Source: Rhea pennata
Taxonomy: Eukaryota; Chordata; Aves; Rheiformes; Rheidae
Length of the DNA: 64,000 bases
Reading direction: 5' to 3'
Assembly (NCBI RefSeq): GCF_028389875.1
Contig: NC_084671.1
Span: forward strand, 2,749,501 to 2,813,500
Numbering within the stretch: the first letter of the stretch is position 1; each line of letters begins with the position of its first letter. The position numbers were made by a program, and so were the translations under genes. The notes beneath the pieces are model-generated. The model worked only from the letters and a program-made list of their open reading frames with translations, was not told the DNA's origin and did no database searches. Shown here one piece after another: positions 1 through 64,000 of the stretch.

Positions 1-3000
1 TTAGTTTGTTTGATGTGATGCCGATACCATGTTGGGCTCCCTGTTCCTCGTACCGACTGGCCATAGCCAGAAGTGGAAATACATGTCATGAAAGCTAGCT
101 ATCTTTTACTTGTTAATTCTTTTCTGTGACAAATTTATCTTTGCAATGTGTATGGCTAATGACTTATTCAGGGTGTTTTCAGAAAAGCATGTGATGTATC
201 AAAATTTCATCTCACACAAAGAATGTATTTTATAAAATGAGTTATTCTTTTTCTTTTTTCCTTGCTTCTCAAAAATTGCACAGTCCAGATTAAGCAGGCC
301 CTAAAACTGTGCTAGAGTCCCACCACGCTGGGGAGTTTTTGTGCTGATGGCGGTTTTTTGTTTGTAATAGAAATCCTGCTGCACAGCCTGTGTTTTGGGT
401 TTACTCTGGGGGCTTCCCCCCCCCCTTTTTAAGAAGGTTGTGGCTGGAGGCGTGCAGAGTCTCTGCGGGGGGGGGGGGGGGGGGGGGTGGCACTGCTCCC
501 TGTCCGTGACTTGCGAAAAAGCAGCATCTGCAGAACAGCAGGTTTCGGCGGGGAAAGTCTCCGCAGGATTTATTTAAGAGTCCGCCTGGGGGCAGCTCCC
601 TCCAGCGCAGTTTCCCTGCCAAACCTGGCCCCGGGGAGAGCGAGCCAGGGGCTGCAGGGCGCCGAGGGCTCAAGCGCAAACCTCCTTTTTCGGGTTTTTC
701 CCAAAGCGGCCCCTGCCAGGGCCGGCGCCCTCCAGGAGCGTCCAGGGAGCCGCAGCCAGCGGGAGCGGCTGGGGGCCGAGCCCCGGGGCAGCTCGGCTTA
801 GAAAGTGCAGCCTGCAGGGTTAGACTGGAGAAGCGTCAGGCTCGCCTGCAAAGCAGGACTGTTACCCTCCAGTTATTTACTTTGCATGTTTGTTTGTTTG
901 TTTGTTTTGAATCTATGCAGAAAAAAATTTAAGAACTTCATTTCCCTGTATCTCTTGTCTCGATGCTGTGGTTTGCATGTGGAGGTACCTGCTGGGTTTT
1001 TTCTATTGCTGCTTTGTACCATGTCTGTGTTTTCAGTGCTCTAAGAACAAACTTGCCACTGTGGGGCAAAAAAGGGAGCTGTCGTAGGAAGCGGCTCTCC
1101 TGGCGTGCGAGCCGAGCAGCTGCAGTTTGCACCCCACACGCGGCGGTGTGGGCACCCCGAATGCGGGGTGCCCAGCCACCGACCTCCATGCCTGACTGCA
1201 GATTTAGATTACTGACTTCCAAAGTCCCAAATTCAGAAAGTTTGGTCTAAGCTTTAAAAAAAAACCTGAAGTGGGGCGTGTTGCCGGCGGATGCCGCCAC
1301 AGCCCCGGGGGCTGAGCTCGGCCTTGCAGCCCACTCGCGCCGCCGCTTCCAGGGCACTTGGTCAGGATGCCGAGGCAGACAGGAGTTTTGTTAACTTGCT
1401 AAGTGCCTTTAACTTGATAAAGAAAAGTTCGCAAAATGTGTTTATTCAGTTAACCAGCAGTTGATGACTACTGATATTTTTTTCCTGTTACATCTTTAGA
1501 AGTTTGGGTTTTTTAACACGAGAATATTGCTGGGTTATTGCATCTTCTTGGATCTCTGTCCAGTGTACTCAAGCATCACGCTGACGTGTATGATGACAAT
1601 GCTGTAGAAGTCATGAATTAAATTACATTTTTAAAAGATAAATGTGTTGTGTGGTTTTTCTTTGTAGCCACTGCTGTTCTCCCCCCCCCGGGGCTCTTGC
1701 CACCTTGCAGCCGGCCAGGGCAGAGCGGGCCAGTCCTTTGGGTGGGTGATTCTCGTAGCTGTTTTATGTTCTGCGTTGAGTGCGGACGCAGAAGGTTGCA
1801 GCTCTCCAGTTGGCTGTTTCAGGTTCTTAGGAAAAAATGGCAAGTAATTAGAGCTGCTTGTTTCAGAAAGTGCAGAAATTCCAGCTCCAATAGATGGGTG
1901 TCATTAGGGGCAAATGTTTTTTTTTTTTTTTAATACTGGGCCTGTCTTCATAGGGTCTCTGAAATACCAAACAGACCAGTTTTGGTATTTGCCCCTAAAG
2001 ACTGTCTTTGATTATCTGCACTATTTACAAATTTTGAGAATCTGATTCTGAACTTTGGTTTCTCTAATTAGTGCACCTAATTTTCTTTGCAAAAATTGTG
2101 CAGAATGGCTTGATCCAGCAACTCTCTTTTATACTATTTATACAAGCTAGCGTAATGCAATTTTTTTTTAACTAATTTGCCCTTGCTTTCACAGCTACAT
2201 GGAGGAATTAATTAAAATCGTTGCCCAAATTTGCATGTCAAGAGACCTGTAGGTTAACACCAACCTAAAAAAAAAAGATTTTCCCAGAACACACATTTTA
2301 TCGCCTATTCCGTTCTGTGTGGGGGTCCAGCATCTCCCGTAGCCGTCACCTGTGCGCTCCCAGTTCCTCCTGCCCATGCCCCCTTCCAGCAAATGTAAAT
2401 TAACTTGCACGGGATGCTCAACCCTGTGCCACACGGTTTCCTTTTGCAGGCTGCCTTGGGCCAGCCACGTGTGATGGAAGAGCCTGTTTCCGCTCAGGAA
2501 AAGTTCCTATTCAGACTAAAAGTCACCAAAAGTACCTAATGCAGTCAGCAAAAAAAACACCTGAGGTGCCTAAGCCGAGGGCTGCCCTAGAAGCTGTTCA
2601 AAGCTGCCGGGGGTGGGCCTCTCAAGATTTCCATTTCACAAAGCCTATCAATTTTGGCACAGAAGGGGCCACGGGGTGGGGGGGGGGGGGTCGTGGGAGC
2701 AGAAGACCCCTGTGGTCCTGTCTGTCACCCTTCCCAGCCGTGTGCTGGCAGCGCTGCCCTCCGTCTGCAAACAAGGCCTCGGGCTCATCTCTCGGACGGG
2801 GTTAGAAGTAAGGCATTTTTCCATGGCTGTCCTGAGGCGGACGCTTCCCTGGAACCAGTGGGCAGGATTCCAGCGTCGCGGCGGGGAGAGGCTGCTAAGC
2901 AAACGGCCAGAGGTGTGGTGGGCGAGTTATTGTTAGGCTGGCTCCTTTTTTTTTTTTTTTTTTTTTTTTTTTGGTGTGGCTGTCTCTTCTGAAGGGGCAT

Positions 3001-6000
3001 TTACACACTTCCACTTGGGACTCACATTATGACTGTGGAGCCAAATTCCCCCTCGAAGTGCTCTTGGTCGAAAGATTTCCTCTCGCACAGTAAGCCCAGC
3101 ACAGGCGGTGAGGAGCAGTTTCTGTAACAGCAGCAGCAGTTAGATGCACCCAGCTTATAAGCATTCGCCCACTTAAAAGCAGATGGCACGTGCCTAAATG
3201 CTGCTTTTCCTGTTTTTCCTTAGCTGCCAAAAGCAAAAGACACGTGCCTTGCAGCAGGACTCACGGCGTCTGAGAGCTCGGCGCCCTCTCCCCAGACCGC
3301 AGCCAGACCATTTCAGAGTCCTTTCGCCTTCACATTTGAAGGGCTGCCAGTGCCAGCGTTGCCAACCACTTGGCTCTGATTTTCCAGCACTCAGGTGGTG
3401 CTGGTGTGATTTTAGGTAGCTTTCTGACCCCCCATATCCATGTCGAATTTAGCAAACTGCAGGCAAGTTTCAGGTTTTCATAAGATATTTAGCGCCACAG
3501 GCATTAAAATTGCTCTGGCTGTAATAACAAGCCTGAACATAAGCCTGACTTCAGGCCATTTCAGTGAACGTGCCTCAGTAATACTCTGATGGCGGAGACT
3601 GATCCCTCTTTGCTGCAGCCTGGGAAGAGTCCGAGTTTGGGACCAAATAAAAGCGGAAGCACACAAATAGGCTCTGATGGCTTCTGTTTTCCTGCCTAGG
3701 AATTCGCGTAATAGTGGCGCTGCTAGGCGTGCGCCCACTGCCCTGTCGGGAGGGAGGAGGAGGAAGAGGAGGAGGAGCTGGCAAAACACCAGCCGAGCAG
3801 AGCACAGGCAGCCTGCAACAAGCATCAGCTGCTGCATGATGCAACATCACTGCTGAGGATCAGAGAATCCCCAGAAAATGCAGATATTATTTATAGCACA
3901 TGTACAATACAAGAAAAAAGAAGGACGTATGAGCCTCACTCACAAATACTGCCTGCAGTGCATCACTCCTGCCAGGAAGCTGCAGCTCGAGGACCTCAGG
4001 GTGGGCACAAACAGGAATTACTTAAGCCAGGCTGTATCTTGTACAGACAAACAAACAGTGAGGAGAGAAAAGACAATGATGAATTTGTAATACGATCTTT
4101 TTTTTAAACAAGCTGTTTATAAATAAAGGTGATCATGTACTAGAAATTACAGACATGTTTGGTTCCTTGGGACATGAAGCACAAATAAATACTTTTTATA
4201 GCTACTCTCCTTTCCAAAAACACATAGAAAGAAAAGCAAAAAAATCAAAGTAAACTGAAAGTCATGATTAAATGATTCCATATTTGTGACAATAAAATAA
4301 GCATCTCTGAAGCCAAGGTGCTATTTAATGTTTCTGAGTGGCTGTAAGAGGCAATTTAAAAAGTCAGGCATCAGCTGTTATTGTTTTGTGCCTCTTTTCA
4401 CGGCTTTGATTTTGTTAAAAAGTGGAAGCCCTGGAGAATGCTGAATTGATCCGTCTGATACCTGTCACATGCTTTTGCACTCTACACTAGGTCCTTTCTT
4501 TGTGGAAATCAGTGAAACTGTGACGAATTCACTGGCCATCAAGGCAGGTAAGAGGAATCATGCTGGGGGGGGGGGGGGGGAGTTGGCCCGTTATATAGAA
4601 AACATTGCCATGCGTTGGCTGACTTAAGTCAGTGGCTAATAAAAAAACACAGTAAATAAATAGGAGGTAAGTAAGTAGTAGTAAGTAAGGCCAGATAAAT
4701 ACTGTTGCTCATCATGGACGTTTAAGAAAACAAGAACAAAAACTGAGTTTACCTGTTTCAGTTTTGAAGAGTGGCTCCTGCAAAACCCCCACGATCCACC
4801 GCGCTGTTCTGCAAAGCAGCTGTAACGCGCTCAGTGCCTCAGCAGCGACGGCCCAGCAACGCCAGGAGCAACGCGGCGACTCCGCCGAGCAGGTCCCGCC
4901 GGCGCGCGGGGCCAGGCCTCGCTGCTCGCTCCCTCTCAGCACACCGCCTCAAAGGCCTGCGGCTCAGGGAAACTGCTGCCGCGTGTCCTGTGCCTTCCTC
5001 CGCGTGATCTCCCAACGCTTCAGCTGCTGCTTTTAAGCTCCGTCTGTTGGGCTAAAATGCACCTGTGTTTGAAAAGCATGGAATTTTACCTTCAGTAAAA
5101 CCTGAAGAATCTTGTCTGGGACAGCCGCAGGAGCTAGCCACCTTCAGAATGAATACGTGGTAGTAAGCCAGACGCTCCCGGCCAAAGAAATACTGCGGCG
5201 TGGGTCCCCCTCGTCTCTTCTTGAAGCCTGGATGCAGCACCCTGACTATGCGCATGCTGAGCAGGACTGGCACTTTCTGTGTCTTGGCGTAGCTGTCGAC
5301 CTGTCTGGGCACGGAGGCAGTAACACGAACCACGAAGCATGTAAATGCACAGTGGAATAGATACTCTTCTAGTTTTCTCTGTTTAGTCTTAAACTGAACA
5401 GGGCTAGGGAACTTAAGAGAAGTCATGTGAGGCGGCAAATGCAGAGCAGGGTTGGGGTCAGCAGGGATATAACCACGTGCTTTCTACGACTTGCCTTAAA
5501 GAGCGCACAGGCCAAGCTGCAGCAATTTGCTGACTTCCAGCGTGGGGCTTTCGGGCAGATTCGCGCTCTTATTCTTCACACAGCTGCAGAAGAGGGTAGA
5601 GGTTACCAAGAAACAGTTTTACCTTTTTTAAAAATTTTCCTTGACCAATCCTGAGCATTAAGAAAGTCCGCCGTGCTCCATACCCCAGGCCGAAGTTCAG
5701 TCCCAATTAGGCATTCATGTGGGCTCGTGCAGAGGGCATCCCCAAGGAAAAGCCGTCCGGGGGACGCGTACGGCCTGCAGCCAGTTTCCGAGCGAAGCCC
5801 ACGCACGCGCCTGCAGCACGCTGGGCGGTTTCTCTTCCTCGTTACTGTAAAGCAAAGTGGAACCTGTGCATGACACACACAGTGGCCAGAGCTGACTTGG
5901 CCTTCGGCACCAGTGAGGACCCCAGGCAGAGGGGAGACCCAAAAGCTTGTATTGCAGCCCAAATTCTGTCTGGAGACCACCTGCCACTGAGACCTGCTGC

Positions 6001-6300
6001 AGGCAGGTTTCGAGCTTTTTTTTTTTTTTTTCCTTCCCGTTCCCAGGTGCCTAGTTCAAGAGGTTTTACACCTACACAGTCTCGTTTCATGGGTACTCAT
6101 TGAAGTCACCTGGGCACAAGATGTGCAAGGCAGCCCTGCTCTGCAGGCCATGCTCTTACCCAGCCTTACTCCAGGCTAGGAGCTGCTCAGAGCCACCAGC
6201 ATTTACCCTTAAGTAGTCCCAGCCCAAGGACCAGAGTGGCTGAACACACCAAGACCTATGCTAAAGCAGCTTTCTGCAGCAACACATGTAAGAAGCTTTG
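1..6300. other. Left intergenic stretch, no recognised gene
   Basis: I see no conserved protein-coding exon series here. GC-rich patches near 570-800, 1,100-1,340, 4,770-5,000 and 5,720-5,850 keep short frames open by chance and give no recognisable domain. Homopolymers are frequent: about 20 G at 468-487, 27 T at 2,946-2,972 and a G run near 4,565-4,580. A TTTG repeat lies near 885-908. One exon-like segment at 4,491-4,547 is listed separately. By synteny the next gene to the left would be SCHIP1, but I could not identify any of its exons. Confidence 0.5.
4491..4547 (+). other. Isolated exon-like segment, phase 1-1
   Basis: A 57-nt open segment lies between a TAG acceptor (CACTCTACACTAG) and a strong donor (GCAG|GTAAGAG). 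In the frame with two leading bases it reads PFFVEISETVTNSLAIKA without a stop. I do not recognise the peptide. No partner exon was found within several kb, so it may be a chance match, a lncRNA exon or a relic. Confidence 0.2.
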
Positions 6301-6331
6301 ATTCAGCACAGTCTATTCTGGTTCATGGGTT

Positions 6332-7179
6332 TTATGGCTGATGACACACCTGAGGGCTGTGCTGCCATTCAGAGAGACCTGGACAGGCTGGAGAGCTGGG
6401 CAGAGAGGAACCTCCTGAGGTTCAACAAGAGCAAGTGCAGAGTCCTGCACCTACGGAGAAATAACTCTAGGCACCAGGACAAGCTGGGGACTGACCTGCT
6501 GGAAAGCAGCTCTACAGAGAAGGACCTAGGAGTGCTGGTAGACGACAAGTTGACCATGAGCCAGCAATGTGCCCTTGTGGCCAAGAAGGCCAATGGTCTC
6601 CTGGGGTGCATTAGGAGAAGTGTTGCCAGCAGGTCAAGGGAGGTGATCCTGCCCCTCTCCTCAGCCATGCTGAGGCCTCATCTCGAGTACTGTGTCCAGA
6701 TCTGGGACAAGAGAGACATGGAGCTACTGGGGAGAGTCCAGCGTAGGGCTACGAGGATGATCAGAGGGCTGGAGCATCTGCCCTACGAGGAACGGCTGCG
6801 AGAGCTGCGCCGCTTCAGCCTGGGGAAGAGAAGACTGAGGGGAGATCTGATCAATGTGTAGAAGTACCTGAAGGGGGGATGGGGACAGACTCTTTTCAGT
6901 TGTCCCATGTGACAGGACAAGAGGCAGTGGACACAAACTGAAGCACAGGAAGCTCCGCCTGACCGTGAGGGGGAATTTCTTCCCTGTGAGAATGACGGAG
7001 CACCGGAACAGGTTGCCCAGAGAGGTTGTCAAGTCTCCTTCTCTGGAGATCTTCAAGGCCCACCTGGATGCAACTCTGTCTAAAGAGCTCTAGGTGACCC
7101 TGCTGAGCAGGGAGGTTGGACTAGATGATCTCCAGAGGTCCCTTCCAACCTTACCCATTCTGTGACTCTGATTCTGTGA
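6332..7179 (+). mobile_element. CR1 LINE fragment, 5'-truncated (copy A)
   Basis: The segment encodes the C-terminal part of the CR1 ORF2 protein, just after the reverse-transcriptase core, up to the stop near 6,861. A typical CR1 3' untranslated region follows, with the GGTTGGACTAGATGATCTCC block and a short terminal ATTCTGTGA-type repeat. It is very similar to the end of copy B at 16.3-17.15 kb. About 10 bases of the TGGGCTCCCCAGGACAAG segment are missing here. It is a dead, truncated insertion. Confidence 0.92.
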
Positions 7180-10100
7180 GGCCCAACTGCCAAACCAGAA
7201 TGCCAGGTCCAGTCAGCAATCTCCACAGATGGGAGTTTTCCCCAGCCTCTGGGACTGTTGTTAAAGCCCCATGCATTTAGGGCTGGAAGGACTGACTGCA
7301 GAGGCTGGCCACTGCTCTAGGCATCACTGTATCTACCTAACGCTTGGCTTCCTAAGAACAAAACTGGGGAAGAAACATGCCTTCAAAAGAAAAGTGAAAT
7401 ATACACTGTTTTATGAAAAAGGGAATTGTAGAGTTTCACTTGGATTGACTGAGCTAATGACCTATAGACAGGGCAGACATTTCCAGTTAGCCTGCCCATC
7501 ATTTCTCTGGTGGCCCATCAATGAAACTGCTGAACAAAATGTGGACATAGAGATTTTCCCAGATATCAGCCTCAGACTTTCCTGGAGGTATATGTGACAC
7601 AGGTCTGGACCCACTCCATAACTATTATTTAGCAAAACTTTCATCTGCTTCACCAAGAATTTTGCCTAAAGAACAGACATTCAAGAGTGGAAGCCAAGTT
7701 TCTTTGGCCACTCCTTCCTGCACTTCTCCATGCAGTCCTGCAGCCCTCATGGAGAGACACAGTCATCAGCTGCTTCTGTTCGTCCCTCCCAAGCAGGAAA
7801 GACCACAGTGAGAAGCAAAGCTCTTGATGGGAAGAATAGTGGTGAAAAGGTAAAGTATTGCCTATTACTCAACTCCCCAATGCACCCAGAAAACACAAAA
7901 TAATAGAAAAAAAGAAAAAAAATAGGAAGGCAAATACACCCCATATATAACAGACCCAAACTGCTCAATGCTGTTTCATGCTGTCCAGTCTGAATTAGCC
8001 AGTTTATCAACATTGCAAGGAAAGCATGGGCAAACACAAGGCTTTCCCTGAAAGAGACCTGGGACAAAAAGCCACATCCAGCCTTATCCACCAGGTCACC
8101 ATGTGGTCCCCCTGCTCTGGCCAAGCCAAACTCGTAGCCCGCACCCACAATTTAGTTAGTTTACATGCTGTACGGTATAACTGAACGTTTTTTTGCTGTG
8201 CAGTGAGATAAGCCACTGTCAGGACTCTCAGCTGTCATAGAAAGTGGTGATATATTTGAGGGGTTTTTGAGTTTTTAGGCAATGATAAGCAAGAGATGAG
8301 AAACTCTATACCTTCCCACGTCCCTTCTGCTGCAATGGCTCCTCAGCACACCAGGGAGGGAGGACACTGGGTGCAAGACCTTCCCTCTGCAGCCATCATC
8401 ACTAACATGCAGTCGCTGCCACAAGCTGGAACATAATGGCTGGGGAGATAAGGGGCTGCCCAAACCCCACACCCATGCCCACGTCAAGAGCCTGCATTAG
8501 CACTCTGAGGCCTTCACATTTCAAGTTAGAAGAGTCAATTAGCAGTTCTACTTTGCCCACAGACAAACCACCCACCAACAGTTTCATCCAACTGCTCGAG
8601 TCAGTCAGGAGTCCTCTTTGGAAGTAAGGGTAGATCAGCTTTGAACAGTGGGGTTTCAGCTCCTAAAGTGCTGAGTCCCATTCGCTAGTCTGGTGACAGC
8701 TGCCCTTCCACGCTCATCTGCTCTCCATGATAGCACTGCACTATTGGCATCATCACCACAAACATCCTGCAGAAAGAAGCAGAATACAAAACTGGGTCTC
8801 TTCACAGGCCGAGGGAACTGGCCAGTTTTGCTTCCTTTTTTGGGGGGAGTGCTCAAAAAAATGCCCTGGTTTATGATAGTGCTGCTGAAGTGAGTTCAGT
8901 TGTCACGTCAGAAAAAAAACCTGGGTGCCTTGGAGTTCAGTTTCACATTGGCAGTCTGCAGCTAGGCACACTCCAACTGTAAGCACTTCGAGTCCTTTGC
9001 AAAGACCTCTAGCACTTGCAAGACCACCAAGAGAATGTAACCATAAACAGACCAGAAGCCTCCAGGCTCATGATGGCAAACAAACCAAACACCATACTCG
9101 GAATGACCTCAAGCCCTGTTTCTGCTATAAGTGCAGAGATTTCTCTTCCCTCATGTTTGGAATCACTTCTTGTAATCAATACTCACATCTAACTGTGAAA
9201 AATAAGATTGATTTCATCACAGCACCCAAGTTTATCAGTCTGCAGTGCCCAACACGGATGCTTTAAGGTGACTTCATTTAATTTTCTGTAGTCCATCTAA
9301 AATATGATATCATCTTTTTTCCAGATCAAGACCATGGGTGGATCCCCTGGGGATAGTTGAAGACACATTTAGAACTTTATCAGCCATGTTCTTCTCTCTG
9401 TGCTAGGTCTCCTCTGGGGTGCAAGCCAAGAGCTTCCTGAGGAGCTGGGGCCACCTTTGCATGGGGACAGTGTAGCGCAGGTCTGTATGCCTGGCTTGGA
9501 GAACACTTGCCCATGAAGTACTGACCTGTTCTGCCTGCCCTTACCAAATTATGCAGAACTTTCTGTCACTAGTTACTCACTGACAAAGTTCTCAGTTAAA
9601 CCCTGTAGGTTTTTCTACACCACATCTACCAGTTGATATTTTTTCCAGTCATGATTAGCACCTGCTGCTTGTCAGAAAAATTCAGCAGACAGGAATACAT
9701 TTCTTCTGCAGATTCACAAGCACTAAACCACCTAAGATCTGCCAGAACTTCACATAGTATTAATTCTCTATTTTCTTTTGCTGAAGCGCTACTATACTGT
9801 ATACCTGAATCATGACAATTTGTCTCCAGTAAATAAATTGTCTGTAGCAGGTTCCTACCTGCACTACATCTTTAAAGTGAATTACTAAAGCCCCTTTCGA
9901 AGATAGCATTGCAGCACTATTAGTGGTATGGGTAGTTTGTTATTCAGTTTCCACCACAGCAGTTTTCCCACCCATTTTTTCAGCAGCTCCATATTTCTCA
10001 GTCAGAATCCTCATTCAACCTACGTAGGCAATTCTGGTTTGACCATCTATTTAATAGCACTTATAGCAATTCCATACTGGTTAACTTCACAGTTCCTAAT

Positions 10101-13100
10101 AGTCAATAGCCAAATTCTCATTGCTGTTTGTCAGCTGTTCCCACAAAACCAAATTTGTGAGGTCAATGCTTCTCCTTCCTGTCTTTGTCCTTCTCGCTGC
10201 ATTAGATACCAGTGACACTGTCAACAGCCGGGCTTTTTAGGGTAGTGCCAGCACTAAACAGCCCTGTTCCTGGTCTTTTGCCCTTACTGTAAAGCAAATG
10301 TACTTCCACTACATCAAAAACTTCAAAATCCAGATCAGAATTCCCATTCTAATGGGCACAGAACTGTACCAGACTTACTGTACTCAGCCTCCGCTTTCCG
10401 TACCTGCCGCTGCATTTGCTTCCAGTTTATTTTTGCACAGAAAGACTCAAATATCAAATGGTATAGCTCATATGACAGCATGAATTGAGCTACAAGTCAA
10501 GTTCTAGCTGAGTATCTCTAAGTTGACACCCATATGTTATTCTAGAAGTCCTCACTGATGCACAAGTACACTAAAAACAAAAGCTGCTTTGGGTTATCTG
10601 CAAATACCCTCTGCTTATTCTAGGTCTTAGTTTAACAATTTCAAGTGCATATAGCAAACCAGATCCAAAGAGAGGTGAAGTATCTGTGCCACACTATTCC
10701 TCATCATGAAATACAGCCTACTAAACACCAGAGCACAACGATACTCATTTCATTTGCACTGTGCACTCTATGCTCTGTCTGCCTGTAGGGCAATTCCTTA
10801 CAACACATGCTGCAGAGAGGGTGATGAGAAATAACTGAAGCCCTGCTGCCCAAGATACAACCTCAAGAGAAGAATCACTGCACGCCTAAGGAAAAAAAAA
10901 AAGAAATCTAGTATGTATGAGTGCAGCTTTGATCTGAAAGAAAAATGACTCTCCAAATAGATCTAATTCCAGAGATGATAGGCTCCTTGTAGATACTACC
11001 TACTATTACCAGCAGAGGGAAAAGACGCTGCATTTTATTCTGCCTTAGCAAACCTGTTAACTGGGCTGAGATGAATGAATCCTCATAGCTGATGAGGTGA
11101 GGCCAGATACCAACTTTTCCTTCTGTGGCAGTAGATGTTCCCTGATTTGTGGTGAAGTGGTAGATTTTAATCTGAGAGCCAAGTAGAGCTGTCATACTAA
11201 TGTGTGTAACCACACTGCAAACAGCAAAGGGCTCACAGGTCACGAATGTCCCTATGCCAGTCTTCCTCCTTTGCCCTTTCCCACCACAACCCACACACAG
11301 CTGCTTTCTGGACTTCCATCATTCAAAACAGAAGTTAACCACAAGAGAAACCACCAGGTCCTGTAAAGTGCATGTTGTGTTCGTATTATACCCAAATGCC
11401 TATCTTTGTTCCACAGTAAACTGGAGTCACAATGCTGTCTTGAGGACACTCCTCTGGAGCAGATCTAAAGCCCAGAAAAGGGAACTGAGGAATTTCCACT
11501 GTCACTAGAGAGCTTCCATCCCTGCAATGGCAAAATAGTGTAGCCAGGAGGCAGGAAAAGAGCTTGTTAGCAACTCCTTTGCATCACTGCTGCAAAGGAG
11601 ATGCTGTGCTCTTTCACCAAGTAACTACAATCACAGGGCAAGGGAGGAAACAGCGAGTATAGCAACAGTCTAACCTGTCCTAAGGCTTTCAATAGTTCTT
11701 TCTCTTTTTCTGCTCCCAAAGCCAGGCTCTGATCTGAGCTCCAGCGATCTCACACGGCTGCCCCACAGATTGGTGGTGATCTGGGAAAGAGCTGGGAACA
11801 CTCAGATTTCCCTAGGACCTGGCATGAAATTTGGTACTGCGAATAATCAAATACATTTCAGAAGAACTTGACATATAATTACTTCTATTTTAAATATAGC
11901 TTCAAATGGTTTAAACAAAAAGCATCTTTCACACTCTGATCAATCCAAATTCAAAAAGTTTTTTTGATTTTTATTCTAAAATTAAAGCAAAAATCTGAAT
12001 TAAAAACAAATTCAAAATTAAATCTATTAAATCTACTTTGTCTGATGACTGACAAGTTTTGTCCATCAACAATCTGTAGTTACATGAGCTGTAGCCAGAG
12101 CCAAATCTTTGACATAGAGCATAAACTGTGGAATGGCCAGGGCAACACGTAAAAATAGATGGTGGATCTTCAATTTATCTTTGCCAAACTCTGAAGCATC
12201 CAGCCCAGATGTGAAGCAAGTTATTAACCCAGCTGCAGTGTCTCTGATTCACACTTGTCCTCTCCATTTTTAGTGGAGGCCAGATAAATAAAAACAGTGT
12301 TCAAGGGCCCCCAGCCACCCACCCATAAAGTCAGCAAGATTATTTCTGTGGCTCCTCAAAAAGGGTGCTCAAAGACAAGTTTCACAACCGCTGTGCTTTT
12401 GCAGAATTACCTGCTACTACTTTGATATTTTGGCTAGAAAACACTGAATTACACAATAGAACTATTTCCCAGGGGAAATCTTTATATGTTTTTTCTACAG
12501 GCTAGAAAGAAATTAAATCAGGAAACACTCAGTGAAAGGATTCACCTGACATAGTACTTATGTCAGTTAAATCTCACAAACAACCTTAGAAATTCAGGTA
12601 ATGGATGCAGTACAAAATCTAGAGAGCTAAGTTAGTATGACAAGATAATACAGTGAGCACCCTGGATTGCGATAGGATAACACAATTTTCTGAGAAAACA
12701 CTTGTACTGCTGGCATGTAGACTAATAAAAGATATTTTCTGATTTCAGAATAAAGAGTTTCATGCATCAGACCACGTCCTACATTGATGTGAACTGAAAA
12801 ATGGGATGCCTGATGGAGTTTCATTTCTAGACCCCATATCTGCTACTGATCTGTTGAGTAAATCATCCAGCTCTCAGATCCTTTAAAGCATAAACATGTT
12901 AACCCCTTCACCTCAACCAGCATATTTTGAGGGAAACATAAGTCGCCAGTGTGTCTATAACCACTTGAGGACTAACTGATTTCTTGGTCCAGTAGGGGAT
13001 AAAGAAGGCAGCTGAAAATTACATAAGTACTGCTCAGAGTGAGCAGCTCAGATGAGCTCATCTGCTTGGGCTTGATTCAGATTCCTTGAAATCTCATGTA

Positions 13101-15110
13101 AATGCACAACTGCACTAACGTCAACCAAATTTTATCTATGTATGTGCATCTAACATAATTCCTACTTATAGAAAATACCTTGTACTCCCAGCACCACAGT
13201 GTGGTAAGATGGGTTTCAGTTCATGCCTTCTCAGGGAGAATTTCCCTCAAATTTATTCCAAAAGGGCAAATCCAACATCATACTGCAACTGCAACACAGC
13301 CTCTGCTCAGCTAACAATAGCATCACTGCCACATCTCTCCAAAGAGCTGAAGTTGGGTTCCAGGGCGTATTTTGTATGCATGACTTGTGGTAAGTAGGTC
13401 ACGCATAAAACAGACTGTGCACTTCCCTGGCCATTCACCATGCTTTTACATAGCTTGATTCTGCGATGTGCAGAATCACAAAGTGAGAGCTGCACTCCAA
13501 CACTTCACCCCCCGCACCAACTCAGAAGCTGCACACCTACACAGACTGGAACTCAGTGACAACAGCAGCAAAGTTGCCTCCACCTACTCTGTGGCAAGAG
13601 CTAAGAGACTTAGTTCCTTAGTGCTCACTTACCACAAACCCTAGGACACTAAGAAACACATCATGTAGCACCAGACACTTCAGCAAGGTCATCACAGTAC
13701 TCACCATCACTAATACAATATTCCCCATTTATTGCTATAGCCCTGAACCTCCAACATACGTTCCAGAAGGAAACAAGACATTTCACTGCAGCACATGTCA
13801 GTGTGGATTAAAGTTGTACCAGAAAAGACCTACATCTGAACTGGCAGAGATTAAATAATTGACAAAGACATAAAAGCTTTTACTGTGAGTGCTTTCACAT
13901 GACGTTTGTTAGAAATTCAAACCTGTTTAATGCTTTCCAGTCTTTCCATATGTGCATGTCAAAAACATGCCAGAAGCTTGCTCAAATGCCATTTCATGGA
14001 CTGGGTAAGGGAGATACTGCGAATCAGCTGCAGACATCATCACAGCTACAACCACACTTCCCTACACTCAATTTATAAAGTAAATTGCAACGTAATGCCC
14101 TTGAAACCTTGATTCACTAGCTTTTGTGATCCTTTTCCCTGTTTCATTTTTGAGGATGAGGCAATCTATAATTTGAAACCAGTATAATTGCTGAAAATAT
14201 CTTCTATGTTTTAATTTGTAATGATTTAAAAAGCCAAAGGTTGTTTTGCCTGAAAGGTAACTGCTTTCCACATGGACTTACGAAATGGAGCAAACAAATT
14301 TTGTATTAAAATACATTTTCAATGTATTTTAATAACCTTTGTTTCTTCAGGAATTACTGCTCAAATAGAAGGTAATTTATCCTGAGAACCTGATAAATGT
14401 ACAAAAAAACACATGAGCAGGATGTGCTTTTTTCCCTAAAGTAACTTGGACAAAGACTATAATTTCCAGTAAGTATTTTCAGCAGGGTCTAGTGTAATCA
14501 GATCTACTAGGATTTAATCTCAAGGAATAGCTAGAATATAAACAATCTTTGGCCTTATGAGTTTGAAATCAAGTGCAGCAACTTACTGTAAAATATGCAT
14601 TTGTACACTGAAAAATTGGTAGTCTGGCATTTTGCAAACTTTACTCACACATGTAATCTTTACTCTTGCAAGCGCATCCACTACTTCTGCCTGTCCTAGA
14701 GAACGTTGCCAGGTCTAGATTACAGCTGTACATTCTTCCAGTGCATGTTCTATTTACCTGACAGACAAAATACACAACTGTGATTTGAAGTTTTAGCTCT
14801 TATGAGTCAGCAGATACCAGATCTTCCTGACTAACTCCAAGAGAAAATGAAGACTTTTCAGCACAACGGACACGTAGACAAACATTAAATATGTTTGACG
14901 GGTTAGAAGTGTGTAAATTGTTCATCAGCACCTGTTCTTTTTACACTACAATAAAAATCTATGTAAAATGTGAAGTATTCTACTGATGTCATTCCAGAAG
15001 TGTTGGCATTCTCCAGTGGAGAGACATTATTGTCTTCTAATAATTACCTGAGTGGAAATAACTTTATGAAGCTTTCCCTCACATATAAGCTTGCCCACAA
15101 AGCCCTGGGG
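7180..15110. other. Intergenic DNA between two CR1 copies
   Basis: I found no domain, no consistent exon series and no RNA gene. Open frames are short (at most about 130 codons) and do not resemble any family I know. Base composition is unremarkable and slightly AT-rich. Confidence 0.5.
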
Positions 15111-15327
15111 TTACCTTCAAGCTCAAGAATAGTGCATCCCCATGAGTAAGAGGTCCAGTAAAGGAGGCAAGAGACCTGCATGGGTGAGCAAAGAGCTCCT
15201 GGCCAAATTCAGACAGAAGAAGAAAGTACATAGAATGTGGAAGAGGGGACAGGCCACTTGGGAGGATTACAGGAATGCAGTATGAGTATGTAGAGATGCG
15301 GCAAGGAAGGCCAAGGCCCAGCTGGAA

Positions 15328-16431
15328 TTGAGTCTGGCAAGGGATGTCAAGGACAACAGGAACGGCTTATTCAAATACATCAGCAGCAAGAGGACGACTG
15401 GGGAAAACATGGACCCACTACTGAATGGGGTGGGGGCCCTGGTGACAAGGGATACAGTGAAGGCAGAATTACTGAACGCCTTCTGTGCTTCAGCCTTCAC
15501 TGCTAAGGGCAGCCCCCAGAAATCCCAGAGCCTGGACGTGAGGGAGAAAGTCCAGAGAAGGGAAGACTTTCCTTTGATTGAGGAGGATAGGGTTAGAGAT
15601 CTTCTGGGCAGACTAGACATCCACAAATCCACGGGCCCAGATGGGATGCACCCACGGGTACGGGGGGAGCTGGTGGATGTTGTTGCCTGCCCGCTCTCCA
15701 TCATCTTTGAAAGGTCCTGGAGAACTGGAGAGGTGCCTGAGGACTGGAAGAAAGCCAATGTCACTCCATTCTTCAAAAAGGGCAAGAAGGAGGACCCAGG
15801 AAACTATAGCCTGGTGAGCCTCACCTCCATCCCTGGAAAGGTGATGGAACAGTTCATTCTGGATGTCATCTCCATGCATATGGAGGAAAAGAAGGTGATC
15901 AGGAGTAGCCAGCATGGATTCACCAAGGGGAAATCCTGCTTAACCAATCTGATAGCCTTCTCAGATGGAATGACTGGCTGGGTAGATGAGGGGAGAGCAG
16001 TGGATGCTGTGTACCTTGACTTGAGCAAGGCTTTTGACACTGTCTCCCGTAACATCCTCCTACAGAAGCTCAGGAAGTGTGGGTTAGACAAGTGGACAGT
16101 CAGGTGGATTGAGAACCGGCTGGAAGGCAGAGCTCAGAGGGTTGGCATCAGTGGCGTGGAGTCCAGTTGGAGGCCTGTGGCTAGTGGCATCCCCCAGGGC
16201 TCAGTACTGGGTCCCATCCCGTTCAACTTCTTCATTAAAGACCTGGATGAGGGGACAGAGTGCCTCCTCAGCAAGTTTGCTGATGATGCCAAGCTGGGAG
16301 GAGCGGCTGAGACACCTGAGGGCTGTGCTGCCATTCAGAGAGACCTGGACAGGCTGGAGGGCTGGGCAGAGGAAGAACCTCCTGAGGTTCAACAAGGGCA
16401 AGTGCAGAGTCCTGCACCTAGGGAGAAATAA
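15328..16431 (+). pseudogene. CR1 ORF2 reverse-transcriptase fragment, 5' part
   Basis: This 367-codon open stretch contains the RT fingers and palm with the LSKAFDTV and FADD motifs. In a full CR1 the ORF2 protein is about 900-1,000 residues and starts with an apurinic endonuclease domain, which is missing here. The frame is lost shortly after the FADD box through a small indel, so the thumb region continues in another frame (next entry). Confidence 0.85.
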
Positions 16432-16837
16432 CCCCAGGCACCAGGACAAGGAGGGGGTTGACCTTCTGGAGAGCAGCTCTGCAGAGAAGGACCTGGGAGT
16501 GCTGGTGGATGACAAGTTGACCATGAGCCAGCAATGTGCCCTTGTGACCAAGAAGGCCAATGACATCCTGAGGTGCACTGGGAAGAGTGTTGCCAGCAGG
16601 TTGAGGGAGGTGATCCTGCCCCTCTCCTCAGCCATGCTGAGGCCTCATCTCGAGTTCTGTGTCCAGTTCTGGGCTCCCCAGGACAAGAGAGACATGGAGC
16701 TACTGGGGAGAGTCCAGCGTAGGGCTACGAGGATGATCAGAGGGCTGGAGCATCTGCCCTACGAGGAACGGCTGCGAGAGCTGGGCCACTTCAGCCTGGG
16801 GAAGAGAAGACTGAGGGGAGATCTGATCAATGTGTAG
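16365..16837 (+). pseudogene. CR1 ORF2 fragment, 3' part after a frameshift
   Basis: The downstream frame continues the CR1 ORF2 C-terminus, with [17 protein letters not shown], a [10 protein letters not shown]-type block and a [16 protein letters not shown]-type ending. The stop is at about 16,835-16,837. The same residues occur in copy A and, degraded, in copy D. Confidence 0.85.
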
Positions 16838-17148
16838 AAGTACCTGAAGGGGGGATGGGGACAGACTCTTTTCAGTTGTCCCGTGTTACAGGACAAAAGG
16901 CAATGGGCACAAACTGAAGCACAGGAAGCTCTGCCTGACCGTGAGGGGGAATTTCTTCCCTGTGAGAGTGACGGAGCCCTGGACCAGGTTGCCCAGAGAG
17001 GTTGTGGAGTCTCCTTCTCTGGAGATATTCCAGGCCCGCCTGGATGCAACCCTGTCTAGCATGCTCTAGGTGACCCTGCTGAGCAGGGAGGTTGGACTAG
17101 ATGATCTCCAGAGGTCCCTTCCAACCTTACCCATTCTATGATTCTATG

Positions 17149-19626
17149 TGACAGGGTACATAATCTCATTTCTGGGAGGATTCCCTACCAGAAAGGATAC
17201 TTTCAAGATCAATATGCATCACATTTTTCTCCTGTTGTTCCTTACACTGCATTCTTGATCCTTGCTCTCAAAATAATCCATAGTCTAAATCACACAGCAA
17301 AGAAAGACATCTACAAAACCATTCCTCTTACCTGCCCTCTCCCACCACAAGAAAACAATCCAAAACTGAATTCAGTTCCAAGATCAGAAAACACTTTTCT
17401 TTCCTTCTCTCCCCTGTCCATTCTCAGTGAAAAAATAGGACTTTCATGTTGTTTTTAAAAAAATCTGATTCTGCTGAGCAGAAACCATCCGGTTTTCTGC
17501 TGTAGCCACCTGGGCCACACCACAGCTTTATTCTCTGCTTCTCGTTCTGACCAGAACCTTCACATTCTATTGAGATTGCATTTTGTTATGCCTATGTAGG
17601 TATAAAAAAATATTAAATGTATCCCTGAACATAAATTTCCTGTCAGAGCAGTGCTCAACAAGGTACAGTAAGGGAAGCCAATGACACACTTTTTCCCACC
17701 TGTGAAGAGCTCCTGTGTAGGCACATTCCATAGTGCATTTGCCTCTGTACAAAACACTGTGTAGAGCATTCAACAGGGTGACCAGGGCTCCAAGCTCTGT
17801 TTGAATAACTAACAGCAAAAACTCACTATTGGAGCAGGGTCTGGAACTTAAATTTCCTCTCTTACAGGGGAATCTCCTAACCACAAGCTATGCCAGAAAC
17901 TCTCTGCTCCCTGTGACCCAGCTCTCTGGCTATCCCCAAGCACTTCAGAGACTGATCCGTTCATTTCAGTAAACGCTCTCGGGTACGTGACTTAATGTGT
18001 TAACACATCCCACGCTCGTATCCTGCCCAGTTCAGTGCTAAAACCACAGTCACTTTTCAGGTTCTGCAATCTGTTTATTAAGGTGTGTGCATGAAGTATT
18101 GAATTTATCATTAATGTGACTTGATTCAGATAATCATAGTTTCAACTATGTTTCAAAAATTCAAAAATGTGGTACTAACACATCTTTAGTGTCAACAAAC
18201 ACCAAAGCTCCTTTCTAAAGTTTATTCCTTTAGAAATTTAGACTCTGCTCCTGCCAGTTGCCCTACCTGGGCTGTGCCCTGCCTTTGTGAAAGAGCCAGT
18301 ACAAAACCTTGGCACAGTCTGGCAAGCACCTACACAAAGAACCGTTTTCAGATCAGAACGCCTCTTCCTGCTAAGCACAAGGCAGCTGCTGAGAGCTACA
18401 TTTATTACAGCCATATTTCTGTAGAGGCCCTTATTTTCTTTACTAAAATCTCTTATTTTTTAAATTTTCCTCCAAATTCTACTGGAAAGGGGACAGAACT
18501 TCAGTGGGTGTATGTTTGTTCTATAAATGTATGAGCCACAGCAATACTGACAGTGAAACAATGAATACAAAGCTAGCAAGAAAAAAGCAAGACTATCCAC
18601 TCCCTTCTTTAGCCGCAATTGTCTTCCTGCTTGCCCGTCAAGTCAGAGGAAGAGCCAAAGCATTTGAAACTGTGAGAGATTTTTGCATCCACAAACAGAA
18701 GAAGATAACGGGACAGATGACAAAAATAAAGAAGAGTACACTAGAATAGAAATGTTCCACTGAATGGAAAGAGAAAATGAAAAAGGGAGCAGTGAAAGTG
18801 GAAGTATGGCAACAGTCAAACAATCCAGCGACACTGCTGTCATCAGAGGCCAAGTACTTCATCTCAGGCACATTTTATTCTTTTACGTAGTTCCCCAACA
18901 AAATCACTGGGAGTATTAGCACGAATCAAGTTACTCGCATCTGTGTTTTCAGGATTAGGATCACAGAGAAGACAAGTAGATAAAGAAGGATCTCTTGGGT
19001 GTCTTCAGTTCCCCTTGAAATCCTAGGGGGACTGACGAGCGGAGAGGCATTACTGCTGCACAGGTTCTGAACAAGACGAAGAGCAGACGGACATTACCGG
19101 CACTCACCCTCACTGCCAATCTGCACGGCAGCAGCCTCCAGTCTCATGAAGCTCCTTGCAGGAGCTTTTGTTTTTATTTATAAAATAAAGTTTTAAAACA
19201 GAAAAGACAGAGTTGAACCTCTCCAACCCTCTTCCCGTTAGTAAGGGTTATTGGAGCTCACCCACATCTCTTTCTGTAAAGCACCATGAACTAAGTATGA
19301 TAATATCTTATAGTGACAATGATGAGTTGAGTGTAAACATTCCCTTAGCAGAAGGTTTGGCAACTAACCTTGCAATAAACTCAACTGGTTCATGATGGAG
19401 AAAAAAAATCAGCTGTGGAAAACTGCTATAGATGAAATTGAAAAAGCTGCTGAAAAAAGTTTGGGATAAAACAGTAAAAAGGTATCTCTTGTCTTGGCCT
19501 CTGTACCTTTAGACTGCATTTGTTTTTCAATAGAGATCTCTCTCATTTGGCTTCAGTACAGATTTCTCCTTTTATGCCAGCCATGCAGACAAAAAATCTG
19601 AGAATTCACATAGCAGATTGATTCAG

Positions 19627-19671
<45 letters not shown>

Positions 19672-22125
19672 TCCTTTTCCCCCTTTTCTAGAACGCTCTT
19701 AGAAAATCCTCCCATTTTGATAGGAGAAGTTACTTATGTAAAGGTAACCATTCAAAATATTTCAGCGTATTTTTTAGGGACGTAAGCCACCTATAAGTGG
19801 TCATCACAACTCCGTCCATTTCCTGAGAAAATCTATACTCGGGTATATAGATTCAAACTTTCAATCAGAGCCTGCAAATAACATCCTTTCATTTGGGGAG
19901 TTGCTGTTTTATACTCTCTCCCCATCAGGCTAGCTACCTTAAGGACACAAAGCTGCCAAGTTGACACCTGTTAATGCCAGGTGACAGCTAATGGACAGAA
20001 AACTAACCTACAGTCAAGAACAGAGATGCTGATACAGTGTGTGATGAAAAATTGAAGGAACCAGTGATGGTGGAAACAAAGAAGAGCCAGAAGATAAAGG
20101 TGATTAATCCATAGGATTTTATGGATTTTAGTGTGCTGACAGCTGATTCTGGAAAACATTTCTACTCGGAAATAACATTTAATCATATGTTTAAGTTTAA
20201 ATTAATTTAAATTAATGAAACATTAGCATAAGCACATGTTCAGCGATATGCATTTCAAAGAGTTCCTCAATGAACAAGCATCAGTAGACAAAAAAAAACA
20301 TGCAAGTCAACTCTCTTTTGAGTCTTTGCTTTTCCATTTTTACAGGTTCCCAGTGTAAATCAGAAATGAATCTACTGTCAGTGAAGTTACTCTGGTAAGA
20401 TAGCTGAATTAGGAACTTCCAAAAAGATTATCTAAGAGTATAAATGATCTATCTTCTATATGTTAGGAAAACTGTAAGTATAGAAATAGTTTCATTAACC
20501 AAAGCAATCAGCAATCTTATTCTACACAAATACTTTTTACCAAAGTATTTTGCTTTTTATGTAGCAATAATTTACAATTAACTGTGAACCTAGCTGTGAT
20601 ATAACTGTATACAGGAAACAGGACTTCCTTACAAAAAAAAAATCTCGTCTGTTCCAGGAGATCTTGTTACAAGACATTATGCTACATAATCTTCACAAGG
20701 GATTTGGAAATCAGTCTTCAACTGAAGAAAATTCATGTAATAAAACGGGAAAAGGTAACATTACATAACTGGACAAACTGTTAGGAAATATCCCTAACCA
20801 TCCATTTTTCCACAGTACAACAGCTGAAGACGTAGAGGATTGCATGTGATATTCAAGGCACTTAGTAAGTTGCTGTCTCTCAGCAATGTAACTGCCCTTT
20901 TTACATTCTCACTGCACTACCTGAGCTGAGAGATAGAACAAGTTGGCTGAAACTTACACCACTGAAGCTAAAATACTTCATAAGCCTGTACGGCATAGTG
21001 AAATTGATGGGAATTAAATTTTGAAATGCCTTTCAGAGATCTGGGCTTTGATTCCTTCAGGGCTGACTATCAAACATTACACAGAAAACACAGATGTTTG
21101 CTGTTTTCTTAGCACTGTGATACTCTGGGCAAGTCCTGTATCAGAAGAATGTGTCTTTCTGTGGGAAGACAGCAAATTCTACAGTACCTGGAATTCCCAT
21201 CTCTTACTGTAAAACTCTGGAAGCAAGACGGTCCTCATTTAGCTAGGATTTTGAGAGCAAGCTACGTGAATGAAGTAAAAATTATATTCCTACTTGTAAG
21301 AGGAGAGAGAGAGTAACCAGACACTGAAACAAAAGCTTAGTACCATAACTACTTATGTCATCATATACTTACAGGAACTTCATATTTTTTAAAACAGTGT
21401 GGCTGGACATGATTCTATTTCTCATCATTCACATATTCAGTCTTCAAAAACTAAACTGATCTAAAGTTGGGAGGGGTCATTTTTTACTAATTGGGTTTCC
21501 TTATTAATTTTCCTTTCTTTTCCAAATAGCATTGTTCAGTGTTGTTTTGGTGGGTATCAATGTAGGTAAGAACATGATTTAATCCAGTTTTGACTACAAT
21601 ACTCTTGCAGCTCTATAGCTAGCCCCCAGAATGGTTCTTACCTTTCTCTGGAAGTTCAGTTCAACACGAGTGATTATGTTTGAAGTAAAGCCATTGAAAT
21701 TATATTTTGTCACCTGAAATCAGAGCTGTTCTAACCATTTTAATAGAATATGGTGTGCAATTACTGTGCTTTATCTCTGAATGTGTACATGATACACCTC
21801 CACATTTGTTGCTTTAAAAACAAAGGCCATCGCTCCACTTTTGTAACTTTTCACTTTCCTGATGAAATGGCTATCTGAGATGAACACATAAAATATGCAA
21901 TAAAATGAATGTGCATTTTTTAATTAGAAATTCTGTAAAAAGAATTTGCTTTTAATTGTTGGATGCTACTAACAGAAAATATTTTTTCTAACCCTCCTCC
22001 CAATAATATTATTATTAGATCTGAGGCTGTACATAATCAGTAACCAATACAAAGCCTATCTCATAGACTTACAACTATTCGCATTTTACAACTGAAGTAG
22101 AAAACCATAAATGTCTAAAAACAGG
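17149..22125. other. Intergenic DNA with a long A-tract
   Basis: No gene or RNA recognised. The notable item is an uninterrupted run of about 43 A at 19,627-19,669, listed separately. Other open frames are short and unlike any family I know. Confidence 0.5.
19627..19669 (+). repeat. Poly(A) tract, about 43 bases
   Basis: The run follows TTGATTCAG and is followed by CTTCCTTTTCC. No retrocopy body was recognised on its 5' side, and CR1 elements do not end in poly(A). It may be a simple microsatellite or the tail of an unrecognised retrocopy. Confidence 0.9.
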
Positions 22126-22129
22126 TAAG

Positions 22130-22780
22130 CCAATTCACCAGCAGAACTAGACACGCTGGGCCAGCACTGCGTGCCCTCACGGCAAAGGCGGCCAGCAGCC
22201 TCCCAGACTGCACAAGGGCGAGCGTTGCCAGCAGGCCGAGGGAGGTCCATCCTTCCCCTATACTCAGCACTGGGGAGGCCACATCTGGAGCGCTGGGTCC
22301 AGTTCCAGGCTCCACAGTGCAAGAAAGGCACAGACTGGAGGGAGCCCACCAAAGCACCTCAAAGGCAATTAAGGCACCGGAGCATCTCTCATACTAGGAA
22401 AGGCCAAGAGAGTTTAGACTGTTCAGCCTGGAAAGGAGAAGCCTCAGGGAGATCTCAGAAACATGTAAAAATTACTGATGGAGGGAGTGAAAACACTGGG
22501 CCAGACTCTTCTCAATGGTACTCCACGAACAGACAAGAGGTAATGAGCACAAACTGAAACACAGGAAATTCCACTTAAACAAAAGAAAAAACATGTTGAT
22601 AGTGAGGGTGACTGAGCAGCGACAATGTTGACCAGACGGGTTGTAGAGTCTTCACCCTTAGAGATACTTAGCCCCTGACTGAACAGTCTTGGGCATCCTG
22701 CTCTAGGTGACACCGCTTGATCAGGGGACGTTTATCTCCAAAGGTCACTTCCAACCCCAACTATTCTGTTTCTTCTGTTT
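22130..22780 (+). mobile_element. Old CR1 LINE 3' fragment (copy C)
   Basis: Degraded matches to the CR1 ORF2 end (GCGTTGCCAGCAGGCCGAGGG, GAGGCCACATCTGGAG) are followed by the 3' untranslated block ending in GGTCACTTCCAACCCCAACT and ATTCTGTTTCTTCTG. Divergence from copies A and B is much higher and several indels are present, so it is an older insertion. Confidence 0.85.
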
Positions 22781-25700
22781 GCTTTTTTTTTTGCTAAGGT
22801 GTGTTGCTTTTGACTCCACTGGTCTAGTCACTAAACCACACTTAGCCTAAGCAAAACAGAGACAGACAAAAATCTGCTAGAAGAAAGAATATGCTATCAA
22901 GATAGTCTATTCGGAGTCAGGATTGGTCAAATATAAGATGCTTTGAGATGAAGGAGGCAGACAAGTGGAAGAAGATAGGGATGAAAAAATAGATGGAATG
23001 TCTGTTAGGAATAAAAGCATTAAGATTTTACTATCTCATTGCTAAGACCTAGAATGGACATCTTATTTCCTGAGTCTCATTGTGTTAAGGCTATTTTGGT
23101 CCCTCATCAGTTTTTCTGAACCGTTAGATGTTAATACTTCAATATAATATACATACACTATACACATATAAACCTAGTATTGTATCAGTAATACACTGTA
23201 TTGAACTTTCCTTCAAATTCCTGGAGAAGGAAGTTAGTATCTTACACTGCACTTCGAAATACTCTAAATAAAGAGGTCTTTCTGCATTTTGTATAGTGCC
23301 ATTCAGTCCATGACTGAAAAGCCATAGCAGATGAGCAGCAAATACAAGTATCCTACAGATTAGGCAAAATTAGTAGAAACAGACCAGGCTCAACGCACAA
23401 CTGAGAGAAATCAGCAAAAGCAAGACTGCCAAATCATGTTACATCTCTTCAGCACCTGCACCTTTGAGTTTCATAGCAAGTGTCACTGGGATTTATACTT
23501 CCGGGGGATTTAGACAGGCAGAAAGTAATTACCAGTGCTGGAGTTTGAACAGGTTCCCGGATGTAGTACCTCTGATCCTGTAGTAAGTGCCCAAGGACCT
23601 TTGGCAGCGCAAAGTGTCAGGGACTTTAGTTTCATATGCTATGAGGAAAATAAATTGGTAATGACATTGTTATCATTTAGACTTTGTTCTTTATAGTTAT
23701 TTGATAAAGAGCTTCCTATTTGTAAAATATCAACATCTTCAACTATTTCATATTCTTTGAGGAAAATATTCTCTCACTGATATTAAGATATATTCCATTT
23801 TGCCAGGAACTTAAACCATCATGTGTTGCATTAATACACTGCCTAATGGTTGGGCTGAGGAAGCACTGACCAAAAAAGTATTTCTGCTTGGAAACAAGTG
23901 CAACAACAGAACATTCCTCACTAATTATGTATAAGCCATATACCCTAAGAGATATAAATTACACAAAGAAAGCAAAATATAGCTCAGGATATTGCATAAA
24001 AGGAAATCAGAAGTGTCCTGCTTGTGTGCCTGTCCTATATTCTATCTTTTTAAGAAAACTAAATATACTGGCTTCCTCTGCTCGTGGAGTAAAATGATTA
24101 GCTGCTCTGACAGCAATGAGTTGCTGTACATTAAGTTTGCCCTCCTGACAGGCTTACAGCTCTGAAGAAGTCACACCAGCAGAGCTCCCATGGCTGGTGG
24201 TGATGTGGGTGACCTTTGGACGAGAATTCCTCCTGGGAGATGCTACTACCACTCCAATCGTATTTCCACATACTTTGGACACTCTCTAGCCCCTGTGCCT
24301 CCCTCACCTCACAGTCCCAGGTCACAGAGAAGTCCCTTTAGGAGCTAGGACTCATGAGCAGAAGTCCTTTCTCCCAGAGCATGGTATACAAAAGACCATT
24401 GAGAAGAGCTACCTCCACATGCAAGTTCCTGAGATGTAACTGTTTTGCACAATATACTCATTCATTCTAATAAGGGTTGTATTCATAGACTTCTAACTAT
24501 TACTCCTTTCAGACAAAGACCCTAACTAATTTTTGGTGCTGTTGAGCACTTTGCATACAGAGCAGCAGGAAAGGAACGCCATGAACAAGCAGTTACTATC
24601 CAAGGTCTGTGCCAGTGCAAACTGGCTGTGCCCCACTCACCAAGAAATCTCGTCCATTATTGCTGAAGATAATACTATAGCTTAGTATAAGGCAAAGAAA
24701 CCTGGAAAGCCTAATACATGCCTTTTCAAGAACACACATGCCTGCATATTCCCAAAGTGTGTTTCACTTCCACGTGAGAAAAACATCTCCGAAACAAGAA
24801 TGAAACCACAGCCCACGGCTTAATGACGAGTGATGAAGTGGAAAACACACAGTAAAACTGGAAAATCATACAGCACTGGTATCATACCAAAGTAAGTCTT
24901 TGGATACACCACAGAGTTTATGGGAAATAAGATGTCAATTAAAACAAAAACAATCTGAAAATTCAACATAAAACTCTTGATTCATCCTACTCCCTGGTAA
25001 GTCAGTGGCAAAACTCCCACTGACTTCATTGCAGACCTGACAGAACCAGAAGTTCTCTAAAGCCTTCTGACCAGACTAAGAACGGGACACTGCAATATGA
25101 ACCAATATTAAAATATTTGGTAATTATACCAACAATATCAACAAAAAGCATTTTCCAGTCAGATTTCCACGATTTTTGTCAATGACATCTCATCATCACA
25201 GTTTTTAATAATGACAAATCTAAACAGAAAAAAAGTTATTTATGTATCATCCACACATCCATTTTAAATAATTCTATTTTTCTCTAAACATTTTTTTTAA
25301 ATGAAAACTTGTAATTCAATTAGCCACAGGCTGAGAGCTGGTGCAAAGGAAAAATACGCTGTTCTGAGGCGCTACACAACGGGTGCTACTCCAGCACAGT
25401 GCAGTGCCCACTACTCTATTTAACATATTGAATTTTCTATCCTACTTTAGGAGGTTCTGCCTTCTTTCCTTCCCCTTGAGTCAACCCAGGGTACACTTCA
25501 CAATTCTGCCGGCTGTGATGGATTTCATCCGTCTCTTCCATTCTAGTTTGCAATGATGCCTGTCTAGTACCTGGAGAGGGCTCTAATGTGCTTGCTGACC
25601 ACAAGTAACGCACAAACTGTTTGCACTGTCATCCCTCTTGCATGCAATGCGACCACCACACACTGTTCCTTGTGGTTTAGGACACCAGCAGCTTATTCCC

Positions 25701-26300
25701 CACCACGTGTGGAGTGAACAGTCCCGTATAGAGCGGGGACACTTTACACTTACACTCTCGACAGCTGCCCAGCTCTCCTTATGTCCACCGCTGCCTGTCC
25801 TTCAGCTGCTGCACCTTCAGTGCGGGCTCGGCAGCACGCGGCTGCCCAGTGAGCAGAAGTGAGCTGGCATCGCAGGGATGGCTTCCCACGGCCACGACGA
25901 GCAGCAGGAACCGTCACAAGGAAATACAGGCAACAGAAGTATTTTGTTAAAGAGCAAAGCTGAAGTAACCATCCTCCTACAGGTATGCTAGGGCCATGCT
26001 AAGGGGAAGCTGAGAAACCATTATCAATCCAAACAGCAACCACTGAAAATAACACTAACGTTCCTCCACTGCTGCTCCTCCTTCCCCCAATGCAGAAAAC
26101 AGGGCTGAGCCTCCTCTTTTGCGAGTCCCACTGTCCACAGGGATCTTCTTTGCCTCAGGAGCGAAGAAGCCAACTTTTAAACAAGCTGCCGAGCCCCTGC
26201 ACTGAACCGGGTTTGAGCGCACTAACCCAGACCTCTCCAAGTCTCCTTGGTCTGCGCTCAGAAGCCCTTACTGCCTCAAAGCAGGTTAACGCGGGGGGAA
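22781..26300. other. Intergenic DNA upstream of IL12A
   Basis: No gene recognised. Composition is AT-rich up to about 25.4 kb and rises towards the CpG-rich IL12A promoter. Conserved enhancers could lie here but cannot be judged from one sequence. Confidence 0.5.
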
Positions 26301-26520
26301 GCTGAGCCCGCAAGCACGCCAGCAGAGCCCCCGGAAGCCTGCGAGGGCCTTCCAGCACCGTGTCAGCCCTCGGAGGATCCCCCACCCCGGGAAACCCAAC
26401 CACCCCCGCCAGCTCCGCGCCCTCCAGCCACCCAACTGCTCTTCCTCCGTTCGGAGGCCAGCACCGCAGCCCTCGCCGCAGGCCTCGCCGCCAGCGCCTC
26501 CGCCTAACGGCCGCGCCGGC

Positions 26521-26584
26521 CAACGGCGCCAACGGCCAACGGCGCCAACGGCCAACGGCGCCAACGGCCAACGGCGCCAACGGC
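26521..26584 (+). repeat. Four perfect copies of a 16-bp GC-rich unit
   Basis: The unit CAACGGCGCCAACGGC is repeated four times without a mismatch and ends about 195 bp before the IL12A TATA box. Each unit contains two CAACGG cores, and AACGG resembles a Myb-type core. It lies inside the CpG-rich promoter region. Confidence 0.95.
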
Positions 26585-26749
26585 CGCGCCGGCTGCCGCA
26601 GGCGCGGGGCCGCCCGGGCGCGGCGCCAGGGGCCGCTGAGGCGGCGGCGGCGGCGGCCCGCAGGCGCGGGCGGGATTCCCGCCGGGCGCGCTGGCCGCCC
26701 CGCGGGTTTCAGCTCCGGCCGAGCCGCTGATGTAGAGAAAAGGAGAAGA

Positions 26750-26759
26750 GGGAAACTCC
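26750..26759 (+). promoter_or_regulatory. IL12A: NF-kappaB-like site
   Basis: GGGAAACTCC fits the consensus GGGRNNYYCC at every position and lies 19 bases before the TATA box. NF-kappaB control of IL12 genes is established in mammals; use of this site is inference. Confidence 0.6.
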
Positions 26760-26777
26760 TCCGCCGCCCACCGCCGC

Positions 26778-26784
26778 TATAAAA
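26778..26784 (+). promoter_or_regulatory. IL12A: TATA box of IL12A
   Basis: TATAAAA lies 51 bases before the ATG, flanked by GC-rich DNA. Initiation would be expected near 26,808, giving a 5' leader of about 25-30 nt. Confidence 0.75.
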
Positions 26785-26834
26785 GGCGGCGGCCGCGGCG
26801 CCGGCAGCACCTCGGGGCTCCCCTCGGCAGCACC

Positions 26835-27020
26835 ATGGCGAAGCGCGGCGGCAGCGGCCGCCCGGGCGGGCTGTGGGCGCTGTGCCTGGCGCTGTGCCTG
26901 GCGCTGGCGCTGGCGCTGCCGCCGCCCGCCCGCCCGCGGCCCGCCCGCCGCCTCCCGGAGTGCGGGCTCCGCTCGCGGGCGCTGCTGGCGGCGCTCGGCG
27001 CCTCCCTGCGCCAGCTCCAG
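26835..27020 (+). CDS. IL12A: IL12A coding exon 1 (signal peptide)
   Basis: 62 codons, ending ...RQLQ at CAG|GCGAGC. The exon is extremely GC-rich and encodes a hydrophobic repeat of [13 protein letters not shown] followed by a Pro/Arg-rich cleavage region and the start of helix A. No codon in this whole open frame begins with GT, so a GT donor in the required phase 0 is impossible; the GC donor is the best boundary. Confidence 0.85.
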
Positions 27021-28535
27021 GCGAGCAGGCGCCGGGGGGCTGCTCCTGCGGGGTGGTGCCGGGGCGCTCGCTGTGGCCTCATTTTGCTCTGTTTTGCTAA
27101 AATTCTTTAACCTCCCTTCGCTGTGTTTTGCTAAAAATCTTCGCTGCCGCTTTAGTGCAAGGGATCCGCCGAAGGAAACTGCTGTTCCCGCGCTCGCAGC
27201 GGGGCCGTGAGCGCCGCTGGCGTCCGTGCAGGCGCTAGCTGCTGCTTTTGCTCCCCCCCCCTCCGCCTTTTCTAAGAAACGCTTCGCAGCCGCGGCGGGG
27301 TGAAGGTCTGCGTGGAAACGGCGCCGAGGAGCCGCAGCTTGGACCTAACCCGTTCCCTTTTCCTTCTTAATGCAGGCGTTTAACACACTAGGATTTGACT
27401 GCACCCTTGAAGAGCTTGATCTTGAAGATATCACTAAGAACCAGATCAACACGATAAAAGCTTGTACATCTGAGGATTCAGGGGTATAAAAAAAAATTTT
27501 CAGCATCATATTTATATGGAACAGCCATATAATTCATCACACTTCCACCAATGATCATGTATCATTTCTTCTTTGGTTTGCAGACTGGAAACTGTCCAGT
27601 GCTGGAAAGATCTACTTTTAATACGGTAAATGCATTTATATCCCTGAAGAACCGCTTGTTTGGATGGCTGTACGTTCATGAAGCCTTTAGCAACGTATTT
27701 GAGCATTTCTAAATAATTCTGACATTTACAGAGTAAATGCCTGCAAGGTATCTATGAAGACCTGAAGGCCTATAGGGCAGAGCTGAAGAATTTCAGTGAT
27801 CAAAATGTGTTGACAACCATAGATGAGATGATGAAAGTAGGTATTTCTGTCTTCTCTTTTCCTTTGTAATTTCTGTTTTAAAGCAGAGATGTTTATCCAA
27901 CGTGTTCTATTCTGCAGTTAGTCAAATAATGAACTCTGAAGTGTGATTATTTAAAAACTTGTCTCAGCTTTTTTTCCTTAAGATCCTAGTAGTAAGTACT
28001 TGATTCTTACGAATTATGATGCATCTCATTTGATATTTTTGTCTTGCTGATATGATCAACACATCAATATTCAAATTTACAACTTTTAGGAGTCTTCATT
28101 CTTTCAAACTGCTCAACCCTTGTGAGGAGATGCTGGATTTTCTGCAAATTTCTATAGAGTTTCAGAAAAAAAAAATCAGAAAAAAGAGTAAAAGCATACG
28201 TAGCTCCATTTCTTTTCCAAATACCGAAATACATTGTCCTGGCATACTGAATATGAAATAGGGCACACTGAACTTCGGTAAATATTATTAGTGAGATCAG
28301 GGAATAGAGGTGACATTTTTGATTTGGTTACTTTTTGATTACACTTTCTAACACGCTTGCCTCTCCTCAGGCTCTGAGGAACAGCAGCACGAGCGTGCTG
28401 CAGCCATCGTCGAACACAGGATCGACTTTTAAAGACAGAATGAGACTATGCAGCGTTCTTCATGCTTTCCGAATCCGCACTGTGACCATAAACAGGATGA
28501 TGAACTACTTGACTTCTCTGGAAAGCTCGCTGTAA
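26835..28535 (+). CDS. IL12A: Interleukin-12 subunit alpha (p35), five coding exons
   Basis: IL12A encodes the four-helix-bundle subunit p35. It pairs with p40 (IL12B) to form secreted IL-12, which drives Th1 and NK-cell interferon-gamma production; it also pairs with EBI3 in IL-35. Coding exons are 26,835-27,020, 27,376-27,483, 27,584-27,625, 27,732-27,836 and 28,371-28,535, all in phase 0, giving 201 residues (mature human p35 is slightly longer). Residues 1-28 form a Leu/Ala-rich signal peptide. Diagnostic blocks are [15 protein letters not shown] (exon 2), [16 protein letters not shown] (exon 4) and [18 protein letters not shown] (exon 5), the last matching the p35 C-terminal helix. Sequons occur at N132 (NFS) and N151 (NSS). 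The start has a good context (CACCATGG). Intron 1 seems to use a GC donor. The ORF is intact. Confidence 0.95.
27376..27483 (+). CDS. IL12A: IL12A coding exon 2
   Basis: 36 codons after the acceptor CTTAATGCAG, up to GGG|GTATAA. Carries [15 protein letters not shown] and the Cys of KACTSED. Confidence 0.9.
27584..27625 (+). CDS. IL12A: IL12A coding exon 3
   Basis: 14 codons ([14 protein letters not shown]) between GGTTTGCAG and ACG|GTAAAT. Matches the Cys-containing loop of p35. Confidence 0.88.
27732..27836 (+). CDS. IL12A: IL12A coding exon 4
   Basis: 35 codons from [12 protein letters not shown] to TTIDEMMK, flanked by CATTTACAG and AAA|GTAGGT. Corresponds to the central helix with the conserved IYEDLK block. 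Confidence 0.92.
28371..28535 (+). CDS. IL12A: IL12A coding exon 5 and stop
   Basis: 54 codons plus TAA after CTCTCCTCAG. Ends with [18 protein letters not shown] and a short LTSLESSL tail; this is the most conserved part of p35. Confidence 0.93.
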
Positions 28536-28950
28536 GCACTAAGCTCTTACTCAAATTTATACCTAAAGTGTTCTGAGTGGTTTGGCGTGCTGGAAGAAGA
28601 AAACATAGTAGGGTTAATATTTTGCAACATATTTGGGGACTTTTTAAGAAATTAAGCACACAGTATTTTACAGAATTTCTTACAAATTGAATCATGTTTT
28701 AGTGAACTACGGTCAAAGCCTTTTAAGCTGTTACATTCAACTTTGAAATTATAGAAAATAAGCTATGTTTTACAAAAATGTTCTCAAACATGGTCTCAAA
28801 CACTCAACTGTGTTTTTTCTTAGTTTTATTTATTCAATCTTCTGTTTTAACTTATATGAACTTATTTATGCTAGTCCTGTTTTATATTTGTAATGATATT
28901 CCTTATTCATTTTTATTGCCTAATAAAATTTAAAGTATTTATTAAAACTT
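28536..28950 (+). promoter_or_regulatory. IL12A: IL12A 3' untranslated region with AU-rich elements and poly(A) signal
   Basis: ATTTA motifs occur at about 28,826-28,834, 28,864 and 28,938, which is typical of unstable cytokine mRNAs. AATAAA is at 28,922-28,927. Cleavage is expected about 15-25 bases later. Confidence 0.7.
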
Positions 28951-31900
28951 TGATTTTGCTTTCCTTCTTATTCATGCTATAACACAAATCAACATGACCA
29001 TACTTTTAAAATACTTCTAATATTGCTTGCATGCAAGCAATGTACTGTGGTAACACTCAGGTCTGGTATTAATAAAAAAACCTTATTTTCTTCTTAGTTA
29101 CATCAGATGTGGTTTGGGGGATTTTCTGTCATAGTGGGCCGTAAAGATAACCTGCTCAATTTCCTTCTTGTTTATAGCAAATTTCATTCTGTTATACAGT
29201 TCATGGGTGAAATCCTGCCCTCACGGAAATCAATGGCTAAGCTGTTCTGTTTCAGCGGAGCGAGGATTTTACACATGGCTTTTAAGGTCACCGAGGATAA
29301 CTGTGTCATTATTTTCCAAATTCCTCCCTACAATGCTTAAGCAAGTCTAAAAAGAGCGGGGGCGGAAGAAGGAATCCACTCTACAAAATCTGTCTGACGG
29401 CCTCTAAGCAATGAATTTTGCCACTATCTGTTTTGCCCAGCCAGCTGCCGTGTTATTTCCGCTTCCCACTCATAGTTCGCTTTAGCGATCTTTTTCTTCA
29501 GCTCTGTTCCCTTGCTCGCTCTCTGCCCTTTTGACTCCCCAGGAGCTGCGCTGCCACCGTCACTAGGCCCTTGCGTCTCTCCCGCAACACCCTTCCTCCA
29601 GGCTCACCTCTTCTGCTGGCCGCGGATTTTTGAAAGCAAAGGCTTTCAAAGAAAGCAAATCAATTATGTTCAAATTACATTAGAAAGCAAAATCAATTTT
29701 AAAGTCTCTCAATCTTTTTTTTTGGCTTGAGCCACGCCAGAATTACGAGTTGAATTTGACTTAGGGTGTTTGTTTGTTAAAGAAAAGTCGCAACTTACCT
29801 CTGCTTTCGGAAGCCTGGCTCCTGTTCCCCCTGGTGAGCCAGAAGCACGCGTGAAACAGCCATCCCGATCCCACCTTTGGGCACAGCCCGGGCAGGGAAA
29901 GGCTCGCTTCGCTCTTGCGAACCCATTGAAGTTGCATGTTCAGCAAAAATGGGTTTTTTAAGCATTTAGCAAGTTTCTGATAAATCACCGCGGTGTGTAC
30001 GTGAACGGTGGTATTTGCAGCGCGGGAACGTTGGCTGGCGTGCGGGCTGCGCAAGGGCAGGCATACTGCAACCGCAACGCGGCAGCCCCGTTCCAAGTAC
30101 CAAGCCACCACTACAAAAGAAAAACTTTAATAGTGTTTACAATGTGCAAGGTGATACCTGAGTAATACCTGGGTTAAATAACTGTCTTGATAAAACCCAT
30201 TTCTAACCATTCTCCCCTTTTCTTTAATGGGACTTGCACAGCCTGAAACAGACGCCAGAGGGTAAGTGTCAAAACATTAGTTTGTTTTGTGAAAAATATC
30301 AAAGTTTTTGCTGAGTTATGGTTGCAAATTACTCTATTATGAATTACACAAGAAAAGCTTCATGTTGAATCCCTTCTTTCTTACTAGTTAAACAAAAAAC
30401 CCACACTTTTGGAAGAGTCTAAAGACCTAAAGAGTCAGGTCCTTACCATCTTTGTAATGAAGCTCAGGCCCGCATACCTGCCTTCTAAACCCGGGGATTT
30501 GCCCCCGTGTTGCAGGGGGGCTCTCTCACGGTCGTGGATAATTTAGAAAGCAAGTAGTAAGCTTAAGAATGCAAGGCGTAATATTCTCCAAGAAAAGCAT
30601 TTTGTGTTGTAGTTTGGCATATTCTCTCAGTAGAATTGTTTACTAGCAGTAAAACAATAGTAACATTTTGGAAAATGATTGTCTCAGTGCTCTATTTCAT
30701 GAGTTAAACAGCCTTATTCCCTAGCAGGGAAAAAAGAAAGATATCTTTATTTTTATTATTACTGGCTAGGTACCGGCTGGCGTACACGTGGAATTACGGG
30801 CTCTTGGGTGTTCAATGGCATGGAAATACAACCCTCAGCCAGTCTGAAATAAAAACTGCAGCTTTACCAGCAGCCAGGGGAGGTACATGGAAACGGCCAC
30901 GGGGAAAGCCCGCCGGGAAAGGGTGCAGAAGAGCACAGCAGCGCGGCACGAGGTGACTCTCCGCTCCTCCGCGTGGGAGCCGTGGGTCCAAACCGTCCTC
31001 TGCTACCCGACGTTCGCAGGGAGAAGAATCTAATCACGCCGCCGGCGCAGAACGACCGGGCAACAGCGCTAGAATTGCCGTTTGTCAGAAAATCAAAATA
31101 AAAATCTGCAACTCTCACACAAATAGTATGAATGGTGCCTTTTTAATTCTTATTTCTCAAAGTATGCTTTTTCTTTCATAAACATACACAGAGCAAGATG
31201 AGCAAGAGCAGCACAGGTGTCTTTAAAACAAGACAATTTCCCTTCTAAGGTAGCTGCTCTCTTCTGCAAATAACATTGCTTGAAGATCTTTAAAAATTCT
31301 GTAGGACATGTATTGCCTAGAGAGTAACCACCTTTTTGTGTATTTTGACTTTCCCTAGTTTAAGCATCTAATTCTATTCAAGTTAAAATTAATCAAGTAA
31401 AAAAGTATAAAAAGATTGTAAAAAAAAATATACAACATACAAATTTATCTCACAAAAACTGTCAGACTATACAGAAAAAAAGACCTTGCTACACAAAGAA
31501 AAAAAAAACCCAAAGCTGCCCATAGCTAATATTAGTGCTACTGTGAAACTAGTCTTCAATTTGTTAGAAAACAGACCCAGAGCCCAACACAGCTTGAATG
31601 TATAGGACTATATACAGTGATTATGTAAATGAATTAACGCACAAGTTTGAGAATCTTCTCCCCTGATCTTAGGCATCTGTGAGAAATACAATATACCTCA
31701 TGATTTCAGCAATTTAGTTTTTTTTTTTAAGGTGATGAAAGCTTCTGTAAAACTTTTCTCCTTCTGTGTTTCCCTGATTCAAATAAAGCTGCTCCAAGAT
31801 AAAAATCCCATGTAGAAAAAAGGTAAACCGATTTTGCTGAGTGCTCATGTCTTTTAGGATCAGCTCCACTGAAACGAAATTCAGTGGAAGTTTTAAGTTT

Positions 31901-32960
31901 CACATTCACCGAGACTGGCACTTCTATCTTGACGAGGCAGTTGCGATGACTGGTATCTAAACAGATGAGTAATTACTCTTGAAAAAACATTCAATTCACT
32001 TACATCAGTGTAAAATTTCATACCCACATCTTTCGAAGATTTGCCTAAACTTTCCACTGATTGATTAGGGCTTGTATCTTCATAACAGAAACACACCAAA
32101 ATCCCTGGCAGACAGCTCAAAAAGTTGAACCATTTGGCTGAGGAACGTTCCTGAGTTGTCTCCTTTTAGCTGCTGCTCCACAAATTTGTCACTGAGCCAA
32201 AAAGCCTGAGGAAATGAACACACACATGCATATATATGTATTACTTCATCTCTAGAAGTCGCTGATGTCGAATAATAAATGTACAGGTATGTGTTTCTAA
32301 GGACCAGGTGAGAGGGGGAACACAAGCAATTGTTCCCTCCTTGCGAGCCAGGTTGCCTTTTGGGAGAGTTAAGAAAGAACAGAGGTTGTGTCTGCTTCAA
32401 AAACCATTATTTTTAGTTCCTGAGAAAGGTTCTCTGCAGCTGGTTGAGCTCTTGCACCGCAGAGCGCCTTTTCTACGCGCACCATCGATGGACACGAGGA
32501 GTCCCACGGACATCAGTGGGACTGCCCTCGTGCCGCAGGGAAGCGCATGGGACGAGTCTGCAGGATCGAGCCTTTAAATTGTCGGGGGACAGTGTTACTT
32601 CTGTGCTACTAAAATACAAAGAGTAAAAACACACATCTGTCTGCTTTGGGCTCCCTAATAACAATAACAAAACAAACAAGAAAACCCACAAGACTTGCTT
32701 GGGTATGTAACACTGGTTGGTTTGCAGCAGACAGTTCATGTGTCAGTTTTCTAAATGTAGTGAGTACAAAAATATTTTCCATTTTATATCAGCTTCTGAA
32801 GAGAAGTACAAAAATGCCACATGAAAGAAAACAATTATTAATTCTCCAGAGTGGACTTAACTTTAACTTGCAAGTAAAACATGTGCTACGTATTTATGCT
32901 ACGTATTTAATAAATTCTCTGATGAGAATCCTTTAAAGTACGTCTGAAACATAATGATAT
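28951..32960. other. Region between the two convergent genes
   Basis: It holds the 3' flank of IL12A and probably the 3' UTR of the minus-strand gene. On the minus strand TTTATT occurs at about 30,747-30,760, giving AATAAA signals, and TTTAAT near 32,906 gives ATTAAA shortly after the first stop of the minus-strand gene. A 20-nt exon-like segment lies on + at 30,242-30,261. Overlapping open frames on - at 31,724-32,200 are listed separately. Confidence 0.4.
31724..32200 (-). other. Possible 3' exons of the FIIND gene, unresolved
   Basis: Three mutually overlapping minus-strand open stretches lie here. One follows a good acceptor (TTCATTTCCTCAG near 32,205) and reads AFWLSDKFVEQQLKG onward to a stop near 32,080. 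One at 32,004-32,104 sits between CTGCCAG and ACTGAT|GTAAGT. One at 31,727-31,956 begins after CATCTGTTTAG and joins in phase to a possible donor at the end of the death-domain exon (GAAG|GTACCA). They cannot all be coding. I recognise no domain in any of them. Confidence 0.25.
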
Positions 32961-32962
32961 AA

Positions 32963-33267
32963 TTAAGTAAATGTAATACAAGTTTGACTGGTACCTTCTA
33001 GTACTTCAAGTACGTCGTACGACACCTTATCTTTGAGACTGTCGTAGAGACTTTGTGCCGTTCCATTGCTCTGCTCTCTGTCCCTCCACTTGCTTAACAT
33101 CAGAAATTTATGAATGTTGACTTCCTCCTCCTTCGCCTGAATCTGATGAATGTCTTTCATTTCTAGCTGAAGACACTCGATGGCAATTTCTTTCCACTCT
33201 CTGCCAAACCTCTTGGCGATCGCCATCAGTTGCTGGTCAGTCAGTAAGCTTTTCGCTTTAACGCCGT
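32963..33267 (-). CDS. FIIND-DD gene, exon 14 (death domain and first stop)
   Basis: It begins after TGTGTCGTTTCAG. Death-domain landmarks in order are LTDQQLMAIAKRFGREWKEI, the MKDIHQI helix-3 block, FLMLSKW and NGTAQSLYDSL, ending VLEVLEG. This is the canonical six-helix pattern with both conserved Trp. Read through, it adds nine residues and stops at 32,963-32,965. A possible donor at 32,994 (GAAG|GTACCA) would instead lead to further 3' exons. Confidence 0.88.
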
Positions 33268-36200
33268 CTGAAACGACACAGGACAAAAATCAGAAGCAGC
33301 ACTGCTCTTCGTGTCACACTTTTTAATTAAGGGATGCTGTTAAGCGTTGCGCGCTGCCAGGAGGCGCACAGCGAAGGCGGCCTTATTGCTCGGACAGCAG
33401 ATTTTCACTTTATTTGCCGATGCTGCGGCGGGTTACTCTCCTCGGTTTGCTATCGTACAAAACTCCCGGAGATTTCCGCATGTATCTTGTTAAGGTCATG
33501 CTGAGTGCACCTATCGTCCTAAGACTGCTGAAAAGATTGAAACCACCGTAGGTTTCAAGAAGAATAAAAAGCTAAAGTTTGGCCCCAATATGAGCAGTCC
33601 ATCAGAGAGAAAAGCGGAGCTCTGCCTGGCGAAAGCCCTCCCTCTGGTGGCAACGCACACCTACACACAAATCCCTGCTCCGTTACTTTTGCCGATATGC
33701 AAACCCATAATGGACTCAAAAAGCAAAACCATTAATGGTTTCAAAAAAATGACCAGGATTCAAATGCTATTAGGTATTTCCCCCCAAAGGAAAGCCCATG
33801 AAGAACAGGCACTGGAGGCAGAAAAAGTAAGACTGTAGTTGAAATATGGTGTAAAACTGCAAGATAAAGCTTTTCTATTATTATACTAAGGAATTAAAAT
33901 TATTTTATCCTTAATTTGCCCAAGTAACTATTAGCAAAGCTCTAAGCCTGCAGCTCTGGAAGGAGCAGGAGAATGGCTGGTAGTGTGGGCACCAGCCAGT
34001 CCCACCAGCTCTCAGGGCAGCAGTGAGCACCAGCCTGGTGCCAAGAGATCCTAGGGCACCAAGCGTCTTCTCTTGATGTCTCTGGACACCAGCATCTCCA
34101 AACATCAGGACAATAAATGGGAGCGGATTTCTTTCTTTTTATTTTTTTAATTTTTATTTCCAGAAAAATTCAGCCTCTGTTATGGCTAAGGAAATAGCCC
34201 AAATGAAAAAAAAACTTGAGACGCATAGTCAAAACCACTTTTAAAAGCTGCTATTAGTTCCCAGTCCAGGAAGACACTACCATCGTAGCTGACCCTCATA
34301 AATCCAACGCCCCCGCTGCTCCTCTGCACGTGCTTCCTGGAGGAAAGGCCATTAGCAGACACTGCTACCCCAAGGAGGGGTATGCACAAGCTGCACCTAC
34401 CACAGCAGCACTCTCTCCCCTTGCATTTGCTGGTCACATTCACGGTCGTCATTAAAAAAGTGAGTTAGTTCTGGAAGTTTAATTCACGGTATACAAGAAA
34501 AGCCTAACCTGGTATTTTAATCCACCCGTAAACACCCTACCTGCAGTACTGCTGCCCTTCCACTTTTTCTGGTAGTATTCTTCATCTTCAGAGAAGCTGT
34601 GGGTGGATTTACGTCTTTTGGTACCTGAGGAGGAAAGAACAGTTGCTGCTCCTGCTCCCACGTCACATATGTGGGACAGGGGCTAAGTATGCGCCAGAAT
34701 AAACTCCGGAGCATCTCCAAAGTGACTTACTGACTGTGCTTCTCTTCTGCTCGTTCCTGTTCTGCTCGTGATGTATCCAGTCACCTGCCAAACATTTTTT
34801 GTGGAAAGCAGAAGGTGAGGGAGTAGCTCCCGTTGCCGAGCCCCGAATCCAGCAGCTCTCCCGTGGAGAAGCCTGATGGGTCCCGGCTGGTGGCTGCGCT
34901 GAGACCTAACTGCCAGGCTCTGCAACGGCCTTCACTCCCCCCTTATCCGGCATGCCGCAACCCCTGCGCCGTGCAATCAAACCCAGTTCAGCATCCGAGC
35001 CCACGCCGCATCCAAATCACCCCCGTTTTCTGCGGGAACAAGCCAGCAGCCGAAACACGCCACGCTTACTCTCCCTTAGTTTCGCCTTCCACACGATCGC
35101 GTCGGACTCCAGTTCGACTAAGGACAAGGTAAAGTCATCCGGCTTCTCCAAATAGACCTCAATGTAACTTTTCAGCTTCAAGAGAGATCCATCCACAAAC
35201 TCAATCTCCTGCAATAAACGTAAGGAAGTTAAAAATAAGCTAACTTCAGCAGAAGCCATTGCCTGCTGGCACCGTCTGCAACGAAACTCCCACCTCCCGG
35301 AGCTTTGCCATCACCTCCAGCAGGGCCCAGCTTTCGCCCCAAGGTTTTGGGGCGCGGGAAGCTGCGACGCGCCGGGCGGCAGCCCCGCCAGGACCTTACC
35401 TCCGGAGTGATCTCAGCTTCCGGCTCGCAAACCAGGCGGTATCTCTTTCCTTTCTGCAGTAATTTTTGACAGACAGGGGGCTTGTCGATTTTAATGAATT
35501 TCTTGTTGGAATGTTTCACCGCCCTCGATATATCCTAAGATTTGAAAATACCACGTAAGGGTCGCTCGTCTCAGCACAGGAGCTGCTCACACCTGCATTC
35601 AGGCAGTGCTGGTATTCCTCGATGCTGCTTCCCTCTCTCCTACACCTTTGCGGATGGGCCACGGCGCGCCGCACCCAGCAAGCTACAGAGAGCTGCAGAC
35701 GCCCGACCCGACGCCTTGGCGAGGCGCTACAACTGCTCAAACGTCCCCTCTCGCCTTGGCCGACCGCTTCCTTCGGGATCTTCCTTCGGGAACGAGCTTT
35801 GGGGGCACCCAGCGAGGAACCCTACCTTTATGAAGGAGTCGTTGTTGGTGGCCACGTAGACGCGGAAGGAGAGGGAAGGGTGGCTGTCAACCACCTTGTA
35901 GAGGACCACGGCGCCGTGGTAGAGTAGGGGCTCCTCGGCCCGCAGCAGGGGCCCCACGGGGGACAGCGAGCTCACCAGCCACCGCACGTGCGACGGCGAG
36001 TACTCGGCCGGCGGCTCCAGCGCCGCGCCACCTCCTTTCTGGACGTGCAGCACCTTGAAGGCCGGGCGCGTGGTACCGTCTGCAAAGGCAACGGTGGCCA
36101 ACTGAAGGCATCCAGCCCCAGGGCCACTGGGCAGGGACGGGGCAGGGCAGGGCAGGGCAGCAGCGTGGCACTCACCACCCAGGCACAGCGCGTGGGGGAA

Positions 36201-37103
36201 GCTGATGGCCCTCAGCGCCGCGGCCGAGGCGCAGCCCACGTCGAAGAGCGGGCCGCCCACCGTCCAGGCGTCTCCCACCAAGGCCGCATACTTGCTCCAC
36301 GACAGCACCGAGTAGGTGACGGCCACCGCCTCGGTCACCTCGAAGATGAGGCCGGTGACGCTGCACTGGTAAGTGCCCTCGCCTTCCAGCTTCAGCCTGC
36401 AGCGGGCACAACCGGCAGAGCGAGCTGAGCCAGCGCGTGCTGAACATCCCCAAGACATGTTTTGCCAGGGATGGACAGCTTGGAGAACCTTCCCAGCCAG
36501 CAAGCGTGCAACACCTCGTCCAGATCACACAGGAAAAGTCTGTGCAAAAAACAAGGGAGGGTTTCCCCTCGGACCCCGCGGGCGCACGCCCAGCGGCTGC
36601 GAGGCGGCTCTTGCACAAAGCCTCACCTCGATAAAGGAGAGCCGTGCCCGGAGCGCGGCGCCCGGCCCGCGCAGCGGGACCACAGCACAACACCCGCTCG
36701 CGGCCGAGGCGACGCGGCACAGGAGTCCCTGGGGAGCCCAGCAGGCACCGCGTGCTGCGCCCCCACCAAAGAAGCACCGAGGAGCGTGCCTGCTGCTCAC
36801 GGCTTCGTCAACCGCAGCAAACCCCACTCGGAGCCTCCTCGGACCAGCAGCAGGGCCAGCATCGGCAGCACACACAAGCTGCTCATTTTTAACAATTTTG
36901 GGGGCGTCCTCCATCATAACCGCAAACATATTCACACTGCAAACTACTCTTCCTCCTCCTCTACCTGAAGGGAGAAGAATCTCGATGTGAACACACGTGT
37001 ATATCTATTGTATTAAAAAAAAAAAACATACAAGTACTGCTCTCCAGAAAGTCTCCTCGGGGTCACCTGCTCCTTCTGGACCTATATAAGAAGTAGGTAA
37101 AAT

Positions 37104-37134
<31 letters not shown>

Positions 37135-40100
37135 TATTCAAAAAGGTGAGGAGAGAACAGAATTACAATTTGCAGATTGTCTCATACAACTGTGATTTTG
37201 TTTCTTTTTTTAACATACGTTTTCATTTCCGCAGTGTTCACAGGGCGGCATGGAGTTCGCTCCTAACGAGAAAACAGCCAAATCGTCTCATTAAAATCAA
37301 ATTGGATGCTCAGGGAAAAAAAAAACAGAACAAAACAAAACGAACAATTGGCAATCTGTTAATACCTGATTCATTGCAGTGTGGTGGTGGTGGTGGTGGT
37401 GACTCTTTCTTTTCTTGTTCTTCATCTATAAAAAAGAAGATGTATAAGGCAGGTATCTAACACACCCCTCTGAGGGGGGGCCCTGATCTGTGGCTTTTGC
37501 AGACCCGGGAGCATGCACGCTGGCACAGGCTTCATGCTGCGAGGGACCAAGCTCAGCGCCGGAGCACAAGACTGACCAAACTGCAGGAGATTTGCAAAAT
37601 GCATCTGCACACTCCCGCACATGCACTGGGCTTTCCTGATTAGGCTTTCCAGTGTTTTTACCCAAAGAGATGCACTCGCCTTGCCAGCACTAAATCACTG
37701 TATCGCTACGCTTGCACATCACGGTAGGAATCATCTATTACTACTATCATTACCCACTTTGTCCTTCTAAAGCCTTAAAAGGCAGGTAAAAGAAGCAAAC
37801 ACAAAAGCATACTCACCTGACTTTCTCACATCCGACTCCTCAGTATCTGATGAGGAAAAAACTTTCTAATTATTTAAGTAAAAATAATCATATGAAACAA
37901 GAATAAATTGCTGGGGGGGGGGGAGTAACACATGTAAGCAAAAACCTGCAGGCTTTTCAGCAACAGCAACACTTCCTTTAATTCTTTTCGTGGCCATCCT
38001 GTTTCGCCACTTTTGCTGCCAACTTTGGAGCAGATTTATAGCTTCATGGTGTTTGGACAACTACCGTTGTATAAAAACAGCTGCATGGATTGTGTCTGGA
38101 GGCTAAAGCAACATTCGCTGCTGCTCCTCTATTCCTGCCCTGCTCAAAGCAGAGACCAGGGAAACAACAAGCCCACAAAGCATGATTTTTCTTTTCGATA
38201 TGCGGTCATGGAATTAACCCAGCAGTATGTTAACAGGGAGACTCCTCCCGTAAAACACCACTGTTTTAAGTTGAGTTTGTTTTCAAACGAGGGAAGATGT
38301 GCACACAGTATCGTAACTGCTCACCTGACTCATCTCCAGAGGTACTGCTGGAGTCACTGGCAGAACTGTCCTCTCCTGGGCAAAACCACAGCCCGTCAGT
38401 CACGGGAAGGATTCACAACAGTAAGTCAAAGATATATGTAGAAGTTTAAATGCATTATATTGATCAGCCAGCTGGATACACAGAGGGAAGGAGAAGCACA
38501 GTAGAGGGAAGTACAAAACCCTGCACAGCCCAGGACTATGTGCCTGCCTTCACCCTCAGCTCACCCCAGCTCAGCGCCCCGAAATACAGCACGTGGGATG
38601 TAAGGGGGAGCAGCACGTGGCTCTTGCAAAGGCAAACTGAAGAGAAAACCACCTTGCAAAACAAACGTCTGCAGGTGTGGCAGCATTATCTTCACTGCGA
38701 TTTTATTGCTGTGCAATAACAAACCGTTATGGGAACGTCACCTTCTGGTTATGATCACAGGAAAACAGGCTTTGCTCATGCCACGGGGGGTGGGGAGGGG
38801 AGGGGAAGAAAAAAAATCACAGGATTTTATGAAAATGTGACAAAAAGGGGGAGAATTTTATGAAAATTCTGTGCAGCAAAGGCTGCATAAGAGCAAAATA
38901 CCAAAATTCACACATTCAAAGGAAATAGAGTGAAACGTTGGAAGTGCCTTACTGCAAACAGCGATTTCTTTGCGCCAAGACTCATTTCTGAGCTTTGGGG
39001 CTGAGCGCAGGCTGCCGCTTACCTGGTTTACGCTCATCAGCCGATCCGTCGCCGTTGGTGATGCAGGCATCTGCGTCTGAAACACAGATGAGGGTACAGG
39101 TGCGTTTTCCACGGGAAAAAGGAGAATTTTGTGCACCTACGACCCCAGCAGCCAGGACCGCCCCGGCACGTGCTCCGCTGAGCACGGAGGAAGCAGCGGG
39201 CCAACGGGCGTCCGTACAGTCCGCGCCTGCGCTCCGGTGCGCAGAAATTAGGCAGTCAGGTGCGGACTCACTCTTCTCTTGGCATTTTTATACTACGCGC
39301 GTAACACGAAAGGGATAAGCAACAAAAAAAAAAATAGAAATAATTAAAAAAGCACAAGAAGACTGAAATTCTCCCGTGCGATGCTCAAGCGCTGCACGAG
39401 CCTCTTCAAAGCACGCAGGTGCACAAAGGGGATTTCTAGGAAGCCCGCGCCCGTACCTGCTTCGCCGGCAGAGAGGGCTTCGGTCCCGCTGGAAGACAAA
39501 GCGGGACACACGTGAGCGCGTCCGGCCGGTCTCGGGGGGCTCCGAGGGAATGTCAGCGCGGGCTGCGCGGCCCCGCCGCGGCGGCGCTTCTGCGGCACCC
39601 GGCACCCTCCCGGCGGCTTCAGGAGGCAGCGCGGGGCGCTGGGGGCGCCGCGGGGCGCTGGGGGCGGCGCGGGGCGGGCCGAGGCCCCGCGGGCGCCGCG
39701 CTCCAGCCCTCCCCGGGGGGCTCGGGGGGGTAGGGGGGGACACCCCAGAGAGCCCCACGCAGGGCCACGGGTGATTCCCAACCCCCCCCCCCCCCCCCCC
39801 ACTCCCGCGATCCGCCCCCCGCTAACCGCTCTCCGGGGAAAGGCGCCGGCAGCCTTATCTCTCGCCGTGCAGGAGCCGCGGGGGGGGGTTGGACACGCGG
39901 GGGAGGGGACACGCGCGCGGGGGGGGGACATGCACGGAGGGGCACGGGACACGCGCGGGGGGGGGACACGCGCGGGGGGGGGACACGCGCGCGCGGGGCG
40001 GGCGCGGCGCTGGCTCCGGGCGCGCTTTTGTCTGCGGCGGGGGAAGCTGCGGCCGCTCGCGGCGCCTCGTCGCGGCTGCGGCGGGGAGGATCGGGGGGGC

Positions 40101-40236
40101 GGAGGGCGACGGGAGGATGCTGACGGGGGGGAGGAACGGAGGGCGACGAGGGGACGGAGGATGCGGGACGCGGCGGCGCGGCGCGGCGCGGCGCTCACCT
40201 GCGCGGCACCTGCGGGCCGGCGGCGCGGCGCCTCAT
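32963..40236 (-). CDS. FIIND-death-domain protein (NLRP1/CARD8-like FIIND, C-terminal death domain)
   Basis: Fourteen coding exons, listed individually, have fully compatible phases and give about 493 residues. Residues 1-88 are Ser/Asp/Glu-rich and disordered. Residues about 89-346 form a FIIND: a ZU5-like half with TYQCSVTGLIFEV, SVLSW and GGPLFDV, and a UPA half with SLSPVGPLLR, LLYHGAVVLYKV and KIDKPP. Residues 347-392 are a charged linker, and 393-484 a death domain. FIIND modules in NLRP1, CARD8 and PIDD1 cut themselves and release a C-terminal signalling part. His182 (FKVLH) and Ser210 (SL|SP) match the catalytic His and nucleophile. There is no NACHT, LRR or transmembrane segment. The promoter is GC-box-rich and the gene is convergent with IL12A. 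UNC5CL and PIDD1 share ZU5-UPA-DD order, but the motifs here are closer to NLRP1/CARD8. The 3' end and exon 7 are the weakest parts. Confidence 0.85.
34541..34624 (-). CDS. FIIND-DD gene, exon 13 (basic linker)
   Basis: 84 nt, phase 1-1, between CTTTCCTCCTCAG and GCAG|GTAGGG. Encodes TKRRKSTHSFSEDEEYYQKK and continues to WKGSSTA. TKRRK resembles a short nuclear-localisation signal next to an acidic Ser-containing patch. Confidence 0.78.
34731..34784 (-). CDS. FIIND-DD gene, exon 12 (linker)
   Basis: 54 nt, phase 1-1, between ATGTTTGGCAG and GTCA|GTAAGT. Encodes DWIHHEQNRNEQKRSTV, hydrophilic and probably unstructured or helical. Confidence 0.7.
35070..35208 (-). CDS. FIIND-DD gene, exon 11 (end of UPA)
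   Basis: 139 nt between TTTATTGCAG and GGAGA|GTAAGC. Reads EIEFVDGSLLKLKSYIEVYL and then SLVELESDAIVWKAKLRE, like the terminal strand of FIIND (VWEA type). Confidence 0.85.
35400..35534 (-). CDS. FIIND-DD gene, exon 10 (UPA)
   Basis: 45 codons in phase 0 between AAATCTTAG and CGGAG|GTAAGG. Reads DISRAVKHSNKKFIKIDKPP and continues to AEITPE; the KIDKPP block and YRLVCEPEAEI match the UPA core of FIIND proteins. Confidence 0.85.
35826..36079 (-). CDS. FIIND-DD gene, exon 9 (autoproteolytic site and start of UPA)
   Basis: 254 nt between TTGCCTTTGCAG and AAAG|GTAGGG. Contains His182 in FKVLHV and, 28 residues later, Ser210 in SSLSPVGPLLR. In human NLRP1 the corresponding His1186 and Ser1213 are 27 residues apart and the residue before the cut is Phe. 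The UPA part continues with LLYHGAVVLYKV and LSFRVYVATNNDSFIK. Confidence 0.88.
36176..36396 (-). CDS. FIIND-DD gene, exon 8 (ZU5-like half of FIIND)
   Basis: 221 nt between GCCCGCTGCAG and GGGTG|GTGAGT. Carries TYQCSVTGLIFEV, VAVTYSVLSW, GGPLFDV and the FPHALCL block. Mammalian FIIND domains have the same order: C..TGL.F.V, then an Ser-Trp, then GPLFD, then PHF. Confidence 0.88.
36515..36539 (-). CDS. FIIND-DD gene, exon 7 (tentative 25-nt exon)
   Basis: An excellent acceptor (CCTTGTTTTTTGCACAG) is followed by 25 nt reading DFSCVIWT plus two bases. These phases fit exon 6 on one side and exon 8 on the other exactly. The peptide sits where FIIND domains begin, with a pattern like F-[ST]-P-x-[VI]-W. 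The donor ACGAG|GTGTTG is weak after +4, so the boundary is uncertain. Confidence 0.5.
37109..37134 (+). repeat. (GA)n microsatellite in intron 6 of the FIIND gene
   Basis: An uninterrupted GA dinucleotide run of about 12 units follows a short A run. Confidence 0.9.
37366..37425 (-). CDS. FIIND-DD gene, exon 6
   Basis: 60 nt, phase 1-1, between CTTTTTTATAG and TCAG|GTATTA. Encodes an acidic start (DEEQEKKES), six prolines from a CCA repeat, then HCNES. The triplet repeat suggests length variation between individuals or species. Confidence 0.72.
37817..37846 (-). CDS. FIIND-DD gene, exon 5
   Basis: 30 nt, phase 1-1, between TTTCCTCATCAG and TCAG|GTGAGT. Encodes DTEESDVRKS. Confidence 0.7.
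38325..38375 (-). CDS. FIIND-DD gene, exon 4
   Basis: 51 nt, phase 1-1, between TTTTGCCCAG and TCAG|GTGAGC. Encodes GEDSSASDSSSTSGDES, a Ser-rich stretch with several SxxD/E casein-kinase-2-like sites. Confidence 0.75.
39023..39076 (-). CDS. FIIND-DD gene, exon 3
   Basis: 54 nt, phase 1-1, between CTGTGTTTCAG and CCAG|GTAAGC. Encodes DADACITNGDGSADERKP, acidic and low-complexity. Confidence 0.75.
39457..39488 (-). CDS. FIIND-DD gene, exon 2
   Basis: 32 nt between TTTGTCTTCCAG and GCAG|GTACGG, encoding SGTEALSAGEA. It joins exon 1 in phase and leaves one base. Confidence 0.65.
39782..39800 (+). repeat. Poly(C) run in intron 1 of the FIIND gene
   Basis: Nineteen consecutive C are flanked by more C-rich DNA. 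On the transcribed strand it is a G run able to form quadruplexes and is prone to length errors. Confidence 0.9.
39885..40000 (+). repeat. G-rich minisatellite with GGGGACACGCG units
   Basis: About six imperfect units of GGGACACGCGCGGGGG type, 15-22 bp long, differ mainly in G-run length. The block lies in intron 1, just inside the CpG-rich promoter of the minus-strand gene. Confidence 0.85.
40199..40236 (-). CDS. FIIND-DD gene, exon 1 with start codon
   Basis: Encodes MRRRAAGPQVPR plus two bases, ending AG|GTGAGC. The ATG has G at -3. The same frame stays open upstream to another ATG at 40,513-40,515, so a transcript starting further upstream could add about 93 residues of Pro/Arg/Ala-rich sequence. 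The upstream part consists of GC boxes and is more likely promoter. Confidence 0.7.
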
Positions 40237-40500
40237 CGCGGCGGCGGCGGCAGCGCGGGCGGGCGCGGGCGCGCGGCGCGCGCGGCGCGGGGGCGGGGCC
40301 ACGACGGCGCCGCCCCCGCCCCCTCCCCTCGCGCGGGGAGCCGGCGGGCGGGGCCACAGACTCCGCCTCCTCGCGCGTGGGGTGGGCGGAACCCCCGCCG
40401 GCCCCGCCTCCTCGCGCGGGGTGGGCGGGGCCATCGGGGGGCCCGCCGCCGCTGGGGGCGGGGCCACAGCCGGGCCCGCCCCCTGGCTGGGGGCGTGGCT
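40237..40500 (-). promoter_or_regulatory. GC-box promoter of the FIIND-DD gene
   Basis: Four exact GGGCGGGGCCA sites lie at 40,291-40,301, 40,346-40,356, 40,423-40,433 and 40,456-40,466. Further GC boxes and a partly duplicated block of CCTCCTCGCGCG followed by GGGGTGGGCGG lie between them. There is no TATA box. This is a housekeeping-style Sp/KLF promoter, unlike the TATA promoter of IL12A. Confidence 0.7.
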
Positions 40501-43500
40501 GCTGTGCCCATTCATACTCCCTGTGCGCGCGTACAGCTCGTCTGTACACGCACGTGCTCTCCCTGCGTGCCGATATATATTTGCAGGTATATGTATACCC
40601 TATACTTACCCATGAGGCGCCCGCAGAGCTCACACGGATGTACGGCATACCCACATTAGACACTGTATGCACGCGCGAGGCACGGCAGATACTGCTTGTA
40701 CGCACCGGAGATACCTGTGCTGCGTATAGCCGTATATAGCGTCACCTGCGGTCACGGCTCCCCTGAGCTCCCCAGCTCCGCACGGTCCCAGCGATGACCG
40801 TGGCACGGGCATCACCACGCCGGCCACACTGTCTCCCACAGCCCAGGGCGTGCCCACTCCTCCAGACACTGTTTTTTTTTAATTAAAAAAAGGAAGCAAA
40901 AAGAAAAAGAATCGTTTGGCTGGGCTGCGTGATGCTGTTACGGCCGCAGCCGTGCTCTGCATGCCTTTGAATTCCTCTGTCGGACTGCTTAACCAGAGCT
41001 TCAGACCTTCCAGGGCTCGCTGTGAGGGGGGTCCGAATGCACACATCGTAGCCCAACTGGGTCTGAGTGCATCAAACTCTACATTTTAAGACAGAAATGT
41101 ACATTCTGCACAGGTACCGTTTTTATTCAGTTCCAAGGAGTTAATTTTTCTGTTGCAATAGAGTCTCCAGCCAGACTTTATGCCCACGCACATAGAAGAC
41201 CCCAACACAACCCTGTGCATACCCAGGATTTAATAAATCAGCCTCACGCTCCCTTTTTGGTGGCTGGACTTTCAGAGAGCGTTTTATTATTACTAAAAAT
41301 ATTTAAGGTGCAAACAGTGGTTCCCGGTGGCGTGGCTGCAAACAGCCCCCTTTGCTACCCGTGGGTTGTCACTGGAGCTGGCACCGGCCTTGGGGCCACA
41401 AATCAGCCAGAGAGACAGGCAATAATGTGTGGAAAAAGGCAACTTGTTAATTTTACCATAAATAGATGGGGGGGGGGGGAACATGCATGAAATACACTGC
41501 ACCACGGTTTTCCACGTTTTCCCACTGCCGCCCCCGGCTCAGGGCTCGGACGTCGGCTCACCCGGGCGTCGCGAGCCCCCGCGCCTCCTTTGCCGGCAGT
41601 GAATATTTGCCCTCCTGCGTTGGCGGGCCGCCCGACGTGGGCCCGGCCGCCTGGCCTCCGCGGCTGCTGTTTACGGTGGATAAAAAAGGAAACAAAAATA
41701 GAAAGGTCGAACCACCGGGAAGGCCCCGGCTTCCTGCCCCTGGGGCGCAGCAGCGGCGGCGCTCGGCTGGGTCAGGAACCAAAGCAGCACGTTTGGAACC
41801 TTAAAATGTCCGGAAACGGGTTCGGGGGGACCCCGAGCCCCGCCGAGCATCCCTGAAAAGGCTGGCGAGGCCACAGTGGCCCATGCTCTGCTCCGCTCTC
41901 GCGGGGGGCTTCGTTTCGCGCCTTCGGCATGCACCTCGTTTTCCCCTTTAACGTCGTTCGTTTAGTTTTTTTCTTGTTGTTTTCCTTTTTCCCCCTTCGG
42001 CAAAGCCGATCCCCCATCCAAGCCTCCCCAGGGCCGCCGCGGGGCTCCCGCGCCCGCAGCGCCGCAGCGCGGGAACCTGCGCGGCCCCGGGGCCCCCGAA
42101 CCACGGTACCGTGCCTCCGCCGCTTTCTTTTTTTGGGGGGTTAAAAAAACCCTCCCCAAAACGTCGGGAGGGGCAGAAGAGCGGCCGGCGGCGGCGCGCT
42201 CCTCCGCGGCCCCCTGACTCACGCCGTCCCCGGGGGCGGCAGCGGCGGAGAGAAACCGCTCCTGGAGAGAGGGGGCACGGGAAAGGATCCGCTGCTATAT
42301 TTAACTGCAAATAATAGGAAGAGGCTGAGCTTTGGGGGCTAAGTTGTAAATAACAGGGAGATGAAATCATCCCAGAAAAGTCACGGCTGCGCCGTTAGAG
42401 CCTCCTGAGAAACGGCATGACTAACGAAGGCTGCGGTTTGGAAAAACGTTGCCCCCCTGTAAAAAATATATAGTTTTTGATCATTCCAGACCACTGCAGT
42501 GATCCTTCCAACTGTGACAAATCGGTCTTCATTGGCTTTTAGCTGTTATTGCAGTTTAATATGTTTATTAAAATAAATAACGTTATTCATAGGCCGGCTG
42601 CTCTCCCAGGCCTCCCGCTGCAGCCTGAAGGCTCGAAATGAAACGCGTGCCGAAGGGCCGCGCTGAGCCGGGGTTATAATCAGAAATTAACGTAATTTGC
42701 CTCAGAAAAAAACAGCCGCCGAAGTGAATCATCCGTGTTACACGAGCAGCCTTACTATACAACCGGCAGGTGGAGGGACAACCATCATTTCTAACGCTCG
42801 AAGCCACAACCTGCGCTCGCCAAACGAAGGGGGAATCTGATCTGCCCGGAGTCCAAGGGCCTAAACCCCCATTGCAATGGATTAATGCAACGGGAGAACT
42901 ATCATGAGCAAGTCTTTCTAACGCTTATTTTAGCAGAAGGCAGAAAATAGAGGACGTTAACCGTAACACGGCATCCGTTACGTCTGGCCACGCACCCGAT
43001 ACTGATAAAATTCTGCTGCAATATTTCCACATCTTATTTATGTGAAGAAAACACATTTCGTTGCTGGAGATCATCCAAAAGTGTTAAGGGGGGAAATGAC
43101 CTAGGCTGGGAAGGAATCACAGTCATGCGTGAGCGTTCGATGCTCTCTCACTTTCCCTTTTTTTAATAGTCTGAAAGAAAATATTTGCTGGCAGTAGAGA
43201 TTTCTGAACTGTGAGGTAATGGCTTTTTTTTTTTTCTTTTTTTAACATATGCAGAGTCACCTTCTTGTTTCTGAAGCCTTCTTACAGTTACAGAGGTGCT
43301 TGAAAACCGCCAAGCGATGCACTTCAGCTTGCGCTCTTCGCTGGCCCGACCGGGAGCTAACGCGGGGGCGGCCCCGCGGCCCCCGCGCTCCGAAGCCAGC
43401 CCCGAGCGTGCTCCTTCGGGAGCTCCTGGAACGGTTCGCACAGCCGCAGCAGCGCGGGCGGGAGCTGTGGGAGAGCCCCAGCCGGCGGGAGCGCCGAGCG

Positions 43501-43900
43501 CGGGGAGCAGGGCAAGGCGAGGAAGGCGCCGCGGCCCCGCGGCTGCCTCCCGTCGCACCCGGCGGGAGCAAATCGGAGGAAGCCAAGAGGAAAAGCGCCG
43601 GGCGTCCGTCGCCGCGTTCTGCGTCTGCAGGTTTTCCCGGGCCTCGAGCGGCGGCGGCTCCTCCGGCGCCCGCGGAGTTTCGCAGCGGAGCCGAGAGCCG
43701 GGGCAGTAGCCCTCGTGAGCGCACGTGCTGTACGCAACAGAGCTGCCTTAAAAGCCGTTTGAATGTACTTCAACTACATGGATATAGACACCGATGCGGA
43801 GATGCAAATTTTGAAATCTTTCTTGCTACTGCTTTTAAGCATTTATTGCAATAATTAGTGTGGCTCAAAACGGTAAAGCGCAAAAGACATTGCATGATGC
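40500..43900. other. CpG-rich region without a recognised gene
   Basis: Two further CpG-dense blocks lie at about 41,520-42,260 and 43,310-43,720. They keep long frames open on both strands (up to about 200 codons), but the products are Ala/Arg/Pro-rich and resemble no family. A TGACTCA (AP-1 type) site is at 42,215-42,221. A distal promoter, enhancer or non-coding RNA start is possible. In human, the intronless gene C3orf80 lies between IL12A and IFT80; I found none of its sequence here. Confidence 0.45.
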
Positions 43901-46900
43901 TCCATTTAGAAATAAGATCCTCCTATCTAATTTAAACACCAATCCTGCTTTCACTGGAATTGAGATTAAGCCCTGAGGGTAGAGCCAATCCTGACCAGGT
44001 ATGGAGATCACAGGGAACGTAACGCACCGGAGAAAAATCTCCTCTCGCAAAGCACTACTGATTTTAGGTCTTGCTAATGCAAGGGGCGAGACCGGGAAGA
44101 TTTTAAGGACAGTAAGATTAGTTTTTTCGTAAGATCTTTTCCAGAAAGTGGAACTAGCATAGTCGGTCTTTCTAAAGCAGAGTGCCCTTGGTCTCTGTGG
44201 AGTTATCTAACAGCTACGAGAAAGCTGAGGGAGGGAAGTCCTGAGACGGTTAAAAGCTAAAGGAACAGCCCCAATCCTCTGCTCCTCTCTCACGTGGAGC
44301 GTCCTCGGTTACATCAGTCCGAGGGCTAGCACGAAGGTGGATTACGGCACTGGGAATAATGTTTAGCGCTCTTAATAAACAGGCAAAATCCCAGAGAATC
44401 CCTCCTGCCTTTTCTTTTTTTTCCGTCTTAATGAGGAGCGTTATAAAACGCTCAGCGGACACTCCTGCAAAGTGCCTGCAGCACTCGTGATCATTGGGTT
44501 TGTGCAAAGATAAAGCAAGCAGAATTTGAGATTGTCCTAATTTACATCACGGTCCAGTTTAGCTTGGAGCATCTAACTCAGCCTTAAACGGCCAACTGAT
44601 CTCCGCTTCCTCTGCCATCATCACAAGCTTCCTCCTCCCCTCAGCTTAGAGCTCTCGCCGGAGACAGGAATCGCTCAAAATAAGGGCAATGCTGGGCGGC
44701 CCATTATGGCAATAGGCTTATGCCCAAACAAACTAATAAAAAGGATCTGTTCTAGCTTGAAGTTAGCACTTGGGGGGGGAAGCAAGGTTCTTTTACAGTG
44801 CACATAGATACACATACGAGAGCCCTCTGCTTTATCCTTTGCACACCTATTTACCCTCAAAGGAAACCCAAATGGGTATGTTGGAAAGACATCAGAGTAT
44901 TTCCCAACTGCAAAATGCCTACTACCAAAGCTATTTCTCAATATAAAGAAAAAAAATCTTGCAAATCCGTTATAAAAGACATGGAAGTAATTAAACACGA
45001 CACTGTTTACGCAGCCGTTTCATCTGATTGTTCCAGGCATATTGCCTAGCTCTGTGCTAAGGACTAACTTATCCCTTTATTTCCTTGAAGATATCAGACC
45101 GTCATACTTTCATATGAAGCACTTACTCCTGATTATAAACATTTACAGTTGGGTGAAGGTGCCTAAATTAAAACATGCAGATAATTTACATTTCAGTATT
45201 TTAAGTTTTATAGCAGGAGGAAACCCTTGCCTGAATCGGATCAACAAAAATATACATGGGAAACACAAGCTCTTCCATATGGAAAGTTCACACAAACTTT
45301 TCTTCACTCTCACAGAACAAAATATTAGTGCACAGGATGTATTAGTCACAGAATTTTACGAGAAGGTGAAAAGATTATCATGAGAGAGGTCACGAGCCAG
45401 ACAACGTTGGCTGTTGCTGAAGAGACGAATCGCTCTGTGCTCTGTACGTTAACGTACGACTCAACGCACACTCTTCTCCTTGTTCCACTGACTGCCAAAA
45501 CCACCTAATCAGTTAGACCTACTCAGCACGAACCGTATTTATGGAATCACGAAATGCCAGCTGATCTTGGGTCCACTGAAAAAACGTGGTGTCACTAATT
45601 CACAAATACAGAATAGAAGTAATGGAAGTCTTGAAATCTATACACTGAATATCAATCACGGAATACATAAAAACCGCTAAATGGCACTTTTTCCAAATTC
45701 CCTCTATTTGTAGGTGGTAACATCAACGTTTGTCAAGAGCTCAGGTTTTTTTAGAAAGCTGTTTAGTTATAGCTTTGACTATTCCAGAGTGAAATAAGGC
45801 AACTGAAAACAAATAATGAGCCAAATTGGCTTCCAAATACACTACGCTCTAATGTAATTGAAATTCATCCCCCCTTAGAGCAGCAGCAAACAGGTAGGTC
45901 CTGCCTGGGCTCTCCTGTGCTCACCAAGAATTTCACCTCTGCTTCTGTTGAAATTTTCATCGTGTCCTTTACATATCCCAAGCTTTACATCTAAGCAAGG
46001 CACGGGGAGCCCGCCCCTGCGTGTTCCTGGCACGCACTTTTGCAGCCGGGTGCAGTCAGCTGGAGAGGTGGTACCTCATAAAATCCGAACATCTTAAAAC
46101 CCAGCAAGCTTCCAATCCAAAGCATGAAGTGCAGGAAAAGAGGGGGGAGAGGTTTTGTCCTATGCACAGCAAATAACAAGCGTTATTTGTGAGCCAGCTA
46201 GGGTAGCCACAGGACACGCGCACAAGTCTTGGCCAGGTCATAGCCATGGTGATCATGGATTTAACAGCTCATTAGTTTGTATTTTCTTATTTTTTTCTTC
46301 CATGTTTGTGATTTGTGTTTAACTCTCCTCAGAGTATTTTATACCTACATTGCCTTTCTTTCTAGACATGATTAACCTTAATCTTTTTCACTAAAATTGT
46401 ATTTTTATTAATTTAAAAAATAGAACTTTCATTCTCTCATCATTATTACATGACAGTTGGCCTTGCTATTTCTGTATTGTAGATTCCTATTTCTATGGAC
46501 AAGCAAGCTAAAAGCATGATCTAATCCCTACTTAATCTACATGAATAAAATCAAGTCACATATCACCTACTTTGCACTTATACAGAACTTTGTGTGTCCT
46601 GTTTTGAAAGGAAATTAGTATGTATATTGGTTAATTAATATGGAATACCATGGAGTCATAAGAGGCTCCATGTCCATACTATTGGAAAAAAATGATGAAC
46701 GATTGAGTTCTTCACTGACCATTCATTTCAGATGTCTGTCTACCCCCAAAAATTGTAATTCCTGGAAGAGTAATCACTTGCAATAGTTTTTTTGATGCTT
46801 GCACACTCAGATCAGTTTGTGAAAGCCCAAAGAGACTTCTCCTGTTCTATTTATATTTTTAAGATGGTGTTTGCCATCATCGTGTAAGATGCTCTTGAGG

Positions 46901-49900
46901 CAGAAGGTAGCTACACCACCAGGCAGGTTATTCTGCTTTCCAGTCACTTCTTCCCATTGTCCCAGATTTCAACTTTACACCTCAAAATTTTATTAGGAGG
47001 GTTAAAGTAGGAAAAAAAGCAGATACTAGTCCCTTGCAAATGAGTATTTACTTCAATAGCTCAAAAAGCTTCAACAGCTCTTTTCACCACTCAAGACAGC
47101 ATAGATTATGTAGGAGAATCTTTACTGGCATATTCCTGTATTGCTTTTATCATGTTTACACTGACTGATCAATCTCATATGCTTCCAAAGCAGTATTTAG
47201 CCACAAAAGCAGTGTCACACGGCCTAAAACTTTTATATATGGTTAAATGTTGTGCCAGGATTGATACTTCTATTCTAAGTGATCTGGATCATTTGATACA
47301 CACTACATTCAGAAAATATATGCTACAGGGAGTGATGTCCACTGTAAAAACATGCTTTATTATTATTGTTATTCATATTTCAGTATAATAGTGAGTGATA
47401 GTGGGACTAATACTGAGGACAGGACTTGCACATTGGAACTAAACAATGAATGTGAAACCACAGCCACAAAAATGTATCTGCTGAAAGAAACTGTCCATAC
47501 ATTACAGAATTTTTTCATTTATTTATTCCAGTAGCGCCTCCATTCTAGGTGCCTGCCATAACTATACTGCCCTACCCTTCTGCCGGGAAGCAGGAGATGT
47601 TGGGCTCTATTCCGGTCTCACACATCGGCACAGGAATCAGCTGCAACTTCAGCACAGTCGTACTTCAGCTAACGCAAACATATCAGACAAACCTGTGGGC
47701 AACCAAAATTAATCCCGAGCTGACGCAGACCTGGGGGATCTTGCCAGGCGGCAGGCTAGCCCTGCAGCTGCAAACGACCCCTCAGAACAAAGAACCTTTG
47801 CTTGCAGGACCATAATGCAAACAGTTCATTAGGACATACAACCACAACGAGCAGAATAAAGGCCACAAAGGGCTCTCGAACTCCCGGTGACTGGATACGC
47901 ACGAAAGCACTGTGGCGGCATAGCACACCCCATCCTTCCTGTCTCTCCTGCTACCCCTGCATCCCACAGGAAGAGCAGAAAAATCAAAAGCATCTTCTGG
48001 CAAAATACAAAATTAGTATCCTGCCAAAATGATGCCTTCTATTTATAAATGATGAAAACACCTAGCTTTTTTTTATTATTAAAAATTAAATTGTAAGGGA
48101 GTTTAATCATTTTGGCAGAGTGGCCCAAAACAAACACAGTGGGCTTATATTAATTTTCAGGCAGATTTGCCGGATATGCCAGAAAAATCTTGTAAAGGCT
48201 GGCATCAGGCCAGTATGATACAGCTCTCAAAATACTTTACTGCTTTACAAGCAGAAAAAACAGTGTATTTCATAACTTTGAAGTGTTTGCCATTCCTAAG
48301 TATCACTCTATTAGTGGAACACATTTTTTTGGTTCCTATTTGGCTTCTACTGGAATTAGAGGTATTGACATGTTACAATTCTACAGAGAGCTCCTCTGTT
48401 ATCAGTTTTTTCTTTTACCATCAGTATTTCCATTCACTGTTCATTCAGATCTACATATTTTCTGAAGAAATAGCAAAGGCTAAGTCTCAGAGGAAATTTC
48501 TGGACTTTTTCGTTATCTAAAATAGTGAACTTTTTCTTTTAACAGAATGCATTTGGATGAGATCCCAGCATAGCTAGAGGCAGACCTCATGAAGCTTCTT
48601 CCACAGCTGTGTTAACCATACACACAGATCCAGCTGCAACTCCTCGCTACCAAACCTTGGTCACGTTGTACCCGGGCAATTTCTGTTACATTCAATGAGA
48701 GCTGCACAGCTAAATCTCGCACCCTGCTGCGAAAATGATTCCTCGGCATTTGAACTGTCTTCACAAAATATCCTAGTTCCTAATAGGGACCAAGACGGAC
48801 TCATGACAATTGTTTGGATCAATAAATACAGCTATGTTAAAGACAGACAAATGGTCTGCTTCTAATTCCAGCTAGCATGGGCCTGCTGGATGATCATCAG
48901 CAAGGGTCTTCATCCATGAATAAGAGAATAATAGTAATGGCTACCTGCACAAAGTGCCATGAAATTTATTAATATTTATTAGTTTGGGGATTGAAAATCA
49001 GTAAAATTGTAATCTGCCAGCCTTCCCTCTAAGTGCATTATGTGCATTAACTTCTTGGAACAAATTCTGCAACATAGGCAGGTACATATCATTGTAGACA
49101 GAAAAAGCAAGGCACGGAAGGGCTACAAAGGACATAACAGAGTCAAAACCTAGAGGCTGCAACTCCCAGACACACTCAGACAACACCTCTTACCTGCTGT
49201 TACCTATCACCTCCCTCACATAAAGATACTACTAAGACACACAACAACTTCTGGCCTCTAAAGCAAATGTGATATACCTATAGTTACCTTACACAGAGAG
49301 TCTGTTAGAATTGAACATTTGTTCCCTGCAGTAGGGAAAGGCTCTACATAAACTGCATCAAACTAAGTTTTGTATCAGATTATTCAAAGCTTTATCCTAC
49401 ACTATTTCCAAAGGATAAAACTCTACAGTCAAACATAAATCTCATAGCCATAGTGTCTTAGATATCAGAATACAACAATTATTTTTCTTTTTCCTCTGAA
49501 ATATATAAGGAAAAACAAACTATAAAAGACTTAAGCAGAGGTAAAAATTAAGAGTAATGTTTCTTTAACCATTTGCATTACCTGGAATAATTGCAGCCAG
49601 AGTGATAGTGAAAGTTAAAGATTATGCAAAGCAAGATTAAAATAGCAATTTCAAAATTCTTCATCAAAGCCAAGAGGATGTTCTAAAAACATTCTTTCCA
49701 CTGCTCTTCATTGCAATCAGTCTTCATTGGCACCTGTCACTAACTTCCCTCGGAAACTTACGGCGGCTGCTGGGCACCATCAACAGAAAGCCATCCGCAG
49801 GGAACAGGCTGCACTACCTCTGTCTACTCCGTGCACTGTCGAACAGGTGATGGACAACACTTGAAGGTTAGGATGTAAATATGGATGTTCTCTATTGCAG

Positions 49901-51770
49901 TATAGGGTACTGACTTCATCCTGACACATTATTTAGATTTGTCTCTTTTTACGCAGTTAGAAGTTCTGCATGTTTTCATGTAAAGCTTCTGAGCCCACAT
50001 GCCCCTAAGTGCAATATCTGTAACATTTGAAAGTTTGAAAGACCTAAGTGCTACCTAATACACAGCATTTTTTCAGTGTATTATTTTCATAATTCAATTA
50101 TGGCTTTTAAATACTGGTCTTAGCTTTTACCTCACTAAAGAAATATTTTTCACACATTCATTTTAATCCTACTTCTTACAACCAAAGAGGGTTTACTATT
50201 GCCAACATCAATACTACAAAAAATTTAAATGTATTATATGAAATACAACGCACATCCTGCTAAGGCAAAACTGTGGTTATCTCTGAATAACCGATCAATC
50301 GTAATACCAAATAAAACAATTATCTTTCAGTTATGGTAATCTCTGGTTCTGAAACAAGTTCTTGCACTGTTCTTGTGCTGGACAATAAAACAATCAGTAA
50401 TTGATTAGCTATTTCTTTTACAGCCCTGGAAGGTTTTATTTCAGGGTTTGGAAGAAGAGATAATATGACACAAACATCACAGGCAGGATGAAAGCATTCT
50501 TGGTCTTACACTTGCATTTGCTAATATGCAAATCTTATATGCAATACACCAGAAATAGCCCACTAAAGCAGATTAGCAATGTTTGTTGCAGCTTGTTACA
50601 AATACTCTTCCTTGAAACATCTGTATTCTTCTAGTAAATAGACTAGTTCATTAAGTGATCTACCCAAATTACTAAAAACAGGTATGGAAAAATGCAGAAC
50701 TTTGAAATCCCACAAACAAACCAGCATAAAATTATCTTGCACTGGACAGACAGCACTTTTCTTGGAACTGCAATCACAATACATAAAAACTCTACAACAA
50801 TCCTAGATAAGTCATATAAGAATGCTTTTTTCCTGAGAATATCCTGAAATTTGTATTTTATACTCAAGGTATAAAATCGTACCATGTTGCATCCATATTA
50901 GAATCTGGTGAAACTAAAGATTAAACAATGCTCTTTCAGAAAATTGAGTATATAATTTTCAGCAATTTATATATTCAAGGTACTCACAAGCTGCTCAAAA
51001 TATATAGCCCTACAGATAACAAGACTTGATGAGTAAGTCCTTAGCTACAAATTCTTTTTCTATTTTACACAAACATTCTCAGTGGCCTCTAGTTCAGGAT
51101 TGCCTGAATATGGAAAAATGAATCTGATCAGTAGTAAATAACTTAAGATTTTCATTGTACTTTGGTTAGGAACTAAACAACCTTTTTCATCACTTAAAAG
51201 TGCACTTGCCATTGAGACATGGAGAGCCAGCATGGAAGCGCCGCTGTACCATTTTCTGGGAATGAAACAGACACCAACCTGAAGGGCAGTCACTCTAACA
51301 CAGTGTCTTTGCTAGCACAGCACTCATTACTCCCCCCCCCCAATTTCTACAATGACTAATTGTTGCAGTATGCATTTTTTAGAAGCTAAATAAATTTGAT
51401 GCTTCTGCTGTACTTCCACCTGGCTCAAGAGTAAAAGCCCAAAACTGAACTGAGATCCTGAAATATGTACCACCACTAGCCTGGCCTTCAAAAACTGCTA
51501 ATATTGCATTACAAATCTGTGCCAGGATTCACAAACTTAACATTAAATATTTGCCATTAATGATATTTTGCAGTTGATTCTAGAACTAGTAAGTGCTTCC
51601 TGCAAGTCACTGGAGGATGAAGGTGCTGACTTTGCCACATGTGCAGAATACCAGAATCCTGGGGAGCATCAAATGAGCCCAGGGTGCTACATCAAAACTG
51701 TTGTTTCATTTAGCAGTCAGGTAAATCAATGGAGAACATCTCATTCACCATCTATTAGATAACATTAAAA
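43900..51770. other. AT-rich intergenic DNA beyond the 3' end of IFT80
   Basis: No gene, RNA or mobile element recognised. Open frames are short and without known motifs. Confidence 0.5.
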
Positions 51771-51779
51771 AAAAGAATC

Positions 51780-52975
51780 ACCTTTATTTGAATTTTTATT
51801 AGGAAATCGATGAACTATGCAAAAAAACCCTGTATCAGCCATATAATGATTTACAAAACAAAATATTAAACACAAGAAATTCAATATATATACAGATAAT
51901 TAACATACTGGTGGTAATATTTGAAAAATGCATATTTTACAAAGTTAATTATGAATAGTCTACTCATGCCTGATACTGCAAAAGTGTTCTGCAAAGGGTG
52001 TCTAAATATGCATCACTTTCATATGTAAAACAAAGAAAAGTATGTATTGATGAAACATGTTATACACATGTATAACAACGACAAATTGTTTTAAACCGAA
52101 CTAGTTTAAAATTGAGTGCTTTGGGCAGAAAAAAAACATGGAAAGCTTTCCTTTTTAAAAGTGAATATGACACTTTAACTTTTGGAAGCTCTGAATATCA
52201 TTGTCAATACATATGTTAGATACTGCAAAACCAGCCTCCAAGCTGTTTGTTACTTCAAACAAAATTCAAAGCACATTCCCTAGTATTTTAAATGATGCTT
52301 TAATAATTTCATGATAACGCATGTTTTCTTAAAAGATATCTTTTATCATTAAAATAATAGTGTGTTACTGTGACAAATCTGAGTTGTTGAAATAATCTGA
52401 AATCATCTACTGAAGAACTTCTGAGCGTATATATTACCAAAACTATGTGTAACTAAGTGAAACATTCTTTTGCAGTTTACAAGTGCAAGCTCCTTTTTTC
52501 AACATTTATAATTTGTTACAGTCATTGTAAGGCAATTTAACAAGTCACCTGCTTTTCAGAGGTACTTGAAGATGCAGAAATAACTAAATTACTTAACTAG
52601 ATGCTTAAACATAGAATTCAGTGCTTAACTAGAGTGAATTAGATTAAATAACTTTAATGGCAATGAAAATTTAAAAGCCAATAATGGAAAGACAAAAACG
52701 ATTTTCCCTTTTTTTTTCTCCTACATATATCACGGCCTACTGAGTAACTATTCACTGGAGTCAGGGAATCAGAATGTAACTCCAGCTCAGAATTGGACTG
52801 AGTAAATAAATAATTCCGCCTGTCAACCAACAATTAGCAAGAATTACACCATTTCTCAACCCTGTTCCCCACAAAATGTTTCTTTTCCTTTTTTTTTCTT
52901 TTTTTACTTAGATTTATCAATATATGGTTGTAAAAAATATTCACAAAACACTTGTTAATATGACAAAAATAACAG
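51780..52975 (-). promoter_or_regulatory. IFT80: IFT80 3' untranslated region and poly(A) signals
   Basis: About 1.2 kb of AT-rich sequence follows the IFT80 stop. Two AATAAA signals on the minus strand (51,795-51,800 and 51,783-51,788) are the first clear ones and would place the mRNA end near 51,765-51,775. Confidence 0.6.
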
Positions 52976-53095
52976 TTATTGCTGTACAGTTACACCAGCT
53001 CTTACTGCTGGACTATCTGCTGTTGCTGCTCGTTGTCTTTCTTTAGCAATTTCCATCTCTATTTTGGCTTTGATTTTATTCCAATCAACTTCCAG
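52976..53095 (-). CDS. IFT80: IFT80 last coding exon
   Basis: 39 codons and TAA after TTCTTGCAG. Reads [20 protein letters not shown] and ends VRAGVTVQQ; the [12 protein letters not shown] helix is diagnostic of the IFT80 C-terminus, while the tail beyond it is not conserved. Confidence 0.93.
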   Translation of the reverse strand: MEVDWNKIKAKIEMEIAKERQRAATADSPAVRAGVTVQQ

Positions 53096-56000
53096 CTGCA
53101 AGAACAGAAAAGAGAGTATGCAGAGGTCAACTAACATTATACAGAGAGGTTACATGGATACCTATTCCTTAACAGGAAAATGTCAAGTTACAATTTGTTA
53201 AGTGACTTTATCTATGGTCACATAGTTCTTCACCTGTAAGTTACAGCTTACATTAATATAAAGCATCAAGAACTGTCAAGTTCTAATGAATTGAGCTTTC
53301 CATACTTAAAACAAAACAAACTTGATTTTTAAAAAAACAAATATGACTATATCTCATTGCACCTGGTAATAAAACATTAAAACATGAAAATAACTTAGAT
53401 CAGTCTACTGCCTCTCATCTAACGAAATACAATGAAATCTGTGTCCTATTATTCAAAATGTAGCCCTTTATCAGTAGCACATGGTATAACTTCTTTTGAC
53501 CACACCTGAAGTCCATCAGGTAAAATGACGGCATATACATCAGTTATCTGATATAACAGAAATCAAATTTCCACTTGAAATTTTACCTCTGCATCAATAC
53601 ATGTTTCAACTTTATCTTGGCACTTCTCCAGCTGCAGAAAATCATCATCTTGTGACTGTATTTTATTTCAGTGAAACTTTAGACAACAGATATAGTACAG
53701 TATCCATGGTACAGTGGGGTACAACAGTTGCCTTTTTTTCTCCCACAAATACTTGACAAGAAAGAGTGGATCACGGTGTATTTGATGACTGTGAAAAACA
53801 TCCAAAAACTGGACAAAAGTGTAATTGTGAAGTTCAATTTCACTGCAGGAGGAGTATCAAAGATAGGCTGGGAAAAAATACCTCAACTGCGGCACAAGCA
53901 ATTTTCTGAGTAACTGTTATTGTGTTAACTCACAAAATAACAGGAAGATCTTCTATTAGGGAAGATGCAACTGTACCCACATTTTCATGTGAAAAGGTTT
54001 ATCCTTCAATTCAGGATGTATTTGCTGGGTCCAGGTGCTTTAGATCTGATGACTGAAATCTTTATGGAGCTCTAAGAAAGAATGTGTTTGCTTTAACAGA
54101 TGTCACACAGATGCTAACATACCTAAGGGCTAATTCTGCCAGCTAGCCCAAGGGCTACTTGCCAGTGAAGTCAATGATCCTTGCCAGTGACACCTAGTAA
54201 CTGCCAAGATACAGACTTTCAGTATACATAGCAGGTTCATAATACCTTACATATGAAGATGTGAGAAATAACAACTAAGCACATTGTTTAGATTCTGCAT
54301 CTGATTGCTGATCAGCGGTCTCTGCTGCAGTACGGAAAAGAGGTAAGAACTTCCTGCTTAAGCCTGAAGAAATGTTAGGTGATTAGAGGGAAAGTGAGAC
54401 AAATCCCTTCTCTGTTCCCCTTTTGTCTGAGGAGGAAGAACAGCATAAAACCTTGCCTTTTCTCTTCGATGCTCTTACTGTTTGCTTCTAGATCTGCTAC
54501 CTGAGCTTGACAGGCTGCACTAAGAATTTTGTTAACACTGTAGCCAAGACCGCCAAATCCACTTCATTGGATATGTTGCCTTTTAATTTTAGATCTATCA
54601 GCCAAGACCTCCAGAACACAGATATGGATTACAACCCAAGCATTTGATGACTTTCTGCATTCTGAAACCTGAAGTTCAAGACGGAGAGCAAGATGAAACA
54701 CTTAAAAAGGTCCTCTTCACACCTTGCCACTGTCAAGGCACTACTGCTTAGGATCCCTTCCAGAAATTAGCTTTATTATGATTTAAAGACAGTATTATCT
54801 AAAAAGTTATTATCTAAATTATCTAAAAATGCTTCTTCCAGATGCATTGATCTTTGCTCACTAATGGGTCTAAAGCACATAGAAGACCCAGACAGCTTAG
54901 CTGCTGAAATTGATGTATAATAAGAGTACTTGGAATCTCTTATCTTTTCTCCATCCTCTAGATAAAGTACTGCAGACTTCCTTATCAGATGCCTACACAC
55001 CTTGCAGATTTTTCTTCTGTTTAGGAAACAAAACATCCTTAGAAGCGCTAAAAGCTAATGCCTTACACTATAAATTAAGTTTTAATAAAAGTGTAATGGG
55101 TACTATCCAAAGGATCCAAGATAGCAGCTACAGCACATGGAAAGATCTGATACAGCCAGAGTACACATCTTTTTAAAAAAAGTCTTACTCTCAGAGAGCT
55201 CACAAACAGGAGAGGGAAACCAGTACAGAACTTTGGGCTGCTCAATCTGCAGAGAAGGTCTTAGGAGTTTTATTGGACAAACTGACCATGAGCCAGCAAT
55301 GCGCCCTTGTAGCCAAGAAGGCCAATGGCATCCTGGGGTGCATTGGGAAGAGTGTTGCCAGCAGATTGAGGGAGGTGATCCTGCCCCTCTCCTCAGCCCT
55401 GGGGAGGCCTCATCTCGAGTACTGTGTCCATTTCTGGGCTCCCCAGTACAAGAGACATTGAACTACTGGAGAGAGTCCAGCATAGGGCTACGAAGATGAT
55501 TGGGGATGAGGAAAGACTGCAAGAGCTCGGCCTCTTTAGCCTGGAGAAGAGAATACTGAGGGGATCTTACCAATGTTTACAAATACCTCAAGGGAGGTTG
55601 TCAAGAGCACACAGCCAGACTCTTTTCAGCGCTGCCAAGTGACAGGACAAGTGGCAATGCGCACAAACTGAAACACAGGGATTTCCACCTGAATATGAGG
55701 AAAAACTTCTTTTCCTGTGAGGGTGACAGAGCACTGGCACAGCTTGCCCAGAGACGTTGTGGAGTTTTCTTCCGTGGAAATACTCAAAACCCGCCTGGAT
55801 GTGATCCTGTCCAACATGCTCTAGGCGCCCCTGGTTGAGCATGGCGGTTGGACTAGATGATCTCCAGAGGTTCCTTCCAACCTCAACCATTCTGTGATTC
55901 TGTAATTCAATTAAGTTGCTGTCTCAGGTGTACCTCTGGTACATCTCATAAAAGAAAATGCACAGAAGATACTCCAGTGGAATCTAAGATACTTTTAGCT

Positions 56001-59000
56001 GAAGCTAGAAGTATCATGAACCATATGATCTCAGTCTTTAAGATCTGTGAAATGCTAATAGATTGAAATGACCTAATGATGATGAAGACGATTTCCAGAG
56101 GTTTGATGAAATTGTGTATTAAACTATTTGTCATATTTGGCAAAACAGTTCATAGTTCACCCTTAATGGATGGCCTTAATGTCTGGATACCTTCAAAAAC
56201 TGTTATTCCCACTATCTATAAGAGTATGTAAAAACGTTGAAGATATTTAAGAGGTACATATTCAGCCATACTAAGGCTTATGTCTCTATGGCTTTATGAA
56301 AAACAACTGTGCCTTCATTTGTATAATCCTTGCCAGATACTAAATACCTACATTCCATATCTGTGCCTTCAAATAAAACACATGCGCAAATATTAGTAGC
56401 CACGTAGCCAAGTTACGAACTTGCACTTAACAGTTAGATGTAAAACTTTAAGATTTATATCCACATTTGAACCAAGGAGAGTTCAAATGTATGACCTTTT
56501 TATTATTTTCTTTTTAGCACAAAGAGTAGGCTGACCTAAAGTGGATGCTGAAAAAGCTCACCTAAGGCTGAATAATTTCAAGGAATACTTACACCTTCTG
56601 CATACTGTAAAAACCTTTTGTTGGTTTCTTTTTTACTGAAGTCCTCTAGGAACTTTTGTCGATAAGCCAGAACTGTGTCAACATGTGTCTTGTGCTTGAC
56701 CGCTAGTTCTAGTGCCCTAGAATAAAACAGGAATAAAATGGGATTGTCAGGCTATATAAATGCTCTGGCACAACTACAATCACAATGGCTTTGCAAAAAA
56801 GACATGCTGAACAGTGTCTGGGCTGCAGGCAAAGATTTCTGATCTATAGTGCCAAGCAGTTTTACATTATTACCAATCACAGGAGGTTAAAAGTAGCCAA
56901 CATGTCATATACTGTCTGTCTACTTTATGATGCATATTAGGAAAAACATCCAACAATTTATTTCTGTTCACAATTTTGTCTCATGATTGGAGTCTGACAG
57001 GAGGAGGCTTTTTATTTCAAGGAAATGGAAAAGAAGGCATAGGCTTCTGTGTTCTCAATAAAAAGGGGCAAAAGGAATCATTTTCAGTAAAGTTACTATA
57101 GTCAGGAGTTATAAAAATCTCCTCTGAACAGTGTCATTTTGTGCATCCAGAGCATATGCTATGCAACATTTAAGAAAATTTTAAAGGTGAGTAAGATTAG
57201 CCATTGTATTAAAGTAACTAATTACTCTTATATGTGTTTTCTTCTCAATGACATAAGGAATACTTCTATTTTATACATACAGCTTTTAGATGGTACATAT
57301 TAGGCAACGCAACAAAAAACACAGATATATGCTTCTGGGGAAAAAGACCTTTTTGCCCACAGTGACATATGCAGTTAGTAGTAAATGGCCTCCTAAGATT
57401 CTGTTAGAAAACCTGGGTTGTTGTCTAAAGGAAAAATTTTTCCTATCCTGTTTTCTCATTCATATTTTATCCACCTACACACTGCTGGGAGTCTAAATGA
57501 CTATATATCTATTTTTAGCAACTAGATATTTCAAAACAGCTTTAATTCACTGAGGGTCACATGCAGTTTGAGGTATTACTAAGGATGTTTCCAGGTTGGC
57601 AATCATGAAAAAGTAAAACATCATTTGAAAATGTTTCAGATATTTATTACAGAATACCATTATCTTCTAAATATGACAGAAAAATTAACCATTTTACTTT
57701 AGTGTATTGTTATGATATGATTTACGTCATCTTTTTACAGCTCTGAGCAATTACAGATAGGAAATCAGTCAGCTAATTATCTGGAACAAAACAAATGATC
57801 CAAATACTTCAAATGTTACCTCAATAAGGCAGCTCATAAACATACTATGTTTAGAGAAATACTACCTATCCCAATTGTAAAGATTAATGTTGATTTGAAT
57901 AGCTTGGTAAATAAGGCCTGTCTGAAGAAGCAAGGTTTCAGCTTCCTGGGTATTTCCACTGAACAGCAGTATATGAGCCATCCTTGATTCTTTTGATGGA
58001 AGATCTTTGATGAAATTGATAAACTGAACTTTGTCGATCTGTTAATGAAATGTATGATAGTTTACTAAGGGAAGTCGATTAACAAAATTAGTTTTGCAGT
58101 AATTTAACTAGGAAATAGTTAACTGCATTTTCTTACCTCACCAATTGACGCATATGCAATTTCTGCTGTAGCCATATCTTTATTGGCAACTGCCATAGCA
58201 GCTAAACAGGCCCACATAGTCTGATCCTGAAATTAAAATAAAATACAACTTCTAAAACCTCATGAATTTAATATTATACTGAAATTGACTTCTAATATAA
58301 ATTATAAAAATCCTGAAAATATTCTACCACGATACCACATTTCTCAGTTATGTCATTCCCTGTACTGTGGTCTAAATGTTTTAATGGAAATCCACTACTA
58401 AATTAATTCTCAGAGCCCCTTCATTATAAAATTTTTGATGTTGTGATTGACAATGTGGCTAAATGAATCATTAGTTTTCAGTAGCTCAGCCAGTAATGAG
58501 CTGTTGTCATAGCATCACTTTTAGAACCTAATCACTGGTGCCACTATCACACTACTTTTGGAAATCAAACACTGGCTCAAGTTACAAAAAATTATTTTAA
58601 CCTGGTTCGCTTTAACCTGGCCTCATAAATAATTGTGCTGGAATTGATGCTGACAAACTGCAGCACGGGGAACATGGACATCTTAGGAAGGCTTTACTGC
58701 CAAAGCCAGTATCTCATTAAACTATGCTGTTACAGTGTCATAGTTTCCATAACAACCATAAATGCACTTTTATCATAAAGGTACTACAAATTGAAGAGAA
58801 AAAAAATCTTGATAGGAGAACAAACTATGAACCTACTGAAAAGAGAACTTCAGAAGTTCTGTCTCCTTTCAGAAAGTACATTTAACACTTAGAATTAAGA
58901 ATTTTAGAAAAGCTTCACGGTAATGACAATTTACACCTTTGTTCTCTGTTTTCATGACTCTTGCATTTTTATGCACTCTTAATAAAATCCCACAAGCTCA

Positions 59001-62000
59001 GAAAAACCTTTAGGAAAATCCTAACATTTTGATAACTTCCTTTTTCAAGTCCGACTACATTAGGACAAAAAATATATTACTAAATTACACTAGTTAATAT
59101 GGCTACTATGTCTACTACTAGTAGTAAATAGGCTACTATGTCTAAAAACATTAATTCAGACAGAACAAATATAATTTTGAATGTACTTGTCAGTCCATAT
59201 GCACCCTGGTAATAAAGTTGTTTTTAAGATTTTCGTTACATATGTTCAATCACAAGTTTGGAAATAACCCGTTTTTGCAACGTGGACAGGTTTTCAGGAG
59301 CAGCCTGAGAGCCCTGTTGATTTAAACCACAGTATACTCTCAGTTTACTGAGTATGTTCTAAATGTCTTCCCATATCCTGTCTTACGATCACGATAGTAT
59401 GTGACAAAACGATGAGACCCACTGAAGTCAGTGAAAGACAGAAAGCTAACCTGAGGCTGTGGCTTCATTGCCAGCATCCCTGTGCCTGGTCATGTATTCC
59501 CACCCTTTCCCTCACTTCCATGATTTAGGAAAAGTTCATCATTTTTGCCGACAGCACACATTTGCAAGGTTTAAAATTGTTCAGAGAACTGAATCCTCAT
59601 AAAATCTTTCTCATATTCTCTTCCCACTTCCCTGTTTAGGTGATAAAATGCTAAAGCTCAGCCTGAAATTACGTAAGACCATGTTTCTAGGATGGTTCTG
59701 TTCTCTCTTTGCTCAGAAATATCGCCCTTTTCCTTATTACTGATCAGAAACACTGTGAAATGTCTGGTTGCCAAAAATCAGCAAAATAACTCTGTATCAC
59801 CATGGAGTTTTAGAATCATGAAAGAGGAGCAAAGAACTCAATGCACAGAACAACTGCAATGGCTTTTCGTTTACGCTGATTTAAGAGCATTCCAGGTCTT
59901 CCCTTAGCCCAAACACAGATTATGAAACACAAAGGACATTCACGTCATCCCGTTCAGGTGGTTTTCGTTTACCTTACACCTAAGACAATAACTTTCCTTT
60001 GTAATCAATAGAAGGGAGAAGTGTTCAAACACTGAGACCTAAGTACCCGAGATGCCTAGAAACACATGATGTGAATATTCTCCACAGCAAAAACAAAGAT
60101 TCTGTTACAGTCTTTCTTGAGAGAAAGGCCTTACACACTTGTTGACAGATGTGGACTAGTGAGGAAAAACTCACTAACAGAAAACAGGGAGAAGAATATG
60201 ACAGTAATATTACCATTCATTAGAAAGCACTGAAAAACTTTATTCCTTAATTCTTTGGATAAAGCTAGCCTTAAGAATGCAGCTGAAGCATGAAAAGATG
60301 GTAAAAAAAAAATCCTCTGATTATAAAACTTTCATAGTAATCAGAGAGAAATGATAGTATGAAAGCTACCACCCAGTATAGGTGTTCTGTTTTTAAAGAT
60401 GTTACATCTAAATTACTCACAAAGCTAATATAACATTGGATTTGAAATGCCAGTTCCCGCTGCCAAATACTGCAATAAAAATTACTGAAGGGGCAACACT
60501 CAGAATAAATATCATTATACAACCCAAACTATCTAGAGGTGTACTGATTTATTAATGCAAATAATACATACTTAAGGTCATGGTAATCATACAAAAATGC
60601 TAAACTGTTTTCTAAGTGTTAGTGGGGCAAAAGGAGGCAGGTTTTTTTTCGTTGTTTTTTAAAGACTGCCAGACTCACCTCATCTGTGGCTGTTGTCTAA
60701 ATACATACAAAAGAAAGCAAAGGAAAAAAAAACAAGTGAAATAAAATATGAAAAAATACTAGATAACTGTACATGGAGATATATATATATATTTAAATTA
60801 GTTATACTAACGTCTAGTCCTGAAAAGTTAAGCATATTACTAACTTTCATGAATATCTTTGTTTAATCTTATTTACACCAAAGACCAAATGGAACTATGA
60901 ATTTTCATGATCGGACCAAAAATCACCAGCAACAAAGTAAAAAGTAAACAAGCAGTTTGACGAATGGAAATAACTTAACATTTCAAACGCAATTATCATT
61001 ACTGAAGTAATACTTTAAAACATAAATACAGTATTTCAGTGAAATTATATCTGAACTTTGCCAATTAAAAATTACCTTGACAAAGCGACACAATCTGACA
61101 GCATCTTCCCATTTAGAACTACTAACATATTCATGAAGAATCGCAGGATAAGGTGAAATATTAAGGTGAATAAGTGAACCATCTGCTCTTCTAACTGTTA
61201 TCTGATTTCCTACAAAGTGCACAATCTGGGGATTTTTGCTAAATTCACTGTTTAGAGAAAGATAGATAAGTTAATATTCACTCCTTTCTTAGTGAAAAGA
61301 ACAGCAGGAAGAGAATAATTATATTCTATTTTCAAATCATAAAAAATCTGAGCATCTAGTTATTTAACATTCAATAGGTACTTGCAAAAGTAAAGTGATA
61401 CTTATGCATATTCACTGGCTGCAAGGCAAATGCAAATCAGGTATTTGTGCAAATACTAGATTTTAAAGTACTATTTTCAGTTAAAAAAAAAAGGAGAAAA
61501 AAGGCTTCTATGATTCCTAGAATAAAGTTAAGAACTGAGGTGTACTATTTGAAGAATTTCATATCAAAAAGTATTGTAAGAAGGGAGAAACAGACATCAG
61601 TACTTCTTAATGGGAATGTTCCACAGGCTGAAGTAGTTATCTGTGACCAAATATTTTGATACTTTTCATTTAAAACAGATGTTTTAAACAGATCAATTAT
61701 TTTATTTTCAAAAACAGCCAAGACAATATTTCAAAAGATTTGATTAAAATTTTGCTTCTGCATCAAAATAACATTCTAATTTTAAATTGTACTGTTACCA
61801 TTTAAAATCCAAACATCATAGTATACCTTATAAAAAGCTTCTTCCTAATTCCCTGATCTAGAATTAAGAATACAGAAGGAATTTTGGATACTGCAACTCT
61901 GGCATCTATTTCAACTGGCAAAATTAACACAATTCTTTAATAAACAAGTAAATAATTTGAAAAAATATTTGAAATACATACTAACACTGTATGAATCAAA

Positions 62001-64000
62001 AGGATGTATTATTACCTTGCATCTTTTTCATACAGAGTTTTTGGCAAAAGATCTTTGTCTACATAGACCGTGTTGGGGTAGTACCACACCGTAAAACGGG
62101 TATCCTGAATCCCACAAAGTATGTTAGAAGTGTCATTCCAAGCCAAAGTATGAACCATTGTGCCTTAATTTAAAGATAACAGAATATTATGCATTTCCAC
62201 AAGAACCTTCCAAACAACTACATACTTCTTGAAACTGTATTATTAATAAAGGAGGACTTACTAGCTCTTTTTATAAGCATTAGTCTTAACCCCCTAGTTT
62301 GCAAGGTAAAATCTTACAAAATTGAATTTGGCTGAAAGTTATATGTTTCTGGCATTCACATTCTTCATTTCTGATTTTAATAGACATAAAGTAGCTTGGT
62401 ATTGTTGGTTTTATACTGTTTTTTAAGACTTTATTGATAAATTATTAGTATGCAGAAGATACAAAATACTAGAAGCAATGGCTCTTCATGGCTTCTTAAC
62501 TGTTGCTTCTTAGTTTCTCTACCGAGTGCAAAGCTAGCTCCTTTTTCAAAATACCTTTTTGGAGCTAGTTTTGAGAGTGCAAATCAATATGAAAGTGAAG
62601 GCCAGGCTCCACCCTGACATTTACTGAATCATGCGTCTAGCTACAGAATTTAAGCTTTTATTTTAAAATATCATGTACTTAAGAATTTGAATCATCAAGA
62701 AAAATTCTGAAAGATTCTATATTCAAACGGCCTGAATAATTCTGAGGAATACAAGCTTCTCCGGTATTGTCTTTATTGCTTACTCTGAAATATAACAGTA
62801 AGTGCTTGAATGTGAACAACTGTTTTACTAGTAATGACATAAAATTACCAGAATTTAGATAAAACATACTAAAATTGTTTCCATCACTATCTTAAGGAAG
62901 CCACAGGACTATTCAGAGTGTTTTGACAAGTCCAATTTCACCACTAATTAAAAAACTAAATTTTGTCTCTTGTGCTGGATGAAAAGGTATCCTTCTGCTA
63001 GCATACAGTTTAATGTTTTTAAAAAATTTTTCTTACCTATTTTGACAATCTTCTGTTCTTTTCCAAACCTTTTAACTGAAGTAATGTGAAGATCTCTATT
63101 CTTATCAATAAAAACTATCTTTCTTTCACTTGTGAGTCCCTTCTGATCCAAAGCAATCTCCACAATTTCTGTCTAAAAATGAGAAAGAAAATACCTCATT
63201 TTTATGCTGAAGATCTGTATTAGAGAAAGCATGTGATATTCAAACAAATGAATGCCTTACTAAAACCAAGACAAACTCTTTAAAAGTAGGATTGTTAATG
63301 CACTTGTTATCCCCAAAGAAGCTGCCTGATCTTGCTTTATTACCTTAAGTCCTTTCTTATATACCAGAAGAGTGAAGAAAGGTAAAATACAGTTCATGCA
63401 ATCATTTTGAAGGAAAAACAGTAAAAACTCCATTAAAGACTGACCTGTGTTCATGCACTGTCTTTTCTTCAGTGTTAGAGGGACCTGAGCTAATAAAATC
63501 TGCTTTGAAGTACACACAAAGGAACCGAATTCATCAGTTTTACTGCATAACACAACCACTCACCTGTAGTTTCAAACTCTTATGTGCATGGGATATCCAT
63601 GTCAGTAACCAAAAACAATATATAGTACAACCTTTTGTATATCAACACTGCATATAGAATCTAATTATTGTTATAAGAATCAACTAGATTCATCAAACTG
63701 TTCTGTATCAAGATTTTGATATAGCCTTTAATAGCTTTTCGTTACTGATTATTACTTTCAAAATATAATCAGAAAGAGGCACTATAACCTTCATCTTACC
63801 GCATGGGTTAGAGGCTTTCCATCACCCAGTGGTTTTCCAGATAAAGCTTCAAATATGTAGATAACTGAAGAAAAAATGTTATATGGTTTATTAATTAATG
63901 TTTCTTCATAGATTTTACAAGTAGTCCCACTCATTTACAGGGTATAATGTGTAGATACTTATTACCACATGCTTGATTTATCAGTGACTTTGATATTCTG
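52976..64000 (-). CDS. IFT80: Intraflagellar transport protein 80, C-terminal half (partial)
   Basis: IFT80 is a subunit of the IFT-B complex that moves cargo towards the tip of cilia; human mutations cause Jeune-type skeletal ciliopathy. The full protein is about 770-780 residues with N-terminal WD40 repeats and a C-terminal TPR-like helical region. This window holds eight clear exons (52,976-53,095; 56,593-56,716; 57,866-58,038; 58,137-58,226; 61,076-61,247; 62,016-62,163; 63,037-63,172; 63,800-63,864), about 342 residues from the second propeller to the end. Matching blocks include [77 protein letters not shown] and [15 protein letters not shown]. All phases agree. The gene continues beyond the right edge. 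It lies on the opposite strand to IL12A, as in human. Confidence 0.95.
53587..53631 (-). CDS. IFT80: Candidate 45-nt cassette exon of IFT80
   Basis: 15 codons, [15 protein letters not shown], between TTTTCTGCAG and GCAGAG|GTAAAA, phase 0-0 like the neighbouring exons. Its start resembles the last exon in DNA (GCAGCTGGA) and protein (LE....K....I..E). It could be an alternative exon born by duplication of the last exon, or a chance match. Confidence 0.35.
55230..55904 (+). mobile_element. CR1 LINE 3' fragment in the last IFT80 intron (copy D)
   Basis: Antisense to IFT80. Contains the [20 protein letters not shown] block of the ORF2 end, a stretch where the [16 protein letters not shown] region is partly deleted, and the 3' block GGTTGGACTAGATGATCTCC with a terminal ATTCTGTGATTCTG. 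Truncated and non-functional. Confidence 0.92.
56593..56716 (-). CDS. IFT80: IFT80 exon with [15 protein letters not shown]
   Basis: 124 nt between TTTTATTCTAG and AAGGT|GTAAGT. Reads [20 protein letters not shown] and ends FLQYAEG, nearly identical to the known protein. Confidence 0.95.
57866..58038 (-). CDS. IFT80: IFT80 exon, TPR-like helices
   Basis: 173 nt between CATTAACAG and GATAG|GTAGTA. Reads [18 protein letters not shown] and [20 protein letters not shown], ending with NLYNWDR. Confidence 0.95.
58137..58226 (-). CDS. IFT80: IFT80 exon with [15 protein letters not shown]
   Basis: 30 codons in phase 0 between AATTTCAG and GTGAG|GTAAGA. Begins [11 protein letters not shown] where the human protein has [11 protein letters not shown]. 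Confidence 0.95.
60679..60696 (-). CDS. IFT80: Candidate 18-nt microexon of IFT80
   Basis: Six codons, TTATDE, with a strong acceptor (TTTCTTTTGTATGTATTTAG) and a perfect donor (GAG|GTGAGT). It sits in the intron between ...RFVK and DQTMW..., both phase 0, and would insert six residues without changing the frame. Not part of the human protein as I know it. Confidence 0.4.
61076..61247 (-). CDS. IFT80: IFT80 exon with [19 protein letters not shown]
   Basis: 172 nt between CTCTAAACAG and GTCAAG|GTAATT. Contains [20 protein letters not shown] and [18 protein letters not shown]. Confidence 0.95.
62016..62163 (-). CDS. IFT80: IFT80 exon with [12 protein letters not shown]
   Basis: 148 nt between AAATTAAG and GCAAG|GTAATA. 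Contains [20 protein letters not shown]. The acceptor has a short pyrimidine tract. Confidence 0.94.
63037..63172 (-). CDS. IFT80: IFT80 exon with [20 protein letters not shown]
   Basis: 136 nt between CATTTTTAG and ATAG|GTAAGA. Begins [20 protein letters not shown], part of the second WD40 propeller. Confidence 0.95.
63800..63864 (-). CDS. IFT80: IFT80 exon with [11 protein letters not shown]
   Basis: 65 nt between TTTTTTCTTCAG and ATGCG|GTAAGA. Reads [20 protein letters not shown]. Confidence 0.93.
63966..64000 (-). CDS. IFT80: IFT80 exon cut by the right edge (uncertain)
   Basis: The donor ATGTG|GTAATA on - marks the likely end of the preceding exon. The frame required by the next exon reads [10 protein letters not shown]. 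The frame that better resembles the known protein before IIFLFEA reads NIKVTDKSS and is shifted by one. Either the boundary is elsewhere or a small indel is present. Confidence 0.4.

Follow-up and report, generated by a model that had tools for sequence, protein, structure and literature searches.

A predicted FIIND-death-domain gene between IL12A and IFT80 in Rhea pennata, with a possible link to RAIDD-class death domains

Introduction

The inflammasome sensors NLRP1 and CARD8 carry a FIIND, made up of a ZU5 and a UPA half, in front of a C-terminal CARD, and the UPA-CARD fragment has been described as being freed once the N-terminal part of the protein is lost (PMC7794386, PMC8081665). According to the same reports, CARD8 filaments form at an almost 100-fold lower concentration when the UPA is present, and DPP9 holds the free NLRP1 fragment (PMC7794386, PMC8081665). 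A gene of the bird Rhea pennata in which the FIIND is followed by a death domain (DD) raises the questions of whether such a gene is real, whether its FIIND could still cut itself, and which death domains its freed C-terminal part might engage. No report of a vertebrate FIIND-DD protein or PYD-DD adaptor was found among the titles and abstract openings listed in a literature search, several of whose queries gave the top 8-20 of a larger number of papers, with subscription papers and automatic annotation outside its scope, and the FIIND-DD gene may already stand under some automatic database name.

Results

Gene model and its support

In the window (the whole stretch of 64,000 nucleotides that was analysed), the FIIND-DD gene lies on the minus strand, where 15 coding exons join into one open frame of 517 codons with a single terminal stop, encoding a protein of 516 residues (Table 1). 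The preliminary description, which gave no strand, had set the outer coordinates at 32963 and 40236, exactly those of the stop and the start found here, and had reported agreeing exon phases, which hold across all 14 introns, each of them GT-AG; its count of 14 exons is corrected here to 15.

Table 1. Coding exons of the FIIND-DD gene and its two neighbours in the window (a slash marks the predicted cut).
Feature	Position	Strand	Basis and remarks
Exon 1, start codon	40199..40236	-	84% G+C; MRRRAAGPQVPR; leaves in phase 2 through donor GTGAGC; supported by splice signals only
Exon 2, N-terminal tail	39457..39488	-	Splice, phase and open frame only
Exon 3 (phase 1-1), acidic tail	39023..39076	-	Splice model, phase-1 exon test
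Exon 4 (phase 1-1), Ser/Asp-rich	38325..38375	-	Splice model, phase-1 exon test
Exon 5 (phase 1-1)	37817..37846	-	Splice model, phase-1 exon test
Exon 6 (phase 1-1), poly-Pro	37366..37425	-	Splice model, phase-1 exon test
Exon 7, end of N-terminal tail	37219..37262	-	Splice, phase and open frame only
Exon 8, first residues of FIIND ZU5 half (...EQYL)	37032..37081	-	Pfam; phase 2 intron as in C17
Exon 9, FIIND ZU5 half (GTYQCSVTG...GGPLF...FPHA)	36176..36396	-	Pfam, PDB; phase 1 end as in C17
Exon 10, candidate catalytic His (VLHV) and Glu (ALE), predicted cleavage site SSL/SPVG, UPA start	35826..36079	-	Alignments; phase 0 end as in C17
Exon 11, UPA including KPP loop (IDKPPV)	35400..35534	-	Pfam, PDB; phase 0 end as in C17
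Exon 12, UPA end	35070..35208	-	Pfam, PDB; phase 1 end as in C17
Exon 13, linker, optional	34731..34784	-	54 nt, frame-neutral; splice model
Exon 14, basic linker (KRRK), optional	34541..34624	-	84 nt, frame-neutral; splice model
Exon 15, entire death domain and stop	32963..33267	-	Pfam Death 3.2e-8; phase-1 start like C17 CARD exon
IL12A, 3 pieces	27364..28511	+	43-53% identity; hand-typed human probe sequence
IFT80, 8 pieces	63865..53012	-	61-88% identity; hand-typed human probe sequence

Homology supports exons 8-12 and 15; the placing of exons 1-7, 13 and 14 is based only on splice signals, on phase and on an open frame. Exon 8 was chosen for a frame that enters exon 9 in phase 2 and for a longer Pfam FIIND match, which begins at profile position 5 when the exon is included and at position 11 otherwise. 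The same exon read as PEETFWRAVL was rejected, its donor failing in that frame to lead into exon 9. Rejected likewise as the start of the FIIND was an exon at 36964-36874 (GRGGGRVVCSV...), of which the exit phase suits exon 9 and the entry phase suits neither exon 7 nor exon 8, the missing Pfam match of its frame being a further reason against it. An additional exon within intron 14 (34464-34186) was set aside, having no Pfam match.

A search for phase-1 exons in 3.1 kb of the gene returned six candidates representing four distinct exons, all of them in the model. The opposite strand of the same 3.1 kb gave one candidate, and other DNA gave 29 in 72,000 bases (1.25 per 3.1 kb), figures obtained with a hand-written splice matrix and, for the latter, with control DNA that is not gene-free and partly overlaps the FIIND-DD gene. 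The acceptor of exon 13 is the weakest of the model; since exons 13 and 14 are frame-neutral, leaving them out keeps exon 12 in frame with the DD exon, and the junction between UPA and DD is independent of both. That the gene is real we regard as close to certain.

Domain composition

The protein matched the Pfam families FIIND at residues 116-243 (E = 7.7e-35, 119.8 bits, cut-off 25.8), near complete at profile positions 5-129 of 131; UPA-FIIND at residues 248-366 (1.6e-25, 90.3 bits, cut-off 27; profile positions 2-116 of 117); and Death at residues 427-506 (8.5e-7, 29.5 bits, cut-off 22.6, in the whole protein; 3.2e-8 and 34 bits for the DD exon alone), all three above the curated cut-offs. 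No ZU5, NACHT, LRR, ankyrin or CARD match was obtained with the whole protein at E up to 10, a limit under which the HMMER filters still discard most matches above about 0.1, and the sole other match was DUF4503 (0.19), far below its cut-off. The C-terminal CARD of the CARD8 and NLRP1 sensors is thus absent by Pfam, with Death at the C-terminus instead. The highest mean hydropathy of any 19-residue stretch was 1.47, so that no transmembrane segment is apparent, and residues 1-103 are acidic and of low complexity, with 24 Asp/Glu and 40 Ser/Thr/Pro/Gly.

When the FIIND part was compared with PDB sequences, the best matches were rat NLRP1 (2.8e-20), human NLRP1 (1.4e-14) and CARD8 (2.6e-13); none of the nine matches was a PIDD, UNC5 or ankyrin entry, and the last three were unrelated proteins (E 0.034-0.83). 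The FIIND-then-DD architecture of the preliminary description, free of NACHT, LRR, ankyrin and transmembrane parts, is borne out by these results. The alternative that it had named, a copy of PIDD1, UNC5CL or the like, finds no counterpart in the ZU5 search or among the nine PDB matches.

Predicted self-cleavage site and UPA loop

In CARD8, mutation of His252, His270, Glu279 or Ser297 was reported to impair cleavage, and F296H to make it severely defective (PMC3210808). Rat NLRP1 is described as being cut between F968, which sits in a hydrophobic pocket, and S969, with H942 as a catalytic residue; the Phe-Ser motif is given as conserved across NLRP1 homologues and CARD8, and N1032, P1034, P1035 and V1037 as residues of the loop at the UPA-UPA surface (PMC8081665).

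The FIIND-DD residues that align with those of CARD8 are all kept, namely the His of FPHA, the His of VLHV, the Glu of ALE and Ser233, with one additional residue separating the candidate catalytic His from the Glu. The predicted cut falls between Leu232 and Ser233, with Leu standing where Phe is expected and the Phe-Ser motif absent, and the predicted new N-terminus (SPVGPLL) is similar to that of human NLRP1 (SPLGVLL). In the PDB alignment, the UPA loop IDKPPV retains the KPP of the UPA-UPA surface. As a result running counter to self-cleavage, the residue before the cut is otherwise conserved as Phe.

Phe and Leu are both bulky and hydrophobic, and Leu also precedes the cut in the self-cleaving site of the GAIN domains of adhesion receptors, for which reasons we lean towards a FIIND-DD protein that cleaves itself. 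Judged from the alignments, a UPA-DD fragment would likely be released from an SSL/SP site instead of an SF/S motif, a difference that the preliminary description does not mention.

Neighbouring genes and a second FIIND gene

The FIIND-DD gene lies between IL12A and IFT80 (Table 1), in keeping with the position beside IL12A given earlier. A profile search of the genome returned four FIIND matches at two loci, the window gene and one gene on contig C17, with exons between about 15308050 and 15300768, in descending coordinates. The C17 gene was found to terminate in a CARD (Pfam 7.1e-19) whose nearest PDB match was human CARD8 (4.7e-13), ahead of a construct of ASC (1.5e-8) and of NLRP1 from rat (0.0018) and human (0.015), and the cleavage site of the gene product is the usual Phe-Ser (NPSF/SLLG). 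A single bird genome therefore holds both a CARD8-like FIIND-CARD gene and a FIIND-DD gene.

Compared by eye, the two genes have five intron positions and phases in common, located before the ZU5 core (phase 2), in the ZU5 half (1), early in the UPA (0), after ITPE (0) and at the UPA end (1), which supports exons 8-12 of the window gene. The exon of the death fold starts in phase 1 in both, encoding the DD in the window and the CARD on C17, so that a swap of this one exon is possible. Over the compared stretch, comprising the ZU5 half and the first part of the UPA, the window FIIND was 28.6% identical to that of C17 and 30.7-33.3% to mammalian NLRP1 and CARD8, whereas the C17 FIIND reached 44.2-44.8% with the mammalian ones and the four non-window FIINDs were 44-65% identical among themselves. 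Given 28.6% against 44.2-44.8%, the window gene is not an obvious recent copy of the C17 gene, and the identities point to an old paralogue or a fast-changing one.

Kinship of the death domain

The genome gave 37 Death matches, and 30 loci, one of them the window DD itself, were fetched for comparison; the names THOC1-like and CRADD-like used below for genome loci are our assumption, in part from PDB and Pfam matches. Among the 30 loci, the closest other relative of the window DD was found at C29:3246810, with a near-identical copy at C29:3294852 (38.6% identity over 88 residues, 1.2e-14), followed by the THOC1-like DD (4.9e-11) and then the CRADD-like DD (6.5e-8). The C29 DD in turn had the window DD as its closest other relative (1.6e-15), followed by CRADD (1.4e-13), which makes the two reciprocal best matches among the loci fetched. 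Against 500 shuffles, the window DD gave z values of 24.7, 18.2 and 13.9 with the C29, THOC1-like and CRADD DDs, respectively. A tree built from 20 loci, the 30 less ten partial matches, joined CRADD to the pair of window and C29 DDs at 86/87 and gave the pair itself 87/73, moderate support with neither branch starred.

In the PDB, the window DD matched THOC1 best (5.8e-7), followed by ankyrins (9.7e-6), CRADD (2.9e-4) and PIDD (0.023), and no FADD entry was among the matches at E up to 1. Of the adaptor classes proposed in the preliminary description (FADD, RAIDD and MyD88), the RAIDD/CRADD branch appears from these comparisons to have the most sequence support. Among the matches listed, no caspase domain shared a contig with a Death match at a distance of up to 1.5 Mb; a DD caspase is therefore not evident, and signalling would require an adaptor such as CRADD. 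A separate observation, which goes against CRADD as the partner class, is that THOC1 and ankyrin DDs outscore CRADD in the PDB and that the THOC1-like DD ranks second in the genome.

A PYD-DD protein and the search for an ASC-like gene

The C29 relative is a single intronless open frame with a PYRIN (2.8e-9) and a Death (2.0e-10) match by Pfam, and its best PDB match is CRADD (2.7e-10); it is present in two copies, for which identity is 99.3% along 7.7 kb and 98.0% and 99.5% along a further two stretches. Five of the six PYRIN matches in the genome were above the cut-off, the sixth being on C61 (E 0.93). Two of the five are the C29 copies, and the other three have a NACHT match on the same strand within 0.8-2.6 kb and were for that reason taken for NLRPs, leaving the PYD-DD protein as the sole non-NLRP PYD protein above the cut-off. 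None of 123 CARD matches lay on C5, C7 or C29, the contigs of the five PYRIN matches; accordingly, no ASC-like PYD-CARD gene was seen at this search sensitivity, at which weak or split domains can escape, a result that agrees with the reported lack of PYCARD in birds (PMC13076529). Pfam gave no match for two long open frames in the C143 unit.

The possibility that the PYD-DD gene is a relocated ASC gene was rejected, the 10 kb around one copy having other neighbours. One of them encodes a decarboxylase (Pyridoxal_deC 3.5e-70); the other carries a thyroglobulin repeat (2.8e-7) and matches IGFBP only weakly (0.0027, below its cut-off). We take the two to be CSAD and IGFBP6; FUS and TRIM72 were not recognised in these 10 kb. 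The latter two are given as the flanking genes in a report in which PYCARD was not found in chicken, zebra finch and turkey, nor GSDMD in chicken (PMC13076529). On sequence grounds, the PYD-DD gene is a candidate partner of the FIIND-DD protein that the preliminary description does not list.

Discussion

Proposed mechanism and alternatives

Gene structure, domains, conserved catalytic residues, the paralogue and the DD kinship are observed directly, and the account that we consider most likely, though at even chances, is that of a cytosolic FIIND tripwire like CARD8, with a UPA-DD that, once freed, engages death domains of the RAIDD class. A working host gene would encode a compact cytosolic protein with a disordered acidic N-terminus (residues 1-103) serving as degradable bait; the FIIND would cut itself at Leu232/Ser233, and the two halves would remain associated. 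The C-terminal UPA-DD (residues 233-516) would come free once the N-terminal part is lost or the hold by DPP8/9 fails. Oligomers of the UPA would then cluster the death domains, which would recruit those of the RAIDD class: CRADD (leading on to caspase-2 or another caspase with a CARD), the C29 PYD-DD protein, or both. DPPIV_N matches were found at six places in the genome, those on C10 and C27 being, by their pattern, presumably DPP8 and DPP9. The gene would share its descent with the FIIND-CARD genes and be set apart from them by exchange of the phase-1 exon that encodes the death fold, in either direction. Expression, cleavage, oligomerisation, partners and outcome are all inferred, and for RAIDD-class signalling itself we would put the chances slightly short of even. 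In PIDD1, the self-cut C-terminal UPA-DD fragment (PIDD-CC) was reported to bind the DD of RAIDD and to activate caspase-2 (PMC7308375), so that, by analogy, the FIIND-DD protein may be the NLRP1/CARD8 release system joined to a PIDD1-type output.

An unlikely alternative is that the protein does not cleave and works as a constitutive brake, in which the ZU5 half would trap free C17 UPA fragments or occupy DPP8/9 and the DD would buffer RAIDD-class adaptors. Retention of the nucleophile Ser, both His, the Glu and the KPP loop speaks against such a brake, as does the use of Leu at the cut by self-cleaving GAIN domains. The replacement of Phe by Leu speaks for it, CARD8 F296H being defective (PMC3210808), together with a FIIND only 28.6-33.3% identical to four others that are 44-65% identical among themselves, which may reflect a changed constraint. 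More doubtful still is a PIDD1-like apoptosis regulator, in which the UPA-DD would bind only CRADD and activate caspase-2 on an internal cue, for instance stress of the DNA or centrosome type, with no role in infection: by type, the FIIND and UPA belong with NLRP1/CARD8, no PIDD chain was matched by the FIIND part, the PIDD DD was a weak match of the window DD (0.023) and the disordered tail is CARD8-like. The place of the window DD in the CRADD branch and a domain order as in the C-terminal part of PIDD1 (PMC3210808; PIDD-CC, PMC7308375) agree with this reading.

A decaying or non-expressed gene, or a FIIND remnant wrongly joined to a neighbouring DD gene, would be compatible with the missing homology support for exons 1-7, 13 and 14 and with the weak acceptor of exon 13. 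It is nevertheless very improbable in view of 516 codons without stop or frameshift, 14 of 14 GT-AG introns in phase, five introns in common with the C17 paralogue and an exon 12 that joins the DD exon in frame whether or not exons 13-14 are included.

Beyond the tripwire, the PYD-DD gene allows a wider and rather improbable proposal, that birds, in which ASC appears to be absent, run a death-domain inflammasome with the FIIND-DD protein as sensor, the C29 protein as the adaptor of a split ASC and CRADD (DD-CARD) bringing the caspase-recruiting CARD. The PYD-DD protein would then join NLRP pyrin domains to death domains, and PYD-DD and DD-CARD together would take the role that ASC (PYD-CARD) has elsewhere. 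For the question of how inflammasome-type sensors signal in birds without ASC, the FIIND-DD gene, the CARD8-like paralogue and the PYD-DD gene, with its kindred DD, are named genes for testing.

Comparison with known systems

The FIIND-DD gene suggests that an alarm of the NLRP1/CARD8 type may be wired to a different cell-death pathway in birds. Among its closest counterparts, human CARD8 has a FIIND with ZU5 and UPA halves (33.3% identity over 150 aligned residues), a disordered N-terminus and no NACHT or LRR, but differs in its C-terminal CARD and in the Phe before the cut. NLRP1 has in common with it the SP start of the UPA, the KPP loop and a FIIND stretch 31.5% (human) and 30.7% (rat) identical, but carries NACHT and LRR in front and a CARD at the end. 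The C17 gene agrees in five FIIND intron positions and phases and in the phase-1 death-fold exon, and is set apart by its SF/S site and CARD8-like CARD. The order ZU5-UPA-DD is found in UNC5CL, ankyrins and DTHD1, the UNC5s having a membrane part, but UNC5CL, UNC5B, ankyrins and DTHD1 were unmatched by the FIIND query in the PDB. UNC5B has the same order (PMC3210808), as has PIDD1, which also shares self-cleavage (PMC3210808) and an active UPA-DD fragment (PMC7308375), but has LRRs and HF/S sites and was unmatched by the FIIND query. FIIND has been described together with TRADD-N in some proteins (PMC8195603), and the green anole LOC100556846 (PYD-FIIND) is, like the rhea protein, a FIIND with a non-CARD death fold and neither NACHT nor LRR, with a PYD instead of a DD (PMC13076529). 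If the proposed account is true, the FIIND release mechanism would be a module to which different death folds are fitted by the swap of one phase-1 exon.

FIIND-CARD Gene and the 5′ End of the FIIND-DD Gene

The CARD8-like FIIND-CARD gene on contig C17 was followed directly downstream by gag-pol pieces of an endogenous retrovirus, as recognised by eye. On its upstream side, an open frame at about 2.5 kb, on the same strand, was found to encode a ubiquitin-like domain (Pfam, 1e-13), and this frame may be either the first exon of the FIIND-CARD gene or a separate gene. Near exon 1 of the FIIND-DD gene, positions 39700–40300 of the window appeared by eye to be very G+C-rich and to contain several CCCCCCGCG repeats as well as a poly-G/poly-C tract, a composition that could hamper short-read sequencing of the 5′ end.

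Loci outside the window, all in the genome examined (G000)
Feature	Locus	Contig and positions	Remark
PYD-DD gene, copy 1 region	L041	C29:3242001-3252000	
PYD-DD gene, copy 2 region	L042	C29:3290001-3300000	
CARD8-like FIIND-CARD gene	L005, L007	C17:15300001-15309990 (L005)	
Endogenous retrovirus gag-pol pieces	L006	C17:15295001-15300000	Lower part; recognised by eye

PYD-DD Gene and CARD Matches

The PYD-DD gene, a single open frame, was present in two copies spaced 48 kb apart and about 99% identical across most of 10 kb, and encoded the only non-NLRP pyrin-domain protein found above the cut-off in this genome. Contig C143 (4.05 Mb) held 98 of the genome's 123 CARD matches (the total minus the 25 located elsewhere), and the genome searches with FIIND and PYRIN listed none of their matches on this contig. 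These 98 matches (loci L055–L070) formed a repeated family of near-identical units on both strands. The nearest relatives of the CARD at L055 were those of NLRP1 (1.5e-20) and ASC (1.8e-19).
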